Virus record (IMG/VR): IMGVR_UViG_3300006751_000010
Coordinates: 1 to 62,673 of that record
Reading direction: 5' to 3' (one strand)
Source of the DNA: a virus
Length of the DNA stretch: 62,673 nucleotides
Both the position numbers and the translations under genes were made by a program. Under the pieces are notes generated by a model, which saw only the letters and a program-made list of their open reading frames with translations, did not search any database and had not been told where the DNA came from. Below, piece by piece: positions 1-62,673 of the stretch (within the stretch, counting starts at the first letter, position 1; every line of letters starts with the position of its first letter).

Positions 1-307
1 AAAAGTCTGCTGTTAAAGGAATAACATCATGTTGAAAACATATAATATATTTACAATTAGGTCTATTTTTATTTATCCAATCTATAAGAGTTTGTGTGGC
101 CATTTGCACTCCAGTAGATTTATTTTCTAAAAAAACAATATTATGTTGATTACAAATAGATTTACCTTTTTGCAATTCTTGACTACAAGAACCGTCGTCG
201 ACATTTATAAATTCAAACCCGTCGAAATTTATATGTTTAAGAACTTCTCCTTGTAACATATCGTAATTATTCCTAGAAGAAACGTATATAATTATATTAT
301 CTTTCAT
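1..307 (-). CDS. glycosyltransferase family 2-like protein, 3' end cut by window
   Basis: Partial gene; the ATG is at 307 and it overlaps the preceding gene's stop as ATGA, so the two are probably translationally coupled. About 102 residues are visible. They begin MKDNIIIYVSSRNNYDML and carry an INVDDGS segment like the nucleotide-sugar-binding strand of GT-A family 2 enzymes, then a CFQHDVIP segment. It is the last visible member of a run of seven glycosyltransferase-like genes. The domain assignment rests on the N-terminal Rossmann-like pattern only. The catalytic half lies outside the window, so donor and acceptor cannot be judged. Confidence 0.5.
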   Translation of the reverse strand, partial: MKDNIIIYVSSRNNYDMLQGEVLKHINFDGFEFINVDDGSCSQELQKGKSICNQHNIVFLENKSTGVQMATQTLIDWINKNRPNCKYIICFQHDVIPLTADF

Positions 308-1323
308 AAAAACTTTTTAATATTATTTAACATGATTTTAGTCGAATTAAAATCAATTCCTCCTTCAATTGTATTTTTAATAAAATCATGTTTTGTTTCA
401 TAATTATCTATATATGTTATTATATCATCTGTTAAATTAAAAACTCCATCATAATCATGAAATGCTCCAATTTGTCCAGAATTTTTAATAATAACAGTAG
501 GTATGCCTAATTGTATTGATTTAAATGTTAATGTAGATGGCGCAGATATTACAAATTTACTTTCTGCTACTAGTTTATTATCATTAATTGTATCTACTAT
601 AATTTTATATTTTAATGTTTTTGGTAATATAGAACGTAAATATTTAACATTACGATTATAATCTAATTCGTCTGCCCTACTTTTTAATTTAATTGCAATT
701 GGTAAATTATATATATTTTGTAATTTTTTTAAATTAAGTTCTTTTATAAATTTGTCATTAAATACTATAGGAAATGGGCTTTTGCGATTTCCTAAAAAAT
801 TTACAATAATTAATATATGTTTTTTCTCTAAATTTTGATATAGTTTTAATATATCATTTGATGGAATTCCACCTAAAAGACAATGATCATATAATTTTTC
901 TGTTTTTCCAAAAACAAAACATTTGTCAAATGATATTTTATGTGATTTTTTTACGTGCCATGTTTTATCTAAATTCCAATTACCATGACTACATGCAATC
1001 AATGGACATGATTTTAATAAATAAATGTCCATTAAATTAGTTTTTTGAGAATCGCGATTATCATCACTTATTATTAAATCATATTTTTTAAAATTAATTT
1101 TTTTAATCGATCTATTTCCATTATATTTATTATCAAAATAATGTAAGTATGTTTTATCGAAATAGTTTCGTAAATCATAGTCTCCTACCCATCTATGTCT
1201 AGTAGAATCCATTTGATATACTTTTAATAAATCAAGTTTATAATCTTTAGATAAAAAAGGAATTATAGGATATATTCGTTCACCTGTTCGATATTGGGAT
1301 GTTATAAATAATATTCGTTTCAT
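304..1323 (-). CDS. GT-B type glycosyl/glycerophosphotransferase-like protein
   Basis: Protein of 339 residues. It starts with a Rossmann-type strand (KRILFITSQYRTGERI). Near residue 265 it has the C-terminal signature ISAPSTLTFKSIQLGIPTV, which resembles the donor-binding helix of GT-B enzymes such as CDP-glycerol glycerophosphotransferases and UDP-GlcNAc epimerase-like proteins. There is no signal peptide or membrane segment, so it is likely cytoplasmic. The start overlaps the stop of the preceding DUF616 gene by ATGA, and its own stop overlaps the next gene the same way. It belongs to the glycosyltransferase cluster. I am fairly sure of the fold class but not of the substrate. Confidence 0.5.
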   Translation of the reverse strand: MKRILFITSQYRTGERIYPIIPFLSKDYKLDLLKVYQMDSTRHRWVGDYDLRNYFDKTYLHYFDNKYNGNRSIKKINFKKYDLIISDDNRDSQKTNLMDIYLLKSCPLIACSHGNWNLDKTWHVKKSHKISFDKCFVFGKTEKLYDHCLLGGIPSNDILKLYQNLEKKHILIIVNFLGNRKSPFPIVFNDKFIKELNLKKLQNIYNLPIAIKLKSRADELDYNRNVKYLRSILPKTLKYKIIVDTINDNKLVAESKFVISAPSTLTFKSIQLGIPTVIIKNSGQIGAFHDYDGVFNLTDDIITYIDNYETKHDFIKNTIEGGIDFNSTKIMLNNIKKFL

Positions 1324-1985
1324 TTGTGATTCTTTATATCAAAATACTGATTGTGTCTAATATCATCATGAATATACTCAAAATCAAAATTATTTTTCCA
1401 AGCTGAATAATTAAAACTAAGTTGGTCTCTTTTAGAACCATATTTAATTTCAGTCCACCAATCTTCCATTACTTTGATTACTGATGTATTATTATGCGCA
1501 CGGTATAATATACCACTTGACAGTAAACCATTGTCTTTCGGATACCCTTTACTAAGATATCGGTTCATTTGTTCTTTGATAATATATGGATTATCCTTAA
1601 ATTGTTTTCCGGGGACTTGGCCTAATGCAAATATTGCATTTGCTTCTTCATATATACAATTTCTTTTATCATAACATTTGGTATGATCATATACTTTCAT
1701 CTTTATAGGTGTAATTTGTTCTAAGAACTCGCCAACTATTTGAAAGTTACCATCTTGCCAAATAGAATAATCATATTCAGGAAACCATCGATGAGGTAAT
1801 ATTTTATATTTTCTAGCAGTTCTCGTATTATCTTCATATAAAGGGAATATTTTACGAATTTCCCATATTTTGCTTTTAATATCTCTATCAGTAAAACATA
1901 CAAAATCAACGCCAGGTGGTTTTACAAGTGGTTCGTTGAGAATATCATATCCTCCAATAATTGCTGTATATACTACTATTTTCAT
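1320..1985 (-). CDS. DUF616/TOD1-type glycosyltransferase
   Basis: Protein of 221 residues. It begins KIVVYTAIIGGYDILNEP, followed by VDFVCFTDRD, a combination typical of the DUF616 (TOD1/MUCI70) glycosyltransferase family. Further family-like features are an IWQDGN segment near residue 97 that could hold the metal-binding acidic residues, and a conserved-looking KRDQLSFNYSAWK near residue 188. It is expected to be a cytoplasmic, nucleotide-sugar-dependent transferase. It is coupled by ATGA overlaps to both neighbours. The acceptor could be a virion protein, DNA or a host surface glycan; the sequence does not say. Confidence 0.65.
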   Translation of the reverse strand: MKIVVYTAIIGGYDILNEPLVKPPGVDFVCFTDRDIKSKIWEIRKIFPLYEDNTRTARKYKILPHRWFPEYDYSIWQDGNFQIVGEFLEQITPIKMKVYDHTKCYDKRNCIYEEANAIFALGQVPGKQFKDNPYIIKEQMNRYLSKGYPKDNGLLSSGILYRAHNNTSVIKVMEDWWTEIKYGSKRDQLSFNYSAWKNNFDFEYIHDDIRHNQYFDIKNHK

Positions 1986-2827
1986 AAATATATTTCACTT
2001 TTTATATAATTAGATCCTAATTTTCCACGTGGAATAGTATATGTAGGAGCATAGTTTGCAATAGTATCATTAACACCAGTTTGATTTCCAATATTAAATT
2101 TAGCTAACGATTTAATAAATAATTGAATTCGTATATTAATATATCTCATATCTAATGCTTTTTGGAAATTAAAACAATTATCTTGTTTAGATGTCCAATA
2201 AAACATAGGTAAATTATATTCATCTAATTTTTGTTGTATTAATTCTTGATTTTCATTATTATATCGATTGGAAATCAATAATGTACCAAATTCTCCTTTG
2301 CAATGATCATTAATTATATTTTTTGCAAATTGTTTTTCTTTTTCTGTCCAATATATTTCAGGTTCGATATCTTCAAAGTTATCAAATTGCCAAAAACGTA
2401 ATATTTGTTCTAATAATGGCATATCTTCATCTCCATTATATATTCGATAATGATCGTTAAATATATCTCCATCAAATGAATCTATAAATCCATCAACATA
2501 TGGATTATTATCAAAAATAGTATGAACTACTTGAAATGGATCATTCCACGAAGACCAATTATTTTCTAAATGTGCAAACATTTGTCTTAATAATTTTAGA
2601 CTTGGAATCCATACTTTACAATTAGGATATTTTTCTTTTAATTTACGAGGCATTGCTGAAATAATACCCCAATCACCTAAACCAAAACATGTACGTAAAA
2701 TTATAAAATTTTCTTGTTGTAAATATTCATCTGGAATGTATGATGGAGATGAAGTAGGAAATCCTAATTGAGTAACGTCGCCGGCATTAAAAAGTTGATT
2801 ATTATATGTTCTCCAAAATAGTGGCAT
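1982..2827 (-). CDS. GT9-like (heptosyltransferase-type) glycosyltransferase
   Basis: Protein of 281 residues. The pattern near residue 47 (LRTCFGLGDWGIISAMPRKL) recalls the N-terminal GxGD-xxxxxPxxxxL motif of ADP-heptose:LPS transferases (GT9). The C-terminal GNQTGVNDTIANYAPTY resembles the G-x-D/T-S/T-G-xxH-x-A motif that holds the donor. The middle part is rich in aromatic and acidic residues. No membrane segment is seen. It sits within a string of transferases with minimal spacing, so it is probably made from a common mRNA. The fold class is likely; the donor sugar is unknown. Confidence 0.5.
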   Translation of the reverse strand: MPLFWRTYNNQLFNAGDVTQLGFPTSSPSYIPDEYLQQENFIILRTCFGLGDWGIISAMPRKLKEKYPNCKVWIPSLKLLRQMFAHLENNWSSWNDPFQVVHTIFDNNPYVDGFIDSFDGDIFNDHYRIYNGDEDMPLLEQILRFWQFDNFEDIEPEIYWTEKEKQFAKNIINDHCKGEFGTLLISNRYNNENQELIQQKLDEYNLPMFYWTSKQDNCFNFQKALDMRYINIRIQLFIKSLAKFNIGNQTGVNDTIANYAPTYTIPRGKLGSNYIKSEIYL

Positions 2828-2828
2828 A

Positions 2829-3452
2829 TTATTGTAATGTATTATAATAGTTATTTTGCTGTTCTTGTCTTGTAATAGTTTTTTCGTGTATTAAACACCA
2901 TTCTTTATCTGTAGGTAAATGTGATATAGTTTTATAACCTTCTAATACTTCATGTACCTTATTTTTCCATTGTATTTTGCTGTTATTTTTATATATTCTC
3001 CATTGATAGTCCGGAAAATTTACCCAGCCATGTTCGTTTACTCGCCATCCCCATTTATCAATATGTTGTTGAGTAAGTCCCTCTACCGTATTAATTCTTG
3101 GAACTAATAATACATCTACATCATTTTGTTGTAGAACTTGTGGTAAAATTTTAAAAATATATTCATTAGGTAATTCGTCTGCATCAATTTGATAAATGTA
3201 ATCTCCTTTACACATATCCGTTAATCGATTTTTCATATTAGCAAAATGACCATCAAAAGAATAAAAAAACCAATTAAATTCGTCATTTATTGAATTTTCT
3301 TTTAAAAAAGCTTCTACTGATTCTGATCCATTTTTACTATCAAATAATACTATTACTTCATCATTAATTTGTTTATTCGCGACTAAATATGGTATTAAAC
3401 GTTGGATTTCTGTTAATTCAGTACATACCGTAACAGCGTAACTTATTTTCAT
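2829..3452 (-). CDS. family 2 glycosyltransferase (GT-A)
   Basis: Protein of 207 residues. The N-terminus KISYAVTVCTELTEIQRLI and the central YIYQIDADELPNEYI, with its DAD metal-binding motif near residue 96, mark a GT-A family 2 glycosyltransferase of the WaaE/lipopolysaccharide type. It is slightly short but covers the catalytic domain; the C-terminal KNKVHEVLEGY and CLIHEKT segments fit the usual acceptor side. It is separated by three bases from the upstream transferase and one base from the downstream gene, so it is clearly part of the same operon. Enzyme class is confident; acceptor unknown. Confidence 0.7.
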   Translation of the reverse strand: MKISYAVTVCTELTEIQRLIPYLVANKQINDEVIVLFDSKNGSESVEAFLKENSINDEFNWFFYSFDGHFANMKNRLTDMCKGDYIYQIDADELPNEYIFKILPQVLQQNDVDVLLVPRINTVEGLTQQHIDKWGWRVNEHGWVNFPDYQWRIYKNNSKIQWKNKVHEVLEGYKTISHLPTDKEWCLIHEKTITRQEQQNNYYNTLQ

Positions 3453-3455
3453 ATT

Positions 3456-4736
3456 TTATGCTTTTTGTAAATTAGGTAATTTTAATTTTGGTAATTCATT
3501 TGTTGATTTTAACTTTGGTAATTCTAATTTTACTTGTTGCGGAATATCTGATACATTTTGTTGAATCATATTAATAATATCTTCATATGATTTAGATATA
3601 TGTTGTTTAGTAAAATTAGATCTAACAAAATATCTTTGCCGTTTTGCTAATTCAGACCATTTTTTATAATTTTTTAAAATGTCTTCAAACATTTTACTAG
3701 CATATTTATAATCTACAGAAAACCATTTTGCGCCTTTAATAAGAAATTTATCTCTAGCAGATTTATGAATTGGGGTTAATTGACCTGGTAAGGCACATAT
3801 AAAATCTTTTTTGAGAAAATCAACCTGTCCGGAATAATGTGGAGCGAGTATTGGTTTTCCTATAGAGCTAAATTCTAATAAAGGCCGGCCAAACCCTTCT
3901 GATTTTGTAAATGAAACCATTGCTTTAATTTTAGGGTGATTATATAATGCATTCATTTCGCGCGTAGTTAAATCTCCATGTAATAAATATACTGACGGTA
4001 ATTTATTATTTACAAATAATTTAGATATTTCGTTAATACGATTTTCTATATCTAATCTATCTGATACAGAATATGTAGCTCCGCTAGTTTTTAATATTAA
4101 AGCTGGGGTATTGTTTTTATTTTTATATGTATTAAAAAAGCAATGTAATAACCCAGAAAGATTTTTTCTATCTTCTCCTAAATATCCTTTTAACCAATGT
4201 CCTACACATAAAAACGCTTTAGACTCTTTTACTTGTTGATCGATAACTGAGATATTTGTTGTTACATTTTTATTATCATATAATGTATCATCAAAATATT
4301 CAGAAATAACTTGTATATTTGTTGTTATTGGTTTATTATGTTGTTTTGCTGTATCTTCAAATACTTTCTTCGTAAAATTACTAGGAACAATAGTTATTTG
4401 CATTTTATTTATATTATCAATCCATTCAGGAGGACAAATATCTCCTTCAGTGCCAGCCGTAACGCCGATATTATATTTGCCGACGGGTTGAAATTCATTG
4501 GGTACTGTAATTTGTACCCAAATATCTGGTTGTGATGTTAGTGGTAAAGGAATTATCTGGGCTTGCCACTCGGTTGGTATAGGATATGTAAATGGTGTAT
4601 GTCCCCATGGCATGGATAATAATTTAATGTTCCAATCATTTGGTTTTTTATCAAAAAAATTACTAATAACTTCTCGAGCGTGATGGCCATAGCCACTTTG
4701 TGTAGCAACTGGTGATGATATGATTACTGTTCGCAT
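3456..4736 (-). CDS. GT4-type glycosyltransferase with LPKLK tail
   Basis: Protein of 426 residues with a GT-B fold. The N-terminal glycine loop is in SPVATQSGYGHHAREVI. The C-terminal half has a KGYLGEDRKN region, and FTKSEGFGRPLLEFSSIGKP near residue 277 is the E-x7-E-type donor-binding motif of family 4 enzymes. The last 30 residues repeat LPKLK-type motifs (LELPKLK, ELPKLK, KLPNLQK). The upstream transferase carries the same motif at its N-terminus, hinting at docking between the two or to a shared partner. Its start overlaps the upstream gene by 13 bases. Function as a glycosyltransferase is well supported; substrate is unknown. Confidence 0.75.
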   Translation of the reverse strand: MRTVIISSPVATQSGYGHHAREVISNFFDKKPNDWNIKLLSMPWGHTPFTYPIPTEWQAQIIPLPLTSQPDIWVQITVPNEFQPVGKYNIGVTAGTEGDICPPEWIDNINKMQITIVPSNFTKKVFEDTAKQHNKPITTNIQVISEYFDDTLYDNKNVTTNISVIDQQVKESKAFLCVGHWLKGYLGEDRKNLSGLLHCFFNTYKNKNNTPALILKTSGATYSVSDRLDIENRINEISKLFVNNKLPSVYLLHGDLTTREMNALYNHPKIKAMVSFTKSEGFGRPLLEFSSIGKPILAPHYSGQVDFLKKDFICALPGQLTPIHKSARDKFLIKGAKWFSVDYKYASKMFEDILKNYKKWSELAKRQRYFVRSNFTKQHISKSYEDIINMIQQNVSDIPQQVKLELPKLKSTNELPKLKLPNLQKA

Positions 4737-6232
4737 ACTATTCCTAAATTTTTATATTTTTTTGGTGTTACTTTATTTAATGTATATCTTAATTTTGGTT
4801 GTTTTGGTACTTCAAATAAATAATTAATCATTTCGATCATTTTATTTCCCATTTGTTGTCCGGTTAATCCATTTTCTAAACAAAATGATCTTCCAGCAGC
4901 GCCACAATCTTTTCTAACATCGGGTGGTGTTTCCCACCATTGCATAATAGCATTAGCTACATCTTCAAATTTGACTCTATCATCAAAAATATATGGTGTA
5001 GCTGGAGATCCTTGTAATGATCTATTGCTAGGAAAAACAGGAGCCACCCAACGGCCATGTGTTTTATAGTTGCCTCGGTGATTTGTTGCGAAATCACCTG
5101 TAAATTGTAGCCATTTTCCATTTTCATCTAAAAAGCCGCATTGATCTTGTAATCCGCCAGTTACATTATTAATAATTGGAGTTTCAGATAATAATGCTTC
5201 TGTACTACTGAGTCCCCATCCTTCATTTGATGCTATATTAATAACGACATCTGCTACATTATACATTGCGTTTAATTCAGGTGCGGATAATTTTGATTCA
5301 GAAAATAATATTTTACAATTTGGTGCTAATATGTCTCCGATCGCTCTTAAATCTGTTCCATTGCTATCTACAACAACAGTATGCATTAATAATGCTACTC
5401 TAGATTGATCTTCTTTTGGTAATTTATCAACAAATGTTTTAAATGATAATATTACATCTCCTGGTTGTTTTCTTCTTATATTTCGATTATTCCAAAATAC
5501 AATAAAATCTACATTATTTTTTAATTTAATCTCTTTATGTAATTTTTTATATAATTCATCAGAATCATCTAATGGTTTAAATATATTATGATTTAATCCA
5601 TGAGGAACATATCCAGTAATTGTAGTATCTGAATATTTAAATTGATCTAATTTATTATCTTTATCATAATTTATAACATTAAATCCATTTTGAGTTAAAA
5701 CTTCCCGGTGGATGTTATCAGACTGACTACTTATACCCATAATAAGATCACAACTTGCATAAAATGGAGCATTCCACATTGGATATGGGAGATCATCCCA
5801 TATAGAATAATAAATAATAGGTATTCCGTATGTTGTTTTAATTTCATGTTCTATTTGATATAGCCACGTCCAATATCTAGGATCAGTAAAATGAAAAATA
5901 GCATCTGGTTTTTCTTGTGTCAGTAATGCAAATAATATATTTCTATCTCCATAACCAGACCACGGAATAATTTTTACTGATGCATCGTGTATTCCGGATT
6001 CTTTTGCGAATTCTGTAGATACGTCTACCCCTTTAGCATGATCCGGATGTTTAAGTGCTGCTCCTAATTGAACCCAATCATATTCTTTTACTGTATTTAA
6101 AATTATTTCTTTACTAATAGTACCTATTCCAGATGGCAATCTTAAATCATCTGAAAGTAATAAAATTTTTTTCTTTTTAATTTTAGGAGTAGTGGAGTCT
6201 ATTTTTTTTAATTTTGGCAATTTTATTTCCAT
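4724..6232 (-). CDS. GT4-type glycosyltransferase with N-terminal LPKLK segment
   Basis: Protein of 502 residues, first gene of the glycosyltransferase operon. After MEIKLPKLKKID and a basic stretch comes a GT-B N-terminal domain (ILLLSDDLRLPSGIGTISKE). The C-terminal donor site is INIASNEGWGLSSTEALLS followed by ETPIINNVTGGLQDQ, typical of family 4. A TATATTTAT-like element at 6256-6270 lies about 25 bases before the start, and the leader carries AAAAGG. It is expected to be cytoplasmic. The matching LPKLK motif in the next gene suggests that the pair works as a complex. Acceptor is unknown: DNA, tail protein or host glycan. Confidence 0.75.
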   Translation of the reverse strand: MEIKLPKLKKIDSTTPKIKKKKILLLSDDLRLPSGIGTISKEIILNTVKEYDWVQLGAALKHPDHAKGVDVSTEFAKESGIHDASVKIIPWSGYGDRNILFALLTQEKPDAIFHFTDPRYWTWLYQIEHEIKTTYGIPIIYYSIWDDLPYPMWNAPFYASCDLIMGISSQSDNIHREVLTQNGFNVINYDKDNKLDQFKYSDTTITGYVPHGLNHNIFKPLDDSDELYKKLHKEIKLKNNVDFIVFWNNRNIRRKQPGDVILSFKTFVDKLPKEDQSRVALLMHTVVVDSNGTDLRAIGDILAPNCKILFSESKLSAPELNAMYNVADVVINIASNEGWGLSSTEALLSETPIINNVTGGLQDQCGFLDENGKWLQFTGDFATNHRGNYKTHGRWVAPVFPSNRSLQGSPATPYIFDDRVKFEDVANAIMQWWETPPDVRKDCGAAGRSFCLENGLTGQQMGNKMIEMINYLFEVPKQPKLRYTLNKVTPKKYKNLGIVCEQ

Positions 6233-6255
6233 TGTAACCTTTTACTTTTATAACT

Positions 6256-6270
6256 TTTATATAAATATTA
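6256..6270 (-). promoter_or_regulatory. TATATTTAT-type late promoter candidate for the glycosyltransferase operon
   Basis: On the minus strand the sequence reads TAATATTTATATAAA, the same element that precedes most structural genes. It lies just upstream of the first glycosyltransferase start, in the gap after which the SLOG gene lies. Motif recurrence is seen in the sequence; promoter function is inferred. Confidence 0.5.
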
Positions 6271-6675
6271 TTAACCTAAAATAACTACTGGTTTTTTTAG
6301 TTTATTTATGTTAGTATATGCTGTTTTTAATACAGGATCTAATTTTTCTTCGTTAGTCATAATAATCATGTAATCACAATTTTGTGCTAATAATTTCATT
6401 CTATGATGTAATTGACTGAAATGATATTGTTTTCCGTAATATGATTTGGGCATGGCTGAATATAAATTATATCCTGAAAATGATGGATTATATTCTTGAT
6501 ATTTCAATCCAAATTCTAATGTATATTTTCTAACCATACTATTGGCACCTTCTTTTCCTCCTGCTCCTAATACAGTAACATCATCACCGAAACGATGTTT
6601 AAGTTCTGTTAAAGTTTTTTGAACTTTTCTTCGATTTTGCCAATTTGTATTTCCTAGTACCGCTACTTGTTTCAT
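6271..6675 (-). CDS. SLOG/YpsA-like nucleotide-binding Rossmann protein
   Basis: I chose the ATG at 6675 (134 residues) because it has an AGGAGA ribosome-binding site ten bases upstream and overlaps the upstream nuclease stop as ATGA; a start nine codons earlier is possible. KQVAVLGNTNWQNRRKVQ, then VLGAGGKEGANSMVRKY near residue 45 (conserved glycines plus a basic helix), and a final MIIMTNEEK...PVVILG resemble the SLOG superfamily (YspA/DUF2493, DprA-like). These proteins bind nucleotides or nucleic acids. Coupling to an Fe-S nuclease suggests a shared task in DNA processing or nucleotide sensing. The exact function is unknown. Confidence 0.55.
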   Translation of the reverse strand: MKQVAVLGNTNWQNRRKVQKTLTELKHRFGDDVTVLGAGGKEGANSMVRKYTLEFGLKYQEYNPSFSGYNLYSAMPKSYYGKQYHFSQLHHRMKLLAQNCDYMIIMTNEEKLDPVLKTAYTNINKLKKPVVILG

Positions 6676-7628
6676 TCTCGTATTCTCTCCTGTTTTGGAC
6701 AATTAACTTCATCTGTTTTAAATGGGCACCATTTGCAATGTTTATTACCTTTGCCGGCAATTGCTAAATAGTTAGCGGAGGTATTTTTATTTCCGTCTTC
6801 ATCAAAACAATTTGATATAAATGCATCTATACTTTTTTGAACTTTTCTTTGAGTAACAGTACCAGCTGCTGGTCTGTGAATTTGTATACGTTTTTGTGGA
6901 AACATTGAATTTTCAATTAATTTTCTTTTAACTATAAAAAATTCAACATCTATTTTTTCTTTAGGTATTCCAAATTGTTTAGAAAAATAATTTTTATATG
7001 CAACTAATTGTGCTGATTTTATATTATCCGCTTTTTGCCATTTATTCCAACCCATTCGGCTAGTTTTTATATCATATATAGTTATACTATTAGTTGGAAT
7101 ATGTCTAACAACTAAATCTATAAATCCATACCAATATACAGACGAATTTTCTTCAGAAGCTTGAGAACATAATTCAACTTCGATTCCAACTAATTCATAA
7201 TTTTTAGTAGAAAAATATTGAGCTCGTTTCTTTTTAAACCAATCTAATATAGCAATACCATCTTCTAAATATTCAGTTAATTCGTCAGGATTAGAAAAAT
7301 GTTCTCCATTATTTTTTTCTACAGATTCAGTATATTCTTTTCTTAAATTATTAATTAACATCGTAGATAAATCTAATTTATCTGCTTGTTTAACTGAGTC
7401 TGTATATAATATGGTTAAATAGTCTTGAAGTGTTTCATGAAATGCAGTACCAAAACTTAAATTAATGCCATAATTAAATGGAGCTAATCCGTCTATATAT
7501 GATAATTTCCATTGTTTAGGACATTTTTCATACATTGACCATTGTGAGTATGATATACGTCTAGGTACTTGTGTTGCATCCCTTAAGGATAACTTATAAA
7601 TTGGATTAATATAATTGCCGCTTTTCAT
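6672..7628 (-). CDS. PD-(D/E)XK nuclease with Cas4/AddB-like iron-sulphur cluster
   Basis: Protein of 318 residues. It begins with ISYSQWSMYEKCPKQWKLSY (first cluster cysteine, near residue 37), followed by a helix with GTAFHETLQ. The catalytic core is GFIDLVVRH and TIYDIKTS, giving D-x(n)-D-x-K, with a QLVAYK motif nearby. Three clustered cysteines at the C-terminus (KHCKWCPFK, then NCPK) complete a 4Fe-4S site as in Cas4 and AddB. It is probably a 5'-directed single-strand or end-processing nuclease in recombination or replication. It overlaps the SLOG-like gene by ATGA and follows the clamp-loader genes. Family assignment is firm; role is inferred. Confidence 0.75.
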   Translation of the reverse strand: MKSGNYINPIYKLSLRDATQVPRRISYSQWSMYEKCPKQWKLSYIDGLAPFNYGINLSFGTAFHETLQDYLTILYTDSVKQADKLDLSTMLINNLRKEYTESVEKNNGEHFSNPDELTEYLEDGIAILDWFKKKRAQYFSTKNYELVGIEVELCSQASEENSSVYWYGFIDLVVRHIPTNSITIYDIKTSRMGWNKWQKADNIKSAQLVAYKNYFSKQFGIPKEKIDVEFFIVKRKLIENSMFPQKRIQIHRPAAGTVTQRKVQKSIDAFISNCFDEDGNKNTSANYLAIAGKGNKHCKWCPFKTDEVNCPKQERIRE

Positions 7629-7664
7629 TATTTATATAATAATAAATTTTACAATAATATCCAA

Positions 7665-8108
7665 TTATTTTATACCTTTTAATAATCGTTTTTTATCTGT
7701 TAATGAATATCCATATAATGTTAAAATATATTCACATTTTTCTTTGTTCATTAATCCAATATATTCAGTAGCTTCAGATTGACTTATTTGATAATGCTCT
7801 GCTAATTGTTTAACTAACTCTTTATTGTATTTATCTGCAGCTTTCCCTTTTATATATTTTGCAAAGCTTTTAGATTGAGGTAACATATCATGATATAATC
7901 GATAAGTGTCTTTTGGAGACAACGTGCCTATAGTAAAATGTTGAAATGCATTGATTATTTCAACTAATTCTTGTCTCATTGATAGCCATCTATTAACGAT
8001 GAATGGAGAAAATTTCTTTTGGTCTATATCAGAATATTTATTCCAATCTTTCTTTTTATGGGTTATCCCAGCAATAAAATCAAATATAGTTGCAGGTTTT
8101 TTTGACAT
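7665..8108 (-). CDS. 62: clamp loader small subunit, gp62-like
   Basis: Protein of 147 residues. Its KKFSPFIVNRWLSMRQELV, followed by a helical segment and KSFAKYIKGK, matches the small clamp-loader subunit (gp62) of marine T4-like phages, which is much shorter than the 187-residue T4 protein. With the ATPase at 8565-9491 it should form the gp44/62 complex that opens the sliding clamp and loads it at primer ends. Gene order (clamp, ATPase, small subunit) is the T4 order, although two small genes intervene. There is no catalytic motif, as expected. Assignment depends on a short conserved segment plus synteny. Confidence 0.65.
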   Translation of the reverse strand: MSKKPATIFDFIAGITHKKKDWNKYSDIDQKKFSPFIVNRWLSMRQELVEIINAFQHFTIGTLSPKDTYRLYHDMLPQSKSFAKYIKGKAADKYNKELVKQLAEHYQISQSEATEYIGLMNKEKCEYILTLYGYSLTDKKRLLKGIK

Positions 8109-8109
8109 A

Positions 8110-8319
8110 TTATAATTTATATTTTTGTATATATTTTTCCTTTAAACGTTTGCCCATTCCAATTTCTAATATAATTGCATTTTCGGGTATTCCAATTATT
8201 TTCTTTTGGTTAAGTATATCATCTATACATTTATTCCGGAAAGTTTTAATTTTTGTTCTAGCATTAGACCTATTAGATGTTTTAAAAACTATACTTACTA
8301 AATCTTTATGTATTTTCAT
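8110..8319 (-). CDS. small basic hypothetical protein
   Basis: Protein of 69 residues, strongly basic (lysine-rich), beginning MKIHKDLVSIVFKTSN and ending EKYIQKYKL. I recognise no family. It overlaps the upstream zinc-ribbon gene by four bases (ATGA) and ends one base before the clamp-loader small subunit, so it is certainly co-translated with them. Size, charge and position make a nucleic-acid-binding accessory factor of replication or late transcription plausible, but nothing in the sequence proves it. Confidence 0.4.
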   Translation of the reverse strand: MKIHKDLVSIVFKTSNRSNARTKIKTFRNKCIDDILNQKKIIGIPENAIILEIGMGKRLKEKYIQKYKL

Positions 8320-8561
8320 TTATCATTTGATTTAATATCGTCTTCTTTTTCTTGTTCAACTGGTCTAAATTCTTCTGGTATAAAGCCACAATCATCGCAA
8401 CGAAATGTAGGTATTGGTATTACCGAGTCTTGTGCTTCACCTGTTAATAATTTAGAAACTTTATTAATTGCTAAAACTTGTCGAAAGTATACACCTCCAC
8501 AATTATCGCATGTTATCGGCTTCATATCCGACGGTTTGATTTTTGGGTTTAAGTCCATCAT
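8316..8561 (-). CDS. zinc-ribbon protein of the replication cluster
   Basis: Protein of 81 residues with two CxxC knuckles: ITCDNCGG near residue 18 and FRCDDCGF near residue 54, about 35 residues apart. This is a typical zinc ribbon. The C-terminus is acidic (EEFRPVEQEKEDDIK). It lies between the clamp-loader ATPase and its small subunit. In T4-like phages, small proteins at such positions include clamp-binding late-transcription co-activators, but I see no specific gp33 signature. Function unknown; zinc binding is well supported. Confidence 0.55.
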   Translation of the reverse strand: MMDLNPKIKPSDMKPITCDNCGGVYFRQVLAINKVSKLLTGEAQDSVIPIPTFRCDDCGFIPEEFRPVEQEKEDDIKSNDK

Positions 8562-8564
8562 AAT

Positions 8565-9491
8565 TTATATCTCATTTAAAAGTTTAACAAACATGGCCAT
8601 GGCATTTATTTCATGATCAACTACCATGGCATCTTGGTATTGAGCTTCAGCTATAATTAGTATAACCGGAGCAATATGTCCTATAGCAAATTCATCTAAA
8701 TTATCAAATAAAAATCTATATAGTGCAGTAAAATCTCTAACTTTACTATCAGCTATTTTTTGTCTTATTTTAGTAAATGATTGCTTTTTATTTTTTTCAT
8801 TTTTTAATATATCTAATACCTCTGTCATATAATTAGCTTGTGCGACACTATTTTTGTCTAAAACTAATTTATTTTTTACAACGTGGCTTTGTGCAGAATT
8901 AATTGCACGACGAATATCTGGATAACTGGAATTAATAATTACAGCAATATCTTTAACATCAAATTCAACTTCATTGTCAGTTAATACTGTTACTAACCTC
9001 TGTGCTACATCTGTTTTATTAGGAGGAGTAATAGCAAATGTCTGACATCTGGATTGTATTGGATCTATAATTTTTTCAACGTAATTACATGTTAATATAA
9101 ATCTTGTAGTTTTGCTATATGTTTCCATTAAATTACGTAATGCAGCTTGTGCATTAGGTGTTAGATAATCTGCTTCATCTAATATGATTATTTTCCATCG
9201 TTTAAATCCAACAGTTGAAGCATATCTTTTTATCTTATCTCTAACGGCGTCTACTGAGTTTTCATCTGATGCATTTATATACATTATATCAGCGTCTACT
9301 GAATTTGCAATAATTTTAGATAAAGTAGTTTTTCCTGTTCCTGCAGGACCGTAAAATAATAAATGAGGAACGTCTCCGTTTTCAATAAAAATTTTAACTT
9401 TATCAATAATATGCTCATTACCAATATAGCCATCTAATGTATCTGGGCGAAATGATTCTACCCATAATGTATTTTCTTTTGTTGCAAACAT
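8565..9491 (-). CDS. 44: clamp loader ATPase, gp44-like
   Basis: Protein of 308 residues from the ATG at 9491; an upstream TTG at 9518 would add nine residues inside the clamp gene and is less likely. It has an AAA+ core: Walker A GPAGTGKTT near residue 47, Walker B IIILDEADYL, sensor 1 FILTCNY and the SRC arginine-finger motif (PIQSRCQ). These are the features of T4 gp44/RFC small subunits. It should form a ring with the gp62-like protein and load the gp45-like clamp encoded just upstream. Very confident. Confidence 0.9.
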   Translation of the reverse strand: MFATKENTLWVESFRPDTLDGYIGNEHIIDKVKIFIENGDVPHLLFYGPAGTGKTTLSKIIANSVDADIMYINASDENSVDAVRDKIKRYASTVGFKRWKIIILDEADYLTPNAQAALRNLMETYSKTTRFILTCNYVEKIIDPIQSRCQTFAITPPNKTDVAQRLVTVLTDNEVEFDVKDIAVIINSSYPDIRRAINSAQSHVVKNKLVLDKNSVAQANYMTEVLDILKNEKNKKQSFTKIRQKIADSKVRDFTALYRFLFDNLDEFAIGHIAPVILIIAEAQYQDAMVVDHEINAMAMFVKLLNEI

Positions 9492-9493
9492 AA

Positions 9494-10201
9494 TTAATTT
9501 TGTAATTGAACTAACCAATAATTTGAATCAAAATCATTTCCCGTAAAATCTATACGAGCTAATCCATCTGGCGAAATATACATTTTACCAGAGTCTCCTT
9601 TATTTGCTACAAGAACTTCTTTAAGTTTATCTGCAGAAAAACATATTGGTTCCATTTCATTAGTCCCTCCATCAATTTCAAAAGAAATATTATCTGAATT
9701 AATCGTTGAATAATTAATGATGAATTTAATTTTTCCTTGTTGCACTTGCACTGCAAAATTATTAGCATCTGGTAAAGCATTTTTTGCTTTTATAAATTTA
9801 GATGTAAATTCATCATTTAAATCAATTGTAACTTGATATTCAGGTTCTGCATTAATAGCAGGAACTCCAGGTATTACTGTTGTATCTGCTAACATAAATG
9901 TTGCTTTAGTGGTACCTTCTGATATTTTCATTGCATAATTTTTACCTGCAGCTTCTTGAACATCGATATTTAAATTTTCACCTACAGCTGATAACATTTT
10001 TATTAATGCGCCGGTGTGATTAATTCCTAATTCTCCATTCATGAACGGATCTGTTTTCCATTTTACTTTACCAACTACTGTTTGATCAGCGTCTATTAAA
10101 TCACAACAAACTGTGTCTGTGTTATTTTTAAGAACAACTGCTTCACAATTTCCAGCAAGATAATATCTGTTGATAAAAGATTGTAATTTACTTTTTTCCA
10201 T
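9494..10201 (-). CDS. 45: sliding clamp, gp45-like
   Basis: Protein of 235 residues, close to the 228 of T4 gp45. It shows the low-complexity beta-rich pattern of DNA clamps: KWKTDPFMNGELGIN..., a central DLNDEFTSKFIKAKNAL helix, and a C-terminal KMYISPDGLARIDF strand. The next gene is the gp44-type loader, as in T4. It should form the trimeric ring that tethers the family B polymerase and, in T4-like phages, also activates late promoters. No Shine-Dalgarno sequence is visible. The family is recognised by synteny plus overall pattern rather than a sharp motif. Confidence 0.75.
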   Translation of the reverse strand: MEKSKLQSFINRYYLAGNCEAVVLKNNTDTVCCDLIDADQTVVGKVKWKTDPFMNGELGINHTGALIKMLSAVGENLNIDVQEAAGKNYAMKISEGTTKATFMLADTTVIPGVPAINAEPEYQVTIDLNDEFTSKFIKAKNALPDANNFAVQVQQGKIKFIINYSTINSDNISFEIDGGTNEMEPICFSADKLKEVLVANKGDSGKMYISPDGLARIDFTGNDFDSNYWLVQLQN

Positions 10202-10211
10202 TTGTTACTTT

Positions 10212-11462
10212 TTATAATTTAAAAAATTCGTTAAACTTATTTGCGTCTGTAGTAGAAATACTATCTCCTCCAAACTTTTTATATGTCTTTTTATATGTTG
10301 CGTATACATTTAATGCATTATCTGGATCTGCAAACATTTCATGTAATGATAAAATTACATTGAATAATTGAGTGGGTATTGCAGTTTCTAATAATTCTAC
10401 ATGACTATCAACCATTTGATTGATTTCTTCTGCTATTTTTACATATAGATGAGTATTATGTATAACCATTCTAGGCATACCTTCTTGAGAATATCTATCT
10501 AACCCTGTTGATGTCTGTCCTCCCAAATAATCATATGTAAAATCTTTACATGCCGGGCAATCTAAACTACAAGGAACATGTTTAGTTTTATCTATAGTTA
10601 CACTTTCTTTTCCTTGTTTAATATGAGTTTTTCTACGATATTCTGCATTTTTAGGAAAATATAATTCTGTAAATGTTTGGGTCTTATGATTTCCAGAATG
10701 TAAATATGTTCCAAATACTGGATATTGTCCTGGAGAAGATGAATCTGTTGATAATTGTACTCGTCCATTTGTATATTCATTTAATAACTTCTGTAATGTC
10801 GATAATATATAAAAGTCTGATATTTTACTTATTCCTAATAAATGAATAAATTGTACATGTTTCTTTTCAAATTCTCTTTCTTTTAACATTAATGCAACAA
10901 CATACATAAAGTCTACTAATTTTTTAGGACCTCCAATACACCAGCCATTAAAATCAAAATCTTTAAATTTATGATACCATTCATGATATTCTTCACTATA
11001 TGTACCTTGAATAACATTTAAAAATTTAGTTTTTCCACTTTGATGTTTTTCAAACCATTTAAAATTATCAAAACTAATGTTCATAGAATCATTAAATCTA
11101 TTTTCATATGTAGCTCTAGGTGGTATATCTAAATTAGCTGCTACATCTGAGTTAGCTTCAAGCCAATGAAATATTTTTTCTCGTATTGTAGTATCCCATT
11201 TTAAAGCACCAGTTGCTATTTGAAATCCGCCACTATCTCCAAATACAAATACATCATCTTCTAATCCTATTTGTTGCCGGAAATCCATTTTTTTATAATG
11301 ATGACCTGCTGTAATTAAAAAATAAGGATGTCTCCAATCTGCAGGATATTCTGAAGAAAAGAATCTTGTTGTAGTTCCGTCTTCAAATTTAGTATTCTTT
11401 TTAAAAGCAGATACCATTGATCCTGCAGATAACGAAGGAAAATATATAAAATTTTTATCCAT
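10212..11462 (-). CDS. dpdA: DpdA-like DNA 7-deazaguanine transglycosylase (TGT superfamily)
   Basis: Start taken at 11462, where TAATG overlaps the upstream stop (416 residues); an ATG six codons earlier is possible. Numbering here uses the longer form. The protein has the tRNA-guanine transglycosylase hallmarks: GDSGGFQ with the base-recognising Asp82, a WCIGGP loop near 183, TDSSSP with candidate nucleophile Asp246, and a zinc site of C304-x3-C308-x2-C311 plus His341 in IHNTH. Phage members of this family (DpdA) exchange guanine in DNA for a 7-deazaguanine. FolE, QueD and QueE upstream make the precursor. A tRNA-directed enzyme is less likely given this context. Fairly confident. Confidence 0.8.
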   Translation of the reverse strand: MDKNFIYFPSLSAGSMVSAFKKNTKFEDGTTTRFFSSEYPADWRHPYFLITAGHHYKKMDFRQQIGLEDDVFVFGDSGGFQIATGALKWDTTIREKIFHWLEANSDVAANLDIPPRATYENRFNDSMNISFDNFKWFEKHQSGKTKFLNVIQGTYSEEYHEWYHKFKDFDFNGWCIGGPKKLVDFMYVVALMLKEREFEKKHVQFIHLLGISKISDFYILSTLQKLLNEYTNGRVQLSTDSSSPGQYPVFGTYLHSGNHKTQTFTELYFPKNAEYRRKTHIKQGKESVTIDKTKHVPCSLDCPACKDFTYDYLGGQTSTGLDRYSQEGMPRMVIHNTHLYVKIAEEINQMVDSHVELLETAIPTQLFNVILSLHEMFADPDNALNVYATYKKTYKKFGGDSISTTDANKFNEFFKL

Positions 11463-11647
11463 TACTCTATAATTTCCCATTGACTTTTTGGATTTTCTAT
11501 TTTTTGTATATTATTTAATATAAAAGTAACTATTTCTGCTACATCTTTTTTTAGATATCCTTTTTTATCTAATTTATTTGCTAAACCAATTAATGGTGTT
11601 TCGATAGTATTTTTTATTTCTTCGATTCCTTGTTGATTAATTTTCAT
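11462..11647 (-). CDS. small hypothetical protein upstream of dpdA
   Basis: Protein of 61 residues beginning MKINQQGIEEIKNTI, predicted to be largely helical, with no recognisable motif. Its stop codon overlaps the favoured dpdA start as TAATG, so its translation may feed ribosomes onto dpdA. It could be a small partner of the transglycosylase or only a coupling peptide. No homology recognised. Confidence 0.4.
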   Translation of the reverse strand: MKINQQGIEEIKNTIETPLIGLANKLDKKGYLKKDVAEIVTFILNNIQKIENPKSQWEIIE

Positions 11648-11656
11648 AATTATTCC

Positions 11657-12820
11657 TTATTTTTTATTTAAAAGTCGTTTACAATATTCTGATTCATGCC
11701 ATATATTTATTTCATGATCAATTCCATTTGTTACTATATGACCTTCCATTTGTCGTCCTAAATCACTTAAATATGTTATATTATAAGCTGGGTCTGTTTT
11801 TGTCATAACTTCTCGTAATCTAATAACTGCTGAATTAACATTAAATGCAGTATATAATCGATCAGGTGGTATAAATTCTGGAAATGATCTAAAATTTGGA
11901 TATACTAAATCACAACCAAATGTCGTTGCTTCTAACACCGTCCAAGAAACATAATCTTGAAGAGCACAATTAAATTGTATTCTGGCACTTGCTAATTCAG
12001 TATAATATTCTTCTTTAGTAAGATTATTTAATAATTTAAATCTAGGTTGTCTTTGAGCTAATTCTTCCATTGCATCTATAACTCCAGGCATCATTGATTT
12101 AAATTCTTTACCGGATGTAGTGACGTGCCATTCTGCAGAAGGTAATTTTTTTAAAAATTGTTCTGCAACTGACAACATAAAAAATGGATTCTTTTCTTTG
12201 TCTAATCTGCTAGAATATATAACATTACATGGTTTCCTTTCCGGTAATATATCTTTTAATTTAGCTTCTGTTAATTCTTTATGTATTGGTAATGACACTA
12301 CGTGAATTGGAGCTTCAAAACCAGCTTGTCTTAATTGTTCTTTGTGTATAGTGCTACCAACAAATATACCGGTCATTCTTTTATCGAGTCCTAATTCAAA
12401 TCCTCTCATCCAATGTCTCATAGGGTATGTAAAATCATATTCATCTACACTTTGTGCGTGAAGCATTGCATATATTTCAATTGAAATACCGTATAAATCT
12501 AATGCATATAATATAGACTCAATTCCAGGATGCCAATAATCTTGCAAAAATATAACATCGCCATTTTTAACCATATCTTTATTAAGCATATCCAGAAAAT
12601 TGCTACATTGACTCATAGCAAACTTTCCTCTACCTACTGCATCTAATACAGCTCCTACTTTAATTTGCTGATCAGGGTCAAACTCCCCCTCCACATCTAT
12701 AAATTTAATTTTACCAGCATCAACATAAGGTTGAAATGTAGCTGGCATCCATTCTTTAGATAACTGATAAGTATATCTTGCCTTTAATGGCTCTAATCCA
12801 AAATAAAATATGTTTTTCAT
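11657..12820 (-). CDS. GT-B glycosyltransferase located among DNA modification genes
   Basis: I prefer the ATG at 12820 (387 residues), which overlaps the upstream stop as ATGA; an ATG 12 codons earlier is possible. The protein has a GT-B layout: an N-terminal domain with FLQDYWHPGIES, a central VIYSSRLDKEKNPFFMLSVAE segment typical of family 4 donor domains, and a C-terminal SWTVLEATTFGCDLVYPNF that fits the usual E-x7-E helix. Unlike the other transferases it sits between dpdA and QueD/polymerase genes, not in the cluster at 1-6232. Glycosylation of a modified base is an attractive but unproven role. Confidence 0.65.
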   Translation of the reverse strand: MKNIFYFGLEPLKARYTYQLSKEWMPATFQPYVDAGKIKFIDVEGEFDPDQQIKVGAVLDAVGRGKFAMSQCSNFLDMLNKDMVKNGDVIFLQDYWHPGIESILYALDLYGISIEIYAMLHAQSVDEYDFTYPMRHWMRGFELGLDKRMTGIFVGSTIHKEQLRQAGFEAPIHVVSLPIHKELTEAKLKDILPERKPCNVIYSSRLDKEKNPFFMLSVAEQFLKKLPSAEWHVTTSGKEFKSMMPGVIDAMEELAQRQPRFKLLNNLTKEEYYTELASARIQFNCALQDYVSWTVLEATTFGCDLVYPNFRSFPEFIPPDRLYTAFNVNSAVIRLREVMTKTDPAYNITYLSDLGRQMEGHIVTNGIDHEINIWHESEYCKRLLNKK

Positions 12821-13161
12821 CTTTCTACTATTGCACCATTTTCCCAATCTTCCCATACTTCAACTTTGTATAAGTAACCAGGATTATTATTTAATAACCA
12901 CTCTCCAATATCCTCACAACTCATTCGACCAAACTTTAATATATTACCACCAAAATTTGTTCTTAATTGTTTTTTTATTCTTCTTTGCATTAAAATAAAT
13001 TCTTCATCTCTATCTGTGTGACTTACTGAAGCATAACAACGAAATCCAAATTGATGTCGATGATTGTCAGATAAAAATGCTACTTCTGGAAATTCTTCTT
13101 TAGCTTCTGGCCAGCAATGAAATCCTTCTATGCTAAATGATACTACTACTGAATATTTCAT
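12817..13161 (-). CDS. QueD/PTPS-like small T-fold protein
   Basis: Protein of 114 residues. Its EGFHCWPEA (His15), NHRHQFGF (His34 and His36), SCEDIGEWLL (Cys82, Glu83) and the final VEVWEDWENGA resemble the order of metal ligands and active-site Glu in 6-pyruvoyltetrahydropterin synthase/QueD proteins, although it is shorter and lacks the CxxxHGH string. A second, clearer QueD is encoded at 17698-18243, so this one may act on a different pterin or deazaguanine intermediate, or on the modified nucleotide. Both ends overlap their neighbours by ATGA. Fold assignment is tentative. Confidence 0.45.
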   Translation of the reverse strand: MKYSVVVSFSIEGFHCWPEAKEEFPEVAFLSDNHRHQFGFRCYASVSHTDRDEEFILMQRRIKKQLRTNFGGNILKFGRMSCEDIGEWLLNNNPGYLYKVEVWEDWENGAIVER

Positions 13162-13607
13162 GATTGTTCGTCAAATTTATAATTGTCAGGATTCATTTCC
13201 ATCATATTACATTTCATGATTTGATGAACACGATACCAACCAGCATCTATACTTAATGTATCGGTATCTTTTAGTTTTTGTAATGCATTATCTTGTATAC
13301 GGTATATAATATGACATCTATTAACCAAGTCAGGTGGTAGCTCATCTAAGGTATGCTTATCCGCTTCAATTGTAACTACATTATTAGTTGAATCTAATAT
13401 ATGTCTTATAGTTTCTAATTCTGGTATCATGTCATAATCAGATAAAAATATTTTATTCATATATTCAATAGTAAAATAATAATGAGGATAATCTGTAAAT
13501 GTAACATCTAAATCTTGATCTTCATTCAATGAACGAACAAACCATGTCATCATATCAGAATAACGGCCTTCTACTTCTCTACCTCGCCATTGATTCTTAC
13601 CGTACAT
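13158..13607 (-). CDS. hypothetical protein next to QueD-like gene
   Basis: Protein of 149 residues beginning MYGKNQWRGREVEGRYSD. It contains an HYYFTIEYMN segment and a C-terminal NMMEMNPDNYKFDEQS. No family recognised. It lies just downstream of the polymerase and overlaps the T-fold gene by ATGA, and is thus probably part of the replication or modification operon. No signal peptide or membrane helix. Confidence 0.45.
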   Translation of the reverse strand: MYGKNQWRGREVEGRYSDMMTWFVRSLNEDQDLDVTFTDYPHYYFTIEYMNKIFLSDYDMIPELETIRHILDSTNNVVTIEADKHTLDELPPDLVNRCHIIYRIQDNALQKLKDTDTLSIDAGWYRVHQIMKCNMMEMNPDNYKFDEQS

Positions 13608-13639
13608 ATATTTTTATTTTTAATATAATAATTTTATTA

Positions 13640-16150
13640 TTAATTTCCAAAGGAAAAGAATTTATTTACTGAATTATTTTCTGGAAATTTACCCCAATTC
13701 ATTGCAGTATAAAAATCATCTAATTTATTTTGTAACTCTCGTTGAAATGTTTTATTTCGATCTACATATGTTTCTACAAAATCAACTATTTGTTTAGGAT
13801 CTTCATAACCCCGTAATGCTATTGTATCAAACCCAAAAGGATTATTTTTAAGATAAATCCATTTAATCTTTTCTCCATTAAAAATAGGATCTATATCTTT
13901 AATATTATATTTATGCAATAAGTCATTATAATTTATTGCAGATTTTACATGTGCAGGTGTTCCTAATAGATACCCCGTAAATGGTTTTCTGTTTTTAGTA
14001 TATTTTGATATAGCTTTTACACCAGAATTTTTCATTACATTTACAACAGGTGATGTTTGTATTTGTTTTTTAAAATCATGAATCATATCCGTAGTAGCAG
14101 TTTTTCCATTTTGTTTAAGAATATGCCATAATGTTTCTTTCATTATCTTTTTAAAATCTGTAGGGAAAGACGATCTAACTACATCTAATCCTTTTATATC
14201 AATTTTATTAGTTGGCTTACCTTCTTTAAAAATAACCCACTGAGCATATCTTTTCTTTGCAATCCATACCCCAGACTTTGCAACATATTCTTGTTTAATT
14301 TGCCAACGATGAGTTTTAGTATTATGAAATACATCTGCATATTTATCATACATTATATTTACATGTTTTTGTATTTCATTTGCAACTTCATTAGTCTTTT
14401 CAATCATGAATTGTTCGTCAGTTTCATCATAATTAGGATATCGTTTTTCTATTAAAGGTAAACTAGATACAAATGTTGAATCAGTATCTGTATAAAATGA
14501 AAATTCTGCTTTATGACCAGTAGGATTAATAAAATGATCTTTGCCTACCTCTTTTGCATAATATGCATTAATTACTTTTGCTGAAAATTTAATTACGCTT
14601 TGGCCTGTTGCTGTAATGGCTCCGGCATTATCTAAATCATGAAATCTAAATGTTTTTAATCCTAATACTCCATAAAACGAATTAAGTAGTACTTTTTGTG
14701 TAAGTTGCATTGCATCATAAAATTTATATTTTTCAGATCCAACTTCATGATTATCTCTTTCTGTTTTAAATTCAACCCGCTCATCAAACCACTTTTCTAA
14801 TATAGTAGGAAGAAATCCTTTTTTGGTAGTCTGGTATACAGCTCCATTTGTTGCTATTGTATAATTATTTTCTTGTAACCATTGTTTAATATCAGGAATA
14901 TCATCATATCCCATTTTAACTGCAACAGGTTCTTTATTTAAAAGACAATGTTCATCCCAATTATTAATAACTCCTATTTTAGTTTCTGGAGATATATTTA
15001 AACTCATAATAATACTAGGATATAGAGAAGTTAAATCTAAATCATATATCCATTTATATAATCCAGGAATAGGAGGCATAACATATGCTCCAGCTAATGC
15101 GTCTTGTTTTTCTTCTTGTACAAATCTAAATTGTTTATTTGGAGCAACTAATCCGTTTCTTTTTAAATCTACTACTGCTGCACCATCTAAATATTTAGAT
15201 GCATAATATACATCTTCATATGGAACATGTCCTTTATGACATATAGTTCTAGCTAAATTTAATAATTGTAACTTTTCATCCATTTCATAAACCAAATCAA
15301 CATCTGTCATGTTATATTCAATAAACTTGTGAATATCAGTTTCAAATAATTCATTTAAATCGCCATCATATTCAATTTTACCTTTGCCTAATTCTTGTTT
15401 ACCAACTGTGTCTAATCGATAATTAGGAAGTTCTGTGTATGTAAAGTTTTTATATAATTTTATATAATCTAAACTTGATACTCCAAAGATTTTATATTGC
15501 TCTCGGTGTTTATTCCAATGAACAATTCCTGCAGGAGATAGTTTTTTTATTGCTTGAGCTCCTAATATTTTTTTAATTCTATTAAGCAGATATGGAATAT
15601 CAAATCCATCTGTATTCCACCCGGTTATAACAGTAGGAGAAATTTCACTAAAATAATTAATAAATTTAGTTAATAGATTGGCTTCATTATCAAAAACTTC
15701 AACCGTATAATTATCTCCATGTATCTTATTTTCTGATAATCGATTATCTTCATCTAATACTAATACTTTTCGATCTTTTCCTAATTTATCATGATATGCT
15801 ATCGAAGTTATTTTATTTCTAGCTTCGGTGGGCGTGGAATATCCATTTTCATCTCTTTCAACTTCTATATCAAAAAAGAAATCTCGATGTCCTGTAGATA
15901 CTAAATCAGACTCATGGTATAAATCAATAAGTGTACGAACTTCTTCATTTAAATCAGATTCATATGCATTTGGATTATCTTTATGATTGCCAGTAACACG
16001 TTTTAATTTTGTGCCATCTAATGATTGATATTTACCAGAAACATGAGGAACATATGCATAAGGTTTAAAATTAAACTTTTGATAACCTAACTCATCATCC
16101 CATACGTGTATAGTATTAGACTTTTTATCATAACCAATTGCTTGATACAT
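13640..16150 (-). CDS. 43: family B replicative DNA polymerase, gp43-like
   Basis: Protein of 836 residues, slightly shorter than T4 gp43 (898). The 3'-5' exonuclease motifs are FFFDIEVE (Asp94, Glu96), GWNTDGFD (Asp181) and YNMTDVDL (Asp283). The polymerase motifs are LDLTSLYPS (371-379, motif A), KVLLNSFYG (486-493, motif B) and YTDTDS (553-558, motif C), all intact. It should be the processive replicase working with the gp45 clamp, the gp44/62 loader and the DnaB-type helicase. No Shine-Dalgarno sequence is visible at the start. A second, family A-type polymerase gene lies at 27145. Very confident. Confidence 0.95.
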   Translation of the reverse strand: MYQAIGYDKKSNTIHVWDDELGYQKFNFKPYAYVPHVSGKYQSLDGTKLKRVTGNHKDNPNAYESDLNEEVRTLIDLYHESDLVSTGHRDFFFDIEVERDENGYSTPTEARNKITSIAYHDKLGKDRKVLVLDEDNRLSENKIHGDNYTVEVFDNEANLLTKFINYFSEISPTVITGWNTDGFDIPYLLNRIKKILGAQAIKKLSPAGIVHWNKHREQYKIFGVSSLDYIKLYKNFTYTELPNYRLDTVGKQELGKGKIEYDGDLNELFETDIHKFIEYNMTDVDLVYEMDEKLQLLNLARTICHKGHVPYEDVYYASKYLDGAAVVDLKRNGLVAPNKQFRFVQEEKQDALAGAYVMPPIPGLYKWIYDLDLTSLYPSIIMSLNISPETKIGVINNWDEHCLLNKEPVAVKMGYDDIPDIKQWLQENNYTIATNGAVYQTTKKGFLPTILEKWFDERVEFKTERDNHEVGSEKYKFYDAMQLTQKVLLNSFYGVLGLKTFRFHDLDNAGAITATGQSVIKFSAKVINAYYAKEVGKDHFINPTGHKAEFSFYTDTDSTFVSSLPLIEKRYPNYDETDEQFMIEKTNEVANEIQKHVNIMYDKYADVFHNTKTHRWQIKQEYVAKSGVWIAKKRYAQWVIFKEGKPTNKIDIKGLDVVRSSFPTDFKKIMKETLWHILKQNGKTATTDMIHDFKKQIQTSPVVNVMKNSGVKAISKYTKNRKPFTGYLLGTPAHVKSAINYNDLLHKYNIKDIDPIFNGEKIKWIYLKNNPFGFDTIALRGYEDPKQIVDFVETYVDRNKTFQRELQNKLDDFYTAMNWGKFPENNSVNKFFSFGN

Positions 16151-16162
16151 ATTATTTTTATA

Positions 16163-16456
16163 TTAAACTGATACTAATGCTATTTCTGATTCTCGTACTA
16201 AAAGATATGTTTTTCCATCTAAGATTACATTCTTTCCATCATGATTTTCATTTTTATGTATCATGATACTATCACCTACTTTTACGGTCATTGGAATTCT
16301 ATCCCCTGTTGCTGTAAATAAACCAGGTCCGATAGATGCTACGTTAGCAGTAATATATCCTGTTTTATTATCCATTAAAATAATTCCACTTTTTGTTTTT
16401 TCTTTAATTTCGTCTAATTCTAATAGAACTAAATCTCCAATTGGTTTCATTTTCAT
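16163..16456 (-). CDS. GroES-like co-chaperonin (gp31 analogue)
   Basis: Protein of 97 residues with the GroES/Cpn10 pattern: an N-terminal MKPIGDLVLLELDEIKEKT strand, the mobile-loop region KTKSGIILMDNK with its hydrophobic tripeptide, IGPGLF, KVGDSIMIHK and a final YLLVRESEIALV. It should cap host GroEL, probably to fold the major capsid protein, as T4 gp31 does. T4 gp31 barely resembles GroES, whereas this protein is close to bacterial Cpn10, so it was probably acquired from a cell. It sits between queE and the polymerase gene. Start at the first of two closely spaced Met codons. Confident. Confidence 0.85.
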   Translation of the reverse strand: MKMKPIGDLVLLELDEIKEKTKSGIILMDNKTGYITANVASIGPGLFTATGDRIPMTVKVGDSIMIHKNENHDGKNVILDGKTYLLVRESEIALVSV

Positions 16457-16474
16457 TGTAACTCCTTTTATTTA

Positions 16475-17254
16475 TTAAACTCCTCGTTCTGTATTAAATG
16501 CTATGATATGATCTCGTCCTGTCATATTATATCCTTCTTCGGCACACATATAGAATACTATTGGATACATTAATATTAATTGTTTCCTTGTATCTCCTGC
16601 TGGCATTACAAATGTTTTATGTTTTGGAATATTCATCTTGACTCTAAAATCTTCTATTTCTTTTAAATTTGATACAGTACCATTCCATACAGGTTTATAG
16701 TGGTAGTCGTGGTGGTATTTTAAAGTTTGATCAATCGCTTCGTAATTCAATCTCAATCGATTATGTGTTTTAATCATTTTTTCGTCAACCACTTTACCAG
16801 TTGGCGTCTTAGCATCCAAAACGGGAATACTATTACTAAACTTAGGACTGAGACTAATAAGATTAATAGGATAATCAGTAGGTAAAAAATGTGAACCTTC
16901 AGTCTCAATAGTGATAAAAATTTCTCTTTCATTTGCAAAATGTGTTAATTCATTAACTAATGCTGGATGTATGGTTGGTGATCCTCCAGTTAACATCATC
17001 TCTTTAATATGAGGGTTTTCATCATATATTTTAATAATATCATTAAAATTAAATGTTCCTTTTTCTGGATGAATAGAAGTATACCAACTATCACACCAAC
17101 CACCTTCACCAAAATAACATCGATGGGTACATCCGGTTGTTCTAACTGCTATAGTAGGCCGGCCTAATCTACTGCCTTCGGATTGAACACATCTGTATAC
17201 TTCTAATACTGGTAATGTCTTATTATAATCTGTTATTCGTTTCAATTGTTTCAT
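16475..17254 (-). CDS. queE: QueE, 7-carboxy-7-deazaguanine synthase (radical SAM)
   Basis: Protein of 259 residues. It converts 6-carboxytetrahydropterin to 7-carboxy-7-deazaguanine using S-adenosylmethionine and a 4Fe-4S cluster. LEVYRCVQSEGSRLGRPT matches the QueE N-terminal signature, followed by the cluster loop TTGCTHRCYFGEGGWCDSW (Cys42, Cys46, Cys54). The spacing is C-x3-C-x7-C rather than the canonical C-x3-C-x2-C. MMLTGGSPTIHP is the SAM-binding GGxP-type motif. Together with folE and queD upstream it forms the first three steps of the 7-deazaguanine pathway. The upstream gene ends two bases before. Confident in family. Confidence 0.88.
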   Translation of the reverse strand: MKQLKRITDYNKTLPVLEVYRCVQSEGSRLGRPTIAVRTTGCTHRCYFGEGGWCDSWYTSIHPEKGTFNFNDIIKIYDENPHIKEMMLTGGSPTIHPALVNELTHFANEREIFITIETEGSHFLPTDYPINLISLSPKFSNSIPVLDAKTPTGKVVDEKMIKTHNRLRLNYEAIDQTLKYHHDYHYKPVWNGTVSNLKEIEDFRVKMNIPKHKTFVMPAGDTRKQLILMYPIVFYMCAEEGYNMTGRDHIIAFNTERGV

Positions 17255-17256
17255 AG

Positions 17257-17628
17257 TTAAAAAGGAAGTTCATCATCAAAATCTATTGTTAGTTGGGTAT
17301 CATCTGCTTTTTTGGATATGGCATCTTTCAATAAAAATATTTCATTTTCTAATGCTTCTACCCGTTTACATAAAATTTTTAATTCTTTTATTTCTGGAGA
17401 ATTTTGTCTAACTATTGCAGATAAAGGTTCTGCTGGTTTGGCTTTAAAATATTCTTCAAGAAACATTCTTGGATATGTAATTACTCCTTCGTAATTTGCA
17501 TTATAATCTTTAGGTAATTCACGATATCCTGTTTTTATTTTATGTTCTTGTGAATATCTATATACATCTTTTCCGTGATCACTCTTTCTGCCTAAATATT
17601 CATATAATGATAAGTATTCTTCTGACAT
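17257..17628 (-). CDS. hypothetical protein with SSB-like acidic C-terminal tip
   Basis: Protein of 123 residues. The N-terminal half (YLSLYEYLGRKSDHGKDVYR...) matches nothing I know. Residues 80-105 form a likely coiled coil (LKILCKRVEALENEIFLLK). It ends TIDFDDELPF, very like the acidic hydrophobic tip (DDxxPF) through which bacterial single-stranded DNA-binding proteins recruit repair and replication enzymes, but it has no OB fold. It may use the tip to bind host proteins that recognise SSB, such as RecQ, PriA or exonuclease I. It lies between queD and queE. Confidence 0.5.
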   Translation of the reverse strand: MSEEYLSLYEYLGRKSDHGKDVYRYSQEHKIKTGYRELPKDYNANYEGVITYPRMFLEEYFKAKPAEPLSAIVRQNSPEIKELKILCKRVEALENEIFLLKDAISKKADDTQLTIDFDDELPF

Positions 17629-17697
17629 TGTTTTTTGTTTTTAATAATATTATAAATAATTTTTATATTTCCAATTGAAGTTGTAGTAACCCAATAA

Positions 17698-18243
17698 TTA
17701 TAGTACTCCGCCATTTTCTCTTCCATTTACAAAACCAATTATTTTTTCTGGTTCTTTTTTGTTAATTTCATAATATACTGATGAATTTTTTTCGTTCTCA
17801 AAACATTCTACTTTTACGACTTTACATCTTCCAGCATCTGTTTTAGATAGAACTTCATTAAATTTATCATAAACTAATTTAGCACAACTCTCTGCTCCCA
17901 TTTTATCTAAAAAATGAACTTTACATAAACCCATTTGAGCCATTTGTTCGAATATATCTCGATATGGATCATTTGATTGGATTAATGTTGTATGGTCCCA
18001 CATATCATTCATCCATGATTTTAAACCATTTCCCTTTGGTGCATCTTTAAATCCACCATAATCAACTATCCAATTCATATCATCTAATCCATCATTTTCA
18101 TCAAATGGCGTATTAGACTCAAACCACACTTTAAATTTTAAAGCATATCCATGTAGTAACTGACAATGTGAATGTTGTGCTTTCCATTGTCTTATTGCAA
18201 TTGAATAATTATCAAATATTTTAGTTGATTGAAATTTACCCAT
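17698..18243 (-). CDS. queD: QueD-like 6-carboxytetrahydropterin synthase
   Basis: Protein of 181 residues. KAQHSHCQLLHGYALKFKVW holds His24/His26, catalytic Cys27 and His31. The canonical C-x3-HGH is C-x3-HGY here. A WDHTTLI segment provides the catalytic His, GAESCAKLVYDKF corresponds to the usual PT/S-xEN-x-A helix, and VVKVECFENEKNSS contains the C-terminal Glu region. The enzyme turns dihydroneopterin triphosphate into 6-carboxytetrahydropterin, the QueE substrate. Its start overlaps the folE stop by eight bases, so the two are coupled. Family is confident; whether the HGY variant changes metal binding is open. Confidence 0.8.
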   Translation of the reverse strand: MGKFQSTKIFDNYSIAIRQWKAQHSHCQLLHGYALKFKVWFESNTPFDENDGLDDMNWIVDYGGFKDAPKGNGLKSWMNDMWDHTTLIQSNDPYRDIFEQMAQMGLCKVHFLDKMGAESCAKLVYDKFNEVLSKTDAGRCKVVKVECFENEKNSSVYYEINKKEPEKIIGFVNGRENGGVL

Positions 18244-18943
18244 TATAATAACCTTTTATAAATTCATAAAACTCTGCTCTAGTAGCAGTATCATCTTTAA
18301 ATGCTCCTGTTAGTTTAGAAGTTTTCATAGATGCTCCTCCATGTTTAACTCCTCTACACTGAACGCAATTATGAGTAGCTTCAATCATAACTGCTACTCC
18401 TTTATTATCATTAATAATAGTATTTATAGAATTATGAATAGCAACTGTTAATTGTTCTTGTATTGCTCCTCTTCTTGCAAAATGCTCTACTAATCTATTT
18501 AATTTACTTAATCCAATTACTTTACTATCTTTGCCTGGTATATATGCTACATGAACTTTACCCATAATAGTTTGATGATGATGTGAACACATCGATGTTA
18601 ATGGAATACCTCCTTCAAAAACCATGCCGTCATAACCATCACTAGGAAATGCGGTAATATCTGGAGCTTTATCATATCTACCAGCCCATAGATCATTAAC
18701 ATATGCTTTTGCTACACGGTTGGGTGTATTATTTGAATTAGGATCATTTTCCCAATCAACACCTAATGCAGTTAAAAATTCTCCATAATAATAAGCTGCA
18801 GCTTCAATAATAGAATTTTTTTCTTCTTGAGATAAATTACTATCAGATCCTTTAATTATTTGTTTATTTTCTAATTGTTTAGATATTCCATTAGCAAACC
18901 CAGCTTTTACTAATTCTAAATTTTTTCTTTGTGTCTTTGTCAT
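18236..18943 (-). CDS. folE: FolE, GTP cyclohydrolase I
   Basis: Protein of 235 residues, close to the bacterial length of about 220. The zinc site is formed by Cys119 and the following histidines in SMCSHHHQT and by Cys193 in HNCVQCRGVKH. The family signature GLSKLNRLVEHFARR, followed by QEQLT, is intact. It makes 7,8-dihydroneopterin triphosphate from GTP, the first step of both folate and 7-deazaguanine synthesis. Its neighbours queD, queE and dpdA indicate the latter. A TTGAAA-16-TATAAT promoter ends only about ten bases before the ATG, so the mRNA may be almost leaderless. Very confident. Confidence 0.93.
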   Translation of the reverse strand: MTKTQRKNLELVKAGFANGISKQLENKQIIKGSDSNLSQEEKNSIIEAAAYYYGEFLTALGVDWENDPNSNNTPNRVAKAYVNDLWAGRYDKAPDITAFPSDGYDGMVFEGGIPLTSMCSHHHQTIMGKVHVAYIPGKDSKVIGLSKLNRLVEHFARRGAIQEQLTVAIHNSINTIINDNKGVAVMIEATHNCVQCRGVKHGGASMKTSKLTGAFKDDTATRAEFYEFIKGYYNG

Positions 18944-18946
18944 AAC

Positions 18947-18983
18947 TAATTATATTATAATAAACTTTAATTTATTTTCAAAG
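18947..18983 (-). promoter_or_regulatory. sigma70-like promoter before folE
   Basis: On the minus strand TTGAAA (18981-18976) and TATAAT (18959-18954) are 16 bases apart. The same arrangement, with an identical ACTTTGAA beginning and TATAATATAATTA end, lies before gp32 at 25406-25444. The -10 box is so close to the folE ATG (18943) that the transcript would have a leader of only a few bases. Function is inferred from the shared pattern. Confidence 0.5.
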
Positions 18984-19061
18984 TTTTTTTAGATGATTTT
19001 ATTATTGTTTTAATATATAATTGGTATATCCAATCATTATTTAAATTTTTCATTTAATGCC

Positions 19062-20921
19062 TTATGTTATTTCACAACTACCACCAGCACACGCTAATTC
19101 ACCAGTTAAATCAGTATTGTCATCTGTTTCTACTATTTTTGATAAATCTACTTCTGTTAATGCTGTTAACATTTCTTTATATATTTCTTCTGTGCAATCT
19201 TCAAATGGAGCTTGTACATATGTTCCACCATTAAATGGTAATACAGACAATCCATTATAATGTTCTCTATTTTTCCACATCCATTCTCCAGCTAATTCCC
19301 AATCTTCTGTTTTTAATGAAATAGTTGCCGAAACATTATGAGTATTAGAACCTGTTCTGTGTCCTGATTTTACCCATTCATTTGCAATTAATTTTATTCT
19401 TTCTAATAATTGAAATGGAGACTCTGTTCTTAATATAGCACCCTTTGGAGCTTTTTGTGGAATAGATATTACCGCAGTATCATGTGGCCTAAAATATTCA
19501 TCTTCTATTAAAACTGGATGATTTTGTTTAAGATAATTATATATCGTTTCATTTTTTCCGACTCTAATTCTTCTAATATAAAAATCATTATGCCATGCAT
19601 GGATTCCAGATGAGGTTCCTAATGCTAACGAAGTAGTTCCTGCAGGTTTAACTGTAGTGCATCTTGCTGCTTTTCTAATTCCTATCAGTTTTGCTACTCT
19701 GCTATTTTCTCGCTTTACTACATCTGCTGCTTTTTGCATATCATATCCTAATACAGCTCCAGAACCAATACCGGTCATCGATACTCCTATTAAAGCATCC
19801 TTTTCTGTTGTTTCTCTCCAAATTTCTCGTAAATAATGAAAATTAGTATATCCTGCTTGAAGTGTACCGATAAATGCAGCTGCTTTAACTCTTTTATTAA
19901 ATTCATCTTGTGAATCAATATCAGATGCATTTACTTCACATAAATTACAAAATTGATAAGGCCTCAATGCAATTTCACAACAAGGATTAGTTCCCCAATC
20001 TTTATCATTATTAAAATATATTCCAGGTTCTCCAGCTCCAGATAATTCAACACGTTTCCACAATTCCATAAAGAATTTTTTAGTAATTTTATGTCTCATT
20101 AATACAGCTGAATTATTTGCTCGGCCTCTTTGTGGATTAGTTTCCCACCAGTTACCCGATTTGCAAGATATCATTTCTCCGTCGTCGGCACTAAATAAAC
20201 TTATTAATGCAGCTCTTCTTATTCCTCCGGCTAATACTGCATCTGCAATATAACAAATAATATCATGTGTTTCTAATGTAGTTAAACATTCCCCATCTCC
20301 TTTTTCTTCAAGTATTCCAGCAATTTTAAGAATGCATTCTTTTAATGGTTGAGGGCCTGGAGCTTTTCCTCCGGATGTTACTAATTGTGCTCCTTTGGGT
20401 CTTATATCAGAAAAATCAAAATCAATCCTACTTCCTCCACCATTCATATATGATTTCATAAGTACTTTTACTGCATCAGCCCAACCTTCAATTGAATCTC
20501 CAACTAAGAATCGTTTTTTTCTTTTTGGGTATGGCTTTCTAATAGGAGGTAATTTTGCTACATGATGTTTTTGCACTGAATATCCTACACCAGTGCCTCC
20601 TAATAATAAAAACATTGTTTCACTAAATGAGTCGATATGATCAATTGGTAGATATGCACAATTATATACTCTATTAGGAGATATTTCAATTGGTTTACCA
20701 CCAAATTGTAAACTTCTCATTGACGGTAAAACTTTTTTATCATAAACAAATTTATATACTTCATTAATTTCATCTTTCAATTTAGGATATGTTTTGAGAT
20801 GCATTTTTTTGTTTCGAGTTACTAATTCTTCCCATGTTTCCCTCCTATTTAATTCTGGTATATATTTTGCATACTTCATATATACTGTTATGTCTGATAA
20901 AATTTTGTTTGAAATATTCAT
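19062..20921 (-). CDS. nrdJ: class II (adenosylcobalamin-dependent) ribonucleotide reductase
   Basis: Protein of 619 residues reducing ribonucleotides to deoxyribonucleotides. It has a first redox cysteine Cys88 in NRVYNCAYLP, the active-site motif NPCCEI (312-317, with thiyl Cys314 and Glu316), Cys325 as the likely partner, and a C-terminal CAGGSC pair (611, 616) that re-reduces the active site. There is no separate radical-generating small subunit gene, and the layout fits monomeric B12-dependent RTPR rather than the class Ia NrdAB of T4. The start has a strong AAAGGAG. A terminator hairpin lies just upstream at 20947-20978. Confident in family; the class II call is strong but not absolute. 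Confidence 0.85.
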   Translation of the reverse strand: MNISNKILSDITVYMKYAKYIPELNRRETWEELVTRNKKMHLKTYPKLKDEINEVYKFVYDKKVLPSMRSLQFGGKPIEISPNRVYNCAYLPIDHIDSFSETMFLLLGGTGVGYSVQKHHVAKLPPIRKPYPKRKKRFLVGDSIEGWADAVKVLMKSYMNGGGSRIDFDFSDIRPKGAQLVTSGGKAPGPQPLKECILKIAGILEEKGDGECLTTLETHDIICYIADAVLAGGIRRAALISLFSADDGEMISCKSGNWWETNPQRGRANNSAVLMRHKITKKFFMELWKRVELSGAGEPGIYFNNDKDWGTNPCCEIALRPYQFCNLCEVNASDIDSQDEFNKRVKAAAFIGTLQAGYTNFHYLREIWRETTEKDALIGVSMTGIGSGAVLGYDMQKAADVVKRENSRVAKLIGIRKAARCTTVKPAGTTSLALGTSSGIHAWHNDFYIRRIRVGKNETIYNYLKQNHPVLIEDEYFRPHDTAVISIPQKAPKGAILRTESPFQLLERIKLIANEWVKSGHRTGSNTHNVSATISLKTEDWELAGEWMWKNREHYNGLSVLPFNGGTYVQAPFEDCTEEIYKEMLTALTEVDLSKIVETDDNTDLTGELACAGGSCEIT

Positions 20922-20946
20922 TTATGACTCCTTTAATATTTTTAGA

Positions 20947-20978
20947 TAAAAAATGGCCCGGAGTTTTTTCGCAGGCCT
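20947..20978 (-). terminator. intrinsic terminator after the helicase gene
   Basis: On the minus strand GGCCTG pairs with CGGGCC (one G-T pair) around an A-rich loop, followed by ATTTTTTA. It lies between the helicase stop and the RNR start, so it would end or attenuate the recombination/helicase transcript. Confidence 0.7.
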
Positions 20979-20997
20979 TCTATTATATATATGTTAA

Positions 20998-22353
20998 TTA
21001 TCCTAAACTTCCGCCAAGATCTTTAAATTTTTGTGCTAAATTTTTCTTAATCATAGACTCACCCGTTTTCATTATTTGGGTCGTTTGCTTACCTTGTGTT
21101 GTTTGTGGCTCGAAGAATTGAAATTGTCCATTATTTGTGTTAATTTTACTAGGCAATGTAATACCATCCGGGCCGAATCTATTTTTTATTACATGGCCCC
21201 GACCAGTGCCAGAGAGCTTATCTTCAACTTTTCTTGAAAGTGACATTAAAAAGTCAGAAACCATTACTTTTCCATATGATGCTGCAATCTTATCTGCTTC
21301 AATAATATCATCTTCTAAACTAGATCTTCCTGCTTGTGATGCAGTCCAAACTGGTATTTCATATTCACCAGCCATGCCCCTAAGATCTTCATATAACTCT
21401 TCTAATGCTTCATGTTTATCTTTTTTATTATTTACTTTCAATAAATCTGCATAATCTACAATAACTAGATCCGGGGTTTTTCCTAACATTGCACTTTTTT
21501 CAATATGAGCTTTTATTCCCATTACACCAGTAGATTTTGTTGGATAATATTTTATTACTAATTCTCCTGAAATAGTTTTCATTTTTTCTTCTATATCTTC
21601 TTGATAATTTTTTAGATTTTGTGCTGGTATTCCTGTTAATACTGAATCATATCTTTGTCCTACATAATTCTGATTAAGTTCTAATGTATAATGAATTACT
21701 GTTTTGCCGGCTTTGACTGCATGAGCTCCTATATTAATAAGCAACCATGATTTACCAATGCCGGCCGGTGCCATTACTACTCCTAATTCCCCAGGAGCTA
21801 AACCACCATCCATTAAATCATCAATAACATCCCAACCGGTTGTGATTGTATGTCGGGCTGCTTCATTATATCGAATATCTACTTGATCTTTATATTCTAA
21901 CCCAACATCTGTGTCGGCGCCGGCTTTCATAGCCGAATCGATATTAGATTTAATTTCATCATAGTTACCCATTTTTAATAAAGCAACTGATTCCATTATA
22001 GCTCGTTTAATTTCTTGATTTTTACAAAAATTAAGTATTTCTGCTTTTACAAAAGACAAATCTTCCGAATCCATATACCGGAATACATCTTTTAATTGTT
22101 CTAATATTGCAGTTTTAAAAACATCATTATCAATTTCTGTTATTTTTACTTTTAAAACGTCTTTAGTAGGTGGTGTTTTATATTCTCGAAAATGAGCTAA
22201 TGAAGTTTCTAATAGCCAACTATTAGCATCGGATTCAAAATATTCTGGTTGGATTATATCTGCTATTTGTTGTAGAAATAATCTATCAGTAAATAATGCA
22301 GCTATAACTTTAACTTGGAACCCCCAACCATACTCACTTAACTTATCCGTCAT
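20998..22353 (-). CDS. 41: DnaB-type replicative helicase, gp41-like
   Basis: Protein of 451 residues, similar to T4 gp41 (475). A helical N-terminal domain (residues 1-150) precedes the RecA-fold ATPase: GWDVIDDLMDGGLAPGEL, Walker A APAGIGKS (195-202), YTLELNQNYVGQRYDS, Walker B LVIVDYADLL and WTASQAGRSS with the expected Gln sensor. KNRFGPDG near the end is the usual DnaB motif. It should unwind the fork ahead of the gp43-type polymerase. A terminator follows the gene. No primase gene is seen in the window. Very confident. Confidence 0.92.
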   Translation of the reverse strand: MTDKLSEYGWGFQVKVIAALFTDRLFLQQIADIIQPEYFESDANSWLLETSLAHFREYKTPPTKDVLKVKITEIDNDVFKTAILEQLKDVFRYMDSEDLSFVKAEILNFCKNQEIKRAIMESVALLKMGNYDEIKSNIDSAMKAGADTDVGLEYKDQVDIRYNEAARHTITTGWDVIDDLMDGGLAPGELGVVMAPAGIGKSWLLINIGAHAVKAGKTVIHYTLELNQNYVGQRYDSVLTGIPAQNLKNYQEDIEEKMKTISGELVIKYYPTKSTGVMGIKAHIEKSAMLGKTPDLVIVDYADLLKVNNKKDKHEALEELYEDLRGMAGEYEIPVWTASQAGRSSLEDDIIEADKIAASYGKVMVSDFLMSLSRKVEDKLSGTGRGHVIKNRFGPDGITLPSKINTNNGQFQFFEPQTTQGKQTTQIMKTGESMIKKNLAQKFKDLGGSLG

Positions 22354-22389
22354 GTAAAAATTATATTAAAAATATATTATAAATCAAAA

Positions 22390-23442
22390 TTAATGTGTCT
22401 GTTTTGCAAATGCACTCAATGAAAGCCAGGTATTAGTTAACCAATCTGGTAAATTTTTCATTACACTCCACATTTTATCTTCATAGAATAATCTTTGAAA
22501 TTCTTTTCTATCAAGCATTGGCACAGGTTGTGCCATTATCCCTCTAATTTTAGAACTAGTTGCTGCAGGAATATTTAATAATTTTATATTCATTAAACGA
22601 TAATTTTGTTCTATCGTATCAAAGTTATCTAGTATTTTTTGATATGTTTTAGATTCATTTAAACTAGATTTGCTTTTCTCTTGTAATTCGTCTAATGTAT
22701 AACATTTGTCTGCAGAAAGTTCTGGTAAATGTTTTTGTATCGTTTTTGGACCGATTCCAGATACACCTGGTATATTATCAGACTTATCTCCTGTAAATGA
22801 TCTATATAATACCATATTATTAGGATGTATATTAAATTCGTCTAATACCATTTGGGTATCATACATTTTCTTTTTAATAGGAGACCAGACTTGAATTTTA
22901 TCATCAATTAATTGATAAAAATCTCTATCGGTTGATACTATAGTAATCTTTTTACTTTTATCATGATATTGATCTGCAATATATGCAATAGTATCATCTG
23001 CTTCAATACCATCCATAGCTAAAAATGTAACTGGTAAACAATCTAAATATGAAACTAATCTGCTAAATTGAAACCGCATTGCTACTTGTTCATCTTCTAT
23101 TGTAGTAAAATGATGATCATGTCTTCGTAACTTTGTTTTATTGGCTCGATTTGCTTTATAATCTTTATAAATAGTTTTTCTTCGAGCAGAACCTCTTTGT
23201 CCGTCAAATGCTATAACACATCTAGATGGTTTAAAATCTCTAACTGTTTTTCCTATAGAATATAAAAATCCAGTTATACCACCTATATGGTCACCATCTT
23301 CATTATATGCTGGGGTTGCTCCGAAGCTACGAATGAAAGTGTTAAGTCCGTCAAAGATAATTATATGATCATCTGGTGCTGACGGACCTAAACTCTTTTC
23401 GTTTTGTAACTCATTGAATAGTTGTTGGAATCTATTCTTCAT
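22390..23442 (-). CDS. rnh: 5'-3' exonuclease / RNase H (FEN-like, PIN fold)
   Basis: Protein of 350 residues with the FEN/5'-nuclease acidic set: IIIFDGLNTFIRSF, CVIAFDGQRGSARR with KDYKANR, GIEADDTIAY, VSTDRDFYQL, and SFTGDKSDNIPGVSGIGPKT, which is the metal-binding D-x-x-D followed by a helix-hairpin-helix. It should remove RNA primers and 5' flaps, like T4 RNase H (305 residues) or the N-terminal domain of Pol I. It overlaps the recA-like gene by 11 bases, forming a replication-repair operon with SSB, RecA and helicase. Very confident. Confidence 0.9.
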   Translation of the reverse strand: MKNRFQQLFNELQNEKSLGPSAPDDHIIIFDGLNTFIRSFGATPAYNEDGDHIGGITGFLYSIGKTVRDFKPSRCVIAFDGQRGSARRKTIYKDYKANRANKTKLRRHDHHFTTIEDEQVAMRFQFSRLVSYLDCLPVTFLAMDGIEADDTIAYIADQYHDKSKKITIVSTDRDFYQLIDDKIQVWSPIKKKMYDTQMVLDEFNIHPNNMVLYRSFTGDKSDNIPGVSGIGPKTIQKHLPELSADKCYTLDELQEKSKSSLNESKTYQKILDNFDTIEQNYRLMNIKLLNIPAATSSKIRGIMAQPVPMLDRKEFQRLFYEDKMWSVMKNLPDWLTNTWLSLSAFAKQTH

Positions 23443-24592
23443 TTATAACATTTTCGTCAATTACTACATCATCTATACCTCCATCGATGCCGGCTTGATA
23501 TTTGAAAATATAAGCATCACATATACGTTGATATAATCTTTGTTTTGTTTCTGGAATATTAATTACTTTTTCTAGAAAGTCTTTTGATTGAAATTTTATT
23601 TCAGAAAAAACTTCTCCAGTTAATGGATCTACATCTTCAAGCGTATACCATGCACCTGATTGTTTTACTATATCAAATGTTTTCATAACAGACAACCAAC
23701 CACCATAATTATCAATACCGCTATCATAATAAATTTCATAATTTATTTTTCTATGCGGAGGACCCATACGATTTTTTACTACTTGCACACTTGTTTTATT
23801 ACCAACCACTTGTTCGACTTTATTAACTTTAGCTTTGATTTGGCCTAGGTTTTTTAAACGAAGTCTAACTGATGCATGGAATGGAATTGCTTTGCCACCT
23901 GCTGTCGTCCAAGGGTCACCAAATGATACACCCATTTTTGTACGAAGTTGATTAGTAAATATAAGACAAATTCGTTCTCTTGCAATCCAATTGGTAACTT
24001 TACGCATTGCTTTAGAAAGGATAATAGATTTGGAAGTTGCATATCCATCTTTATCATATTCCATTGACATCTCAATTTTTGTAGATGCCCCCATAATAGA
24101 ATCGACTACTATAGTTACTAATCTATCTTTATCAGATTTTCTAACACCTTCAACGATAGTTTCAATAGTTTCAAATATTTCTTCTACTGTTTCTAATGGA
24201 ACATATAACATTTTTTTGAGATCTACTCCAATAGCAGTTAGAAACTCAGAACTAGTTGCAGACTCTGTGTCTATATAAACAGCTAGGCCTCCTTTTTTCT
24301 GAGTTTCTGCTAATGTATGTGCAGCTAATAAAGATTTACCAGAAGCTTCAAGACCAGTAATTTCTGTAATTCTTCCTACTGGAAATCCTCCCATGGGTTT
24401 ATTTGAAATTGCTAGATCTAGCATGGAACATCCAGAAGATATCCATTCATGAACATTTGTAGGAGCATCTAAATCTCCATCCAAAAAATAAGCTGTCTTA
24501 AGAGCTTGTCCTTTAAATTGTTTGTTAATGCTTTCTGCTAACACTGTAGCTAAGCCGTCCTCGACTTCCTGTTTACTTTTAGCTTTCGCCAT
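23432..24592 (-). CDS. uvsX: RecA/UvsX-type recombinase
   Basis: Protein of 386 residues. GRITEITGLEASGKSLLA contains Walker A (about 80-87), LAVYIDTESATSSEFL is the conserved RecA strand with its acidic residue, VTIVVDSIMGAS is Walker B, and CLIFTNQLRTKMGVSFGDPWTTAGGKAIPF is the L2/Gln region; it resembles bacterial RecA as much as T4 UvsX. It drives strand exchange for recombination-dependent replication. The gene has a clear AAGGAG site and lies between the SSB and exonuclease genes. Very confident. Confidence 0.92.
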   Translation of the reverse strand: MAKAKSKQEVEDGLATVLAESINKQFKGQALKTAYFLDGDLDAPTNVHEWISSGCSMLDLAISNKPMGGFPVGRITEITGLEASGKSLLAAHTLAETQKKGGLAVYIDTESATSSEFLTAIGVDLKKMLYVPLETVEEIFETIETIVEGVRKSDKDRLVTIVVDSIMGASTKIEMSMEYDKDGYATSKSIILSKAMRKVTNWIARERICLIFTNQLRTKMGVSFGDPWTTAGGKAIPFHASVRLRLKNLGQIKAKVNKVEQVVGNKTSVQVVKNRMGPPHRKINYEIYYDSGIDNYGGWLSVMKTFDIVKQSGAWYTLEDVDPLTGEVFSEIKFQSKDFLEKVINIPETKQRLYQRICDAYIFKYQAGIDGGIDDVVIDENVINEE

Positions 24593-24600
24593 AATACTCC

Positions 24601-25371
24601 TTATGAATTAAATAAATCGTCAAATGCAGCCGATACGTCTGCTTTCTTTTCTGTTACCGGTTCATTTTTAGAATCGGTTGTTGTGGTAGCTTTTTTTTCT
24701 GTTGTGGTTACATCAGAATCAGCACCATCTGGATTCATCCATTCTTTAAGAGTAGTCTCAAGTTCTTCGTAAGTTGGTTCTGGAAATATATCAGTTATTT
24801 TAGCCTGATTCATAATTTTCTTTGCAACGTCTTTATCTTCTGTTGCTGCAGATGTATTTGGCTTAACACGAATAGAAGTTTTAGGATATCCTCCACCCTC
24901 TGCTGGTGTAAATTCTACATCTATATCACGACCATTCATTAAGTCTGTAATATCGCCATAATCTGGATCAGAAATAATAGATAATAATTCTGCATAAATG
25001 GTTTTACCAAACCCCCAGAATTTTGGTCCTTCTGATTCTTTACCTCTAACAATAACCGGGACATATGTCCTCATTTTCGGCTCGATTTTTCTTCCCATTA
25101 GCCATTCGTCTTTATCTCCAGTTTTCTTAAGTTTTTCTGCAAACTCTACTACTGGATCTGCGTTACCAAAAGTGATAGGCGAAAGCATACTACGCTTTGC
25201 TATATCATAATGGAAATACATTTCTAAAAATGGGTTTTCTTTGCGATGCACGTAAGGTACAATTCGAACTCTTTGCTTGCCTGGTTCAGGTTTCCAAAGA
25301 TTGTTTCTCTTTTCGTCGGTTTTGTTTAATTGGTTAAGTTTTGCCTTGATGGCGTTTAAATCTAAACTCAT
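24601..25371 (-). CDS. 32: single-stranded DNA-binding protein, gp32-like
   Basis: Protein of 256 residues (T4 gp32: 301). The basic N-terminus with KLNQLNKTDEKRNNLWKP resembles the cooperativity region, followed by RVRIVPYVHRKENPFLEMYFHYD of the OB fold, and a long acidic/threonine-rich tail ending SAAFDDLFNS. The protein has no cysteine at all, so the zinc site of T4 gp32 is missing. It coats single strands and organises polymerase, helicase and recombinase. It has AAAGGA before the ATG and its own promoter at 25406-25444. It is upstream of uvsX. Confident. Confidence 0.85.
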   Translation of the reverse strand: MSLDLNAIKAKLNQLNKTDEKRNNLWKPEPGKQRVRIVPYVHRKENPFLEMYFHYDIAKRSMLSPITFGNADPVVEFAEKLKKTGDKDEWLMGRKIEPKMRTYVPVIVRGKESEGPKFWGFGKTIYAELLSIISDPDYGDITDLMNGRDIDVEFTPAEGGGYPKTSIRVKPNTSAATEDKDVAKKIMNQAKITDIFPEPTYEELETTLKEWMNPDGADSDVTTTEKKATTTTDSKNEPVTEKKADVSAAFDDLFNS

Positions 25372-25405
25372 AGTTTATTCCTTTAATTGTTTATTTATTT
25401 ATTTA

Positions 25406-25444
25406 TTAATTATATTATAGATATTTAAATCTTTAATTCAAAGT
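25406..25444 (-). promoter_or_regulatory. sigma70-like promoter before gp32
   Basis: On the minus strand TTGAAT (25441-25436) and TATAAT (25419-25414) are separated by 16 bases, within a stretch that shares ACTTTGAA and TATAATATAATTA with the region before folE. The expected start leaves a leader of about 35 bases with an AAAGGA site before the gp32 ATG. Promoter function is inferred. Confidence 0.55.
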
Positions 25445-25460
25445 TTATTAGTTAATTTTT

Positions 25461-25474
25461 TTATATAAATATAG
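25461..25474 (-). promoter_or_regulatory. TATATTTAT-type late promoter candidate upstream of gp32
   Basis: Minus strand reads CTATATTTATATAA, immediately after the stop of the 127-residue gene and about 20 bases upstream of the sigma70-like promoter. The gp32 gene may thus have both early and late transcription. Confidence 0.45.
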
Positions 25475-25475
25475 T

Positions 25476-25859
25476 TTAAAATGATATTCTTGTAAAATAT
25501 TTTAATGCAACAATTTTATATCCTGGGTTGGCAGTTAATATAAAAGAATTTTCATATTTGGGCCAATATAATTGAAAACTTTTGTCTAACACCCCATTAT
25601 TTTGTTCTATGATTATTTCATTTAGAGCATTAACGGTATATAGAGTATTTGTTTCTTTTTTTCTATGTATCGATATTGTATTTTTACCTCTGAAGCCGGT
25701 ATCTTCTGCATTATATGTGCAATATAATTCATGTTGTTTATTTGCATTTTCAAATACAAATATCCGGTTTTCTGGTATAGTAAAGTTTTGTTTGATATAT
25801 TCTATTACGATATCAAGATTATTTCGATGTGCAAATGTGCACAATAGTTGTGTTTTCAA
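25476..25859 (-). CDS. hypothetical protein between nuclease-like and SSB genes
   Basis: Protein of 127 residues beginning MKTQLLCTFAHRNNLDIVIEYI and ending VALKYFTRISF, with alternating strand/helix character that suggests a small alpha/beta fold. I do not recognise a family. It lies five bases after the possible PD-(D/E)XK gene, is followed by two promoter-like elements, and so closes the operon that begins with the baseplate hub gene and includes the family A-type polymerase. Confidence 0.45.
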   Translation of the reverse strand: MKTQLLCTFAHRNNLDIVIEYIKQNFTIPENRIFVFENANKQHELYCTYNAEDTGFRGKNTISIHRKKETNTLYTVNALNEIIIEQNNGVLDKSFQLYWPKYENSFILTANPGYKIVALKYFTRISF

Positions 25860-25864
25860 ATCTA

Positions 25865-27148
25865 CTACCTTTGTTCTATAATCTTTATACCGCCTTGACT
25901 GATGCCGGCGAATTTAAAATCAGATAATACTTTAATCCCGTCTGGTCTAAATAATATAAATGGAATTTCGTCGCCTATTATATCATTTACGGAGTTTTGT
26001 AAATCTACTGTTAATTGTTGTGGGTTTCGTATATATTCTAATCTACGTAATCTAGTAATTATTTGATCTATACCAGCAGTACCTATTACTTTAACATTTA
26101 ATGTTTCTATATCTTCATAAACATCAGTGGATGGTACGTCGACTGCTAAACTAACTGGTTTTTGATTAGGGCCACGTAAAATCATCATATCATATGATTC
26201 TTTGGTTGATGTAGCTATAGAAGCTAATGAATCATATGCTTTTATAAATGCTGGTAAATCTTTACTTTTATTAAATTCGCCAGTTGGTATAAAATCAAAT
26301 CTAGTTCGTCCATCACTACTAGGCTTATTTAAATAATTAATAAAATCTTTTACGCCTTTATTATCAGGTTGATTTATCCAATCTATTCCATTATCTGTTT
26401 CTAACAATTGTTTCATTAATTCTAATGTAGGAAGTATTTGTGTTCTCCACCAATTTTGTTTTGTAATTACTCCTTTTACTCCTAAACGAATTGCAGATGA
26501 TTTTGATGTTCTATAATCCTTTACTTCAAATTTTGTTTTGCCGGCATATGGACCTTCTTTTTCTGACGCACTAGGCGGAACTGTTAAATCATAACTCTCT
26601 CCTCCTCCACTTACTTTAGCGCCCCGAATTAATGCTGATAAATAAATTTCTCCTCTTCCTAACCCTTTTGGCTCCAATTGTACTAATTTTGCTGCTACTC
26701 CTTCATCAAACTTTAAATTATCTAATGCATCTATAGACGTTTCTGTATATAACAATTTAGAAAATTCTATCATTTCTGATTCAGTTATATTATCAAAAAA
26801 TCGTTGTAATGCTTCTATTGACGCGCCTTTTGGTAATAATTCTAAAAATTGATTAAAATCATTTTGTTTTCCGGCGGCGTTTATAATTTCAATAAATTCC
26901 GGATGTAAATTAAAATCTCCTTGATGTATTCTAGCTGGAGCTTGTTCTGAATTTGGGTCTAACTCATTATCTGGTTTAGCTTCTGTTATTCCTTTTGATT
27001 GATTAACAATAGTATTAATAACTGGTCGTTCAAAATCAGTCAGTTCTGTTAATACATCTCGCAACACTTCATAATCTGAATCTGTTTTGGGATATCCTGA
27101 ATCTAAACGATACGTCCATTCAGTTAAAATTTTATGCATATCTGTCAT
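25865..27148 (-). CDS. hypothetical protein, possible PD-(D/E)XK nuclease fold
   Basis: Protein of 427 residues, first recognised region near residues 175-235: GRGEIYLSALIRGAKV, then SYDLTV, then KTKFEVKDYR. This gives E...D...E-x-K in the order of PD-(D/E)XK nucleases, with a following basic and aromatic region. N-terminal residues 1-150 are helical, and 300-427 look mixed. It overlaps the stop of the family A polymerase-like gene by ATGA, so the two may act together in repair or DNA processing. The nuclease idea is from motif spacing only; a structural role cannot be excluded. Confidence 0.4.
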   Translation of the reverse strand: MTDMHKILTEWTYRLDSGYPKTDSDYEVLRDVLTELTDFERPVINTIVNQSKGITEAKPDNELDPNSEQAPARIHQGDFNLHPEFIEIINAAGKQNDFNQFLELLPKGASIEALQRFFDNITESEMIEFSKLLYTETSIDALDNLKFDEGVAAKLVQLEPKGLGRGEIYLSALIRGAKVSGGGESYDLTVPPSASEKEGPYAGKTKFEVKDYRTSKSSAIRLGVKGVITKQNWWRTQILPTLELMKQLLETDNGIDWINQPDNKGVKDFINYLNKPSSDGRTRFDFIPTGEFNKSKDLPAFIKAYDSLASIATSTKESYDMMILRGPNQKPVSLAVDVPSTDVYEDIETLNVKVIGTAGIDQIITRLRRLEYIRNPQQLTVDLQNSVNDIIGDEIPFILFRPDGIKVLSDFKFAGISQGGIKIIEQR

Positions 27149-28467
27149 AACAATATAGTTTTCATTTTACTATAAATATTTCCTACTTTACATTTAACCG
27201 GGAAATTTCCAGATTCTAACGAATTTTTAATATCAGGAAGCACGTATTTAGCTTCTGATATAGGAACATCAAATAAAATAGAGTCATATGTATATAATAT
27301 CATACACGTTTTACGACCGATTAATATGTCTTGAACTTTATCTAATTTTTGCACAGATACTTCTGTTTCTACTGCCTGTAAATAATAATTAAATAATTTA
27401 TTTGCAGTCATATTTTTTAAAAAGTCTGAACTAAGACGTCTTTTTAATATTGGGGTTTCTATATACTTTTGCCGCTTCCATTTATCCCACAATTCATATA
27501 TCATCGAATTTACTTGTTTAAAAAATGGAATTGATAAAAATTCTTTGTCTATATTACCATATAATAGTCTAAATGTTATTTGTTTGCTTTTTTCATATTG
27601 TTCTTTAGTTAATGTTTCTACACCAAAATAAAATTTACCAAAATATTCATGTATAGATCCATGTGGTAATTTATATCCTATTAATCTTGCAATAAGCCGT
27701 ACATGATATGCATCAAAATCCATTTCAACTAAAGCACCATCTTTAAATCTGCTACAAAATGCATCTCTAGTGCCATCTGTTTTGTTCATTGCTGCAAAAT
27801 TAAAGCCTCTGAAAGCATTTGACGGTCTTCCTGTTGCTGTATGATAATGATATTGAGAATAAACATAATCATTATTTATTAATTCAGGCAATTTAAACGA
27901 ATTTGTTACTTTTAATCCATTTTGTTCTATATCAGCAAATACTTTAGGATATATGCTATTGAATTGTTTATATGAATCTGATAATTTTGAGTTTATTATC
28001 ATTGGCCATGCATATTTTCTTATCTTTTGACACATAGACAAATGTTGTTGCATTGGAACTATACCATTTACTTGTGGTAAATTAGAATGTCTGCGCCAAT
28101 AAAATTCATGAGCTGGTGTGGGATAATGTGATTCTTCATATGACTCTCCATAGGTGTACCACCACAATGTTTTTACATCCCATACAGCATCATTTCCACC
28201 TATTTGTAGCCATTTCTTTTTGTCATGAACAAAGATGTCTTTTAGTTGGAGAAAGTCGTGTATATACTTGCGAAAGCCCCTTACTTGCTCTGTATGATGT
28301 ATTGGAATTATAACTTCTATATCATTTTCTGAATATATGTATATTGCGGATAAATTTGATGTAGATACATGGTGTTGAGAATTACAGAATATAGGTACTA
28401 ATAAAGTTTTTTTATTTTGTATATCTTGCAATATTGCAGTAACTTCTTCGTTATGATCCAGTATCAT
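27145..28467 (-). CDS. divergent family A DNA polymerase-like protein
   Basis: Protein of 440 residues. The C-terminal part follows the Pol I palm/fingers order: HTATGRPSNAFRGFNFAAMN (212-228), then DGTRDAFCSRF, then motif A MDFDAYHVRLIARLIG with Asp250, then KQITFRLLYG (295-304) matching the O-helix K...YG of motif B, then NYYLQAVETEV, and motif C LYTYDSILFDVP with Asp395. The usual HDE of motif C is TYDS. The N-terminal 130 residues could be a reduced 3'-5' exonuclease domain (WDVKTLWWYTYGE). Both metal-binding aspartates remain, so activity is plausible. The phage also has a gp43-type replicase, making this a second polymerase. Confidence 0.7.
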   Translation of the reverse strand: MILDHNEEVTAILQDIQNKKTLLVPIFCNSQHHVSTSNLSAIYIYSENDIEVIIPIHHTEQVRGFRKYIHDFLQLKDIFVHDKKKWLQIGGNDAVWDVKTLWWYTYGESYEESHYPTPAHEFYWRRHSNLPQVNGIVPMQQHLSMCQKIRKYAWPMIINSKLSDSYKQFNSIYPKVFADIEQNGLKVTNSFKLPELINNDYVYSQYHYHTATGRPSNAFRGFNFAAMNKTDGTRDAFCSRFKDGALVEMDFDAYHVRLIARLIGYKLPHGSIHEYFGKFYFGVETLTKEQYEKSKQITFRLLYGNIDKEFLSIPFFKQVNSMIYELWDKWKRQKYIETPILKRRLSSDFLKNMTANKLFNYYLQAVETEVSVQKLDKVQDILIGRKTCMILYTYDSILFDVPISEAKYVLPDIKNSLESGNFPVKCKVGNIYSKMKTILL

Positions 28468-28490
28468 ATATTAATAATAAGAAAAAAAAG

Positions 28491-28838
28491 TTAAATAGCC
28501 GAATCATTTATATCAGGCGGAACTATAATTAAACGTTCTAATAGAATATTATTATTTATAGTTTGGTCATCAGCTGATTCTTTTAATGCGTTATTTTTAA
28601 TAGGAATTTTTATTTTAGGTTTTAATTTTTTATATTCTATTGAATTCGCTTCGAGTTTAATAAAGGATTCTAATTTTTTTGATTTTCCTGTAATATATAT
28701 TTTGCCAGTATATGCTTGACCATTTGATTGTATATTGTAAAATCCTTTATATTCTATATTTTTTAACATAAATTGCTTGCCAAAACTATATAAGTTTTTA
28801 TAATTTTTACTTGTCGTTGTATATAAATCGTTTAACAT
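28491..28838 (-). CDS. small virion/baseplate-associated protein candidate
   Basis: Protein of 115 residues. Its central YKGFYNIQSNGQAYTGKIYITG followed by KKLESF resembles short beta-rich modules of phage tail or decoration proteins that read GxYHxxxxGxxYTGxxY. It follows the baseplate hub gene by 19 bases and precedes the polymerase gene. It may be the last structural gene of the tail operon. Only a weak pattern match; no domain is certain. Confidence 0.4.
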   Translation of the reverse strand: MLNDLYTTTSKNYKNLYSFGKQFMLKNIEYKGFYNIQSNGQAYTGKIYITGKSKKLESFIKLEANSIEYKKLKPKIKIPIKNNALKESADDQTINNNILLERLIIVPPDINDSAI

Positions 28839-28857
28839 AATTTTATTATTATTTTAT

Positions 28858-31800
28858 TTAGCTAATTTTTGGTCGCATTTGTGCTTGTATTTGAGTAGTC
28901 CATTCGCCATCAGTTGACACACTGTGTTGTATACCTTTGATAAAAAATACTGTATTTTTTCTATAATTACTAGGCAATATATCAAAATCCAATACATCTC
29001 CAATTCTAAAACCAGTAATACCATCGATTGTAAATGAGCAATCCCACGTAAATATAGGTGATGTTATTTCTAATGCTGATTTTGGATTGTCAGCTGGATA
29101 TTGTATATATCGTTTCAATGCTTTAGTTAATGCATCTCGATTTCCAGAATTAGATTCTCTTCCAAATTTAATTTTTGATTTAATTAAGTTTTTCATATGT
29201 TTGATATGATTATCTTTATATTCTTTATTAAGTTTTTCTAAAAATTTAGAATTTCCACTACTTTGCATTAAATATAAAAATGGAGCAAAATCTTTTGAAT
29301 CTAAATTATCTGCACTTCCCATCAATGCATATGAATAATTTGACAAAGAAGCTGGCATTTTTGAAGATAAACTAAAATCTCTAACTATTGTTCCAATTTT
29401 TGTTCCTTCTGGGGTTTTGTCTAAATTAGGTGATTTTAATATATCAGTTGATAATTTATTTGTTAATCGAGCGGTCATCGGAACTATATATGGAACTACT
29501 GCATTTTTTTCTATAGCAGTACCAGAAAAATTTGCATCATAAAATAATAATTTATTTTGAAATATTCTATCTGGGTGGGTTACTAATTTCATTAAAACTG
29601 CCCCAGCTGTAGCATCGTTAATTAAATTACTAATACTTTCTAAAAATTGATTAACTGAAAATTCTAATGCAGATTTATCAACCATTGATGTAAATATATT
29701 ATCAATTTCTTGTAAGTTTATAAATATTCTACTCGGACATCCAACTGAAGATTTAATTCCGGTTTCATTTTCTACAGTATCAAAAAAGCCTGGAAAATGA
29801 TGTGGAGTATTTCCATTCGTTCCTAGTATATCTTTCATATAAATTGTAGATCCATATTTTTCAGTTGTCCCTCGTTTGTCATCTGCTGGTAATAATAATA
29901 CTTTTTCAGGATGTATTGAAACTAAATTAGGTAAATAATTACTAAAACACATTTTATCAGAACAAATTACACCAGCATCATCAGATCGGTCTTTAGTTTT
30001 TGAAATAATATTATCATTTAAAAATTGAATTAGGGTTCCTAATGTTATATATCGAGACCATGAAGCAATCGATGTATCAGATGGATCTGGTGTTGGTTCT
30101 CCTTGAAGAAACCACTGATCTGTAAATTTAAGAGTTGTTTTATTTTCTTCATTTATTGTTTCTTCATAATTGGTAGGACATAATCTAAATGCAAATGAAA
30201 ATTGTTGCAACTGTTCTTGTTGTTTAATTGTATAATCTTCTAACAAAATATCGTTTGTAAATCCAGTTGCATAAAATGTTAATGATTGATATGGATCATT
30301 TTGAGGAATAGAACTTATTGTTTTATATTCTATTGGCTGTATTGACATTGGATTAATAGCAAATTTTGGTCTGGTATCAGCCATTCCCCCTGGAGGTCCT
30401 TTATATGTTAGATCTTGGTCTGTTTGTGTAACACTACCAGAAGCAAATGATGTTATAATATTTTCAAAAATTCCTTTTGCTTGTTTATTTATATCGTCTG
30501 GTACATTTGGTAGGACTCCTCTATTTTTAGTATTAAAATGGGCTGGTATTTCTTCATCTGGTATATCAGGAACATTATATAATTCTTCATCTGAGATGTT
30601 TATTAAATATTGAATTGTTTGATATGTATTAACTATATCTATAAACTCAATTAATTTATGGTGAAATTGATAACTAGACATACGTTTTCGAGATACCGTA
30701 TTCAGTAATTCAAGTGTGCGTAATCCTTTTTCAAATTGTTGTTGTTTTAATTTTTGTTTTGATGTTTCATTTGCAACATTTTCTAATAATGTAGACGTTA
30801 AACTAGGTATTATTTTTTGTGCTATTGATAATGATGATTCTAAATTTTCAGTAGGAGCTCCTTTAGATTTAGCTTCAAATAGTTTTTTCTTTATATTAGC
30901 TATTTTGCTTTGTAATTTTTTTAATTTTTTTGCTCGTTTTTCTTGTCGTGCTTGTTTTTTCTTTTGTTTTTCTAATTGTTTTAATGTTTGTTTGTTCCGG
31001 TCTTCTTTTTCTTTTTCTAATTTGTTAAAAAAATCTTTTTCATACGTTCCTTCTGATGTATCGCGTAATGACTCTATTTCATCTTCATCATAATATGTAT
31101 CTGTTTGTTCATCATAATATATAGTTTCTTCATCAATCTCTTCAATGATATCAATATCTTCGTCTTCGAATTCATCTTCTCCTGGAAATTCCGTTGGGAG
31201 CGTGTTAATGGGAGTACTCGAATTATATTCAGGATCATCAGAAACATTGTTTTGTATCATACTAATATCTGTATGAGTATTTGATATACCTCTTAATTTT
31301 AATGTTAACTGACCGGAGAAATCTGATTGTATACTTAAATCAAAATTAATAATTAATCCGGAGAATTCAAATACATTTAATTTACTTAATTCTTGTAGTT
31401 TTTGTTGTACTTGTTCATCTTTTAAACCTGTTAATTTTTTTAATTCAGTAGCAGTTGCTGTCATCGTTTCACTTAAACGTAATTCGGTTATAACAGCTTC
31501 ATCTGGATATACAAATTTAATAACACAAAATCTGCCTGGGCGCATTAATATACTTTCGATTGAATCTAAGTCTCGTTGCATATTTGGAATTGATATTGTA
31601 ATATCTGCAGAATTTAATAATTTCTGTGCATGATCTCCGATAGTTACAGAAGCATTAACGATATATGGTGGTATTCTTTGTTGAACATTACCTCTACGAT
31701 AATTACCATATAAAGCTTCCTTGCCAGGCGTTGTAAATTTTTCTCCTTCGAATTCTGTTGTTATAGGATCTCCTTCGACCCACTCTATGGTACTAGCTGG

Positions 31801-32082
31801 TTTAAATATCTGAGCTGAAGGGCCTGCAGTTTCAGATAAAAATCCATTTTTTCCTGTCGGCTGATACTCTTCCCGCCTTACAGAATCCCCTCCTAGATTT
31901 AATATCTGTCTTGTTGTTTCATCTTTTCCAGCAAATGATTTTAATTCAACATTTGCTATTTTACCAACCATATAATTGATATCTCTAGTTGTTCTTCTAT
32001 AACCAGCTACTGCACGAGCATCTAGTTCTTGTTGCAAATTAGAATCTAATTCTGAATAAAATAAATTACCTTTTGTTGCCAT
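28858..32082 (-). CDS. large baseplate hub protein (gp27/late control D-like)
   Basis: Protein of 1074 residues. The N-terminal region (NASVTIGDHAQKLLNSADITISIP, and CVIKFVYPDEA) is beta-rich. Residues about 300-470 are an unusual strongly acidic then lysine-rich coiled-coil insert (EDEDIDIIEEIDEETIYYDE, then QLEKQKKKQARQEKRAKK). The C-terminus, DCSFTIDGITGFRIGDVLDFD ... FFIKGIQHSVSTDGEWTTQI, matches the end of late control D/gp27-type hub proteins, where the H-x-V-s-xxGW/EWTT pattern is typical. It sits after the LysM and tube-like proteins as in myophage baseplate clusters. Hub assignment is good; the insert's role is unknown. Confidence 0.65.
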   Translation of the reverse strand: MATKGNLFYSELDSNLQQELDARAVAGYRRTTRDINYMVGKIANVELKSFAGKDETTRQILNLGGDSVRREEYQPTGKNGFLSETAGPSAQIFKPASTIEWVEGDPITTEFEGEKFTTPGKEALYGNYRRGNVQQRIPPYIVNASVTIGDHAQKLLNSADITISIPNMQRDLDSIESILMRPGRFCVIKFVYPDEAVITELRLSETMTATATELKKLTGLKDEQVQQKLQELSKLNVFEFSGLIINFDLSIQSDFSGQLTLKLRGISNTHTDISMIQNNVSDDPEYNSSTPINTLPTEFPGEDEFEDEDIDIIEEIDEETIYYDEQTDTYYDEDEIESLRDTSEGTYEKDFFNKLEKEKEDRNKQTLKQLEKQKKKQARQEKRAKKLKKLQSKIANIKKKLFEAKSKGAPTENLESSLSIAQKIIPSLTSTLLENVANETSKQKLKQQQFEKGLRTLELLNTVSRKRMSSYQFHHKLIEFIDIVNTYQTIQYLINISDEELYNVPDIPDEEIPAHFNTKNRGVLPNVPDDINKQAKGIFENIITSFASGSVTQTDQDLTYKGPPGGMADTRPKFAINPMSIQPIEYKTISSIPQNDPYQSLTFYATGFTNDILLEDYTIKQQEQLQQFSFAFRLCPTNYEETINEENKTTLKFTDQWFLQGEPTPDPSDTSIASWSRYITLGTLIQFLNDNIISKTKDRSDDAGVICSDKMCFSNYLPNLVSIHPEKVLLLPADDKRGTTEKYGSTIYMKDILGTNGNTPHHFPGFFDTVENETGIKSSVGCPSRIFINLQEIDNIFTSMVDKSALEFSVNQFLESISNLINDATAGAVLMKLVTHPDRIFQNKLLFYDANFSGTAIEKNAVVPYIVPMTARLTNKLSTDILKSPNLDKTPEGTKIGTIVRDFSLSSKMPASLSNYSYALMGSADNLDSKDFAPFLYLMQSSGNSKFLEKLNKEYKDNHIKHMKNLIKSKIKFGRESNSGNRDALTKALKRYIQYPADNPKSALEITSPIFTWDCSFTIDGITGFRIGDVLDFDILPSNYRKNTVFFIKGIQHSVSTDGEWTTQIQAQMRPKIS

Positions 32083-32083
32083 T

Positions 32084-32380
32084 TTATCTTGTTTTATTTA
32101 TATTTTCAATTTCATCTAATATTCGGTCTTTATTTGGTATTCGTATAATAGTGTTTCTTGGCACTATCAATGTGCCTTTTCCTAATTTATTTACTGTTGC
32201 AATAATCCACCACAATGTTGGATCTCCATAAAAATCATTTGCTATTTTATCTAAACGCTCTGGAGTTGAAGTTTGTATCACGGTGTCCGTGCTATTAGGG
32301 GATGCTGATATAAGTATGCTGTGTAGTTTACGAATACCTTGTTTATTTTTTACAATTGTTGCTATGTCATACCGTTTCAT
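32084..32380 (-). CDS. 53: LysM-type baseplate protein, gp53-like
   Basis: Protein of 98 residues with a phage LysM motif: ERLDKIANDFYGDPTLWWIIATVN ... LIVPRNTIIRIPNKDRI. Phage baseplate proteins such as T4 gp53 and the Mu/P2 X protein carry this module; it binds the hub or the tail tube's end rather than peptidoglycan here. The start codon overlaps the preceding stop as TAATG. It is shorter than T4 gp53 (196 residues), so it is probably only the LysM core. Confident in the fold, moderate in the exact homologue. Confidence 0.65.
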   Translation of the reverse strand: MKRYDIATIVKNKQGIRKLHSILISASPNSTDTVIQTSTPERLDKIANDFYGDPTLWWIIATVNKLGKGTLIVPRNTIIRIPNKDRILDEIENINKTR

Positions 32381-33924
32381 TATTGTCCTTTAGCTTTTTT
32401 GAATTCGTCAGTTTCTCTAAGTTTAGTTTCTAATATTCCACCGCTACCATGACCTTTTTTATTTAGATCTTTAAAAATACCACTTTGTTTTGCATCATCT
32501 AGCCAATCTTTTTCTGTATTAGATGGGGTTATATTTCCATGTTTATCAGTACCTGTTTTTCTTTGCATATTTGCATCATAAGTATGTTTATCACCTAATG
32601 AGTAGAATGCTCCACCTTTCTCTGGTAATTCATTTGTGATTATATCTAATCCAATAGAAACTGATATTTTATGTGGAACTTGTTTCATTTCCGGGTCTTC
32701 TTCTAAATTTATTTCCCATGTAGTGTCACCATCCATTAATGTATAACTTAATGAATTAATTATAGCTGGAGTTGAAACGAATAAATCTCCAATTGTTACT
32801 CTTAGCCATGGTGCTATTAATGAAATTGAATTATTTTTATATTCAGGAGCTGTATATCCAGCTAGATAATTTAATTTTCGATATATAAATTTCATTTCAT
32901 CTCTAGATGTTGCATATACAGTGAAACTTAAATCGACGCTTCTACCATATCCACTATAATGATAATTGCTGTCAGCACGACCGATCATATTAATTGGCAT
33001 CCATGATGGCGAAAATGTGTCTGATAAACTAGTCATTGTTGCTCTAAAAACTAATATATCATCTTTTGCAGTTTTATTTCCTACATGTGCCTTGGGTCCG
33101 GTGAAAAAGAATTTAATAAAATCTTTAGTTGTGCCATATGGATTTGCTCCTAAGAATTTTGTTGCTTTCTGGATTTTTGTATTTTGTTTACTAAGCCATT
33201 TTCCAACTCCTCCTTCAGCATCTCCAAATAATTCTTTTTGCGGAAGCCATCTATATATTTGATGATGATTTCTTTTCCCGTAATCTATAACATTAACTTT
33301 ATCTCCCCGGAATGGTTGTAGTTTATTAGCTATATTTCTAGCTTTATCCATAAATGATGAGCCTTTCCACGTAGTACTCTGGCCGGCCATTGTTTTTAAG
33401 GTAAAATCATTTCTTAGCGCTGGTGCACCTTGAGTTCCTAAACCATAATAACTGTCTACATTATATAAACTATACACTCCAGTAGTGGCTGATGCACCGG
33501 CTAATACTCCAGCTTTAACACTACCTCTTAAAGAAGCACTTAATCCGTCTACACGCGTTCCCATAATATTAGGAGCTTTTCCCATTTTTGTCCAGAATTT
33601 TTCTTCTCCAAGTAATGATATTTTCCTAGTTCTAAAATCTGGATATGGTACCGGCATTAAATTAAAAGGCCTATTATTTAAATTTACAAAAGGAGCGGTA
33701 GCGAATATACTTTGATTCTTACCAACACCGGCGGCAGCTACATCTATAAATGCATTTACTCCAGGAACTCCTAATGCAGCAGCTGACATTTTTCCTCCGA
33801 TAGATAGAAGTCCGCCACCAATATTTCCCCAATCAATTCCAGAATCTTTATTATATGGAACTTTTTGATTGGTATTCAAAAACATATAATTTGGATGTCT
33901 ATCTCTATAGCTATTTATTTTCAT
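32380..33924 (-). CDS. tail-tube-like baseplate protein (gp48/gp54 type)
   Basis: Protein of 514 residues. The first 270 residues are glycine-rich and irregular (GGGLLSIGGKMSAAALGVPG), while residues 290-450 resemble a tail tube subunit: VFRATMTSLSDTFSPSWMP, RSVDLSFTVYATSRDEMKFI, WLRVTIGDLF, and YTLMDGDTTWEINLEEDP. In T4 the tube-like baseplate proteins gp48 and gp54 sit between tape measure and tube and start tube polymerisation; this gene lies next to the tape measure gene. Exact homologue unclear. Ten bases separate it from the tape measure gene. Confidence 0.6.
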   Translation of the reverse strand: MKINSYRDRHPNYMFLNTNQKVPYNKDSGIDWGNIGGGLLSIGGKMSAAALGVPGVNAFIDVAAAGVGKNQSIFATAPFVNLNNRPFNLMPVPYPDFRTRKISLLGEEKFWTKMGKAPNIMGTRVDGLSASLRGSVKAGVLAGASATTGVYSLYNVDSYYGLGTQGAPALRNDFTLKTMAGQSTTWKGSSFMDKARNIANKLQPFRGDKVNVIDYGKRNHHQIYRWLPQKELFGDAEGGVGKWLSKQNTKIQKATKFLGANPYGTTKDFIKFFFTGPKAHVGNKTAKDDILVFRATMTSLSDTFSPSWMPINMIGRADSNYHYSGYGRSVDLSFTVYATSRDEMKFIYRKLNYLAGYTAPEYKNNSISLIAPWLRVTIGDLFVSTPAIINSLSYTLMDGDTTWEINLEEDPEMKQVPHKISVSIGLDIITNELPEKGGAFYSLGDKHTYDANMQRKTGTDKHGNITPSNTEKDWLDDAKQSGIFKDLNKKGHGSGGILETKLRETDEFKKAKGQ

Positions 33925-33933
33925 AATATTATC

Positions 33934-35847
33934 CTATGCTCTTCCTGATTGCATTTGAAATGGTGTATCTACAGTTACTTTTATTTGGCTCATGGCAGCT
34001 GCTAATAAAGCATAATCTATTGGTGCGCCTTGAACCGTAACTGGGATTGATTTTCCGTCTGGTAATGGTACTACTGCTTCTATTCCATGTAATGTTGCAG
34101 GATATCCCGTTGTTGGTCCTGATGCTATTCCTCCCTTTGCCCGTTCTATAACGTTTTTTACATTAACATTGCCTCCCTCAGCGACTGGTATTGTCATGTT
34201 CGGGATTGATGCACCTTGAATTCCTTTAACAATTGATGCCGGAAATTTACTGGTGAAAAAATCTTTAAGGTCTGTCATGACAGCTGTTGCTAAAGTTGAT
34301 GTACCTCCAAATCCTTCTACGAAATCGGTTAATGCCTTATACAAAGGTGCCTTTTGGTTATCCAATAGCGATTTCACAAGATTTAATTGTACATTCCCTA
34401 AATCTGTCATTACATTGGCTGCTTGTAATGATTGACCGAAAAATCCTTTTGCATCAGTAACTTGAGTATGAAAATTCGCTGTATATCCTTCCATTGTAGC
34501 TCTTGCATCTTCTAATCTTTTTGTAAATCCTTCGTCGTCCCCTCCATAAGCAGCTGAGCTGACTATCCCTGCAGTTAATGTTTTATCAATATTTTGTAGA
34601 TATACTTCAGACATAGTCATTTTATCTTTTTCTGATGTTTCTATCTCTTTTATATACTCTTCTAAGGCTGTTTTCTTTTTACCGTGTGTTTTTGATAATT
34701 CGGATTTCAGTTCTTTGGCACTTTTTCCGAATAAATTTCCTAAGCCTGATTTTTCAAGCATTTTAAATCTTGCTACTTGTTCTGCTACATCGTTTGCACT
34801 TTGATTGGTAAGTTTTGCAAATGATTCCATATTAAACACTGATCCGTCTAAAACATGAACTTGTGATTTAAGCATTTTATGATATACATCGGCGGCTTCT
34901 GCAGATTTACCTTGCATGGTATACTGATTCATTTGAGATATTAAATTTTCGCCATTTTGGTCAACAAGTCTTTGGCCGGAAATTAATTGATAGTCTATTT
35001 CATTTCCAACGGATTCTTCTATATTTAAAAAGCCTTTGGCTGTTTTATGTAATGCGTCCATGGACATGCCCAAAGACTTCATCTTTAGCACTGCTAATCC
35101 AATTTGATTAGGATATCTTGAAAATGTGTTTAATGTGGCCAATCCTGTTTTTGCAATTTCTTGTCCTATAAGATTTGATGCATTTTCAAAACCGGTTTTC
35201 TCTGATATAATCTCATTGAGTTCATATTGCAACATCATTTGTTTCTCCAGAGTAGGGATTACTTCTCCTTCATCATTTAGTTTTTGTAAACTCGAATAAA
35301 ATAATTGATTTTTACTTGCTTGTTCTCCGGTTAATCTAATATTTCTTTGTAATATCTTTTGGCCTCGGATTAATTTTTTATCAAACTCAGAAACTGACGT
35401 TGTTGATTTTAAAAACCCACCTTGAAGTTTTTTTACTGCTAAAAAATATTTTTCAGTTTCTTGTCTACCGGTTTTTAATGTTGCAGAATATATATCTAAT
35501 TGTTTTCCTAATGTCCCGGCTTCTTTATATGTTAAATTAAAAGCTTTTTGAAGCTTTGTATTTCTCTCTTCCATTTTACCAAGCATTTCAACATTTGTTT
35601 TATATACGTTTGCTAATTGTTCTGCTTGACCAATGGTTTTTTGAACGCCGACTAATATCTTAGAGTTAGCCGTTTCGTAACCGGACATTGCAGTTATAAG
35701 TTTTTTATATTCCTCTACTGCTGCAGTTGCACCTGGCTTGGTACCGGTTTTGGCCCCTGTATTTTTCTTCTTATGGGACTTTCCTCCTTGGCCATGTCTA
35801 GGTAACGACCTTAAATAAGAATATAATAATTTGTTTGTATGCTTCAT
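33934..35847 (-). CDS. 29: tail tape measure protein (gp29-like)
   Basis: Protein of 637 residues, near the 590 of T4 gp29. Long helical stretches run through residues 45-480 (SKILVGVQKTIGQAEQLANV ...). The C-terminus carries ERAKGGIASGPTTGYPATLH followed by VVPLPDGKSIPV, a pattern common at the end of tape measure proteins. The basic N-terminus (KSHKKKNTGAKTG) is also typical. It lies downstream of the tube and the two chaperone-like genes, the classical tail order. A TATATTTAT-type element is at 35851-35865. It sets tail length and is ejected with DNA. Confident. Confidence 0.75.
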   Translation of the reverse strand: MKHTNKLLYSYLRSLPRHGQGGKSHKKKNTGAKTGTKPGATAAVEEYKKLITAMSGYETANSKILVGVQKTIGQAEQLANVYKTNVEMLGKMEERNTKLQKAFNLTYKEAGTLGKQLDIYSATLKTGRQETEKYFLAVKKLQGGFLKSTTSVSEFDKKLIRGQKILQRNIRLTGEQASKNQLFYSSLQKLNDEGEVIPTLEKQMMLQYELNEIISEKTGFENASNLIGQEIAKTGLATLNTFSRYPNQIGLAVLKMKSLGMSMDALHKTAKGFLNIEESVGNEIDYQLISGQRLVDQNGENLISQMNQYTMQGKSAEAADVYHKMLKSQVHVLDGSVFNMESFAKLTNQSANDVAEQVARFKMLEKSGLGNLFGKSAKELKSELSKTHGKKKTALEEYIKEIETSEKDKMTMSEVYLQNIDKTLTAGIVSSAAYGGDDEGFTKRLEDARATMEGYTANFHTQVTDAKGFFGQSLQAANVMTDLGNVQLNLVKSLLDNQKAPLYKALTDFVEGFGGTSTLATAVMTDLKDFFTSKFPASIVKGIQGASIPNMTIPVAEGGNVNVKNVIERAKGGIASGPTTGYPATLHGIEAVVPLPDGKSIPVTVQGAPIDYALLAAAMSQIKVTVDTPFQMQSGRA

Positions 35848-35850
35848 ATA

Positions 35851-35865
35851 ATAATAAATATTATA
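35851..35865 (-). promoter_or_regulatory. late promoter candidate before the tape measure gene
   Basis: Minus strand TATAATATTTATTAT, six bases from the tape measure ATG. It contains the ATATTTAT core seen before other structural genes. Confidence 0.4.
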
Positions 35866-35867
35866 CT

Positions 35868-36140
35868 TTATTTTTTCTGAGTCGGTCCGCGGTTGATAGT
35901 TTTAGCAGGACGAGATGCTTTTTTATTTTGTTGGTTGATAGCATCGTGTTTTTTATTAACTTGTTCTATCCAAAATTTTCTAAGAAAAATTGGCATATGA
36001 TATATAGTATCCCAATCCCATCGACCTTCACCAAACCAAATTAAATTGAATATATGTTCATGAAGAATTTTTCGATCAGATGGTTTAAAACCAAAAAAAG
36101 TCTGCTTTAAGAGGAAACCCGGCAGTGAAGGTGCTCCCAT
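35868..36140 (-). CDS. 51: gp51-like baseplate/tail assembly protein, overlapping reading frame
   Basis: An ATG at 36140 (90 residues) follows GAAGGTGAAG; a TTG at 36152 is also possible. It reads LPGFLLKQTFFGFKPSDRK, then GEGRWDWDTIYHMPIFLRKFW, then a basic tail ending in QKK. The helical WxWxxIYxMPxxxRxFW pattern is that of small tail-assembly chaperones. T4 gene 51 lies in the same place, after gene 26. It overlaps the 36085-36852 gene by more than 50 bases, in the +1 (equivalently -2) frame, with a run of seven T at 36099-36093 just before the upstream stop. It may therefore be made partly as a frameshift fusion. Confidence 0.6.
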   Translation of the reverse strand: MGAPSLPGFLLKQTFFGFKPSDRKILHEHIFNLIWFGEGRWDWDTIYHMPIFLRKFWIEQVNKKHDAINQQNKKASRPAKTINRGPTQKK

Positions 36141-36852
36141 CTTCACCTTCAAAATCTGCTTCTAATATTACGCCTGGAGAATTATTAATAATATATTGTC
36201 TAAATTGTTTTGCTTGTTTAGATAAAAATTCATAACGAATAAAATGTTTAATACTTTCTTCATCTCTTTTATCTCTTACTTGTGTGATAATATTTAATAA
36301 AAACATACTAACAGTTTCATTTTCATTTGGAATAGTTTTTTTGATAAAAGAAAATTTTATAGTTAAATCAGTAGTTACTTGATATGAAAATTCACCATTA
36401 TCATCTGAGTTTAAATTAAATGGTTTGTATTTTATTTTTGTTAAATCTACTGATCGTTCTAAATCTTTATTTGTTACTGGATCTGTTACCATTACCGGAT
36501 AATCAGCTCCATATGCAAGTATTCTGGCTTGAATAACCAAACCATCTTTGTCTGTGTCTGATATATCATTTATATTAATACCTGGTGTTGTTATTATGCT
36601 TTCTAATAATTTATCTAACATAATTCCTTGTTGTATATATGATTTATTAGTTAATATATCTTCGTCATATGCTGTCATATAACGCATTTCTATAGTTCCA
36701 GATGCTAATGGATGATCTTTTGGATATATTTTACCTTCAGATGACAATTTTACAATTTCACTAGGTAATGAACTTTTTTGTGATGTATCATATTCTTGTT
36801 TTGCTAATTCAACAATATTGTCTTTGCTTAAACGATCGGTAACTCGTGCCAT
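36085..36852 (-). CDS. 26: T4 baseplate hub subunit gp26-like protein / tail assembly chaperone
   Basis: Protein of 255 residues. SLPSEIVKLSSEGKIYPKDHPLASGTIEMRYMTAYDEDILTNKSYIQQG is the well-conserved front of the T4 baseplate family (gp26), quoted here only as its key words: LPS, GKIYPKDHPL, GTIEMRYMT, EDILTN. The rest is alpha/beta with a helical C-terminus ending KADFFWF. It lies between tube and tape measure genes, where most tailed phages encode the chaperone pair made by frameshifting. It has its own late-type element and a terminator just upstream. Family confident, chaperone role inferred. Confidence 0.75.
   Translation of the reverse strand: MARVTDRLSKDNIVELAKQEYDTSQKSSLPSEIVKLSSEGKIYPKDHPLASGTIEMRYMTAYDEDILTNKSYIQQGIMLDKLLESIITTPGININDISDTDKDGLVIQARILAYGADYPVMVTDPVTNKDLERSVDLTKIKYKPFNLNSDDNGEFSYQVTTDLTIKFSFIKKTIPNENETVSMFLLNIITQVRDKRDEESIKHFIRYEFLSKQAKQFRQYIINNSPGVILEADFEGEDGSTFTAGFPLKADFFWF
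36092..36100 (-). other. candidate programmed frameshift site
   Basis: On the minus strand the gp26-like frame reads GAC TTT TTT TGG TTT TAA, a run of seven T (36099-36093) followed by GG and then the stop codon at 36087-36085. Slipping +1 or -2 on the T run would continue into the overlapping gp51-like frame. Position between tube and tape measure genes is where programmed shifts are usual. Confidence 0.45.
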
Positions 36853-36873
36853 ATATTTCCTTTTATAACTTTT

Positions 36874-36888
36874 TTTATATAAATATCA
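36874..36888 (-). promoter_or_regulatory. late promoter candidate before the gp26-like gene
   Basis: Minus strand TGATATTTATATAAA, about 22 bases before the ATG at 36852, directly after the terminator that ends the sheath-tube transcript. A GGAAA site follows before the ATG. Confidence 0.55.
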
Positions 36889-36894
36889 TGAACA

Positions 36895-36922
36895 TAAAAA
36901 ATGGGAGCTTTTGACTCCCATT
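36895..36922 (-). terminator. intrinsic terminator after the tail tube gene
   Basis: On the minus strand ATGGGAG pairs with CTCCCAT around a seven-base loop (TCAAAAG) and is followed by TTTTTT. It lies 24 bases after the tube stop codon and separates the sheath-tube genes from the gp26-like operon. Confidence 0.85.
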
Positions 36923-36945
36923 ACTATAATATTATTATTAATATT

Positions 36946-37557
36946 TTAAAAACTTAATAATGCCCAATCATATCGAAGAGTTAATTCAATTGAAACGACT
37001 TCTTCTGAACTCCAATCTAAAGAACCAAAATTGGCACTAGTAATAAATGCACCTTTTAATTGCCATTCTTCAACAACTTCACCTAACGGACTTAATTGTT
37101 TTAATAAAATATCTTTTTTATAAAAATCCGAATATCCATCTCTTCCAGTTGCTGATTCGTGATGAGCTCGTATCCATTGCATTACGGCTTGTGCACCTGA
37201 TGGAACAATTGCATCATAAACTGTTATTGATAAACTACTCCATTTCGATTTACCTTTAATATATCTTTGGATATTTATATGATCTAATGTAATTTCGCCG
37301 TTTTCTATACTAGGTTTCGCTGCAGTTTTTATTAAAAATGCTGGTATAGCTGCTCCATTTGTATCAATGATTGACATTACAAATTGATGTCCTTTTTTTG
37401 GCTCCCAAGTAAACGCATTATCGAAAAAATCATTTTCATTGCCATTAACATAATCAGTAACACCTGTTAAATCTCCCGTCAATGTATGATTAGTGTTGGT
37501 TTGTGCTGCTAATGCAGAATTATTTGGATCAAATGGGTTAAACTGATCATTAGCCAT
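36946..37557 (-). CDS. 19: tail tube protein, gp19-like
   Basis: Protein of 203 residues (T4 gp19: 163, with an extended N-terminus here). Residues 45-200 show the tube pattern: FTWEPKKGHQFVMSIIDTNG, AAKPSIENGEITLDHINIQRY, GKSKWSSLSITVYDAI, and the final SIELTLRYDWALL. It forms the inner tube through which DNA passes. It follows the sheath gene, has a TATATTTAT element and AAAGGAAAA before the ATG, and is followed by a strong terminator, fitting a protein needed in high amount. Confident. Confidence 0.88.
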   Translation of the reverse strand: MANDQFNPFDPNNSALAAQTNTNHTLTGDLTGVTDYVNGNENDFFDNAFTWEPKKGHQFVMSIIDTNGAAIPAFLIKTAAKPSIENGEITLDHINIQRYIKGKSKWSSLSITVYDAIVPSGAQAVMQWIRAHHESATGRDGYSDFYKKDILLKQLSPLGEVVEEWQLKGAFITSANFGSLDWSSEEVVSIELTLRYDWALLSF

Positions 37558-37571
37558 AATATTTTCCTTTT

Positions 37572-37587
37572 TTTATATAAATATATA
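37572..37587 (-). promoter_or_regulatory. late promoter candidate before the tail tube gene
   Basis: Minus strand TATATATTTATATAAA, about 15 bases upstream of the ATG at 37557, followed by AAAGGAAAA. Same core as the other late-type elements. Confidence 0.55.
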
Positions 37588-37606
37588 CAACATTAAAAAA
37601 TTATCA

Positions 37607-40138
37607 CTATTCTGGGAATGTTGCACCCGTTGGTTCTATACTAAAGTCTAACACAATAAATTCAGCCGTACGTGTTGGTTGTAATGCTATTTTACCATAT
37701 AATACATTTTCGCCCTGGAATTCTGTCGGAACATCTACATTATCCATTATTACCATAAATGCATTTAAACCTTGTTGTGATTTTACTTGTTGCAAATATG
37801 GATTAACAATTGATATAAATCGTTCTCTGGTTACTGAATCGTTTTGATCAAATACTATATATTTAGATACACTTGTAATATATTTTTTAACTGTTATTAA
37901 TAATCGTCTTACGTTAACTCTAGTTAATGCATTATTAGGACCTGCTTGAGAATCTTGAAGTGTTTTTTGTCCCCATATACAAACCCCATCGTTAGGGAAA
38001 TTTGCTATAGGATTAATTCTTACATTATATAAATCATCGCGATTTTGTTGTGTAAGCGTAGTACTAGTTCCTGCTGCTTGTAATCCTCCCCGATTTAAAC
38101 CAGCTGGTGCATACCATGGAGCTGCAATTGCATCGTTAAATGAAATTGCGCCGGCTACACCTATAGACGGAGGAACAAATTCTAATCTATTACTCTGATT
38201 GGCAATTTGAATCCATGGCCAATATACTGCAGTATAATTATTATTATACTTTTTATCATTCATATGAGTAATAACATCAGCCACAGTAGATTGTCTTTTT
38301 CCCTCTCCGCTATCGCCGTCTATATGAATATCCATTACATAAAATACATCTTGCCTAGTTTGTGCCATATTCATGGCCGAGAATGTTACATTAGAATGAT
38401 AATAATCAATAATACCAGGTGTATATAACATATTAATATCATAAAAATCTAGATCAGATAATGTGTTTATAGCTTTGGTATATGTATTAGTTCCAGTTGA
38501 TGTTGCTGTACTACAATCAAAACCAAATGTGTTAGTTGTTGTAATATATTGTCCGTAATATTTCTTTAAATTTGGTTTTGCTCCATCATATCCTTCTTGG
38601 AATGGTATTATAAATCTTCTAGTAGAAAGTTTAACCTTATTTGAAAATATTGATCCTGTTAATGCATTTTCTAATGATCCGGTGTATTTACCTGCTATGG
38701 TTGGGAAATTTGCTGAAATAGATTGTTCAACATCTCCTAAATAAAAATCAGCATTACTACCAGTGCTTTCACCTGTCGATGGAATTGGAGCTAAATAATT
38801 TAAGTTATTAACTTTTGTATAATCAAATCCATGATATATTCGACCTGAATATCCAGATGACCCATTTTGTGTAGTTATATTTGTAACTGGTGCCAAGTTT
38901 ACTGTAGTAGTACCAGTACCATGTGGTGAAGTTACATCTTGAATTGGAGATTTTAATGCTTTATACCCAAATGGTATTTTTGATATGAATGTACTTAATC
39001 CATTTTTGATACCTTCTGCAACTTCTATACGAATATATTGTGAATTATTTTTATCGGTACCGTTTGTCTGTATATTTTCATTAGTATCAAATTCTATATA
39101 TTGAGTACCAATTCGTTTTTCAATATAATCAGGAGAATTTGGATTAAAAGTTACATTTCTAAATGTTTCTATTATTTCTGGATCTTCATCAGTATCATCG
39201 GAATTAAATGGTGTAGTTTTAAAATATGATGATTTAACTTTTCGTACAACTACGGTAAATGTACCATAATTTAATGGATCTGATGTTTCTGATCCTTGTC
39301 TTATATCTCTAATTCCTATTTTAGTTTCATAATTAACAGCTGTTCCATGTGATAATGTATGAAATCTAAATAAATTATCTACTCCTCCACTTGAATCTTT
39401 TTGTGAAGTAATCCAAGGCGTGCTAGCATATTTATAATCATCTGTATTTGTATATGATGCAGTAACCATTGACATACTTACTCCAGACATCTGATTAAAT
39501 AATGTAGTAGCAGTTGGATGTTTACATAATTGATATATTGGATATTTATTGCTTTTTGGATCACTTCCAAAAACATTTTCTAAATCTTTAGAAGGAATTC
39601 CAGTATTAATAGTACCACTAATTGCTGTAAGTGATTTAAAATCACCAGAAAATCCTATTGCGTTATCAGAGGCTGCAGTATATCCTGGCTCTGAGCCGTG
39701 GCCGTCTAATGTTAACGCAAAACTTCCACTTCCTGCATCTTGTATTGACGAAGATGCCCATAAATTAGCTTCATTAGTAACAGGACGCGTTGGGTGAAAT
39801 ACATGCGTTACATATTCCACAGAGCCAGATTTGGCTACTAAATGAATCAATCCACCACCAGATAAAGTATATCCATCTTCATATAATAAACGTGTTACCG
39901 TTATATTGTCGCCATTGGATAAATGTCTACGAACTAATTCTGGGACATAGCTATCTTTAAGATCTCCACTTCCAAATATTCTTTTATATTCAGCAATTGA
40001 TGATATTTTTGTTGGTACTAATGCTGGGCCTTTCTCTGTAGGTCCTATAACTGCAGGTCCAGGAACTTGTGGAATAGCTCCTAAATTTCGTGTGTTGTCT
40101 ATTTCTCTAGTAAATACTCCTGGCGAGTTTAATGACAT
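37607..40138 (-). CDS. 18: contractile tail sheath protein, gp18-like
   Basis: Protein of 843 residues (T4 gp18: 659). It begins SLNSPGVFTREIDNT and AVIGPTEKGPALVPTKISS, the usual sheath opening; a large variable insert (residues 100-500) protrudes outward, and the C-terminal domain reads NDGVCIWGQKTLQDSQAGPN ... RLLITVKKYI ... YGKIALQPTRTAEFIVLDF, the classical handshake part. It contracts to drive the tube into the host. Upstream is a TATAAATA-containing element and a TAGGAG site. The larger size reflects extra surface domains. Very confident. Confidence 0.92.
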   Translation of the reverse strand: MSLNSPGVFTREIDNTRNLGAIPQVPGPAVIGPTEKGPALVPTKISSIAEYKRIFGSGDLKDSYVPELVRRHLSNGDNITVTRLLYEDGYTLSGGGLIHLVAKSGSVEYVTHVFHPTRPVTNEANLWASSSIQDAGSGSFALTLDGHGSEPGYTAASDNAIGFSGDFKSLTAISGTINTGIPSKDLENVFGSDPKSNKYPIYQLCKHPTATTLFNQMSGVSMSMVTASYTNTDDYKYASTPWITSQKDSSGGVDNLFRFHTLSHGTAVNYETKIGIRDIRQGSETSDPLNYGTFTVVVRKVKSSYFKTTPFNSDDTDEDPEIIETFRNVTFNPNSPDYIEKRIGTQYIEFDTNENIQTNGTDKNNSQYIRIEVAEGIKNGLSTFISKIPFGYKALKSPIQDVTSPHGTGTTTVNLAPVTNITTQNGSSGYSGRIYHGFDYTKVNNLNYLAPIPSTGESTGSNADFYLGDVEQSISANFPTIAGKYTGSLENALTGSIFSNKVKLSTRRFIIPFQEGYDGAKPNLKKYYGQYITTTNTFGFDCSTATSTGTNTYTKAINTLSDLDFYDINMLYTPGIIDYYHSNVTFSAMNMAQTRQDVFYVMDIHIDGDSGEGKRQSTVADVITHMNDKKYNNNYTAVYWPWIQIANQSNRLEFVPPSIGVAGAISFNDAIAAPWYAPAGLNRGGLQAAGTSTTLTQQNRDDLYNVRINPIANFPNDGVCIWGQKTLQDSQAGPNNALTRVNVRRLLITVKKYITSVSKYIVFDQNDSVTRERFISIVNPYLQQVKSQQGLNAFMVIMDNVDVPTEFQGENVLYGKIALQPTRTAEFIVLDFSIEPTGATFPE

Positions 40139-40162
40139 TTTTTACTCCTATATATTTCTTTA

Positions 40163-40176
40163 TTTATAAATATAAT
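40163..40176 (-). promoter_or_regulatory. late promoter candidate before the sheath gene
   Basis: Minus strand ATTATATTTATAAA, continuing into TAAAG. It holds the TATATTTAT core and, overlapping it, an exact T4-style TATAAATA in the coding direction, about 25 bases before the sheath ATG with TAGGAG in between. Confidence 0.6.
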
Positions 40177-40192
40177 GTAACTAGTTCAAAAA

Positions 40193-40438
40193 TTACATTG
40201 ATGTAAATGTTCCATCATTTATATTAATTTGCCCATCGCCATATTTTTCTTTTAGCTTAGACAGTAATTCTTGTTCTTGTTTTCTTAAATTTTCAAATTC
40301 ATTTAAATAATGCAATTTTTCTTGTTTTAAAATATGTTGTTCTGTAGTAATATTTCCTAATGCATTATAATTTTTTGCAAAGTTTTCTTGAATATTTTGT
40401 ATTAAATTTAAATCTTCTTTATCTAATTTTTTAGTCAT
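40193..40438 (-). CDS. small coiled-coil protein before sheath gene
   Basis: Protein of 81 residues, mostly one long helix (EDLNLIQNIQENFAKNYNAL ... HYLNEFENLRKQEQELLSKL) with a short beta-like end. No family recognised, but small coiled-coil proteins often sit between neck and sheath genes. It could assist sheath or neck assembly. A late-type element lies at 40474-40485. Confidence 0.45.
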   Translation of the reverse strand: MTKKLDKEDLNLIQNIQENFAKNYNALGNITTEQHILKQEKLHYLNEFENLRKQEQELLSKLKEKYGDGQININDGTFTSM

Positions 40439-40473
40439 ATTCCGTATTATTTATTTTAATAATAAAAAATTAA

Positions 40474-40485
40474 ATATAAATATCC
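40474..40485 (-). promoter_or_regulatory. late promoter candidate before the coiled-coil gene
   Basis: Minus strand GGATATTTATAT, about 36 bases before the ATG at 40438. Core matches the other late-type elements; the downstream half differs. Confidence 0.4.
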
Positions 40486-40491
40486 AAGATT

Positions 40492-41379
40492 TTATTGAGA
40501 TATATTTCCACCTAATTCATTTGTAATATTAGTGCTAGGTGCATTATTTGATGATCCATTGGTTATTTCTACTTTCCATATAACTTTTTTAACAGAATGT
40601 CGCTTTTTTATAGTTTCTTTATTTACTTCATGTTGTGATAATAATGTTCCTTTAACAGTTAACGGAATTGTTGCTCTAACTAACCGATCTTCTCCTATAG
40701 TATTAACAGTTTCAAAACTAACAGAGCCTAATATAGATTCAAATTGGTTCCGGCCTTCTCCCCACGAATATCGATTATGAGGTAATAATTGATCTATTAA
40801 ATCATTTAATTGTGTAGTAAAATCACACCATATTAACATTTCATATTCTACATCAACATATTTTGGAATATCAACAATATATATTTTATTAGATTTAACT
40901 GGTTGATTAAATGGATTAGGAAATAATGTATCTTGATATCGATTACGTTTATTATAGTTACCTTTATATATAAAATAATTTGAATCTGGAGTGTTATTTA
41001 CATCTAATCCTTTATGAGATTCTCGCTCTACTGCAGAATTTCTTTTTAACATAATAAGTGGAGATTGAAGTTTTCCTTTTTCGTCTCTAGTATATCCTAA
41101 TCTTTGTACATTATCCCACTTTTCTCCATTTGAAAATATCACCGGGACAATAGAAATATTTTTGTTAACTGTTACTTGAGGCCGGATTTTGTGTTCGATA
41201 TACCATTTTATTGCATAATCAATATCATATAACGTACGTTGTGGAGTTCGTATTACATCATCATCACGCCTTCCGTGGTCTTTGCGATCATGGATTGGAT
41301 CATTTCTATATCCTTCTGTTCGAATTGGATTAGGTTTATTTGTTTTTCTATCGATATTTTTACGATTCATCCGTGCCAT
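40492..41379 (-). CDS. tail terminator/completion protein candidate (gp15-like position)
   Basis: Protein of 295 residues. The N-terminus is very basic (MARMNRKNIDRKTNK ... DRKDHGRRDDD). TLYDIDYAIKWYIEHKIRPQV starts the folded region, followed by YIVDIPKYVDVEYEMLIWCDFTTQ and a central WGEGRNQFESILGSVS, then RLVRATIPLTVKGTLL. It lies after the gp13/gp14-type neck genes and before the sheath, the position of the tail terminator gp15 (or gp3) in T4-type phages, and the fold looks alpha/beta as in terminators. It overlaps the preceding gene as TAATG. Assignment rests mainly on order. Confidence 0.5.
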   Translation of the reverse strand: MARMNRKNIDRKTNKPNPIRTEGYRNDPIHDRKDHGRRDDDVIRTPQRTLYDIDYAIKWYIEHKIRPQVTVNKNISIVPVIFSNGEKWDNVQRLGYTRDEKGKLQSPLIMLKRNSAVERESHKGLDVNNTPDSNYFIYKGNYNKRNRYQDTLFPNPFNQPVKSNKIYIVDIPKYVDVEYEMLIWCDFTTQLNDLIDQLLPHNRYSWGEGRNQFESILGSVSFETVNTIGEDRLVRATIPLTVKGTLLSQHEVNKETIKKRHSVKKVIWKVEITNGSSNNAPSTNITNELGGNISQ

Positions 41380-41900
41380 TAAAATCCTTTATATGATGGT
41401 GATTTTGTATTGCCTCCGAATCGTAGATCTTTAATTGCTTGCGGTGTTTGTCTAGTTACATGAGCATTACATACAACAGAAACACTATATCCATGTTCAG
41501 ATCCGTTTGGCCAAGTGTCTGGATTTTTACCGGTGAAATATTGATTTGCGTCTACATTATCTAATTCATAATATTCATTATCCCAAGATACTATATCTCC
41601 TACTTCTGGATAAAAATCAGCTTTTTCTAATAAATCTCTAGATATTGAAAATGTAGCTGTTCTTGTATAACTATATCCATAATCATCCATTCCAGCAGTT
41701 TTATCCTCTTTTGTAACTACACATGGAATTAATATAGAATCATAATATGACTTATTTTCCGATTCTCCATATATATTCGCATTACTTTGTTCTATTATAA
41801 GTTTATAAAATTCAATTTCAGTATCAATTATAGAATTAATCAGTTCGGAATTTATGGCAGCTACAAATCTTGCGTCTCGTTTACCTCCAAACAGTGCCAT
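41379..41900 (-). CDS. 14: neck protein, gp14-like
   Basis: Protein of 173 residues. FYPEVGDIVSWDNEYYELDNVDANQYFTG is the beta-rich segment, of the head completion/stopper type, found in neck proteins of T4-like phages; it is written here only as its key words EVGDIVSW, YYELDNV, NQYFTGK. The N-terminus MALFGGKRDARFVAAINSEL is helical. It seals the head below the portal and gives the tail its docking site. It is nine bases downstream of the gp13-type gene. Fairly confident by pattern plus position. Confidence 0.65.
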   Translation of the reverse strand: MALFGGKRDARFVAAINSELINSIIDTEIEFYKLIIEQSNANIYGESENKSYYDSILIPCVVTKEDKTAGMDDYGYSYTRTATFSISRDLLEKADFYPEVGDIVSWDNEYYELDNVDANQYFTGKNPDTWPNGSEHGYSVSVVCNAHVTRQTPQAIKDLRFGGNTKSPSYKGF

Positions 41901-41909
41901 ATTTTATCC

Positions 41910-43133
41910 TTATCCAACATATAAACGAAGTGGAATTTTAGCCATCATTTCATTTATTTGTGTTGCTTCTGTATTTTGTCTAGTTAACATTTGTTCTTTT
42001 GTCATTTTCTCTAAAAATTCTCGTAATTGAGTTATTAATGCGTCTTTTTCACTTTGTCCTTGTGATACTAAGTCGCTGCCATTAAGTGTTACTTCTCCAT
42101 TTGGAATGGGTACTGATGAATATTTACTACGAATATATCCTAGCATTTCTTTTGCAATAGCAGATCCATATCTAATAATCCATGCCCTACCCATATCGTT
42201 AATTGTACTATATTTTTGATATGTATATGGTATATTTGACGCGTCTGATATAGCTCCTTTTGTTAATGCTGTGTTGCCGAATAAAACTGCGTCATTAGCT
42301 TTATCTTCTTCAAGCATAAATTCAAACCATACATTTTTAAAAAATGGTTCCATATTAGATCCAGAAGTAGTAGGAACTGGATACAATCGTATATCATCTC
42401 CATGTATATCAAATGTATAATGTGATTTTCTTATTCTATCATTAAATTCTATAGTTTGTATTCTTAATAAGTCTGCGTGTAATGGCATTAACATAAAATT
42501 AACAGATGGTGAAAACCCACCGAAATCAAATGCATCTAATAATTGTTGTGAACCTAAACCAGTTCCAACAAATGGATCAAAATATCTTATAATAGCTGGG
42601 GGCGCATTATGTAATACGCGCCTAACTTCTATTCCGTTAGAAGTTGATAATGTAGTTCCTAATGCAGTTTCAGCTGCAGCTTTTAAATTATATGTTTGTT
42701 GTCCGGGTTTAACATCAATTGATGCAGAATACCATTTTGTATATCCACCTGAATCAGCTTCAGTACCATATGCTTTTGATAATTTTGTTATATATCCAAA
42801 CGAATTTCCAACAACAGCTCCAGTAAAACCAGAATTATCCATAAAACTAGATCCAGTTTGGATTCCAATAGTATTTACTAAATTATTAACAATATTAACT
42901 TGGTTAACCTGATTAGAATATTCAATTACAGCTGCTTCGAATGCAGTATAAAAATTTACATCTTCTAATTCGACATCCATAACTGGATATCCAACGTGTT
43001 GTGCTGCGAATTTAGCAAATTTATCTGCGTGTTCTTGAAATACGGTATCATTATCAAAAAAGCCAAATGGAGTCTGTCCAACAGAAAATGATGAACTTCC
43101 GGGCCATATTGGTTTATTTTCGCTGTAATCCAT
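41910..43133 (-). CDS. 13: neck protein, gp13-like
   Basis: Protein of 407 residues. VELEDVNFYTAFEAAVIEYSNQVNQ is a typical early helix of head-tail connector proteins, followed by KWYSASIDVKPGQQTYNLK, a beta-rich core, and a C-terminal helical part with AWIIRYGSAIAKEMLGYIRSKY and KDALITQLREFLEKM. This matches the neck protein (gp13) of marine T4-like phages. It lies just before the gp14-like gene and after a holin-like gene. A late-type element precedes it. Good assignment. Confidence 0.65.
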   Translation of the reverse strand: MDYSENKPIWPGSSSFSVGQTPFGFFDNDTVFQEHADKFAKFAAQHVGYPVMDVELEDVNFYTAFEAAVIEYSNQVNQVNIVNNLVNTIGIQTGSSFMDNSGFTGAVVGNSFGYITKLSKAYGTEADSGGYTKWYSASIDVKPGQQTYNLKAAAETALGTTLSTSNGIEVRRVLHNAPPAIIRYFDPFVGTGLGSQQLLDAFDFGGFSPSVNFMLMPLHADLLRIQTIEFNDRIRKSHYTFDIHGDDIRLYPVPTTSGSNMEPFFKNVWFEFMLEEDKANDAVLFGNTALTKGAISDASNIPYTYQKYSTINDMGRAWIIRYGSAIAKEMLGYIRSKYSSVPIPNGEVTLNGSDLVSQGQSEKDALITQLREFLEKMTKEQMLTRQNTEATQINEMMAKIPLRLYVG

Positions 43134-43148
43134 AGATATACCTTATTT

Positions 43149-43163
43149 TAATATAAATATCAA
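43149..43163 (-). promoter_or_regulatory. late promoter candidate before the neck genes
   Basis: Minus strand TTGATATTTATATTA, about 16 bases upstream of the ATG at 43133, followed by AAAATAAGG. Confidence 0.5.
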
Positions 43164-43168
43164 GTATG

Positions 43169-43444
43169 TTAGAATAATTTGGTAAGAGTGCTTTCTAAAA
43201 GAGTCATGTCTTTTAGAGTTTCAATTTTTCCTATGCATAATTTACGTACAGCAAAAAATGATTGTCGAGCAGGATATTGTGTCATAAGTTTTATTGTTAC
43301 TAATTCGTGTTCTTTGCCTAAATCTTTTTCTATATGAACCATTAATACTAATCGTATTGCTCGAATTCGGTCTAATACATCTACTAATCTGCCAGTATAT
43401 CGTATACGAACTTGCATTGAATATTTACTTCTTGAAACTGCCAT
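43169..43444 (-). CDS. small basic hypothetical protein
   Basis: Protein of 91 residues, basic and beta/alpha mixed (SKYSMQVRIRYTGRLVDVLD, AIRLVLMVHIEK, KLMTQYPARQSFFAVRK). No family recognised. It is a free-standing unit with a late-type element eight bases upstream, so it is probably made late and in quantity, perhaps as a virion or assembly component. Confidence 0.45.
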   Translation of the reverse strand: MAVSRSKYSMQVRIRYTGRLVDVLDRIRAIRLVLMVHIEKDLGKEHELVTIKLMTQYPARQSFFAVRKLCIGKIETLKDMTLLESTLTKLF

Positions 43445-43451
43445 AATACTA

Positions 43452-43468
43452 TTTATATATAAATATAT
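43452..43468 (-). promoter_or_regulatory. late promoter candidate before the 91-residue gene
   Basis: Minus strand AATATATTTATATATAA, containing TATATTTAT and, overlapping, a T4-like TATAAATA in the coding direction. Confidence 0.5.
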
Positions 43469-43503
43469 TTAATTAAAATTTGTCTAAAAACAAATTATTT
43501 TTA

Positions 43504-43734
43504 TTATGATTCTTTTTTCTTAAAGATTTTTTCTAAACCTGATATACCGAAACTTCCTAATGTGATTATTACAAAAGAATTATAAATAAATTCATTAATA
43601 ACTAAATCTTTTCCTGTATATCCTGTTATTATGTCTACTATTATTACAATAACCATTACTGCAAATGAAAAGAATCCTATTACAGATTTTTCATTGACAT
43701 CATTTTTGTCTTTAAATATATTTCGAAATGACAT
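43504..43734 (-). CDS. small membrane protein, holin candidate
   Basis: Protein of 76 residues with two predicted membrane helices: VIGFFSFAVMVIVIIVDIITG (about 19-39) and FIYNSFVIITLGSFGISGL (about 49-67), a short charged N-terminus and a lysine-rich C-terminus (EKIFKKKES). Size and layout fit a class II holin, which makes inner-membrane holes for lysis, but other small inner-membrane proteins look alike. It is its own unit between capsid terminator and neck genes, with a late-type element and AAAAAGGAA. No endolysin is recognised nearby. Confidence 0.45.
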   Translation of the reverse strand: MSFRNIFKDKNDVNEKSVIGFFSFAVMVIVIIVDIITGYTGKDLVINEFIYNSFVIITLGSFGISGLEKIFKKKES

Positions 43735-43750
43735 TTGATATTCCTTTTTT

Positions 43751-43764
43751 TTTATATAAATATC
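43751..43764 (-). promoter_or_regulatory. late promoter candidate before the holin-like gene
   Basis: Minus strand GATATTTATATAAA, followed by AAAAAGGAA before the ATG at 43734. It lies just after the terminator of the capsid gene. Confidence 0.55.
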
Positions 43765-43777
43765 AAAATAAATCAGT

Positions 43778-43808
43778 AAAAAAAGGGTGAATTAAAAAAT
43801 CCACCCTA
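43778..43808 (-). terminator. intrinsic terminator after the major capsid gene
   Basis: On the minus strand AGGGTG pairs with CACCCT around an AT-rich loop and is followed by TTTTTTT. It lies 29 bases after the capsid stop codon and should end the scaffold-capsid transcript. Confidence 0.85.
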
Positions 43809-43836
43809 ATATTATTATTATATTAAAAATTAAATA

Positions 43837-45528
43837 CTATAGAGTATTCAATCCTTTAACATATACTTTACCATAAAATTCTGGTCTAACAACTTTCTTA
43901 GCATATCTAGTCATAACACCCTTTCTTGGAGTGAAGTTAATTGGATCGTATACTAATGGAGTCATTATTAATGGAACATATGGAGAATAAACTGCTCCAC
44001 ACTCAAGGAATTGACTTCCTCTAAAGCCCATCAATATGACGTTCTCTTTCATGTATGGATTTTTATATACAGTGTATCTATTATTAATTGCACCAATTTT
44101 CTGAACGCCGGCTGCGAATTCTAATTTAGTTCCATCTGTGTCTGCTGCAAATCCTGGAATAGATTCTAGGATAGTTGCTACTGACGGAGATGTTACTAAG
44201 AAATTTGCACCACCACGTAAAGTTTTTTGGTGAATTTTATTTGATACCTTTTGCAGTTTAGTACCTAATGTTTGGAACCATCCACCTTGAGTATTATAAT
44301 ATCCACCTGTTGTCGCAGTTGTTTGATCAAATACACTAGTAGCTGTATTATAAACTTCATTGTTCACTGCTGACCAATACTCAGTAGTAGGTGCCGAAGA
44401 AATCAACATATCAAGAATTTCTAAATCAATTTCCATTGATACATATTCAGATAACATCGAAGTTAATTCTGCTTCAGCGTCAATTGAATGATAAGCATTA
44501 AGATCTTGAGCGAACTCAGGCGTCCATACTGCTTTCAATTTACGTGTTTTAGCAACAATTGCTTCCGATTGCATTTCTAAATTCAATTCTGGAATGTCGA
44601 TATCTGTACCATCATTAACACCAGCTGCTCCAGATCCTGAAGTAGCTCCTTTGAATGCATCCGTCTCTTCAAAGTCACCTCTAGTTACATCAGTTGGTTG
44701 TTTGTGATATTTTACTGTCCATGTTGCGGATGGAGTTCCTGCGATAGAAGAAGAGAATGTACCAGATTGTTTAATTACGAAGTCAATTTCGTAAGGGTTA
44801 GTTCCACCAAGTTTTGTATATGCTGGATATAATGTATCAACATATGATGATGAACTAGGTACAAATGCTCTAACACCTTTTGGATCATAACCTGATAATG
44901 ATGCAGTTGGTACGTGTAGAATTTTGAAATTAGTTTTAAAATTAGCTAAATCTGTTAAGTCACTATCAAAGTTAACTGATGCTGACGTAATAGATGATGT
45001 AGTAGCAGTTGCATTAGATACAGTTACATCATTAACTGAATATCCAAATCTACCTGCTCCATAAAGACCACCTGATGGATCGCTACTTGTATTAGTAACA
45101 CCAAACATTGAATCTGCTGATTCAGAAGATCCAAATGGATGATCATCAGTTGATACTGGATCTGTTTGATCTGCAGTAAATCCTGCTTGAGAAGTACCAT
45201 ATTTAAAATCTAAATAGAATACTAGTCCTGATGGAAGATTCATTGGTTGTACTGATACAAACTCTTTTGCAGCAAATTCTGCAAAGATTCTTCTTACTAA
45301 TGGAAGTGCAACACCTGACCATTCTTCTGATCCATTTGCTGTACCTGTTTGTGAAGCTTCTTTTACCAATTGTCTTGCTTGGTTTTCAAGAAGCTGAGCC
45401 ATTCCTGCTCTTTCTGTCTCAGATCTGAGACCTTCTAAAAGTCCAGTCTTTTCCCATTTATTAACATGCGCTAGCGCTTGTTTTCTTTGAGATCCGTCCG
45501 GGCTTTGTAATAAGTTACTTAAACTCAT
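43837..45528 (-). CDS. 23: major capsid protein, gp23-like
   Basis: Protein of 563 residues (T4 gp23: 521). It has an HK97-type coat fold. The N-terminal helical region (residues 1-62, KRQALAHVNKWEKTGLLEGLR, GMAQLLENQARQL) resembles the gp23 delta domain cleaved by the prohead protease. EWSGVALPLVRRIFAEFAAKEFVSVQPMN then SGLVFYLDFKYG is the E-loop region, and the C-terminus GFRGSQFLECGAVYSPYVPL ... RYAKKVVRPEFYGKV is diagnostic. An insertion-like segment lies between 130 and 280. It follows the scaffold gene and has AAAGGA before the ATG. Very confident. Confidence 0.95.
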   Translation of the reverse strand: MSLSNLLQSPDGSQRKQALAHVNKWEKTGLLEGLRSETERAGMAQLLENQARQLVKEASQTGTANGSEEWSGVALPLVRRIFAEFAAKEFVSVQPMNLPSGLVFYLDFKYGTSQAGFTADQTDPVSTDDHPFGSSESADSMFGVTNTSSDPSGGLYGAGRFGYSVNDVTVSNATATTSSITSASVNFDSDLTDLANFKTNFKILHVPTASLSGYDPKGVRAFVPSSSSYVDTLYPAYTKLGGTNPYEIDFVIKQSGTFSSSIAGTPSATWTVKYHKQPTDVTRGDFEETDAFKGATSGSGAAGVNDGTDIDIPELNLEMQSEAIVAKTRKLKAVWTPEFAQDLNAYHSIDAEAELTSMLSEYVSMEIDLEILDMLISSAPTTEYWSAVNNEVYNTATSVFDQTTATTGGYYNTQGGWFQTLGTKLQKVSNKIHQKTLRGGANFLVTSPSVATILESIPGFAADTDGTKLEFAAGVQKIGAINNRYTVYKNPYMKENVILMGFRGSQFLECGAVYSPYVPLIMTPLVYDPINFTPRKGVMTRYAKKVVRPEFYGKVYVKGLNTL

Positions 45529-45549
45529 TTTTTTATCCTTTTTTTTTAA

Positions 45550-46581
45550 TTAAATTAATCCTGCTAATTTTTTCCAACGATTTGCATGTTCAAATCCTTC
45601 AGATAAAATTTGCGTGTTTTCCTTAAACTTCTTAGACGGAGCCGTTGACGTACTAGGTCGAGACGCATAAGATTCTTTTACAACACGTTTTTTAGTTGGC
45701 CTTGTAAAGCTTTCTGCTAATGTTGTGAATACTAATTTTGTTTCTCTAGTAGTTGTAGCTCTATCAAAGTTTTCAATTACTTTCATTTTTTGCGATTCTG
45801 ATAACTCAAAATTGCGGAATAACTTGTTGGTGTAAAGAAGTTTTGCGTTTAAAAGATTGACTTCATTAATAACTGATTTTAAATGATGAATAGTTTTATA
45901 TGATTCTTCTAAAGATTGTAAAGCTTCATTTAATTCAGCTCCATTTGAGTCTATAGATTCAGCTCCAATTTGTGCTTCTTCTACTACTTCTTCCTCTTCT
46001 ACATCCATTTCTTCATCTAGAATTTCATTGATAATATCATCAATTGATTCGGAATATACTTCTTCATCTTCTTCATACATAGAACCTTCGTCTACTGGTT
46101 CATCTTCTAGATCCAATTCCATATCACCTTCTAATTCAGCAATAATTTCATCTAAACCTAAATCGCCTTCTTCTTCAAATTCTGCGTCTGCTTCTTCATC
46201 TGACATTTCTGCTTCTGGTTCTGCTTCTGGTTCCATTTCGCCTCCTGGGGCTTCTTTCGACATGATATCACCATAGAAATCCATTTCGCCATCTGCGTCG
46301 GTATCTAATTCTATATCACCTACATCTGTACCCATTTCGTCTCCAGCATCCTCCATGTCATCCATTCCACCTTCTACATCACCCATATCATCCATTTCTG
46401 CTTCTGGTTCTGCTTCTAATTCTTCCTCATCTCCGAGTTCTTCAGATAATTTAGCTGATAGCATATTTTGGATTCTAGGAGCAAATGCTTCTTGTAACGC
46501 AATCTTTGCATTAGCTAATGCAGTTTCTTTAACCGCTTTAGCATCCGCAATTGCTTCTTTTAGCAAATCTGATTTTGCCAT
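45550..46581 (-). CDS. 22: prohead core/scaffold protein, gp22-like
   Basis: Start at the ATG at 46581 (343 residues), which has TAAGGAG upstream; a longer open frame reaches 46704 but runs through a terminator-promoter region and is not real coding. The N-terminus is helical (KSDLLKEAIADAKAVKETAL). Residues about 55-210 are extremely acidic, made of repeated DDMGD, EPEAE and EDE-type blocks, and the C-terminal third is helical (LESYKTIHHLKSVINEVNLL). It fits the scaffold protein that fills the prohead and is destroyed by the gp21-type protease. Located directly before the capsid gene. Confident by context and composition. Confidence 0.75.
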   Translation of the reverse strand: MAKSDLLKEAIADAKAVKETALANAKIALQEAFAPRIQNMLSAKLSEELGDEEELEAEPEAEMDDMGDVEGGMDDMEDAGDEMGTDVGDIELDTDADGEMDFYGDIMSKEAPGGEMEPEAEPEAEMSDEEADAEFEEEGDLGLDEIIAELEGDMELDLEDEPVDEGSMYEEDEEVYSESIDDIINEILDEEMDVEEEEVVEEAQIGAESIDSNGAELNEALQSLEESYKTIHHLKSVINEVNLLNAKLLYTNKLFRNFELSESQKMKVIENFDRATTTRETKLVFTTLAESFTRPTKKRVVKESYASRPSTSTAPSKKFKENTQILSEGFEHANRWKKLAGLI

Positions 46582-46688
46582 AGTTTTTCTCCTTAAATTT
46601 TTTTTTTTGGAAATAAGATTATTTAAAAATCTTAATAAGAATAAATAATTTTTTATAAACACTATATAATGATGGATAGTGTATTCTA

Positions 46689-46702
46689 CAATAAATATAA
46701 GC
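46689..46702 (-). promoter_or_regulatory. late promoter candidate before scaffold-capsid genes
   Basis: Minus strand CTTATATTTATTGT, in the 193-base gap between the bS21 gene's terminator and the scaffold gene. It is about 110 bases before the scaffold ATG, leaving a long AT-rich leader. The gap 46582-46774 holds only this element, the terminator and the leader. Confidence 0.5.
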
Positions 46703-46718
46703 AAGTTGAAAAAAACAG

Positions 46719-46747
46719 TAAAAAACCCAATAAATTAATATTGGGTG
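46719..46747 (-). terminator. intrinsic terminator after the bS21-like gene
   Basis: On the minus strand ACCCAATA pairs perfectly with TATTGGGT around a six-base AATTAA-type loop and is followed by TTTTT. It lies 28 bases after the bS21 stop codon. Confidence 0.85.
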
Positions 46748-46774
46748 CAATTTAATTAAAAATAATAAAATAAA

Positions 46775-47017
46775 TTAATATAAATTATTATTTAAATCTT
46801 TTATTTGTTGTATATATTTAGCTCGAGATATTTGTTTTCTTCGTTTATTGCTTGGTTTAGTAAATGTTTGATTATCTTTAAAATTATCTAAAATTTTTGA
46901 TTCTTTTATTTTTCTTTTAAAAGTTCTCATTGCAAAGCTTAAATCTCGATTAACTACTGATACTGCATTTCCGTTACCGGCCACAATTGTTTTGTGTTGT
47001 TTCTGACGTTTATTCAT
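46775..47017 (-). CDS. rpsU: ribosomal protein bS21-like protein
   Basis: Protein of 80 residues. From residue 20 it follows the bS21 pattern: VVNRDLSFAMRTFKRKIKES, then ILDNFKDNQTFTKPSNKRRK, then SRAKYIQQIKDLN. That is, a first helix with RxFKRK, a KPSxxRR turn and a basic second helix. Cellular bS21 is about 60-70 residues; the extra 15 at the N-terminus are basic. The C-terminal A-x-YIQ-x(2)-D and KPS arrangement recalls Bacteroidota bS21 rather than the proteobacterial form. It is expected to join the 30S subunit near the anti-Shine-Dalgarno sequence. It sits among late head genes and ends in a strong terminator. Phage bS21 genes are known in other phages. Fairly confident. Confidence 0.8.
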   Translation of the reverse strand: MNKRQKQHKTIVAGNGNAVSVVNRDLSFAMRTFKRKIKESKILDNFKDNQTFTKPSNKRRKQISRAKYIQQIKDLNNNLY

Positions 47018-47022
47018 ATAAC

Positions 47023-47412
47023 TTATATTTTTAATTTTCTTTTTGGTATAATTGGTTTTGGTTTTTTATTTTTAACATTAAATCTAAAATGTTTTAATTC
47101 TGGTTTTTGAGCGAAATATCCTTGGATTTTTTGTGATTCATCTCCTGGGTCATCTCCTAGTCTAAAATAAAAATATCCAATTTTCCCAGATTTGCTAATT
47201 GTATGATTTATAATAGTAAATCCTTTTCCTTCAGTCCATTGTCGAATTTCTGCAGCAGTTGTTTGTGCTTCTGCAGGATCATTAATAATATATTCAACTC
47301 CGCCTCTATAATCAGAAAGATTATTTATGAGCTGTGCTTCTTCTATATCTTGCATTTCATTTAATTTTTTATATCCGAAATAATCTTGATACATTTTTTT
47401 GAATATATTCAT
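47023..47412 (-). CDS. hypothetical head-module protein
   Basis: Protein of 129 residues, with YRGGVEYIINDPAEAQTTAAEIRQW and GKGFTIINHTISKSGKIGYFYFRLGDD, an alpha-beta alternation suggesting a small compact domain, and a basic C-terminus (KKPKPIIPKRKLKI). No family recognised. It sits between the protease-side helical gene and bS21 in the head operon, which suggests a late assembly or internal head role. Confidence 0.45.
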   Translation of the reverse strand: MNIFKKMYQDYFGYKKLNEMQDIEEAQLINNLSDYRGGVEYIINDPAEAQTTAAEIRQWTEGKGFTIINHTISKSGKIGYFYFRLGDDPGDESQKIQGYFAQKPELKHFRFNVKNKKPKPIIPKRKLKI

Positions 47413-47453
47413 TGTATTACCTTATAATATATATTTTTTTTCATTAAACCAAA

Positions 47454-47852
47454 TTAATGAACTTCATAATATTTTTGTATTCCTTGTGCAATGTCTTCAA
47501 ATGCTGCTGTTAATCTTCGTTCGTGAATCATAACCTCGTTTGCAGATTTTGAAAATTGTTTTAATGCTTCATTGATTACTTTAAAATGTCTACTCGAATT
47601 AACGTTATCAACTAAATCATCAGATTCTTCTGTTACTAACCGGTTTGCAGTTTCTACTACCTTAGTAAGATTTTCGACAACTTCTTGCAATTTACCAGTA
47701 CCATATACTGATTCTCCCATTTGTGAAAATCCTTTTAATGCTTCACGAAAAGCCATTTTTTCTTCTGTTGTTAATGGTGCTTTTTGTTCTGAGAATCCTA
47801 TTTCTTTTTGTTCTCGTACTAAGTCTTGTATTATTTGCAATTTACTTTTCAT
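47454..47852 (-). CDS. hypothetical helical protein next to protease
   Basis: Protein of 132 residues, almost entirely helical (KLQIIQDLVREQKEIGFSEQ ... LTAAFEDIAQGIQKYYEV). It overlaps the protease stop by ATGA. In T4 the small prohead core proteins gp67/gp68 lie between portal and protease; a similar core-component role is possible here but no sequence signature supports it. Confidence 0.45.
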   Translation of the reverse strand: MKSKLQIIQDLVREQKEIGFSEQKAPLTTEEKMAFREALKGFSQMGESVYGTGKLQEVVENLTKVVETANRLVTEESDDLVDNVNSSRHFKVINEALKQFSKSANEVMIHERRLTAAFEDIAQGIQKYYEVH

Positions 47853-48481
47853 TTTAATATCCTACATTTTCCATCTTCACATAATATTGAAGTTATAATT
47901 TCGTTTACTTTATTATATTTATTTGTCATTATACGTTTTACCGATTCATTCATTGTTCCTGGTTTCATAAATGCACCTTGTGTTGATGGATTTGAAACAA
48001 AGTCCCAACAAATTAATTCGAAATCTTCTTGTACTTCTACCACACCTTCATTCCTTAATTCCTTAACCGATCCCAATCCCCTCGAACTAATACCTAAAAT
48101 TATTCCAGCTTTAAATAAAGATTTTAAAATATTTCCAGATGGAGTATCTAATATTTGTACTGTTCCATTTAAATCATCTCCATTCCACCATACTTTTAAA
48201 ACATTATGTGATACATTATTTAAATTAACTACAGAAGACTCTGGATGGTCTAATTCACCTAAGGCTCTGTGTTGATCTATATATTCTTTTTTATATTTTT
48301 CGCATTCTCTTAGTAAAATATGTTTTGGATAAACTCTACCATTTTGATTTTTGGCTCCGGCTCTTTGTAATACCCCTTGTACAATAAATCCTCCAGGGAC
48401 TCCATATTTAGCTCCATTAGATTCATTTAATGAACCAATTGGTTTAAATTGCATATGGTCCATAATTAATTGTTTTGACAT
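47849..48481 (-). CDS. 21: prohead maturation protease, gp21-like
   Basis: Protein of 210 residues, equal to the T4 gp21 length of about 212. HRALGELDHPESSVVNL carries the catalytic His, and FKAGIILGISSRGLGSV carries the nucleophilic Ser; FELICWDFVSNPSTQGAF is the conserved strand that follows. It self-activates inside the prohead and cleaves scaffold and capsid. ATGA overlap with the downstream helical gene. Very confident. Confidence 0.9.
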   Translation of the reverse strand: MSKQLIMDHMQFKPIGSLNESNGAKYGVPGGFIVQGVLQRAGAKNQNGRVYPKHILLRECEKYKKEYIDQHRALGELDHPESSVVNLNNVSHNVLKVWWNGDDLNGTVQILDTPSGNILKSLFKAGIILGISSRGLGSVKELRNEGVVEVQEDFELICWDFVSNPSTQGAFMKPGTMNESVKRIMTNKYNKVNEIITSILCEDGKCRILK

Positions 48482-48482
48482 A

Positions 48483-49085
48483 TTACTCCCCTATTGCTCT
48501 TACTCGTTCTGCTATTTTAATTAATTTTTCTGAAATTTTATTAAGTGCATTTTCTGTTCTTGGTCCATAATTATCTCTTGACATACCAGACTCTGTTTTT
48601 AATTTATTAGTATGATTAACTAATATTTCAATCTCTTTTAATTTTTTTGAAACTTCTTGAATGGTACGTTTAACTTTATTTTCCGGAGTCATTTTTTTAT
48701 CGCCTCTAGAAAATTGTCGATATGATTCAATTAATCGTTCATATTTACGATCCATTGCTTCATGAACTTTGCTATATCCACCTTGTGTTATAGTATCTTC
48801 ATCAGCAGGTGAAAATGCATGTTTCATTTTAGGTGGGCCAGCGCCTCCATCTAATCCACCTGTTACACTCATCTCGTCGATTTCTTTTAGTTCAAACTCT
48901 TCATGAGTCATTCCTGGATGGTCTCGTTTACAATTATGGTCATCTTTTCCTTCAACATTAACTTCTTTTTCTGGATCATCTATCAACTGTTGGATTTGTG
49001 GATTTGATAAGTCATCTTTAGAAACATTAACTACTTCTTCTAATTCAACAAATTTATCTTCTATTTCTCGTAAAAATGATTTCAT
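48483..49085 (-). CDS. hypothetical protein between portal and protease
   Basis: Protein of 200 residues. It has an acidic N-terminal half with an EMSVTGGLDGGAGPPKMKHAF segment typical of low-complexity linkers in marine T4-like head proteins, and a C-terminal helical half (KVKRTIQEVSKKLKEIEILV ... KISEKLIKIAERVRAI). A role as a prohead core component is plausible. It overlaps the upstream 283-residue gene by ATGA. Confidence 0.45.
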   Translation of the reverse strand: MKSFLREIEDKFVELEEVVNVSKDDLSNPQIQQLIDDPEKEVNVEGKDDHNCKRDHPGMTHEEFELKEIDEMSVTGGLDGGAGPPKMKHAFSPADEDTITQGGYSKVHEAMDRKYERLIESYRQFSRGDKKMTPENKVKRTIQEVSKKLKEIEILVNHTNKLKTESGMSRDNYGPRTENALNKISEKLIKIAERVRAIGE

Positions 49086-49933
49086 GAATGTACCTGTTTT
49101 AATTCGTTAATTAAATCCATATACCGTAATAATGATAAAACATGGGATTCTTTAATTATTTTTTTGTTCTCAACAGAACATAACATTTCAGATAATTTTT
49201 TTATTTTTATTTTAGTAACTTTATCTGTAGTTTTAGTAGAATGTTTTTTTAATTCATTTTTAATTGTTGGAATTATTTTTCCTATATACTGTTTAAATGA
49301 TTGCGTATCATTTACACTTGTAATATATTGTGATAATAATCCTTTTTGTTGTTCTGATAATATACCATATTTTTTATTAAATTTGTCAACTAATAAATTA
49401 TATGATAATAATCTCATATCTTCTGATTGGTTTGAATATGTTTCTAATAATTCATTTTTATTTAAAATAGTTTTATTAGATGGCATTCCATGTTCAGCAA
49501 TTATTGTTTTACAATCCATTATCTGTTTCGGATTTTTTGATTCGGAATGTTCAAAAAGCATATATATCGAAGCTAATATTTTATAATTATTAATACGTGT
49601 TTTAGATATATTTTCAAACACAAAATTTTCAGAAATTTCTTTTACTAAATTATATCGTTGTCGTTTTAAAACACTTTGATTTAATTTTTCGTGTGCTTTT
49701 TTTACTTGACGTATAAAATCTAATGCATACGCTTCTGATTTATATTGTTCTTTTATTAAATTATTATAAAGTTGTAATTCTTTTGCTAATTCGGTATTTT
49801 TACCAAAATATTTTTTGATTATATCAATAGTCAATGACTTATCTGACGTCATCGTTTCTGATGTAAGTTTTCTCACTAATAATTCAAATAGAATACCTGT
49901 ATTTCTATATTTTGAATGTTTTAATTTTTTCAT
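49082..49933 (-). CDS. hypothetical helical protein after portal
   Basis: Protein of 283 residues, very basic and helical (KHSKYRNTGILFELLVRKLT ... HVLSLLRYMDLINELKQV). I recognise its character from genes found directly after the portal gene in marine T4-like phages, but I can name no function. An internal core or portal-associated role is possible. Late-type element at 49950-49964. Confidence 0.5.
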   Translation of the reverse strand: MKKLKHSKYRNTGILFELLVRKLTSETMTSDKSLTIDIIKKYFGKNTELAKELQLYNNLIKEQYKSEAYALDFIRQVKKAHEKLNQSVLKRQRYNLVKEISENFVFENISKTRINNYKILASIYMLFEHSESKNPKQIMDCKTIIAEHGMPSNKTILNKNELLETYSNQSEDMRLLSYNLLVDKFNKKYGILSEQQKGLLSQYITSVNDTQSFKQYIGKIIPTIKNELKKHSTKTTDKVTKIKIKKLSEMLCSVENKKIIKESHVLSLLRYMDLINELKQVHS

Positions 49934-49949
49934 ATCATACCGATAGTTT

Positions 49950-49964
49950 ATAATAAATATATTT
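49950..49964 (-). promoter_or_regulatory. late promoter candidate before the post-portal gene
   Basis: Minus strand AATATATTTATTATA, about 17 bases before the ATG at 49933. Confidence 0.45.
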
Positions 49965-49971
49965 AAAAAAT

Positions 49972-51807
49972 TTATTCTAGTATATTATCCTCATCTAAAA
50001 TTGTTCCGCGGTCATTTTTTTCTTCTGGATTCTTTAAAGATTCTGTAATTATGTTGGGAGTTTTACTATATTTATTTTTTAATGATTTTAATAAATTATT
50101 ATTTTCAGTGGTAAATGACATTTTTCTTTTACGGGATATTGGTTCAAAAGCTGTTTTTTGATTATCTGCATCAAATGCTTGTTTCATTGTTTTTTGTCCT
50201 GTCGAATCCCAACCGAAGGCATTATCATGTTGTCCGTATTTAATACCTTCTTTCGGCCGACCGCCTTCGTCTTTATCTTCGACTTCGTCTGACGACATAT
50301 GTATCGTTGCTAAATCATGGGGGGTACCATATGAGACTCCGGTAAGTGCAGGATCATTTCCTTCTTGTTCTATTTGTGTTTGTCGGAATCTTAATTTAAG
50401 ATCTTCAATAACATTAATTCTTTCTTGTAACCACTGTTCTTCTGACATATTAAATATGTATTCGTAAATGTATTTATCTGAAACTAATTTACTATCTTTC
50501 ATTGTATTAGCTAATGTTATTTTTTCATTCATTAGCGCTACTTTTTGTTGATCATAAATTATAGATGGGGATGTTAATTCTAATTCAAATCCAACTAAAT
50601 CCTCCCCTTCAAATCCTTGTGCATATAAATGAACTATAGCTATTTTAGTTAATTCTGAAACCATTATTTTTTGTAAACGTTCTATTGTCCTAGCAAATCT
50701 AATATCCATTGATGCTAAAGTAGTTTTTCCTTCTACGCCTTCATCAAACCCCAAAAATGGCTTTGGAATTTTCAAAGCAGCCATCATTTTATGTTTAACA
50801 TAATCAATATCTTCTATACCAGTAAATGTCATTCCAGGTAATGTGTCTATAGACGTTGAACTTTGGCCGCCCCTAACAGGTAAATAATAATCTTCCAACA
50901 TATTATTAATATTAAATTTAAGATTATAATTTCCAGTTGCTGCGTCAATATGAGGAATTTTTTTCATTTTATTGATAACTTGTTCCATATATGTATCAAC
51001 TTCATTAGGAGGAATATTACCAATATCAATTTTAAAAATACGTTTTTCAGGAGCTCTCATTATACGATGAATTAACATTGCATCTTCAAGCATCATTAAT
51101 TTTTGAAATTCTTTTCGGGCTCCTTCTAACATACTTCTACCATATGGTAAAAAATTAGAATCAGATATCATACGAAAATGTGCCATTTCATATACATCAT
51201 ATCCAGCATGTGGACTAGAAGCATGGCGGAATTTTATATTATATTCGCCAGTTTCTTCATTATATTCTTCTGTACGTTCTACTTCATAACTCGAAAATGG
51301 CCGGGCGTTAACAATACCTAATTCTTCTGTTATATCTAATTTTAAAAAGAAATCTCCATATTTAGCCATATTTCTAATCCATGGCCACATATTGAATTCT
51401 ACATTTAAAACATCATTAAATAAATTTTGGAGAATTTTTTGAATATTTGTTTTATTAGTTTTAATAGATAATACTTCTCCAAATTGATTAGCTAATGTTG
51501 ATTCATCTGAATATATATCTAAAGCAGAGCTAATTATTGGATCTTTATCCATCATTTCATAATCAACATATAATTGTACACGATTTTGATTTGCATAATA
51601 ATTTGAATCATAACCTCCATGGCCACCGGTTTTCCACCTATTTGAGCCATGTAATCTTGTATATCTGTCTGCTATTTTTGTTTGACTTATATTTCCTGAA
51701 GATTGTAATCTATTTGTATCAACAATCCGTACTTTATTTTTACCGTATGCTCGTACGATAACATTAGTACTAAATAAATTTCGTAAACGTTTTCTTAGTG
51801 ACGCCAT
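49972..51807 (-). CDS. 20: portal protein, gp20-like
   Basis: Protein of 611 residues (T4 gp20: 524). It has VDYEMMDKDPIISSALDIYSDE and MWPWIRNMAKYGDFFLKLDI near residues 80-155, then the wing region, GGQSSTSIDTLPG, and MAALKIPKPFLGFDEGVEGKTTLASMDIRF, all diagnostic of T4-type portals. The C-terminal tail (residues 480-611) is polar and probably hangs into the head. The dodecamer forms the DNA entry gate and docks the terminase encoded upstream. Very confident. Confidence 0.93.
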   Translation of the reverse strand: MASLRKRLRNLFSTNVIVRAYGKNKVRIVDTNRLQSSGNISQTKIADRYTRLHGSNRWKTGGHGGYDSNYYANQNRVQLYVDYEMMDKDPIISSALDIYSDESTLANQFGEVLSIKTNKTNIQKILQNLFNDVLNVEFNMWPWIRNMAKYGDFFLKLDITEELGIVNARPFSSYEVERTEEYNEETGEYNIKFRHASSPHAGYDVYEMAHFRMISDSNFLPYGRSMLEGARKEFQKLMMLEDAMLIHRIMRAPEKRIFKIDIGNIPPNEVDTYMEQVINKMKKIPHIDAATGNYNLKFNINNMLEDYYLPVRGGQSSTSIDTLPGMTFTGIEDIDYVKHKMMAALKIPKPFLGFDEGVEGKTTLASMDIRFARTIERLQKIMVSELTKIAIVHLYAQGFEGEDLVGFELELTSPSIIYDQQKVALMNEKITLANTMKDSKLVSDKYIYEYIFNMSEEQWLQERINVIEDLKLRFRQTQIEQEGNDPALTGVSYGTPHDLATIHMSSDEVEDKDEGGRPKEGIKYGQHDNAFGWDSTGQKTMKQAFDADNQKTAFEPISRKRKMSFTTENNNLLKSLKNKYSKTPNIITESLKNPEEKNDRGTILDEDNILE

Positions 51808-51826
51808 TATAATATGTTTATTTTTT

Positions 51827-51840
51827 TAATAAATATAACT
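51827..51840 (-). promoter_or_regulatory. late promoter candidate before the portal gene
   Basis: Minus strand AGTTATATTTATTA, 19 bases before the portal ATG at 51807. Confidence 0.45.
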
Positions 51841-51842
51841 AA

Positions 51843-53426
51843 CTACAGAAGCCAGGTTAAATTTTCATCATCTGTTCCATTATTCCATTTCCAACCTGTA
51901 TTGTCTGCATTTGGTTTTCCTGTATATATAACTGAATCTGATTTTTGCAAACGTGTAATCGCTCGTTTATTTAAATCAATTCCTTGTTGTCTTAATTTTA
52001 ATGATGTATCCCGTAACCAAAGGCCTATTGCAAAACTCATTACTAAATCATCATTATATCCAATTTGTGCTTGAGCTTTGCCATTTAACCAAACAAACAC
52101 AAATAATTCTTGTATTAATCTTTTACTGCGTATTAATGGAGTTTTCTCTCTCATATACATTTCTAAGGCAGATATCATTAATGGTCTTGTTCTGCTAGTA
52201 GTAGAAACTCCAGGTACCATTTTTGTTTTATCTTTTATATCATACCCTTTCTTAAGATGTACCTCTAAATCTACATATCCATCATCTTTATATGTGTAAA
52301 ATAAATTTTCATAATTTCTATCTAATGCTGGTTGAATTGCTGCCCATCCGATATTTGCATTTTCAATTGCTAATAATGCATTATTCCATTCTGTTGCAAC
52401 AGAAACAAGCATATTTCCAAAATCTTTTGGTGGGAGTTTTCCTTTGTATTCAGCAACTTGTTTTATAGATTCAATTTCTATAACATGGAATGTAGACCAA
52501 TCAGCTCCATCTCCCCGGGCAACGTCTGCTACCACTACATAGTCTTGACTATAATCCGGATATTCCCATATCCAATAAGCATTGTCATACCCTCTTTTTT
52601 CAACAGGTTCGATACATTTATTTTCATATTCTTGTAAACATTTACCTTCTACAACAGTATGTCCGGAGGAAACAAAATCACAATCACATTCCTGTGCTGC
52701 CCCCCTTTCTCCTAATAATTGAGTTTGTCTTCTCCTCCATTCTTCATCTCTTTCTGGATGTACTGTCCAATGTAATTTTATATTATACCATTCTGTATTT
52801 GGATTAGTTTCTCCATCAACCCATGTTTTATGAAACCAATTTCCTATACCATTTGGGGTAGAAAGTACAATAGCCGATCCACCAGTTGATAATGTTGCTT
52901 GCGATGCTATCCATATTTCTTCTACATTACGAATAAAAGCTGCTTCATCAACAATTAATAATGATAAGGCTTCTGAACGAGCTCCTGTTGTTGCGGAAGA
53001 AACTGCTTTTATTTGTGATCCATTTCTGAATTTTAATGATAATTTATTGTCTGCTTCTATATTACCTTTTAGCCAACTCGGTAAATTGTCATGCATAATT
53101 CTAACTTTAGTCACTAAATTTTTAGCTACTTCTTGTGTAGTTGCAATTACCAATGTATTGAAATCTTCTTTAAATAACATACACCATAAAGCATAGCCGG
53201 CTGTAAGTGTTGAAATACCTAATTGTCTAGATTTTAAAATTACATTATAACGATTCTCTTTTAATTCAGATAAAGATGTTTCTTGAAAATTATATAAATT
53301 AAATTTTATTTTACCTCTTTTTGGGTGTTGTATATAACAATATTGTCTCATGAAAAATATAGGATCTGCAGCACATGTAGTGTACTGTTGTCGTATTAGA
53401 TCTTTTATATTTGGTTTATTAGACAT
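51843..53426 (-). CDS. 17: large terminase subunit, gp17-like
   Basis: Protein of 527 residues (T4 gp17: 610). The ATPase domain has VILKSRQLGISTLTA (Walker A), LLIVDEAAFI (Walker B) and STPNGIGNWFH (coupling motif). The RNase H-like nuclease domain has VVVADVARGDGADWSTF, a central ALLAIENANIGWAAIQ, and GYNDDLVMSFAIGLW with the final metal-binding Asp. It packages and cuts DNA concatemers. No small terminase subunit is recognised in the window. Very confident. Confidence 0.95.
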   Translation of the reverse strand: MSNKPNIKDLIRQQYTTCAADPIFFMRQYCYIQHPKRGKIKFNLYNFQETSLSELKENRYNVILKSRQLGISTLTAGYALWCMLFKEDFNTLVIATTQEVAKNLVTKVRIMHDNLPSWLKGNIEADNKLSLKFRNGSQIKAVSSATTGARSEALSLLIVDEAAFIRNVEEIWIASQATLSTGGSAIVLSTPNGIGNWFHKTWVDGETNPNTEWYNIKLHWTVHPERDEEWRRRQTQLLGERGAAQECDCDFVSSGHTVVEGKCLQEYENKCIEPVEKRGYDNAYWIWEYPDYSQDYVVVADVARGDGADWSTFHVIEIESIKQVAEYKGKLPPKDFGNMLVSVATEWNNALLAIENANIGWAAIQPALDRNYENLFYTYKDDGYVDLEVHLKKGYDIKDKTKMVPGVSTTSRTRPLMISALEMYMREKTPLIRSKRLIQELFVFVWLNGKAQAQIGYNDDLVMSFAIGLWLRDTSLKLRQQGIDLNKRAITRLQKSDSVIYTGKPNADNTGWKWNNGTDDENLTWLL

Positions 53427-53807
53427 CTATTTTATAGCTTGTATGATAAATATACTAGTTACGGTTGTTGTTAATATTCCACCACTAAACCATAATAATT
53501 TACTATCATACCATTTTGGTTGCAGTCTTTTTTGACGTTCGACATATAAATTTATATTATTTTTTAATAATGTAATTTGTTGTTCTTTATATTCATGTTG
53601 TAATGAATCTAATTTAATTAAATGCTCTAAATCTTGAATTAATGATGATTGTTGTGATATTAATTGATTGTTAATTGAGTCTGTATAATGTAATGAATCT
53701 AACGTTTCAGAAATATCATGAATTTGTTCTTGAGTAAAACATGTATCTACTTGTGCAAATGAATAATTGCATATAATAAAAAATAATACGTAAATCAACC
53801 ATTTCAT
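53427..53807 (-). CDS. signal-peptide and membrane protein, possible spanin
   Basis: Protein of 126 residues. It has a signal peptide MKWLIYVLFFIICNYSFAQ with likely cleavage after A-Q, a style common in Bacteroidota, then a helical region (QEQIHDISETLDSLHYTDS ... LDSLQHEYKEQQITLLKNNI), and a C-terminal membrane helix (LLWFSGGILTTTVTSIFIIQ, about 105-124). The layout of a periplasmic coiled coil with a membrane anchor is seen in spanins and other envelope proteins. It overlaps the next-upstream membrane gene by ATGA, so the pair may be a lysis unit. No sequence family recognised. Confidence 0.45.
   Translation of the reverse strand: MKWLIYVLFFIICNYSFAQVDTCFTQEQIHDISETLDSLHYTDSINNQLISQQSSLIQDLEHLIKLDSLQHEYKEQQITLLKNNINLYVERQKRLQPKWYDSKLLWFSGGILTTTVTSIFIIQAIK
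53442..53457 (-). promoter_or_regulatory. late promoter candidate before the terminase gene
   Basis: Minus strand TAGTATATTTATCATA, 16 bases before the terminase ATG at 53426, inside the end of the preceding gene. Confidence 0.4.
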
Positions 53808-54154
53808 TTTTTCTTTGTTTTAGATATAATATTTTTCTTTGCAGTTGCAGTGGACTTTTTCTTTGGCGGATGTTTTGCTGCTGGTTTTTTTAATTTTGAT
53901 GATTTTGTTTTTTGAATTTGTTTCTTTTTAGCAACAATTTTCTTTTTAACTTCAGTTTTTTGGTCTTCTACTTGTTCAACTTTTCCTTGCAATTTTTCTA
54001 CAGCTTTTTCATTTTCATTGATCTTTTTATCAATTTTTTTAACTGCTTTTCTTTTACGAATATTACCTAAAGTAATTATACTCAATACGAGTACAATAAT
54101 ACCTACTAGTATTTTCCAAGATTTTTTAAGAATCTTTGTTATTATTTTTATCAT
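53804..54154 (-). CDS. membrane-anchored lysine-rich coiled-coil protein
   Basis: Protein of 116 residues. It has a basic start, one membrane helix (WKILVGIIVLVLSIITLGNI, about 12-32), a coiled coil (KIDKKINENEKAVEKLQGKV), and a very basic tail rich in KK and PKK. It could be a spanin or holin-like partner of the signal-peptide protein with which it overlaps by ATGA, or a structural membrane protein. The lysine-rich tail would suit nucleic-acid or membrane-surface binding. Function not recognised. Confidence 0.4.
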   Translation of the reverse strand: MIKIITKILKKSWKILVGIIVLVLSIITLGNIRKRKAVKKIDKKINENEKAVEKLQGKVEQVEDQKTEVKKKIVAKKKQIQKTKSSKLKKPAAKHPPKKKSTATAKKNIISKTKKK

Positions 54155-54809
54155 TTTGTATTTCTTTTAATTTATTATATGAAATTTTTTCCACATTGGA
54201 AAGTTTTTCTTCAATATTTTTTAAAAATTTATCTTTAAACTCATCAAATTGTTTTTGTACCGTTTCTTCAAATTCTTCTACAGACATTTTTGAATGCCAT
54301 GTTTCTACATCTCCTTGTGAATTTTGTACGAATTTAGCACTTTGAGTATATGCTTCTTTTAATATTTTTATATCATCTTCTGCTCTTTTTAACCACGCTT
54401 CTGCATTATTTCGAATTCTATTTCGTTCATATTCTTCAAATTTACCTTCCTTTCTTAATTCATGTTCCATTTGTATTACACAATCAAAGCACATTCCATG
54501 TATTTTTTGCATTTTTTTATCTAGATGGGTTGGAACTTCGCATTTACAATCTTTGCGGCAATTAGGAAATGAATTTAAATATGATTGAATATCCTCTCTT
54601 ATAGAATTTTTTGGTTTTTTTACCCGGAAGCCTTTTTTTTGTTCTATAGTATATAATGTGCCATTGATAGTTTCTTCCCATTTTTCCCCAACTTTTCGAA
54701 TTTGATGTTTTTTTCCAGTATATAATCCTACTGAATTTTTTGTTTGAGTACGATGGGTACCTTCTATCATTTGTTTGATAGCTTTAATGTTTTGTAACTT
54801 TTTTGCCAT
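54126..54809 (-). CDS. cysteine-rich zinc-binding hypothetical protein
   Basis: Protein of 227 residues. A probable zinc site lies near residues 82-117: NCRKDCKCEVPTHLDKKM, followed by IHGMCFDCVIQMEHEL, which gives CxxxCxC...CxxC. The N-terminus is basic and the C-terminal half a long helix (EEFEETVQKQFDEFKDKFL). The pattern is one I associate with small proteins in marine T4-like phage head clusters, but I know no assigned function. It overlaps the next gene by 29 bases. Confidence 0.5.
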   Translation of the reverse strand: MAKKLQNIKAIKQMIEGTHRTQTKNSVGLYTGKKHQIRKVGEKWEETINGTLYTIEQKKGFRVKKPKNSIREDIQSYLNSFPNCRKDCKCEVPTHLDKKMQKIHGMCFDCVIQMEHELRKEGKFEEYERNRIRNNAEAWLKRAEDDIKILKEAYTQSAKFVQNSQGDVETWHSKMSVEEFEETVQKQFDEFKDKFLKNIEEKLSNVEKISYNKLKEIQNDKNNNKDS

Positions 54810-54813
54810 GGTT

Positions 54814-55704
54814 TTAGTTTTCTTTATTTTTTTTATTTAATCTTCTTGTTTTAAATAAACTACGAACTAACATTTTTATAGCCATTTTCCAATCATTTGG
54901 ATCGGCTTCTTCATATGCCATTGAAAATGCTTTAGATATAAATTGAACTTTATTTCTAACTCCTACTTTATCTTTGATAAATTGAGCCGTTTTTTCTTCT
55001 GGTGTTTTGATTATAGGCTCTGATGCAGTTTTTGTTGGTATTTCAGTTGCCGGTAATGTGGGTAGAGTTTCTGCTGCTGGTGTTGGAGCAACTGGTGCTA
55101 TGGCGGCATCTGTTGGTGCCGGATCAACTGTTGGTGCCGGATCAACTGTTGGTGCAGTATCATCTGTTGGTGCAGTATCATCTGTTGGTGCCGTATCATC
55201 TGTTGGTGCCGTATCTAAGTCGGCTTCATCCTCTGCTGCAGTTTTGATAGCACCTTCTTCTTCTTCTTCTGCTTCTTTTATTTTTTGTTCTGATATAAGT
55301 TTTTTTAGTTTTCTACGAACATACTCTCGAACTAATCTTTCTTTTTGCTCTCTTGTAAGATTTTCTATTTTATCTTTTATTTCTTGTTTACTATCCTTTT
55401 CGTCTGCATCTTGAAGTTTAGCTCTTTCTTTTGCAGTATGTTTAGGATCATGATCGCCTTCTACTTTATAATATTTCGCAACGTGTTTATCTTTTGGAAC
55501 CATATTATCTACATCATCAATAACTAATTTATCTGTTTTACGTAATACATTTGTTTGAGGTTTTCCAACAGAATTAGGATTCATCCCTCCATCTTTATCG
55601 TCAGCAGTATAATCTTTAAGATCTTTCCTCGCTTCTTGTTTTTGAGATTTCTTAAAATCTTTTGGTTCTTTATATTTACTTTTATGTTTTTCTGCTCTAG
55701 CCAT
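54814..55704 (-). CDS. repeat-containing charged hypothetical protein
   Basis: Protein of 296 residues. It has a basic/acidic N-terminal half (EKHKSKYKEPKDFKKSQKQE), then a helical RLVREYVRRKLKKLISEQ, then acidic EEEEE, and a run of TAPTDD-type hexapeptide repeats near residues 165-205 that shifts to PTVDPA and ends in proline/alanine/threonine-rich sequence. A C-terminal helical region follows (FIKDKVGVRNKVQFISKAFS). The repeats correspond to 18-base tandem DNA repeats. It may be a flexible virion protein. Not recognised. Confidence 0.45.
   Translation of the reverse strand: MARAEKHKSKYKEPKDFKKSQKQEARKDLKDYTADDKDGGMNPNSVGKPQTNVLRKTDKLVIDDVDNMVPKDKHVAKYYKVEGDHDPKHTAKERAKLQDADEKDSKQEIKDKIENLTREQKERLVREYVRRKLKKLISEQKIKEAEEEEEGAIKTAAEDEADLDTAPTDDTAPTDDTAPTDDTAPTVDPAPTVDPAPTDAAIAPVAPTPAAETLPTLPATEIPTKTASEPIIKTPEEKTAQFIKDKVGVRNKVQFISKAFSMAYEEADPNDWKMAIKMLVRSLFKTRRLNKKNKEN
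55111..55216. repeat. 18-base tandem repeats inside a coding gene
   Basis: Six units of about 18 bases of the form TGTTGGTGCCGTATCATC on the plus strand start at 55111, 55129, 55147, 55165, 55183 and 55201, with small variation. They encode the APTDD/APTVDP hexapeptides. Unit number may vary between relatives by slippage. Confidence 0.85.
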
Positions 55705-55721
55705 TAGTTATTCCTATATAT

Positions 55722-55736
55722 TTTATATAAATATTA
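55722..55736 (-). promoter_or_regulatory. late promoter candidate before the repeat protein gene
   Basis: Minus strand TAATATTTATATAAA, about 18 bases before the ATG at 55704. Confidence 0.5.
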
Positions 55737-57782
55737 TCGTGCATACTTTAACGCTCCTACTACTTGATTTATAGGTGCAAATGCTCCTGTTAATTTATAT
55801 GTTTTACCTTTGAATACAAATACAATTCCTTCTGTCGGAACTATTGCATCTACTCCACCAAGTTTTTCTATTTTTTTTAATTGATGTTCTAATTTATTAA
55901 GTGCGTCAATGTTATCTGCTGTTTGTAATTGTTCTATTGTTGAAGAAAAATCTTGTTTTAAATCTTGAACAGCTTTATCAGGATTAGCTGATAAAAAGTT
56001 TTGTGCATTTTTTAAAACTACTACACCTAATCTTAAAAATATACTTTCAAATGGTTCCATATTTTGTTTTTGATATGTCTTGAAATCATTTTTATCAAAA
56101 TTATTTACCCAGGCTGAAAATTCTTCAGATTCAATATTTTTTAAAATATTTGTTATTCTAGGTGATTTAACATTAAAAGCCCAACGATATACTAAATTAT
56201 TTAAAATATCATCTGTAATATTATATTGCATTGTGGTTGCTTGTTTTTCTATAACTTCTGCCCACCAGGCTTTATGATATTCTGTTACTAAGTCTGTTTC
56301 TTTTAATCCATAATGATTTCTTAATTGATCTATTTCATTAAAGAAAGCTTCTTGTTGATCTTCAAAATCTGTTATTCGTCCTAATTTAATTTGATGTGGA
56401 GGAATAAAAGAAAATGTTTTTTGTAAATGTGCATTAGCTTCTTGAACAACACTTTGTATGAGTTTACCGCCACTCATATCTGTTAATATTGCTTGTCCTG
56501 TTTCTAAATCAAATTCTACTAGATTATGAAATTGTAATACTGCTATTTCATATGTTATAGTATTTTTTGTTTCTGGGTATATAATTTCCATGTTAGCAAA
56601 TACTTTACCATTTTTAAAAATACCGTTTAATTTTTTTTGATCAACACGACTAAATGCTTCTGCTAAATCTTCTGCAGATAATCCGAATGCTCTTGATACT
56701 GCTCCCCGACCGGCAAATTTATCTTGTATAACTTGTACTGACATCGGATTTTTAATTGTTCGTACGCCTCTTGCAAATCCAATCTGTCCGGCTTTAAAGG
56801 TTACGAATATGTTTTGTCCATCAGTTTTTTCGGTTACTGCTTCTTCAATATCTAATCTACCTTGCAATGCTCTAGACACCATTTCCTTCATATTATTAAA
56901 AGTTAATGAATGATCATCATATGGATGATTCATATGGCCTCCTGCGCCTCCTTCAGTTATTAATTGTTTTGATTCATTAATTTTTTTATTATTATATGTA
57001 GTTTTTGCATTAGCTCCAAAAATTGTTTTTTCAAAATCTTTAAAATCATATACAAATTCTCTTCCGTGATTCTTATCTAAAAATGCTCGAAGCTTATCTA
57101 GTTTCTTTTTGTGTTTTTTAGCTCCTTCATGCCCCATCGATCCTTCTAATATTTTATGAAATTCCGGTTGTAAATTTTTTATCCACCATTCTTTGGTTAG
57201 AACTGGTTTATTAGTTAATATTTCCCATGCATTGCTTATGATAGCTTCTAGTTGTTTTGGATATGATGCTTTAAATATACTATAATCATCATTGGCTAAT
57301 GATTGTCTTACAGTTGAAGCACTTATTGGTTGTCCATTTTCGTATGCTAATGGATCTACATCTAAATTTAATTCTATAGCATCTACACCTTTGGCAATCA
57401 TTCTACCTTCTTTATCTCCGGTGATTTTATACATATCTACATTTGGTACAAATGTTTTGGTTCTAACATAATCATCTCCTTTTGTAGAAGCTGCCATGGC
57501 ATATCTACCTATCCATTGTTCTGGCAATTCAAATAAAAATTCATATGCTGCTTTGATAGGAGAATTAAATTCTGTGGGCCGTATTTCTATGTTAGGATTT
57601 TTATTTAATAGATTAAATAGCTCTATAGTTTTCTCTCTGGTGATGCCGGCTCTTGGTTTTGGGCTGCATAACATGATAACACGATCTACTTCTGGATGTG
57701 CTGCGTATCGATTGGCTAACTCTAAATGAGCTCCGGTTATTGGTTTGAATCCTCCTGGAAATAATACTGTTATGTCTTTCAT
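55734..57782 (-). CDS. fusion of CoaD/NMNAT-like nucleotidylyltransferase and RNA-ligase-like domain
   Basis: Protein of 682 residues. Domain 1 (about 1-180) has LFPGGFKPITGAHLELAN, the GxFxPxTxGH-type motif of cytidylyl/adenylyltransferases such as CoaD and NMNAT (His19), and ISASTVRQSL (153-162), matching ISSSxxR. Domain 2 (about 290-682) has the covalent nucleotidyltransferase motifs: VTEKTDGQN (motif I, Lys319), FANMEIIYPE (motif III type), TEGIVF (Glu651, motif IV) and YKLTG (Lys663, motif V). These mark an RNA- or DNA-ligase fold. The combination suggests both NAD-type nucleotide chemistry and nucleic-acid joining. I recognise no standard homologue with this exact fusion. Confidence 0.7.
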   Translation of the reverse strand: MKDITVLFPGGFKPITGAHLELANRYAAHPEVDRVIMLCSPKPRAGITREKTIELFNLLNKNPNIEIRPTEFNSPIKAAYEFLFELPEQWIGRYAMAASTKGDDYVRTKTFVPNVDMYKITGDKEGRMIAKGVDAIELNLDVDPLAYENGQPISASTVRQSLANDDYSIFKASYPKQLEAIISNAWEILTNKPVLTKEWWIKNLQPEFHKILEGSMGHEGAKKHKKKLDKLRAFLDKNHGREFVYDFKDFEKTIFGANAKTTYNNKKINESKQLITEGGAGGHMNHPYDDHSLTFNNMKEMVSRALQGRLDIEEAVTEKTDGQNIFVTFKAGQIGFARGVRTIKNPMSVQVIQDKFAGRGAVSRAFGLSAEDLAEAFSRVDQKKLNGIFKNGKVFANMEIIYPETKNTITYEIAVLQFHNLVEFDLETGQAILTDMSGGKLIQSVVQEANAHLQKTFSFIPPHQIKLGRITDFEDQQEAFFNEIDQLRNHYGLKETDLVTEYHKAWWAEVIEKQATTMQYNITDDILNNLVYRWAFNVKSPRITNILKNIESEEFSAWVNNFDKNDFKTYQKQNMEPFESIFLRLGVVVLKNAQNFLSANPDKAVQDLKQDFSSTIEQLQTADNIDALNKLEHQLKKIEKLGGVDAIVPTEGIVFVFKGKTYKLTGAFAPINQVVGALKYAR

Positions 57783-57797
57783 TTTATATAAATATTA
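57783..57797 (-). promoter_or_regulatory. late promoter candidate before the ligase-fusion gene
   Basis: Minus strand TTAATATTTATATAA, lying immediately before the ATG at 57782 and overlapping the end of the fibre gene. Confidence 0.45.
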
Positions 57798-60653
57798 ATC
57801 TAATTGTTTCCATGATCCATTTAGATAACAATATGCATGTTGATTAGCACCAGATCCGGAGACAACAAAAGTACCAGCAGCTGTTGATATTATAGATCCA
57901 GTTATTTCAGTTGGATGTACTGGGGGTAATGTTATACTAGCAACTGTGATTGGACCGGTATCTATACGAGATAATGCTACAATTTTCCAGTCAAATGTAC
58001 TCTGAGCTAACACAATTCTAGTTCCTTGTGTTACTAGCATTGTATTTGGATATGTTACTCCATTAATGGTATATTCTTTAAATAACCCCGCATACATATC
58101 ATCTGTAAAGATTTTACCGCCGGCACTCGATACACCAAAAACGGTGTCAAATAATATTTCTGCATCAGGGTGATTACTATCACTCGGTACTGCTGATATA
58201 AAAATTCCATGAATTGATGCAACTTCTATTATACATATAGCTCCATATTTTTGATAATTATTACCTGTTGTCCAATATGAATCATTGGGATGTAATCTTA
58301 TATTTCCTATAGGATGATCATCTAAATCAGTACCAGCTTCGAGTCGTAAAAATGTAGATGGGCCGTTACTAGTTATTGATGAATCATAACTGCCAGTTAA
58401 ATTTATCGCAACATATTCGCGAGATCCGTAAGCTGGTATTGTAGCATTGAATGTTGATAAAAGTGTATCATTACTGTTAACTGTCGAATTTCTAAATAAA
58501 TACATATCTGCTAAATTAGTACCTCGAAATTCTCCACTAGATGCTATAACATCTCCGCTACTACTAACAAGAAAATTACTAGATGATATTTCTAATAATC
58601 CATTGCTTCCACTTAAATACGATGAACTAGGATGTCCTAAAAAGAATTTAGTAGTTCTTATATCTAATTCGTCATCAGATGTACTATATCTAAAATAACT
58701 TTCAGTGTTTGCATATAATTCTAATCCTACTCCGCTATATGCAACTCCTTTAGAAGTTTGTCCGGGCATTGCAGAGCCTGACCAAAGTAAAAATCCAGGA
58801 AACCCGGCATCAAATCCTTGATAACTCAATGATCTAATAAAACCAGAATTTGGATATCCGCTAATAGCAACACCAGTTTCTAAAGAGTCAGCTACATATA
58901 ATGAGCCTGTCATTAAAGAATAATCGCCATCTATATAACGATTACCTCCTTGCCAATTTTTATTGTATATATATGATATTTGTTTACTACCAGCTCCGTC
59001 TGCATTATAATATTCTAATTTAAACGAAATTTGATTTCCTAATTTATGTGTAGTTTCTATAGGAGTTTTTATTCGTGTATAGTTAGGAGTATAACCAGAA
59101 TCGTTATCTGATAAAATATGTACATCTGCAAGTTGCCAATCTCCAGATTCAACAACAAATATTAATTTACCTTTACCATTATTATCACTTTTAAAACTAA
59201 AACTTTTGTCATCTACTCGTTGACTGTTTCCTGATAATTTTAATTGTCCTACTTTTTTTCCTATATTAACTGGTAATTCTTGATTTAAAAAATCTGTTGA
59301 ATTAAAGTTAAAAGCACTTCCAGATATATAAATTGATAATGTTGGATCTAAATTATTACTATTAGCACTTCTTGTTCCTATAGCATCTAAACGAACTTTA
59401 TATGCAGAATCTTTTACAAAAATTCCCATATAATCGTCTTTTACTTGAAATGTATGCACGCTATTTGCATTAGCAATGTTTGTAGAGCTTTCTATTTTTG
59501 CTCCGCCGGATAATGAACTAGTATACCATACTAAAGAAGGAGCAGTTGTTGTAGTATTTCCGATATATGTATTAGCTTCCCAAAAATCAATTAAACTTTG
59601 TGAAGTAAATAAACCTATAGTTTCATCTGGAAATAAGGATGCTGTATTTTCTATAAGAATTTCTGTTTCTTCTATTTCAAAATCATTTACTAAGTCCCAT
59701 GTGCCAACAGTACCTTTATTATTAGTAAAAACTTTGATTCTAGAAACATCTCCAGCAGCTGGATCTAAACCGCTTACTTGAATATATGCAAATGATTGTG
59801 AATTTTGAGTAGCAGTATATACTGGCGAAGCTTCATAATCTATAGTAAAGGCAGAATGATCAAATGCCCCATATGTATGAGGTGAAATACTTTGGCTACT
59901 AAATACCGTATATTCTGTATCTAATAAAGCCGAGCCAGTTGTTAATATTTTTTTTATCGTAGACACATACGCCGTGCTAGGCACCGTATATGTAGCCGCA
60001 GGCGTAGGATTTGATGGACTAGCAACTGTTAATGTGCCTCCTTTCATTTCTGATGTTAATTCTCCCCCTAATATTTCTATAGCTGGTTGATTATTTGATG
60101 AATAATATCTAACAGTGCCTGTATTATATGTAGGAAATTGTCCTGTTCCTGGATAACTTCGATCTAATTGTACTCCTACTATTTCTTCAACTGTAACACT
60201 AGGTGGTGTTTCAAATATTATTTCAGATATATTAGTAATATTAGGATTAACTGGAATTGTTCTACTCCATCTAACGTTAGCCTTTCCTTGCCAGTTAATT
60301 GGTGTAGGAGCTCCTTCGATTATTGCAGCTTCTGCTACTAATGTTATAGTACAATCTCCAGGCGATGTTTCTTCGTAAATGTATATTGCAATTGCTCTAG
60401 ACTTATCTTCATCGATGAAGTCTACAATTTGATGATATATAGGATCTCCGTTATAATCTAAAACTTCTACCCCTAATACACCACCAGGTTTTAAATTTGT
60501 TGGATGTCCTCGAAGTTTAAATACATTTTTACCGGCTGTAAGTTTTGTGGGAAATTCTGTAATTTGAAAATATTCTGGAGATGTTAATGATGTATCTTCA
60601 AAATCAATTGGTATAAATTCTAAACCTTTATATACAGCTTCTTTACGTTCCAT
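57795..60653 (-). CDS. large tail fibre/receptor-binding-like structural protein
   Basis: Protein of 952 residues, beta-rich, serine/threonine/glycine-rich and of low charge, typical of trimeric fibre or adhesin proteins. The N-terminal 150 residues (KLTAGKNVFKLRGHPTNLKPG ... CTITLVAEA) look like an Ig-like attachment domain. The middle has repeated strands; SSSYLSGSNGLLEISSSNFLVSSSG resembles the shaft-like repeats of fibres. The C-terminus (IISTAAGTFVVSGSGANQHAYCY ... NGSWKQLD) is a small globular tip. Receptor binding is inferred, not shown. Position beside the ligase fusion and gp46-like gene is unusual for a fibre gene. Confidence 0.6.
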   Translation of the reverse strand: MERKEAVYKGLEFIPIDFEDTSLTSPEYFQITEFPTKLTAGKNVFKLRGHPTNLKPGGVLGVEVLDYNGDPIYHQIVDFIDEDKSRAIAIYIYEETSPGDCTITLVAEAAIIEGAPTPINWQGKANVRWSRTIPVNPNITNISEIIFETPPSVTVEEIVGVQLDRSYPGTGQFPTYNTGTVRYYSSNNQPAIEILGGELTSEMKGGTLTVASPSNPTPAATYTVPSTAYVSTIKKILTTGSALLDTEYTVFSSQSISPHTYGAFDHSAFTIDYEASPVYTATQNSQSFAYIQVSGLDPAAGDVSRIKVFTNNKGTVGTWDLVNDFEIEETEILIENTASLFPDETIGLFTSQSLIDFWEANTYIGNTTTTAPSLVWYTSSLSGGAKIESSTNIANANSVHTFQVKDDYMGIFVKDSAYKVRLDAIGTRSANSNNLDPTLSIYISGSAFNFNSTDFLNQELPVNIGKKVGQLKLSGNSQRVDDKSFSFKSDNNGKGKLIFVVESGDWQLADVHILSDNDSGYTPNYTRIKTPIETTHKLGNQISFKLEYYNADGAGSKQISYIYNKNWQGGNRYIDGDYSLMTGSLYVADSLETGVAISGYPNSGFIRSLSYQGFDAGFPGFLLWSGSAMPGQTSKGVAYSGVGLELYANTESYFRYSTSDDELDIRTTKFFLGHPSSSYLSGSNGLLEISSSNFLVSSSGDVIASSGEFRGTNLADMYLFRNSTVNSNDTLLSTFNATIPAYGSREYVAINLTGSYDSSITSNGPSTFLRLEAGTDLDDHPIGNIRLHPNDSYWTTGNNYQKYGAICIIEVASIHGIFISAVPSDSNHPDAEILFDTVFGVSSAGGKIFTDDMYAGLFKEYTINGVTYPNTMLVTQGTRIVLAQSTFDWKIVALSRIDTGPITVASITLPPVHPTEITGSIISTAAGTFVVSGSGANQHAYCYLNGSWKQLD

Positions 60654-60662
60654 GGAATACTT

Positions 60663-60677
60663 TTTATATAAATATTA
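60663..60677 (-). promoter_or_regulatory. late promoter candidate before the fibre-like gene
   Basis: Minus strand TATAATATTTATATA, ten bases before the ATG at 60653; the gene thus has a late-type signal while the upstream recombination gene ends here. Confidence 0.5.
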
Positions 60678-62673
60678 TACATGATTTATTTGGCTATAAT
60701 TATCAATTTTATTAACTTCAATTAAATTATCAACCATATCACGCATTGTATCTACATGAGAAATAATTATAGAAAAATCAAATTTAGTTCTAAAATATTC
60801 AAATAAATTAATAACAGCTGCTATATGTTCTTGATCTAAACTACCCCACCCTTCGTCAATAGCAATAAAATTAGGACGTGGTAATGCAGATACATTTATA
60901 AGTGCTATTCTGATAGCTAATGATGAAATAAATCGTTCCATACCAGATGTTAATTCTAATGGCCAATAATCTGTATCACTATATACAATATATCCATTAA
61001 TATTTTTGCCGTCTGTTTCTAATACCATATTAAAATCTACAACTTGATTTAATACATTATTTATTTCTGCTTCTATTTTAGGGAGGGTTTTAGATATTAA
61101 GTCATATGGAATTCCATTACGTCGTATAGCACTTAAATAATATTCATATGCTTTATATTCTGTTTCTAATTGTTTATATATGTCTAATTGTTCTACAGCT
61201 GTATTTTTATTAGTTTTTGCTACTTCTGTTTCTCCATGTGTAGTTTTAATAGTTGTTTGAATTTTTTTAATTTTAATGGAAGCTTCTTCTATTATTTTTT
61301 TATATTCGGAAATTTGTTTATCAATTTGTTTATTATGTGCAATTGCTGATTGATTTTTTGTAAATAATTCTTGTCGATCTATTGTTGTTTCTAATTCAGA
61401 TTCTTTTGTTTGCAAATCACTTTCTAATACTTGTTGACGAAGCTCTTCTTTTTCTACTTCACTTTGTTTTGATTCTATTAATCCTTTATTCACATGATAT
61501 GCAGTTTGTTGTTCTAAATATGGTTCTAAATCTTCAACTATAGTGTCAATATCTAATTGATCAAATTGTAATTCTCGAAGTTTATCTTGATCTTCTTTTA
61601 TTGTTTTTTCTGCTTCTAATGCATCTTGGACAAATACATTACTTGTGCAATATTCACATTTTGGATCATATTCATGTTCTTTAAGATGTGCAATCTTTTT
61701 TTGTTTATTTTGAACTAAATTCCATTGGTTTTTAGTTTGTTGATCTGTTTCTTTTTGTTTTTCTTGATATTCTTTTAATTTTTCTACATTTTTATTTATA
61801 AAATTAATATCAATATTATTATTAGTTTTTTGAATAGTTTTGATACTTTCATTTATTACAGAAATTTCCGATTCTACTATTTCAATATCTAATTGTAATT
61901 GTTCAATATCTGATATTAATTCAATTTCTAATTCGTTTAATTCTTCAATATCAGCTCCTTCATAAGTAGTCGGTTGTTTTTGTTCAATTAAATTAACTAT
62001 TTGTTGTTGTGTTTTTTCTCTGTTAGTTTGATGTGTTTTTTCTTTAGTTTCTAAATTAGAGATATTTTGTTTATTTTTATTAATAACTTCTTCTGCTGTT
62101 GTTATTATAGTAGCAAAATCAGTTTTTTTATATTCTTTTAACTTGCCTGCTGTTTCTTTTATATCAGTTGAAGCTAATTGATATATTTGTTCAAATAATG
62201 TCATATCCATAAATTGAGATAATAAATCTTTTCTTTCACGTTGTGATTTTGTTATAAAATTATTATTATCATTTTGTAATGAAAATGCAGTTAATATGAA
62301 ATCATCATAAGTGCCTAAATATCTACGTATATTTTTATTTGTTTCACTTCGCTCTTCTCCATTTAAATTTTCAGATTCTGTATAAAAATTTACATTAACT
62401 TTTACATGGCCGTGTTTTAATTTAATACCCTCCCTTTCTATTGTGTATATTTTTCCATTTAATTCAAAACAAAATTTAGCTTTAAATGTATTTTGTTTAT
62501 TATTTAATACTTCTTTTGCTTTACTAGTTTTACTACATTTATCAAATATTGTATATGTTATTGCATCTAATAAAGAAGATTTACCAGATGTATTAGCAGC
62601 AAATAAACCACATACACTTTCTAAACATGTAAAGTCTACAACGTTTCCTTGACCATATGAAAACATATTGTCA
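60675..62673 (-). CDS. 46: recombination endonuclease subunit gp46/SbcC-like (Rad50), start cut by window
   Basis: The reading frame stays open through the window edge (preceding codons encode Asp-Asn), so the real start lies outside; at least 666 residues are visible. It has the ABC/Rad50 ATPase motifs: GLFAANTSGKSSLLDAI (Walker A), a long coiled coil (about residues 170-500) with a CxxC zinc hook KCEYCTSN in the middle, and a C-terminal ELTSGMERFISSLAIRIAL signature with FIAIDEGWGSLD (Walker B). It should pair with a gp47/SbcD nuclease to resect ends for recombination-dependent replication. Very confident in family. Confidence 0.9.
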   Translation of the reverse strand, partial: DNMFSYGQGNVVDFTCLESVCGLFAANTSGKSSLLDAITYTIFDKCSKTSKAKEVLNNKQNTFKAKFCFELNGKIYTIEREGIKLKHGHVKVNVNFYTESENLNGEERSETNKNIRRYLGTYDDFILTAFSLQNDNNNFITKSQRERKDLLSQFMDMTLFEQIYQLASTDIKETAGKLKEYKKTDFATIITTAEEVINKNKQNISNLETKEKTHQTNREKTQQQIVNLIEQKQPTTYEGADIEELNELEIELISDIEQLQLDIEIVESEISVINESIKTIQKTNNNIDINFINKNVEKLKEYQEKQKETDQQTKNQWNLVQNKQKKIAHLKEHEYDPKCEYCTSNVFVQDALEAEKTIKEDQDKLRELQFDQLDIDTIVEDLEPYLEQQTAYHVNKGLIESKQSEVEKEELRQQVLESDLQTKESELETTIDRQELFTKNQSAIAHNKQIDKQISEYKKIIEEASIKIKKIQTTIKTTHGETEVAKTNKNTAVEQLDIYKQLETEYKAYEYYLSAIRRNGIPYDLISKTLPKIEAEINNVLNQVVDFNMVLETDGKNINGYIVYSDTDYWPLELTSGMERFISSLAIRIALINVSALPRPNFIAIDEGWGSLDQEHIAAVINLFEYFRTKFDFSIIISHVDTMRDMVDNLIEVNKIDNYSQINHV

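Follow-up and report, generated by a model that had tools for sequence, protein, structure and literature searches.

Gene content of the locus

The window analysed here is the whole 62,673-nucleotide stretch of viral DNA in IMG/VR record IMGVR_UViG_3300006751_000010, and by gene content the source phage is T4-like. On the minus strand, at 55734..57782, lies a gene with an ATG start that encodes a 682-residue protein in which a HIGH-superfamily adenylyltransferase domain is fused to a domain with a predicted RNA-ligase fold. Stop codons are abundant when these positions are read on the plus strand. The reading frame had been picked out by a prediction made from the sequence alone (the original prediction) and it is real: relatives were found in IMG/VR in two scans (275 in the first, at least 527 in the second, with an alignment), and together with the invariant ligase residues described below they make it more than a chance opening.

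The gene is located in a head-gene cluster, as the original prediction had also stated. The genes for the large terminase subunit (51843..53426, minus strand; homologue downstream in 224 relative loci), the gp20 portal, the gp21 prohead protease and the gp23 capsid protein form a late cluster on the same strand as the fusion gene. The gp21-like protein is a prohead serine protease (PF03420; 47849..48481, minus strand) expected to cleave L/I-x-E sites. Upstream of the fusion, a 952-aa gene that appears fibre-like by eye (57795..60653, minus strand) has homologues in 72 relative loci, and in 53 of these they directly adjoin the fusion gene on its upstream side. On the other side, a 227-aa protein with Cys motifs (54126..54809, minus strand) has a homologue just downstream in about 225 loci. 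Directly downstream of the fusion gene, an acidic protein with repeated TDDTAPT units is encoded at 54814-55704; its homologue is adjacent downstream in 92 related loci.

Domain organization and active sites

Structure prediction and profile comparison confirmed residues 1-190 (57213..57782; minus strand, like all parts of the fusion gene given below) as a domain of the NaMN/NMN/pantetheine-phosphate adenylyltransferase fold whose active site is intact, in agreement with the CoaD/NMNAT-like domain proposed earlier. Pfam gives a CTP_transf_like match just under the cut-off. A profile of the N-terminal family, compared with the PDB, retrieves NaMN, NMN and pantetheine-phosphate adenylyltransferases (best 5e-8, with NaMN adenylyltransferase), and the top Foldseek matches of the model are NaMN/NMN adenylyltransferases (probability 1.0). 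All motifs cited in the original prediction were recovered when the DNA was re-read. In this domain they are the HIGH-type nucleotide-binding motif GGFKPITGAH (residues 10-19; 57726..57755) and the ISxSxxR motif ISASTVR (residues 153-159; 57306..57326). G10, P14, H19, S154 and R159 are invariant in 34 diverse sequences, which corresponds to HxGH-like and ISxTxxR motifs on a Rossmann-like fold, with the first His of the HxGH-like motif replaced by Thr in the family, as in CoaD. Distinct members bearing the domain show only H19-type and ISxTxxR-type variants, apart from one sequence that starts past the first motif. A broken Rossmann active site had been named as evidence against the original prediction; its motifs are intact. 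The linker to the second domain (residues 191-276; 56955..57212) is mostly of low confidence in the model.

Residues 278-682 (55737..56951) gave no match in Pfam, PHROG, NCBIfam or PDB sequence searches, and the Rnl1 family PF09511 did not match the window protein in Pfam. A first model of the whole protein, made from a shallow alignment, was poor in its C-terminal half. An alignment of 94 sequences remedied this, and the resulting model of the ligase domain (pLDDT 87.6, pTM 0.86) retrieved RNA ligases first, so that structure prediction, the check suggested in the original prediction, recovered a ligase-fold domain recognised by no sequence library. In Foldseek, RNA or tRNA ligases account for 28 of the 32 best PDB hits, among them an archaeal RNA ligase, T4 Rnl1, T4 Rnl2, the fungal tRNA ligase and a Naegleria ligase. 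Four entries carry the label DNA ligase or Pmar-Lig, and unrelated proteins follow below these 32. Capping enzymes are absent from the leading PDB matches. The scores are modest (E 0.003 to 0.2, TM-scores about 0.2), the low TM-scores probably because a helical insertion of about 200 residues separates motifs IIIa and IV (residues 439-640; 55863..56468), an interval that is short in known RNA ligases. Among the viral structures of BFVD, the family's own members come first and known viral RNA ligases next.

Profile alignment places Lys319, which lies within motif I (EKTDGQN, residues 318-324; 56811..56831) as originally claimed and is predicted to accept AMP, on the active-site Lys of both Rnl1 and Rnl2. 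Glu399 of motif III (ANMEII; 56580..56597) falls on the Rnl1 active site and is aligned with 'NFEFVAP' of T4 Rnl1, within an 'NxE..xP...xxY' stretch that, like the motif I Lys, aligns between T4 Rnl1 and the window family. In the profile comparison, the ligase family 'ANMEIIYPETKNTITY' is aligned with Rnl1 'NFEFVAPTNRIVLAY'. Motif Ia (FAR, Arg338) lies at 56769..56777, and motifs IV (EGIVF, within TEGIVF, residues 650-655) and V (YKLTG, residues 662-666, with Lys663) at 55785..55835. The hhalign E-values of the family are 0.012 against Rnl1 and 0.005 against Rnl2, compared with 0.009 between Rnl1 and Rnl2, and none of 8 unrelated control families scored better than 0.083, although the absolute hhalign probabilities are low (below 10%). 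Conservation is strict: K319, D321, G322, R338, E399, E651, G652 and K663 are identical in 252/252 ligase domains, as are 20 of the 21 positions checked, all ligase-motif residues included, and the last is identical in 251/252. The KxDG motif, motifs Ia, III, IV and V in order and the predicted fold are those of the covalent nucleotidyltransferase (ligase/capping) superfamily. We conclude with high confidence, from model and sequence, that residues 278-682 are predicted to adopt a ligase fold and constitute a previously unrecognised RNA-ligase-like family. We rejected an NAD-dependent ligase in view of the absent Ia domain and of the nearest folds, which are RNA, not NAD+, ligases.

Conservation of the domain pair

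The adenylyltransferase is fused to the ligase domain in 83 of 86 complete distinct members. In the huge phage LR756500 the ligase stands alone as a 421-aa gene and the neighbouring gene encodes the adenylyltransferase, and in LR756508 a ParB-like domain precedes both domains; the LR756508 ligase domain, used as query, gave no further relatives. A search of genome_contigs returned only 5 matches, on short MAG contigs that probably stem from phages, and hence no sign of a cellular family. Cyanophages carry the two domains in reversed order as adjacent genes, which are fused in S-PM2. The S-PM2 fusion protein, of 591 aa, begins with a ligase-like part (KWDG, EGFV, K-I-V) and ends with one of HIGH type, and in the viral structure library the ligase-domain model matches a 591-aa S-PM2 protein with probability 1.0. 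In many other cyanophages the pair consists of adjacent genes annotated 'hypothetical protein' and 'cytitidyltransferase', which overlap in P-HM1. The cyanophage ligase-like gene is present in 414 records, and its family matches the window ligase family with E 0.005-0.006, against at least 0.044 for unrelated families. We hold the domain coupling with high confidence; the pairing is functional, not accidental. Our literature searches returned no earlier description of the fusion, although a prior mention may exist.

A separate observation concerns positions 1492-3254 of the P-HM1 locus and about 414 phage records, in which the cyanophage cluster T4-GC 71 (PHROG 455) resembles a ligase-fold enzyme and is paired with the 'cytitidyltransferase' T4-GC 190.

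Companion modules in relatives

Marine members are about 800-2463 aa long and carry further modules. A P-loop kinase resembling polynucleotide kinase is carried by about 21/86 members. Where unfused, it may be encoded by a gene of its own upstream, at a distance of 7 bp in locus L242 and present likewise in L177, L179, L203, L225 and L237. The kinase profile matches L-seryl-tRNA(Sec) kinase and the kinase domain of Clostridium thermocellum Pnkp (4mde, 4gp6 and 4jst, which we take to be Pnkp entries). Ribosylnicotinamide kinase was also considered as an identity for the fused kinase and is disfavoured, the profile being nearer to the other two enzymes. The window's own ORFs include no homologue of the kinase module. 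A tRNA-nucleotidyltransferase (PolyA_pol) head domain is found in L104, L186 and L203, and L104 additionally has an RNA-binding domain and an HD domain. Its protein of about 2463 aa (1-7287) combines kinase, tRNA-nucleotidyltransferase, HD, HIGH nucleotidyltransferase and RNA-ligase-fold domains in one chain.

Other extra modules lie between the nucleotidyltransferase and ligase domains or before the nucleotidyltransferase in L177 (1450-5061), L208 (1914-6695), L195 (4347-9233) and L150 (2347-7275). In L177 they are a Pol-beta-like nucleotidyltransferase (by eye) and the aspartyl protease PF05618, and across the four loci NTN-hydrolase-like and hydrolase-like modules also occur. Many marine members share two conserved modules that lack annotation: a small KOW-like module after the leader (residues 18-66 in L186), which Pelagibacter phage HTVC008M also has in one of its hypothetical proteins, and a 'DDGPP..' module, usually between nucleotidyltransferase and ligase (residues 738-880 in L150).

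Possible packaging in the phage head

The T4 protease gp21 cleaves after L/I-x-E, and capsid-targeting leaders are removed in this manner (PMC9026906). A leader ending in L/I-x-E is present in 31/36 long members of the family versus 194/1187 other ORFs (Fisher p 4e-19, a value that overstates independence because the members are related), and in long relatives it occurs regardless of the domain that follows. The large relatives would probably be packaged through an N-terminal leader that the head protease removes. The window protein has no N-terminal leader; instead, an internal L/I-x-E, LITE (residues 274-277; 56952..56963), lies just before GG and may be a gp21 head-protease site. Among window-like members, 29/30 have L/I-x-E directly ahead of the ligase domain. 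This stretch is disordered in the model, so the head protease might separate the two enzymes, and from the sequence, cleavage at the internal site is possible in window-type members. The idea that this site is universal was rejected, since some marine members have LLLMGG.

Mass spectrometry of S-SCSM1 and S-CREM2 virions detected proteins annotated as NMNAT-like or cytidylyltransferase, which we liken to the family by description, and such proteins are reported for other virions (PMC9602691, PMC10665884). We infer that the fusion enzyme of the window phage is probably packaged in the head as well.

Proposed function and alternatives

The fusion could be a late bifunctional enzyme, probably packaged in the head, that repairs RNA and in particular tRNA; we give this explanation about even chances. 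The C-terminal domain would be an ATP-dependent RNA ligase of a new family, whose Lys319 would accept AMP from ATP and pass it to an RNA 5'-phosphate before the 3'-OH is joined. The NMNAT-type domain would act in the same pathway, either by supplying a cofactor for repair or directly on RNA ends, and in relatives the same polypeptide or operon would contribute a 5'-end kinase and a tRNA-nucleotidyltransferase/HD module. These companions make RNA repair the most likely task of the system, with tRNA cleaved by host defences as its probable object. Synthesized late, the enzyme would probably be packaged, injected with the DNA and then heal and seal RNA damaged by the host. Of the three options in the original prediction (an NAD-supplied ligase, RNA 5'-end capping or decapping, and repair of host-cut tRNA), the last is favoured by the kinase, tRNA-nucleotidyltransferase and HD domains, with tRNA as the presumed target. 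The two domains and the assignment to RNA ligases stand, while the NAD-supplied ligase is disfavoured.

Several points temper this explanation. The structural and profile scores are modest, the window protein is without the N-terminal leader, and its neighbours among the window's ORFs yielded no homologue of the kinase module. We know of no established RNA-repair pathway with a HIGH-family adenylyltransferase as a component, which counts against repair. Moreover, Mel-JY01 and LR756508 hold a canonical Rnl1 (PF09511) as a separate gene elsewhere. The new ligase is thus not simply their Rnl1, and plain tRNA sealing would be redundant in these phages. The huge phages carry numerous tRNA genes and the other relatives few or none; the window, which is a fragment, has no tRNA gene.

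A more specific version, in which a virion-injected RNA-repair machine uses its NMNAT-type domain on RNA itself, is quite unlikely in our estimate. It draws on chemistry: the NMNAT-type reaction, in which a phosphomonoester and ATP give an adenylylated phosphate, is that of App-RNA formation and could pre-activate the 5'-phosphate for the ligase. The reverse reaction could clear dead-end App-RNA.

Alternatively, the protein could supply NAD, converting NMN to NAD+ against NAD-depleting defences or for phage enzymes, with the ligase-fold domain as a secondary or NAD-using partner. The N-terminal profile is closest to NaMN/NMN adenylyltransferases with HIGH and ISxSxxR motifs intact, and cyanophage virions have been reported to contain NMNAT-like proteins (PMC9602691), yet we regard NAD supply as unlikely. 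Phage NadM has been reported always to co-occur with NadV (PMC9503650), whereas NadV is absent from 12/14 relative records searched, a set that includes several fragments and some records of 130-190 kb; the matches in the other two come apparently from the same huge phage. This absence weakens the NAD-supply reading and, with a ligase of the RNA type that has no need for an NAD-binding Ia domain, also tells against the NAD-supplied ligase. The companion kinase is closer to tRNA(Sec) kinase and Pnkp than to ribosylnicotinamide kinase, and NAD supply leaves the near-constant ligase partner unexplained.

A role in virion assembly, in fibre or head, with the enzymatic activity secondary, is suggested by the place in the late operon, beside the fibre-like gene (found in 72 window-type loci) and ahead of the terminase gene (224 loci), and by T4 gp63, since the T4 record annotates RnlA both as RNA ligase 1 and as tail-fibre attachment catalyst. 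However, marine members such as L237 have the fusion gene beside other neighbours, marine members gain kinase and tRNA-nucleotidyltransferase domains, and conservation of the catalytic residues is strict in both enzymes, so that we consider this very unlikely. Just as improbable is an effector role, in which the ligase fold would have been turned to adenylylating a protein or a small molecule. The ParB-like, PF05618 aspartyl protease, NTN-hydrolase-like and Pol-beta-like modules of large relatives do recall polyvalent effectors (PMC5512222), but the residues of ligase motifs I, Ia, III, IV and V do not vary and RNA ligases are the nearest folds. Capping enzymes and ligases share a common nucleotidyltransferase core, and the two domains are tightly coupled, but capping or decapping of RNA 5' ends, with the adenylyltransferase making NAD- or CoA-like dinucleotides or adding AMP to RNA 5'-phosphates and the ligase fold transferring nucleotides to RNA ends in the manner of capping enzymes, is the least probable reading, because the leading PDB matches are RNA ligases and the kinase and PolyA_pol/HD companions fit end repair better.

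Comparison with known systems and implications

T4 RNA ligase 1 (RnlA, gp63), also of a T4-like phage, shares with the family the core of a covalent RNA ligase, and the T4 polynucleotide kinase PseT has its counterpart in the kinase partner of the marine relatives. Unlike T4 Rnl1, the window protein lacks a PF09511 match, has the long helical insert, is fused to an adenylyltransferase and is encoded in a late head operon. Clostridium thermocellum Pnkp-Hen1 and fungal Trl1 likewise unite ligase and end-healing kinase in one polypeptide, and the relatives' kinase profile matches the Pnkp kinase domain as the ligase-domain model matches the fungal tRNA ligase; they differ in ligase family, whereas the present proteins have an NMNAT-type domain and are phage-borne. 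NadM and NadR of large phages join an NMNAT-type domain to a Nudix or kinase domain (PMC9503650), but here the second enzyme has a ligase fold and NadV is generally missing. The cyanophage 'cytitidyltransferase' (PHROG 395/3041) and T4-GC 71 (PHROG 455) are the same two domains, adjacent or, in S-PM2, fused, but in opposite order, with Q-x-D rather than E in motif III and with very low sequence identity. Polyvalent proteins are likewise very long, combine unrelated enzymatic domains and are thought to be injected with DNA; text searches of the article describing them (Iyer et al. 2017, PMC5512222) gave no HIGH nucleotidyltransferase-RNA ligase architecture.

The NMNAT-like or 'cytidylyltransferase' proteins repeatedly found in cyanophage virions have so far been explained as regulating host NAD. 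A near-constant and hitherto unrecognised RNA-ligase-fold partner, in both gene orders and in freshwater, marine and cyanobacterial T4-like phages, turns attention away from NAD metabolism and towards RNA repair. T4-like phages of this family may carry an RNA-repair toolkit inside the particle. If the enzymes are delivered with the DNA, defence by anticodon nucleases could be undone before any phage gene is expressed, and to our knowledge this would be the first case of virion-delivered tRNA repair. If the NMNAT-type domain acts on RNA, it would represent a new nucleic-acid activity for the HIGH superfamily.

Other genes in the window

Elsewhere in the window, TGT-like, radical SAM (QueE-like), PTPS (QueD-like) and GTP cyclohydrolase I genes are found at 10212-11480, 16475-17254, 17698-18243 and 18236-18943, respectively. 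They probably represent a 7-deazaguanine pathway, perhaps with a role in DNA modification. At 6271-6702, a 143-aa protein of the YspA/SLOG family (PF10686, below the cut-off) is encoded; its domain is associated with nucleotide signalling and with conflict systems.
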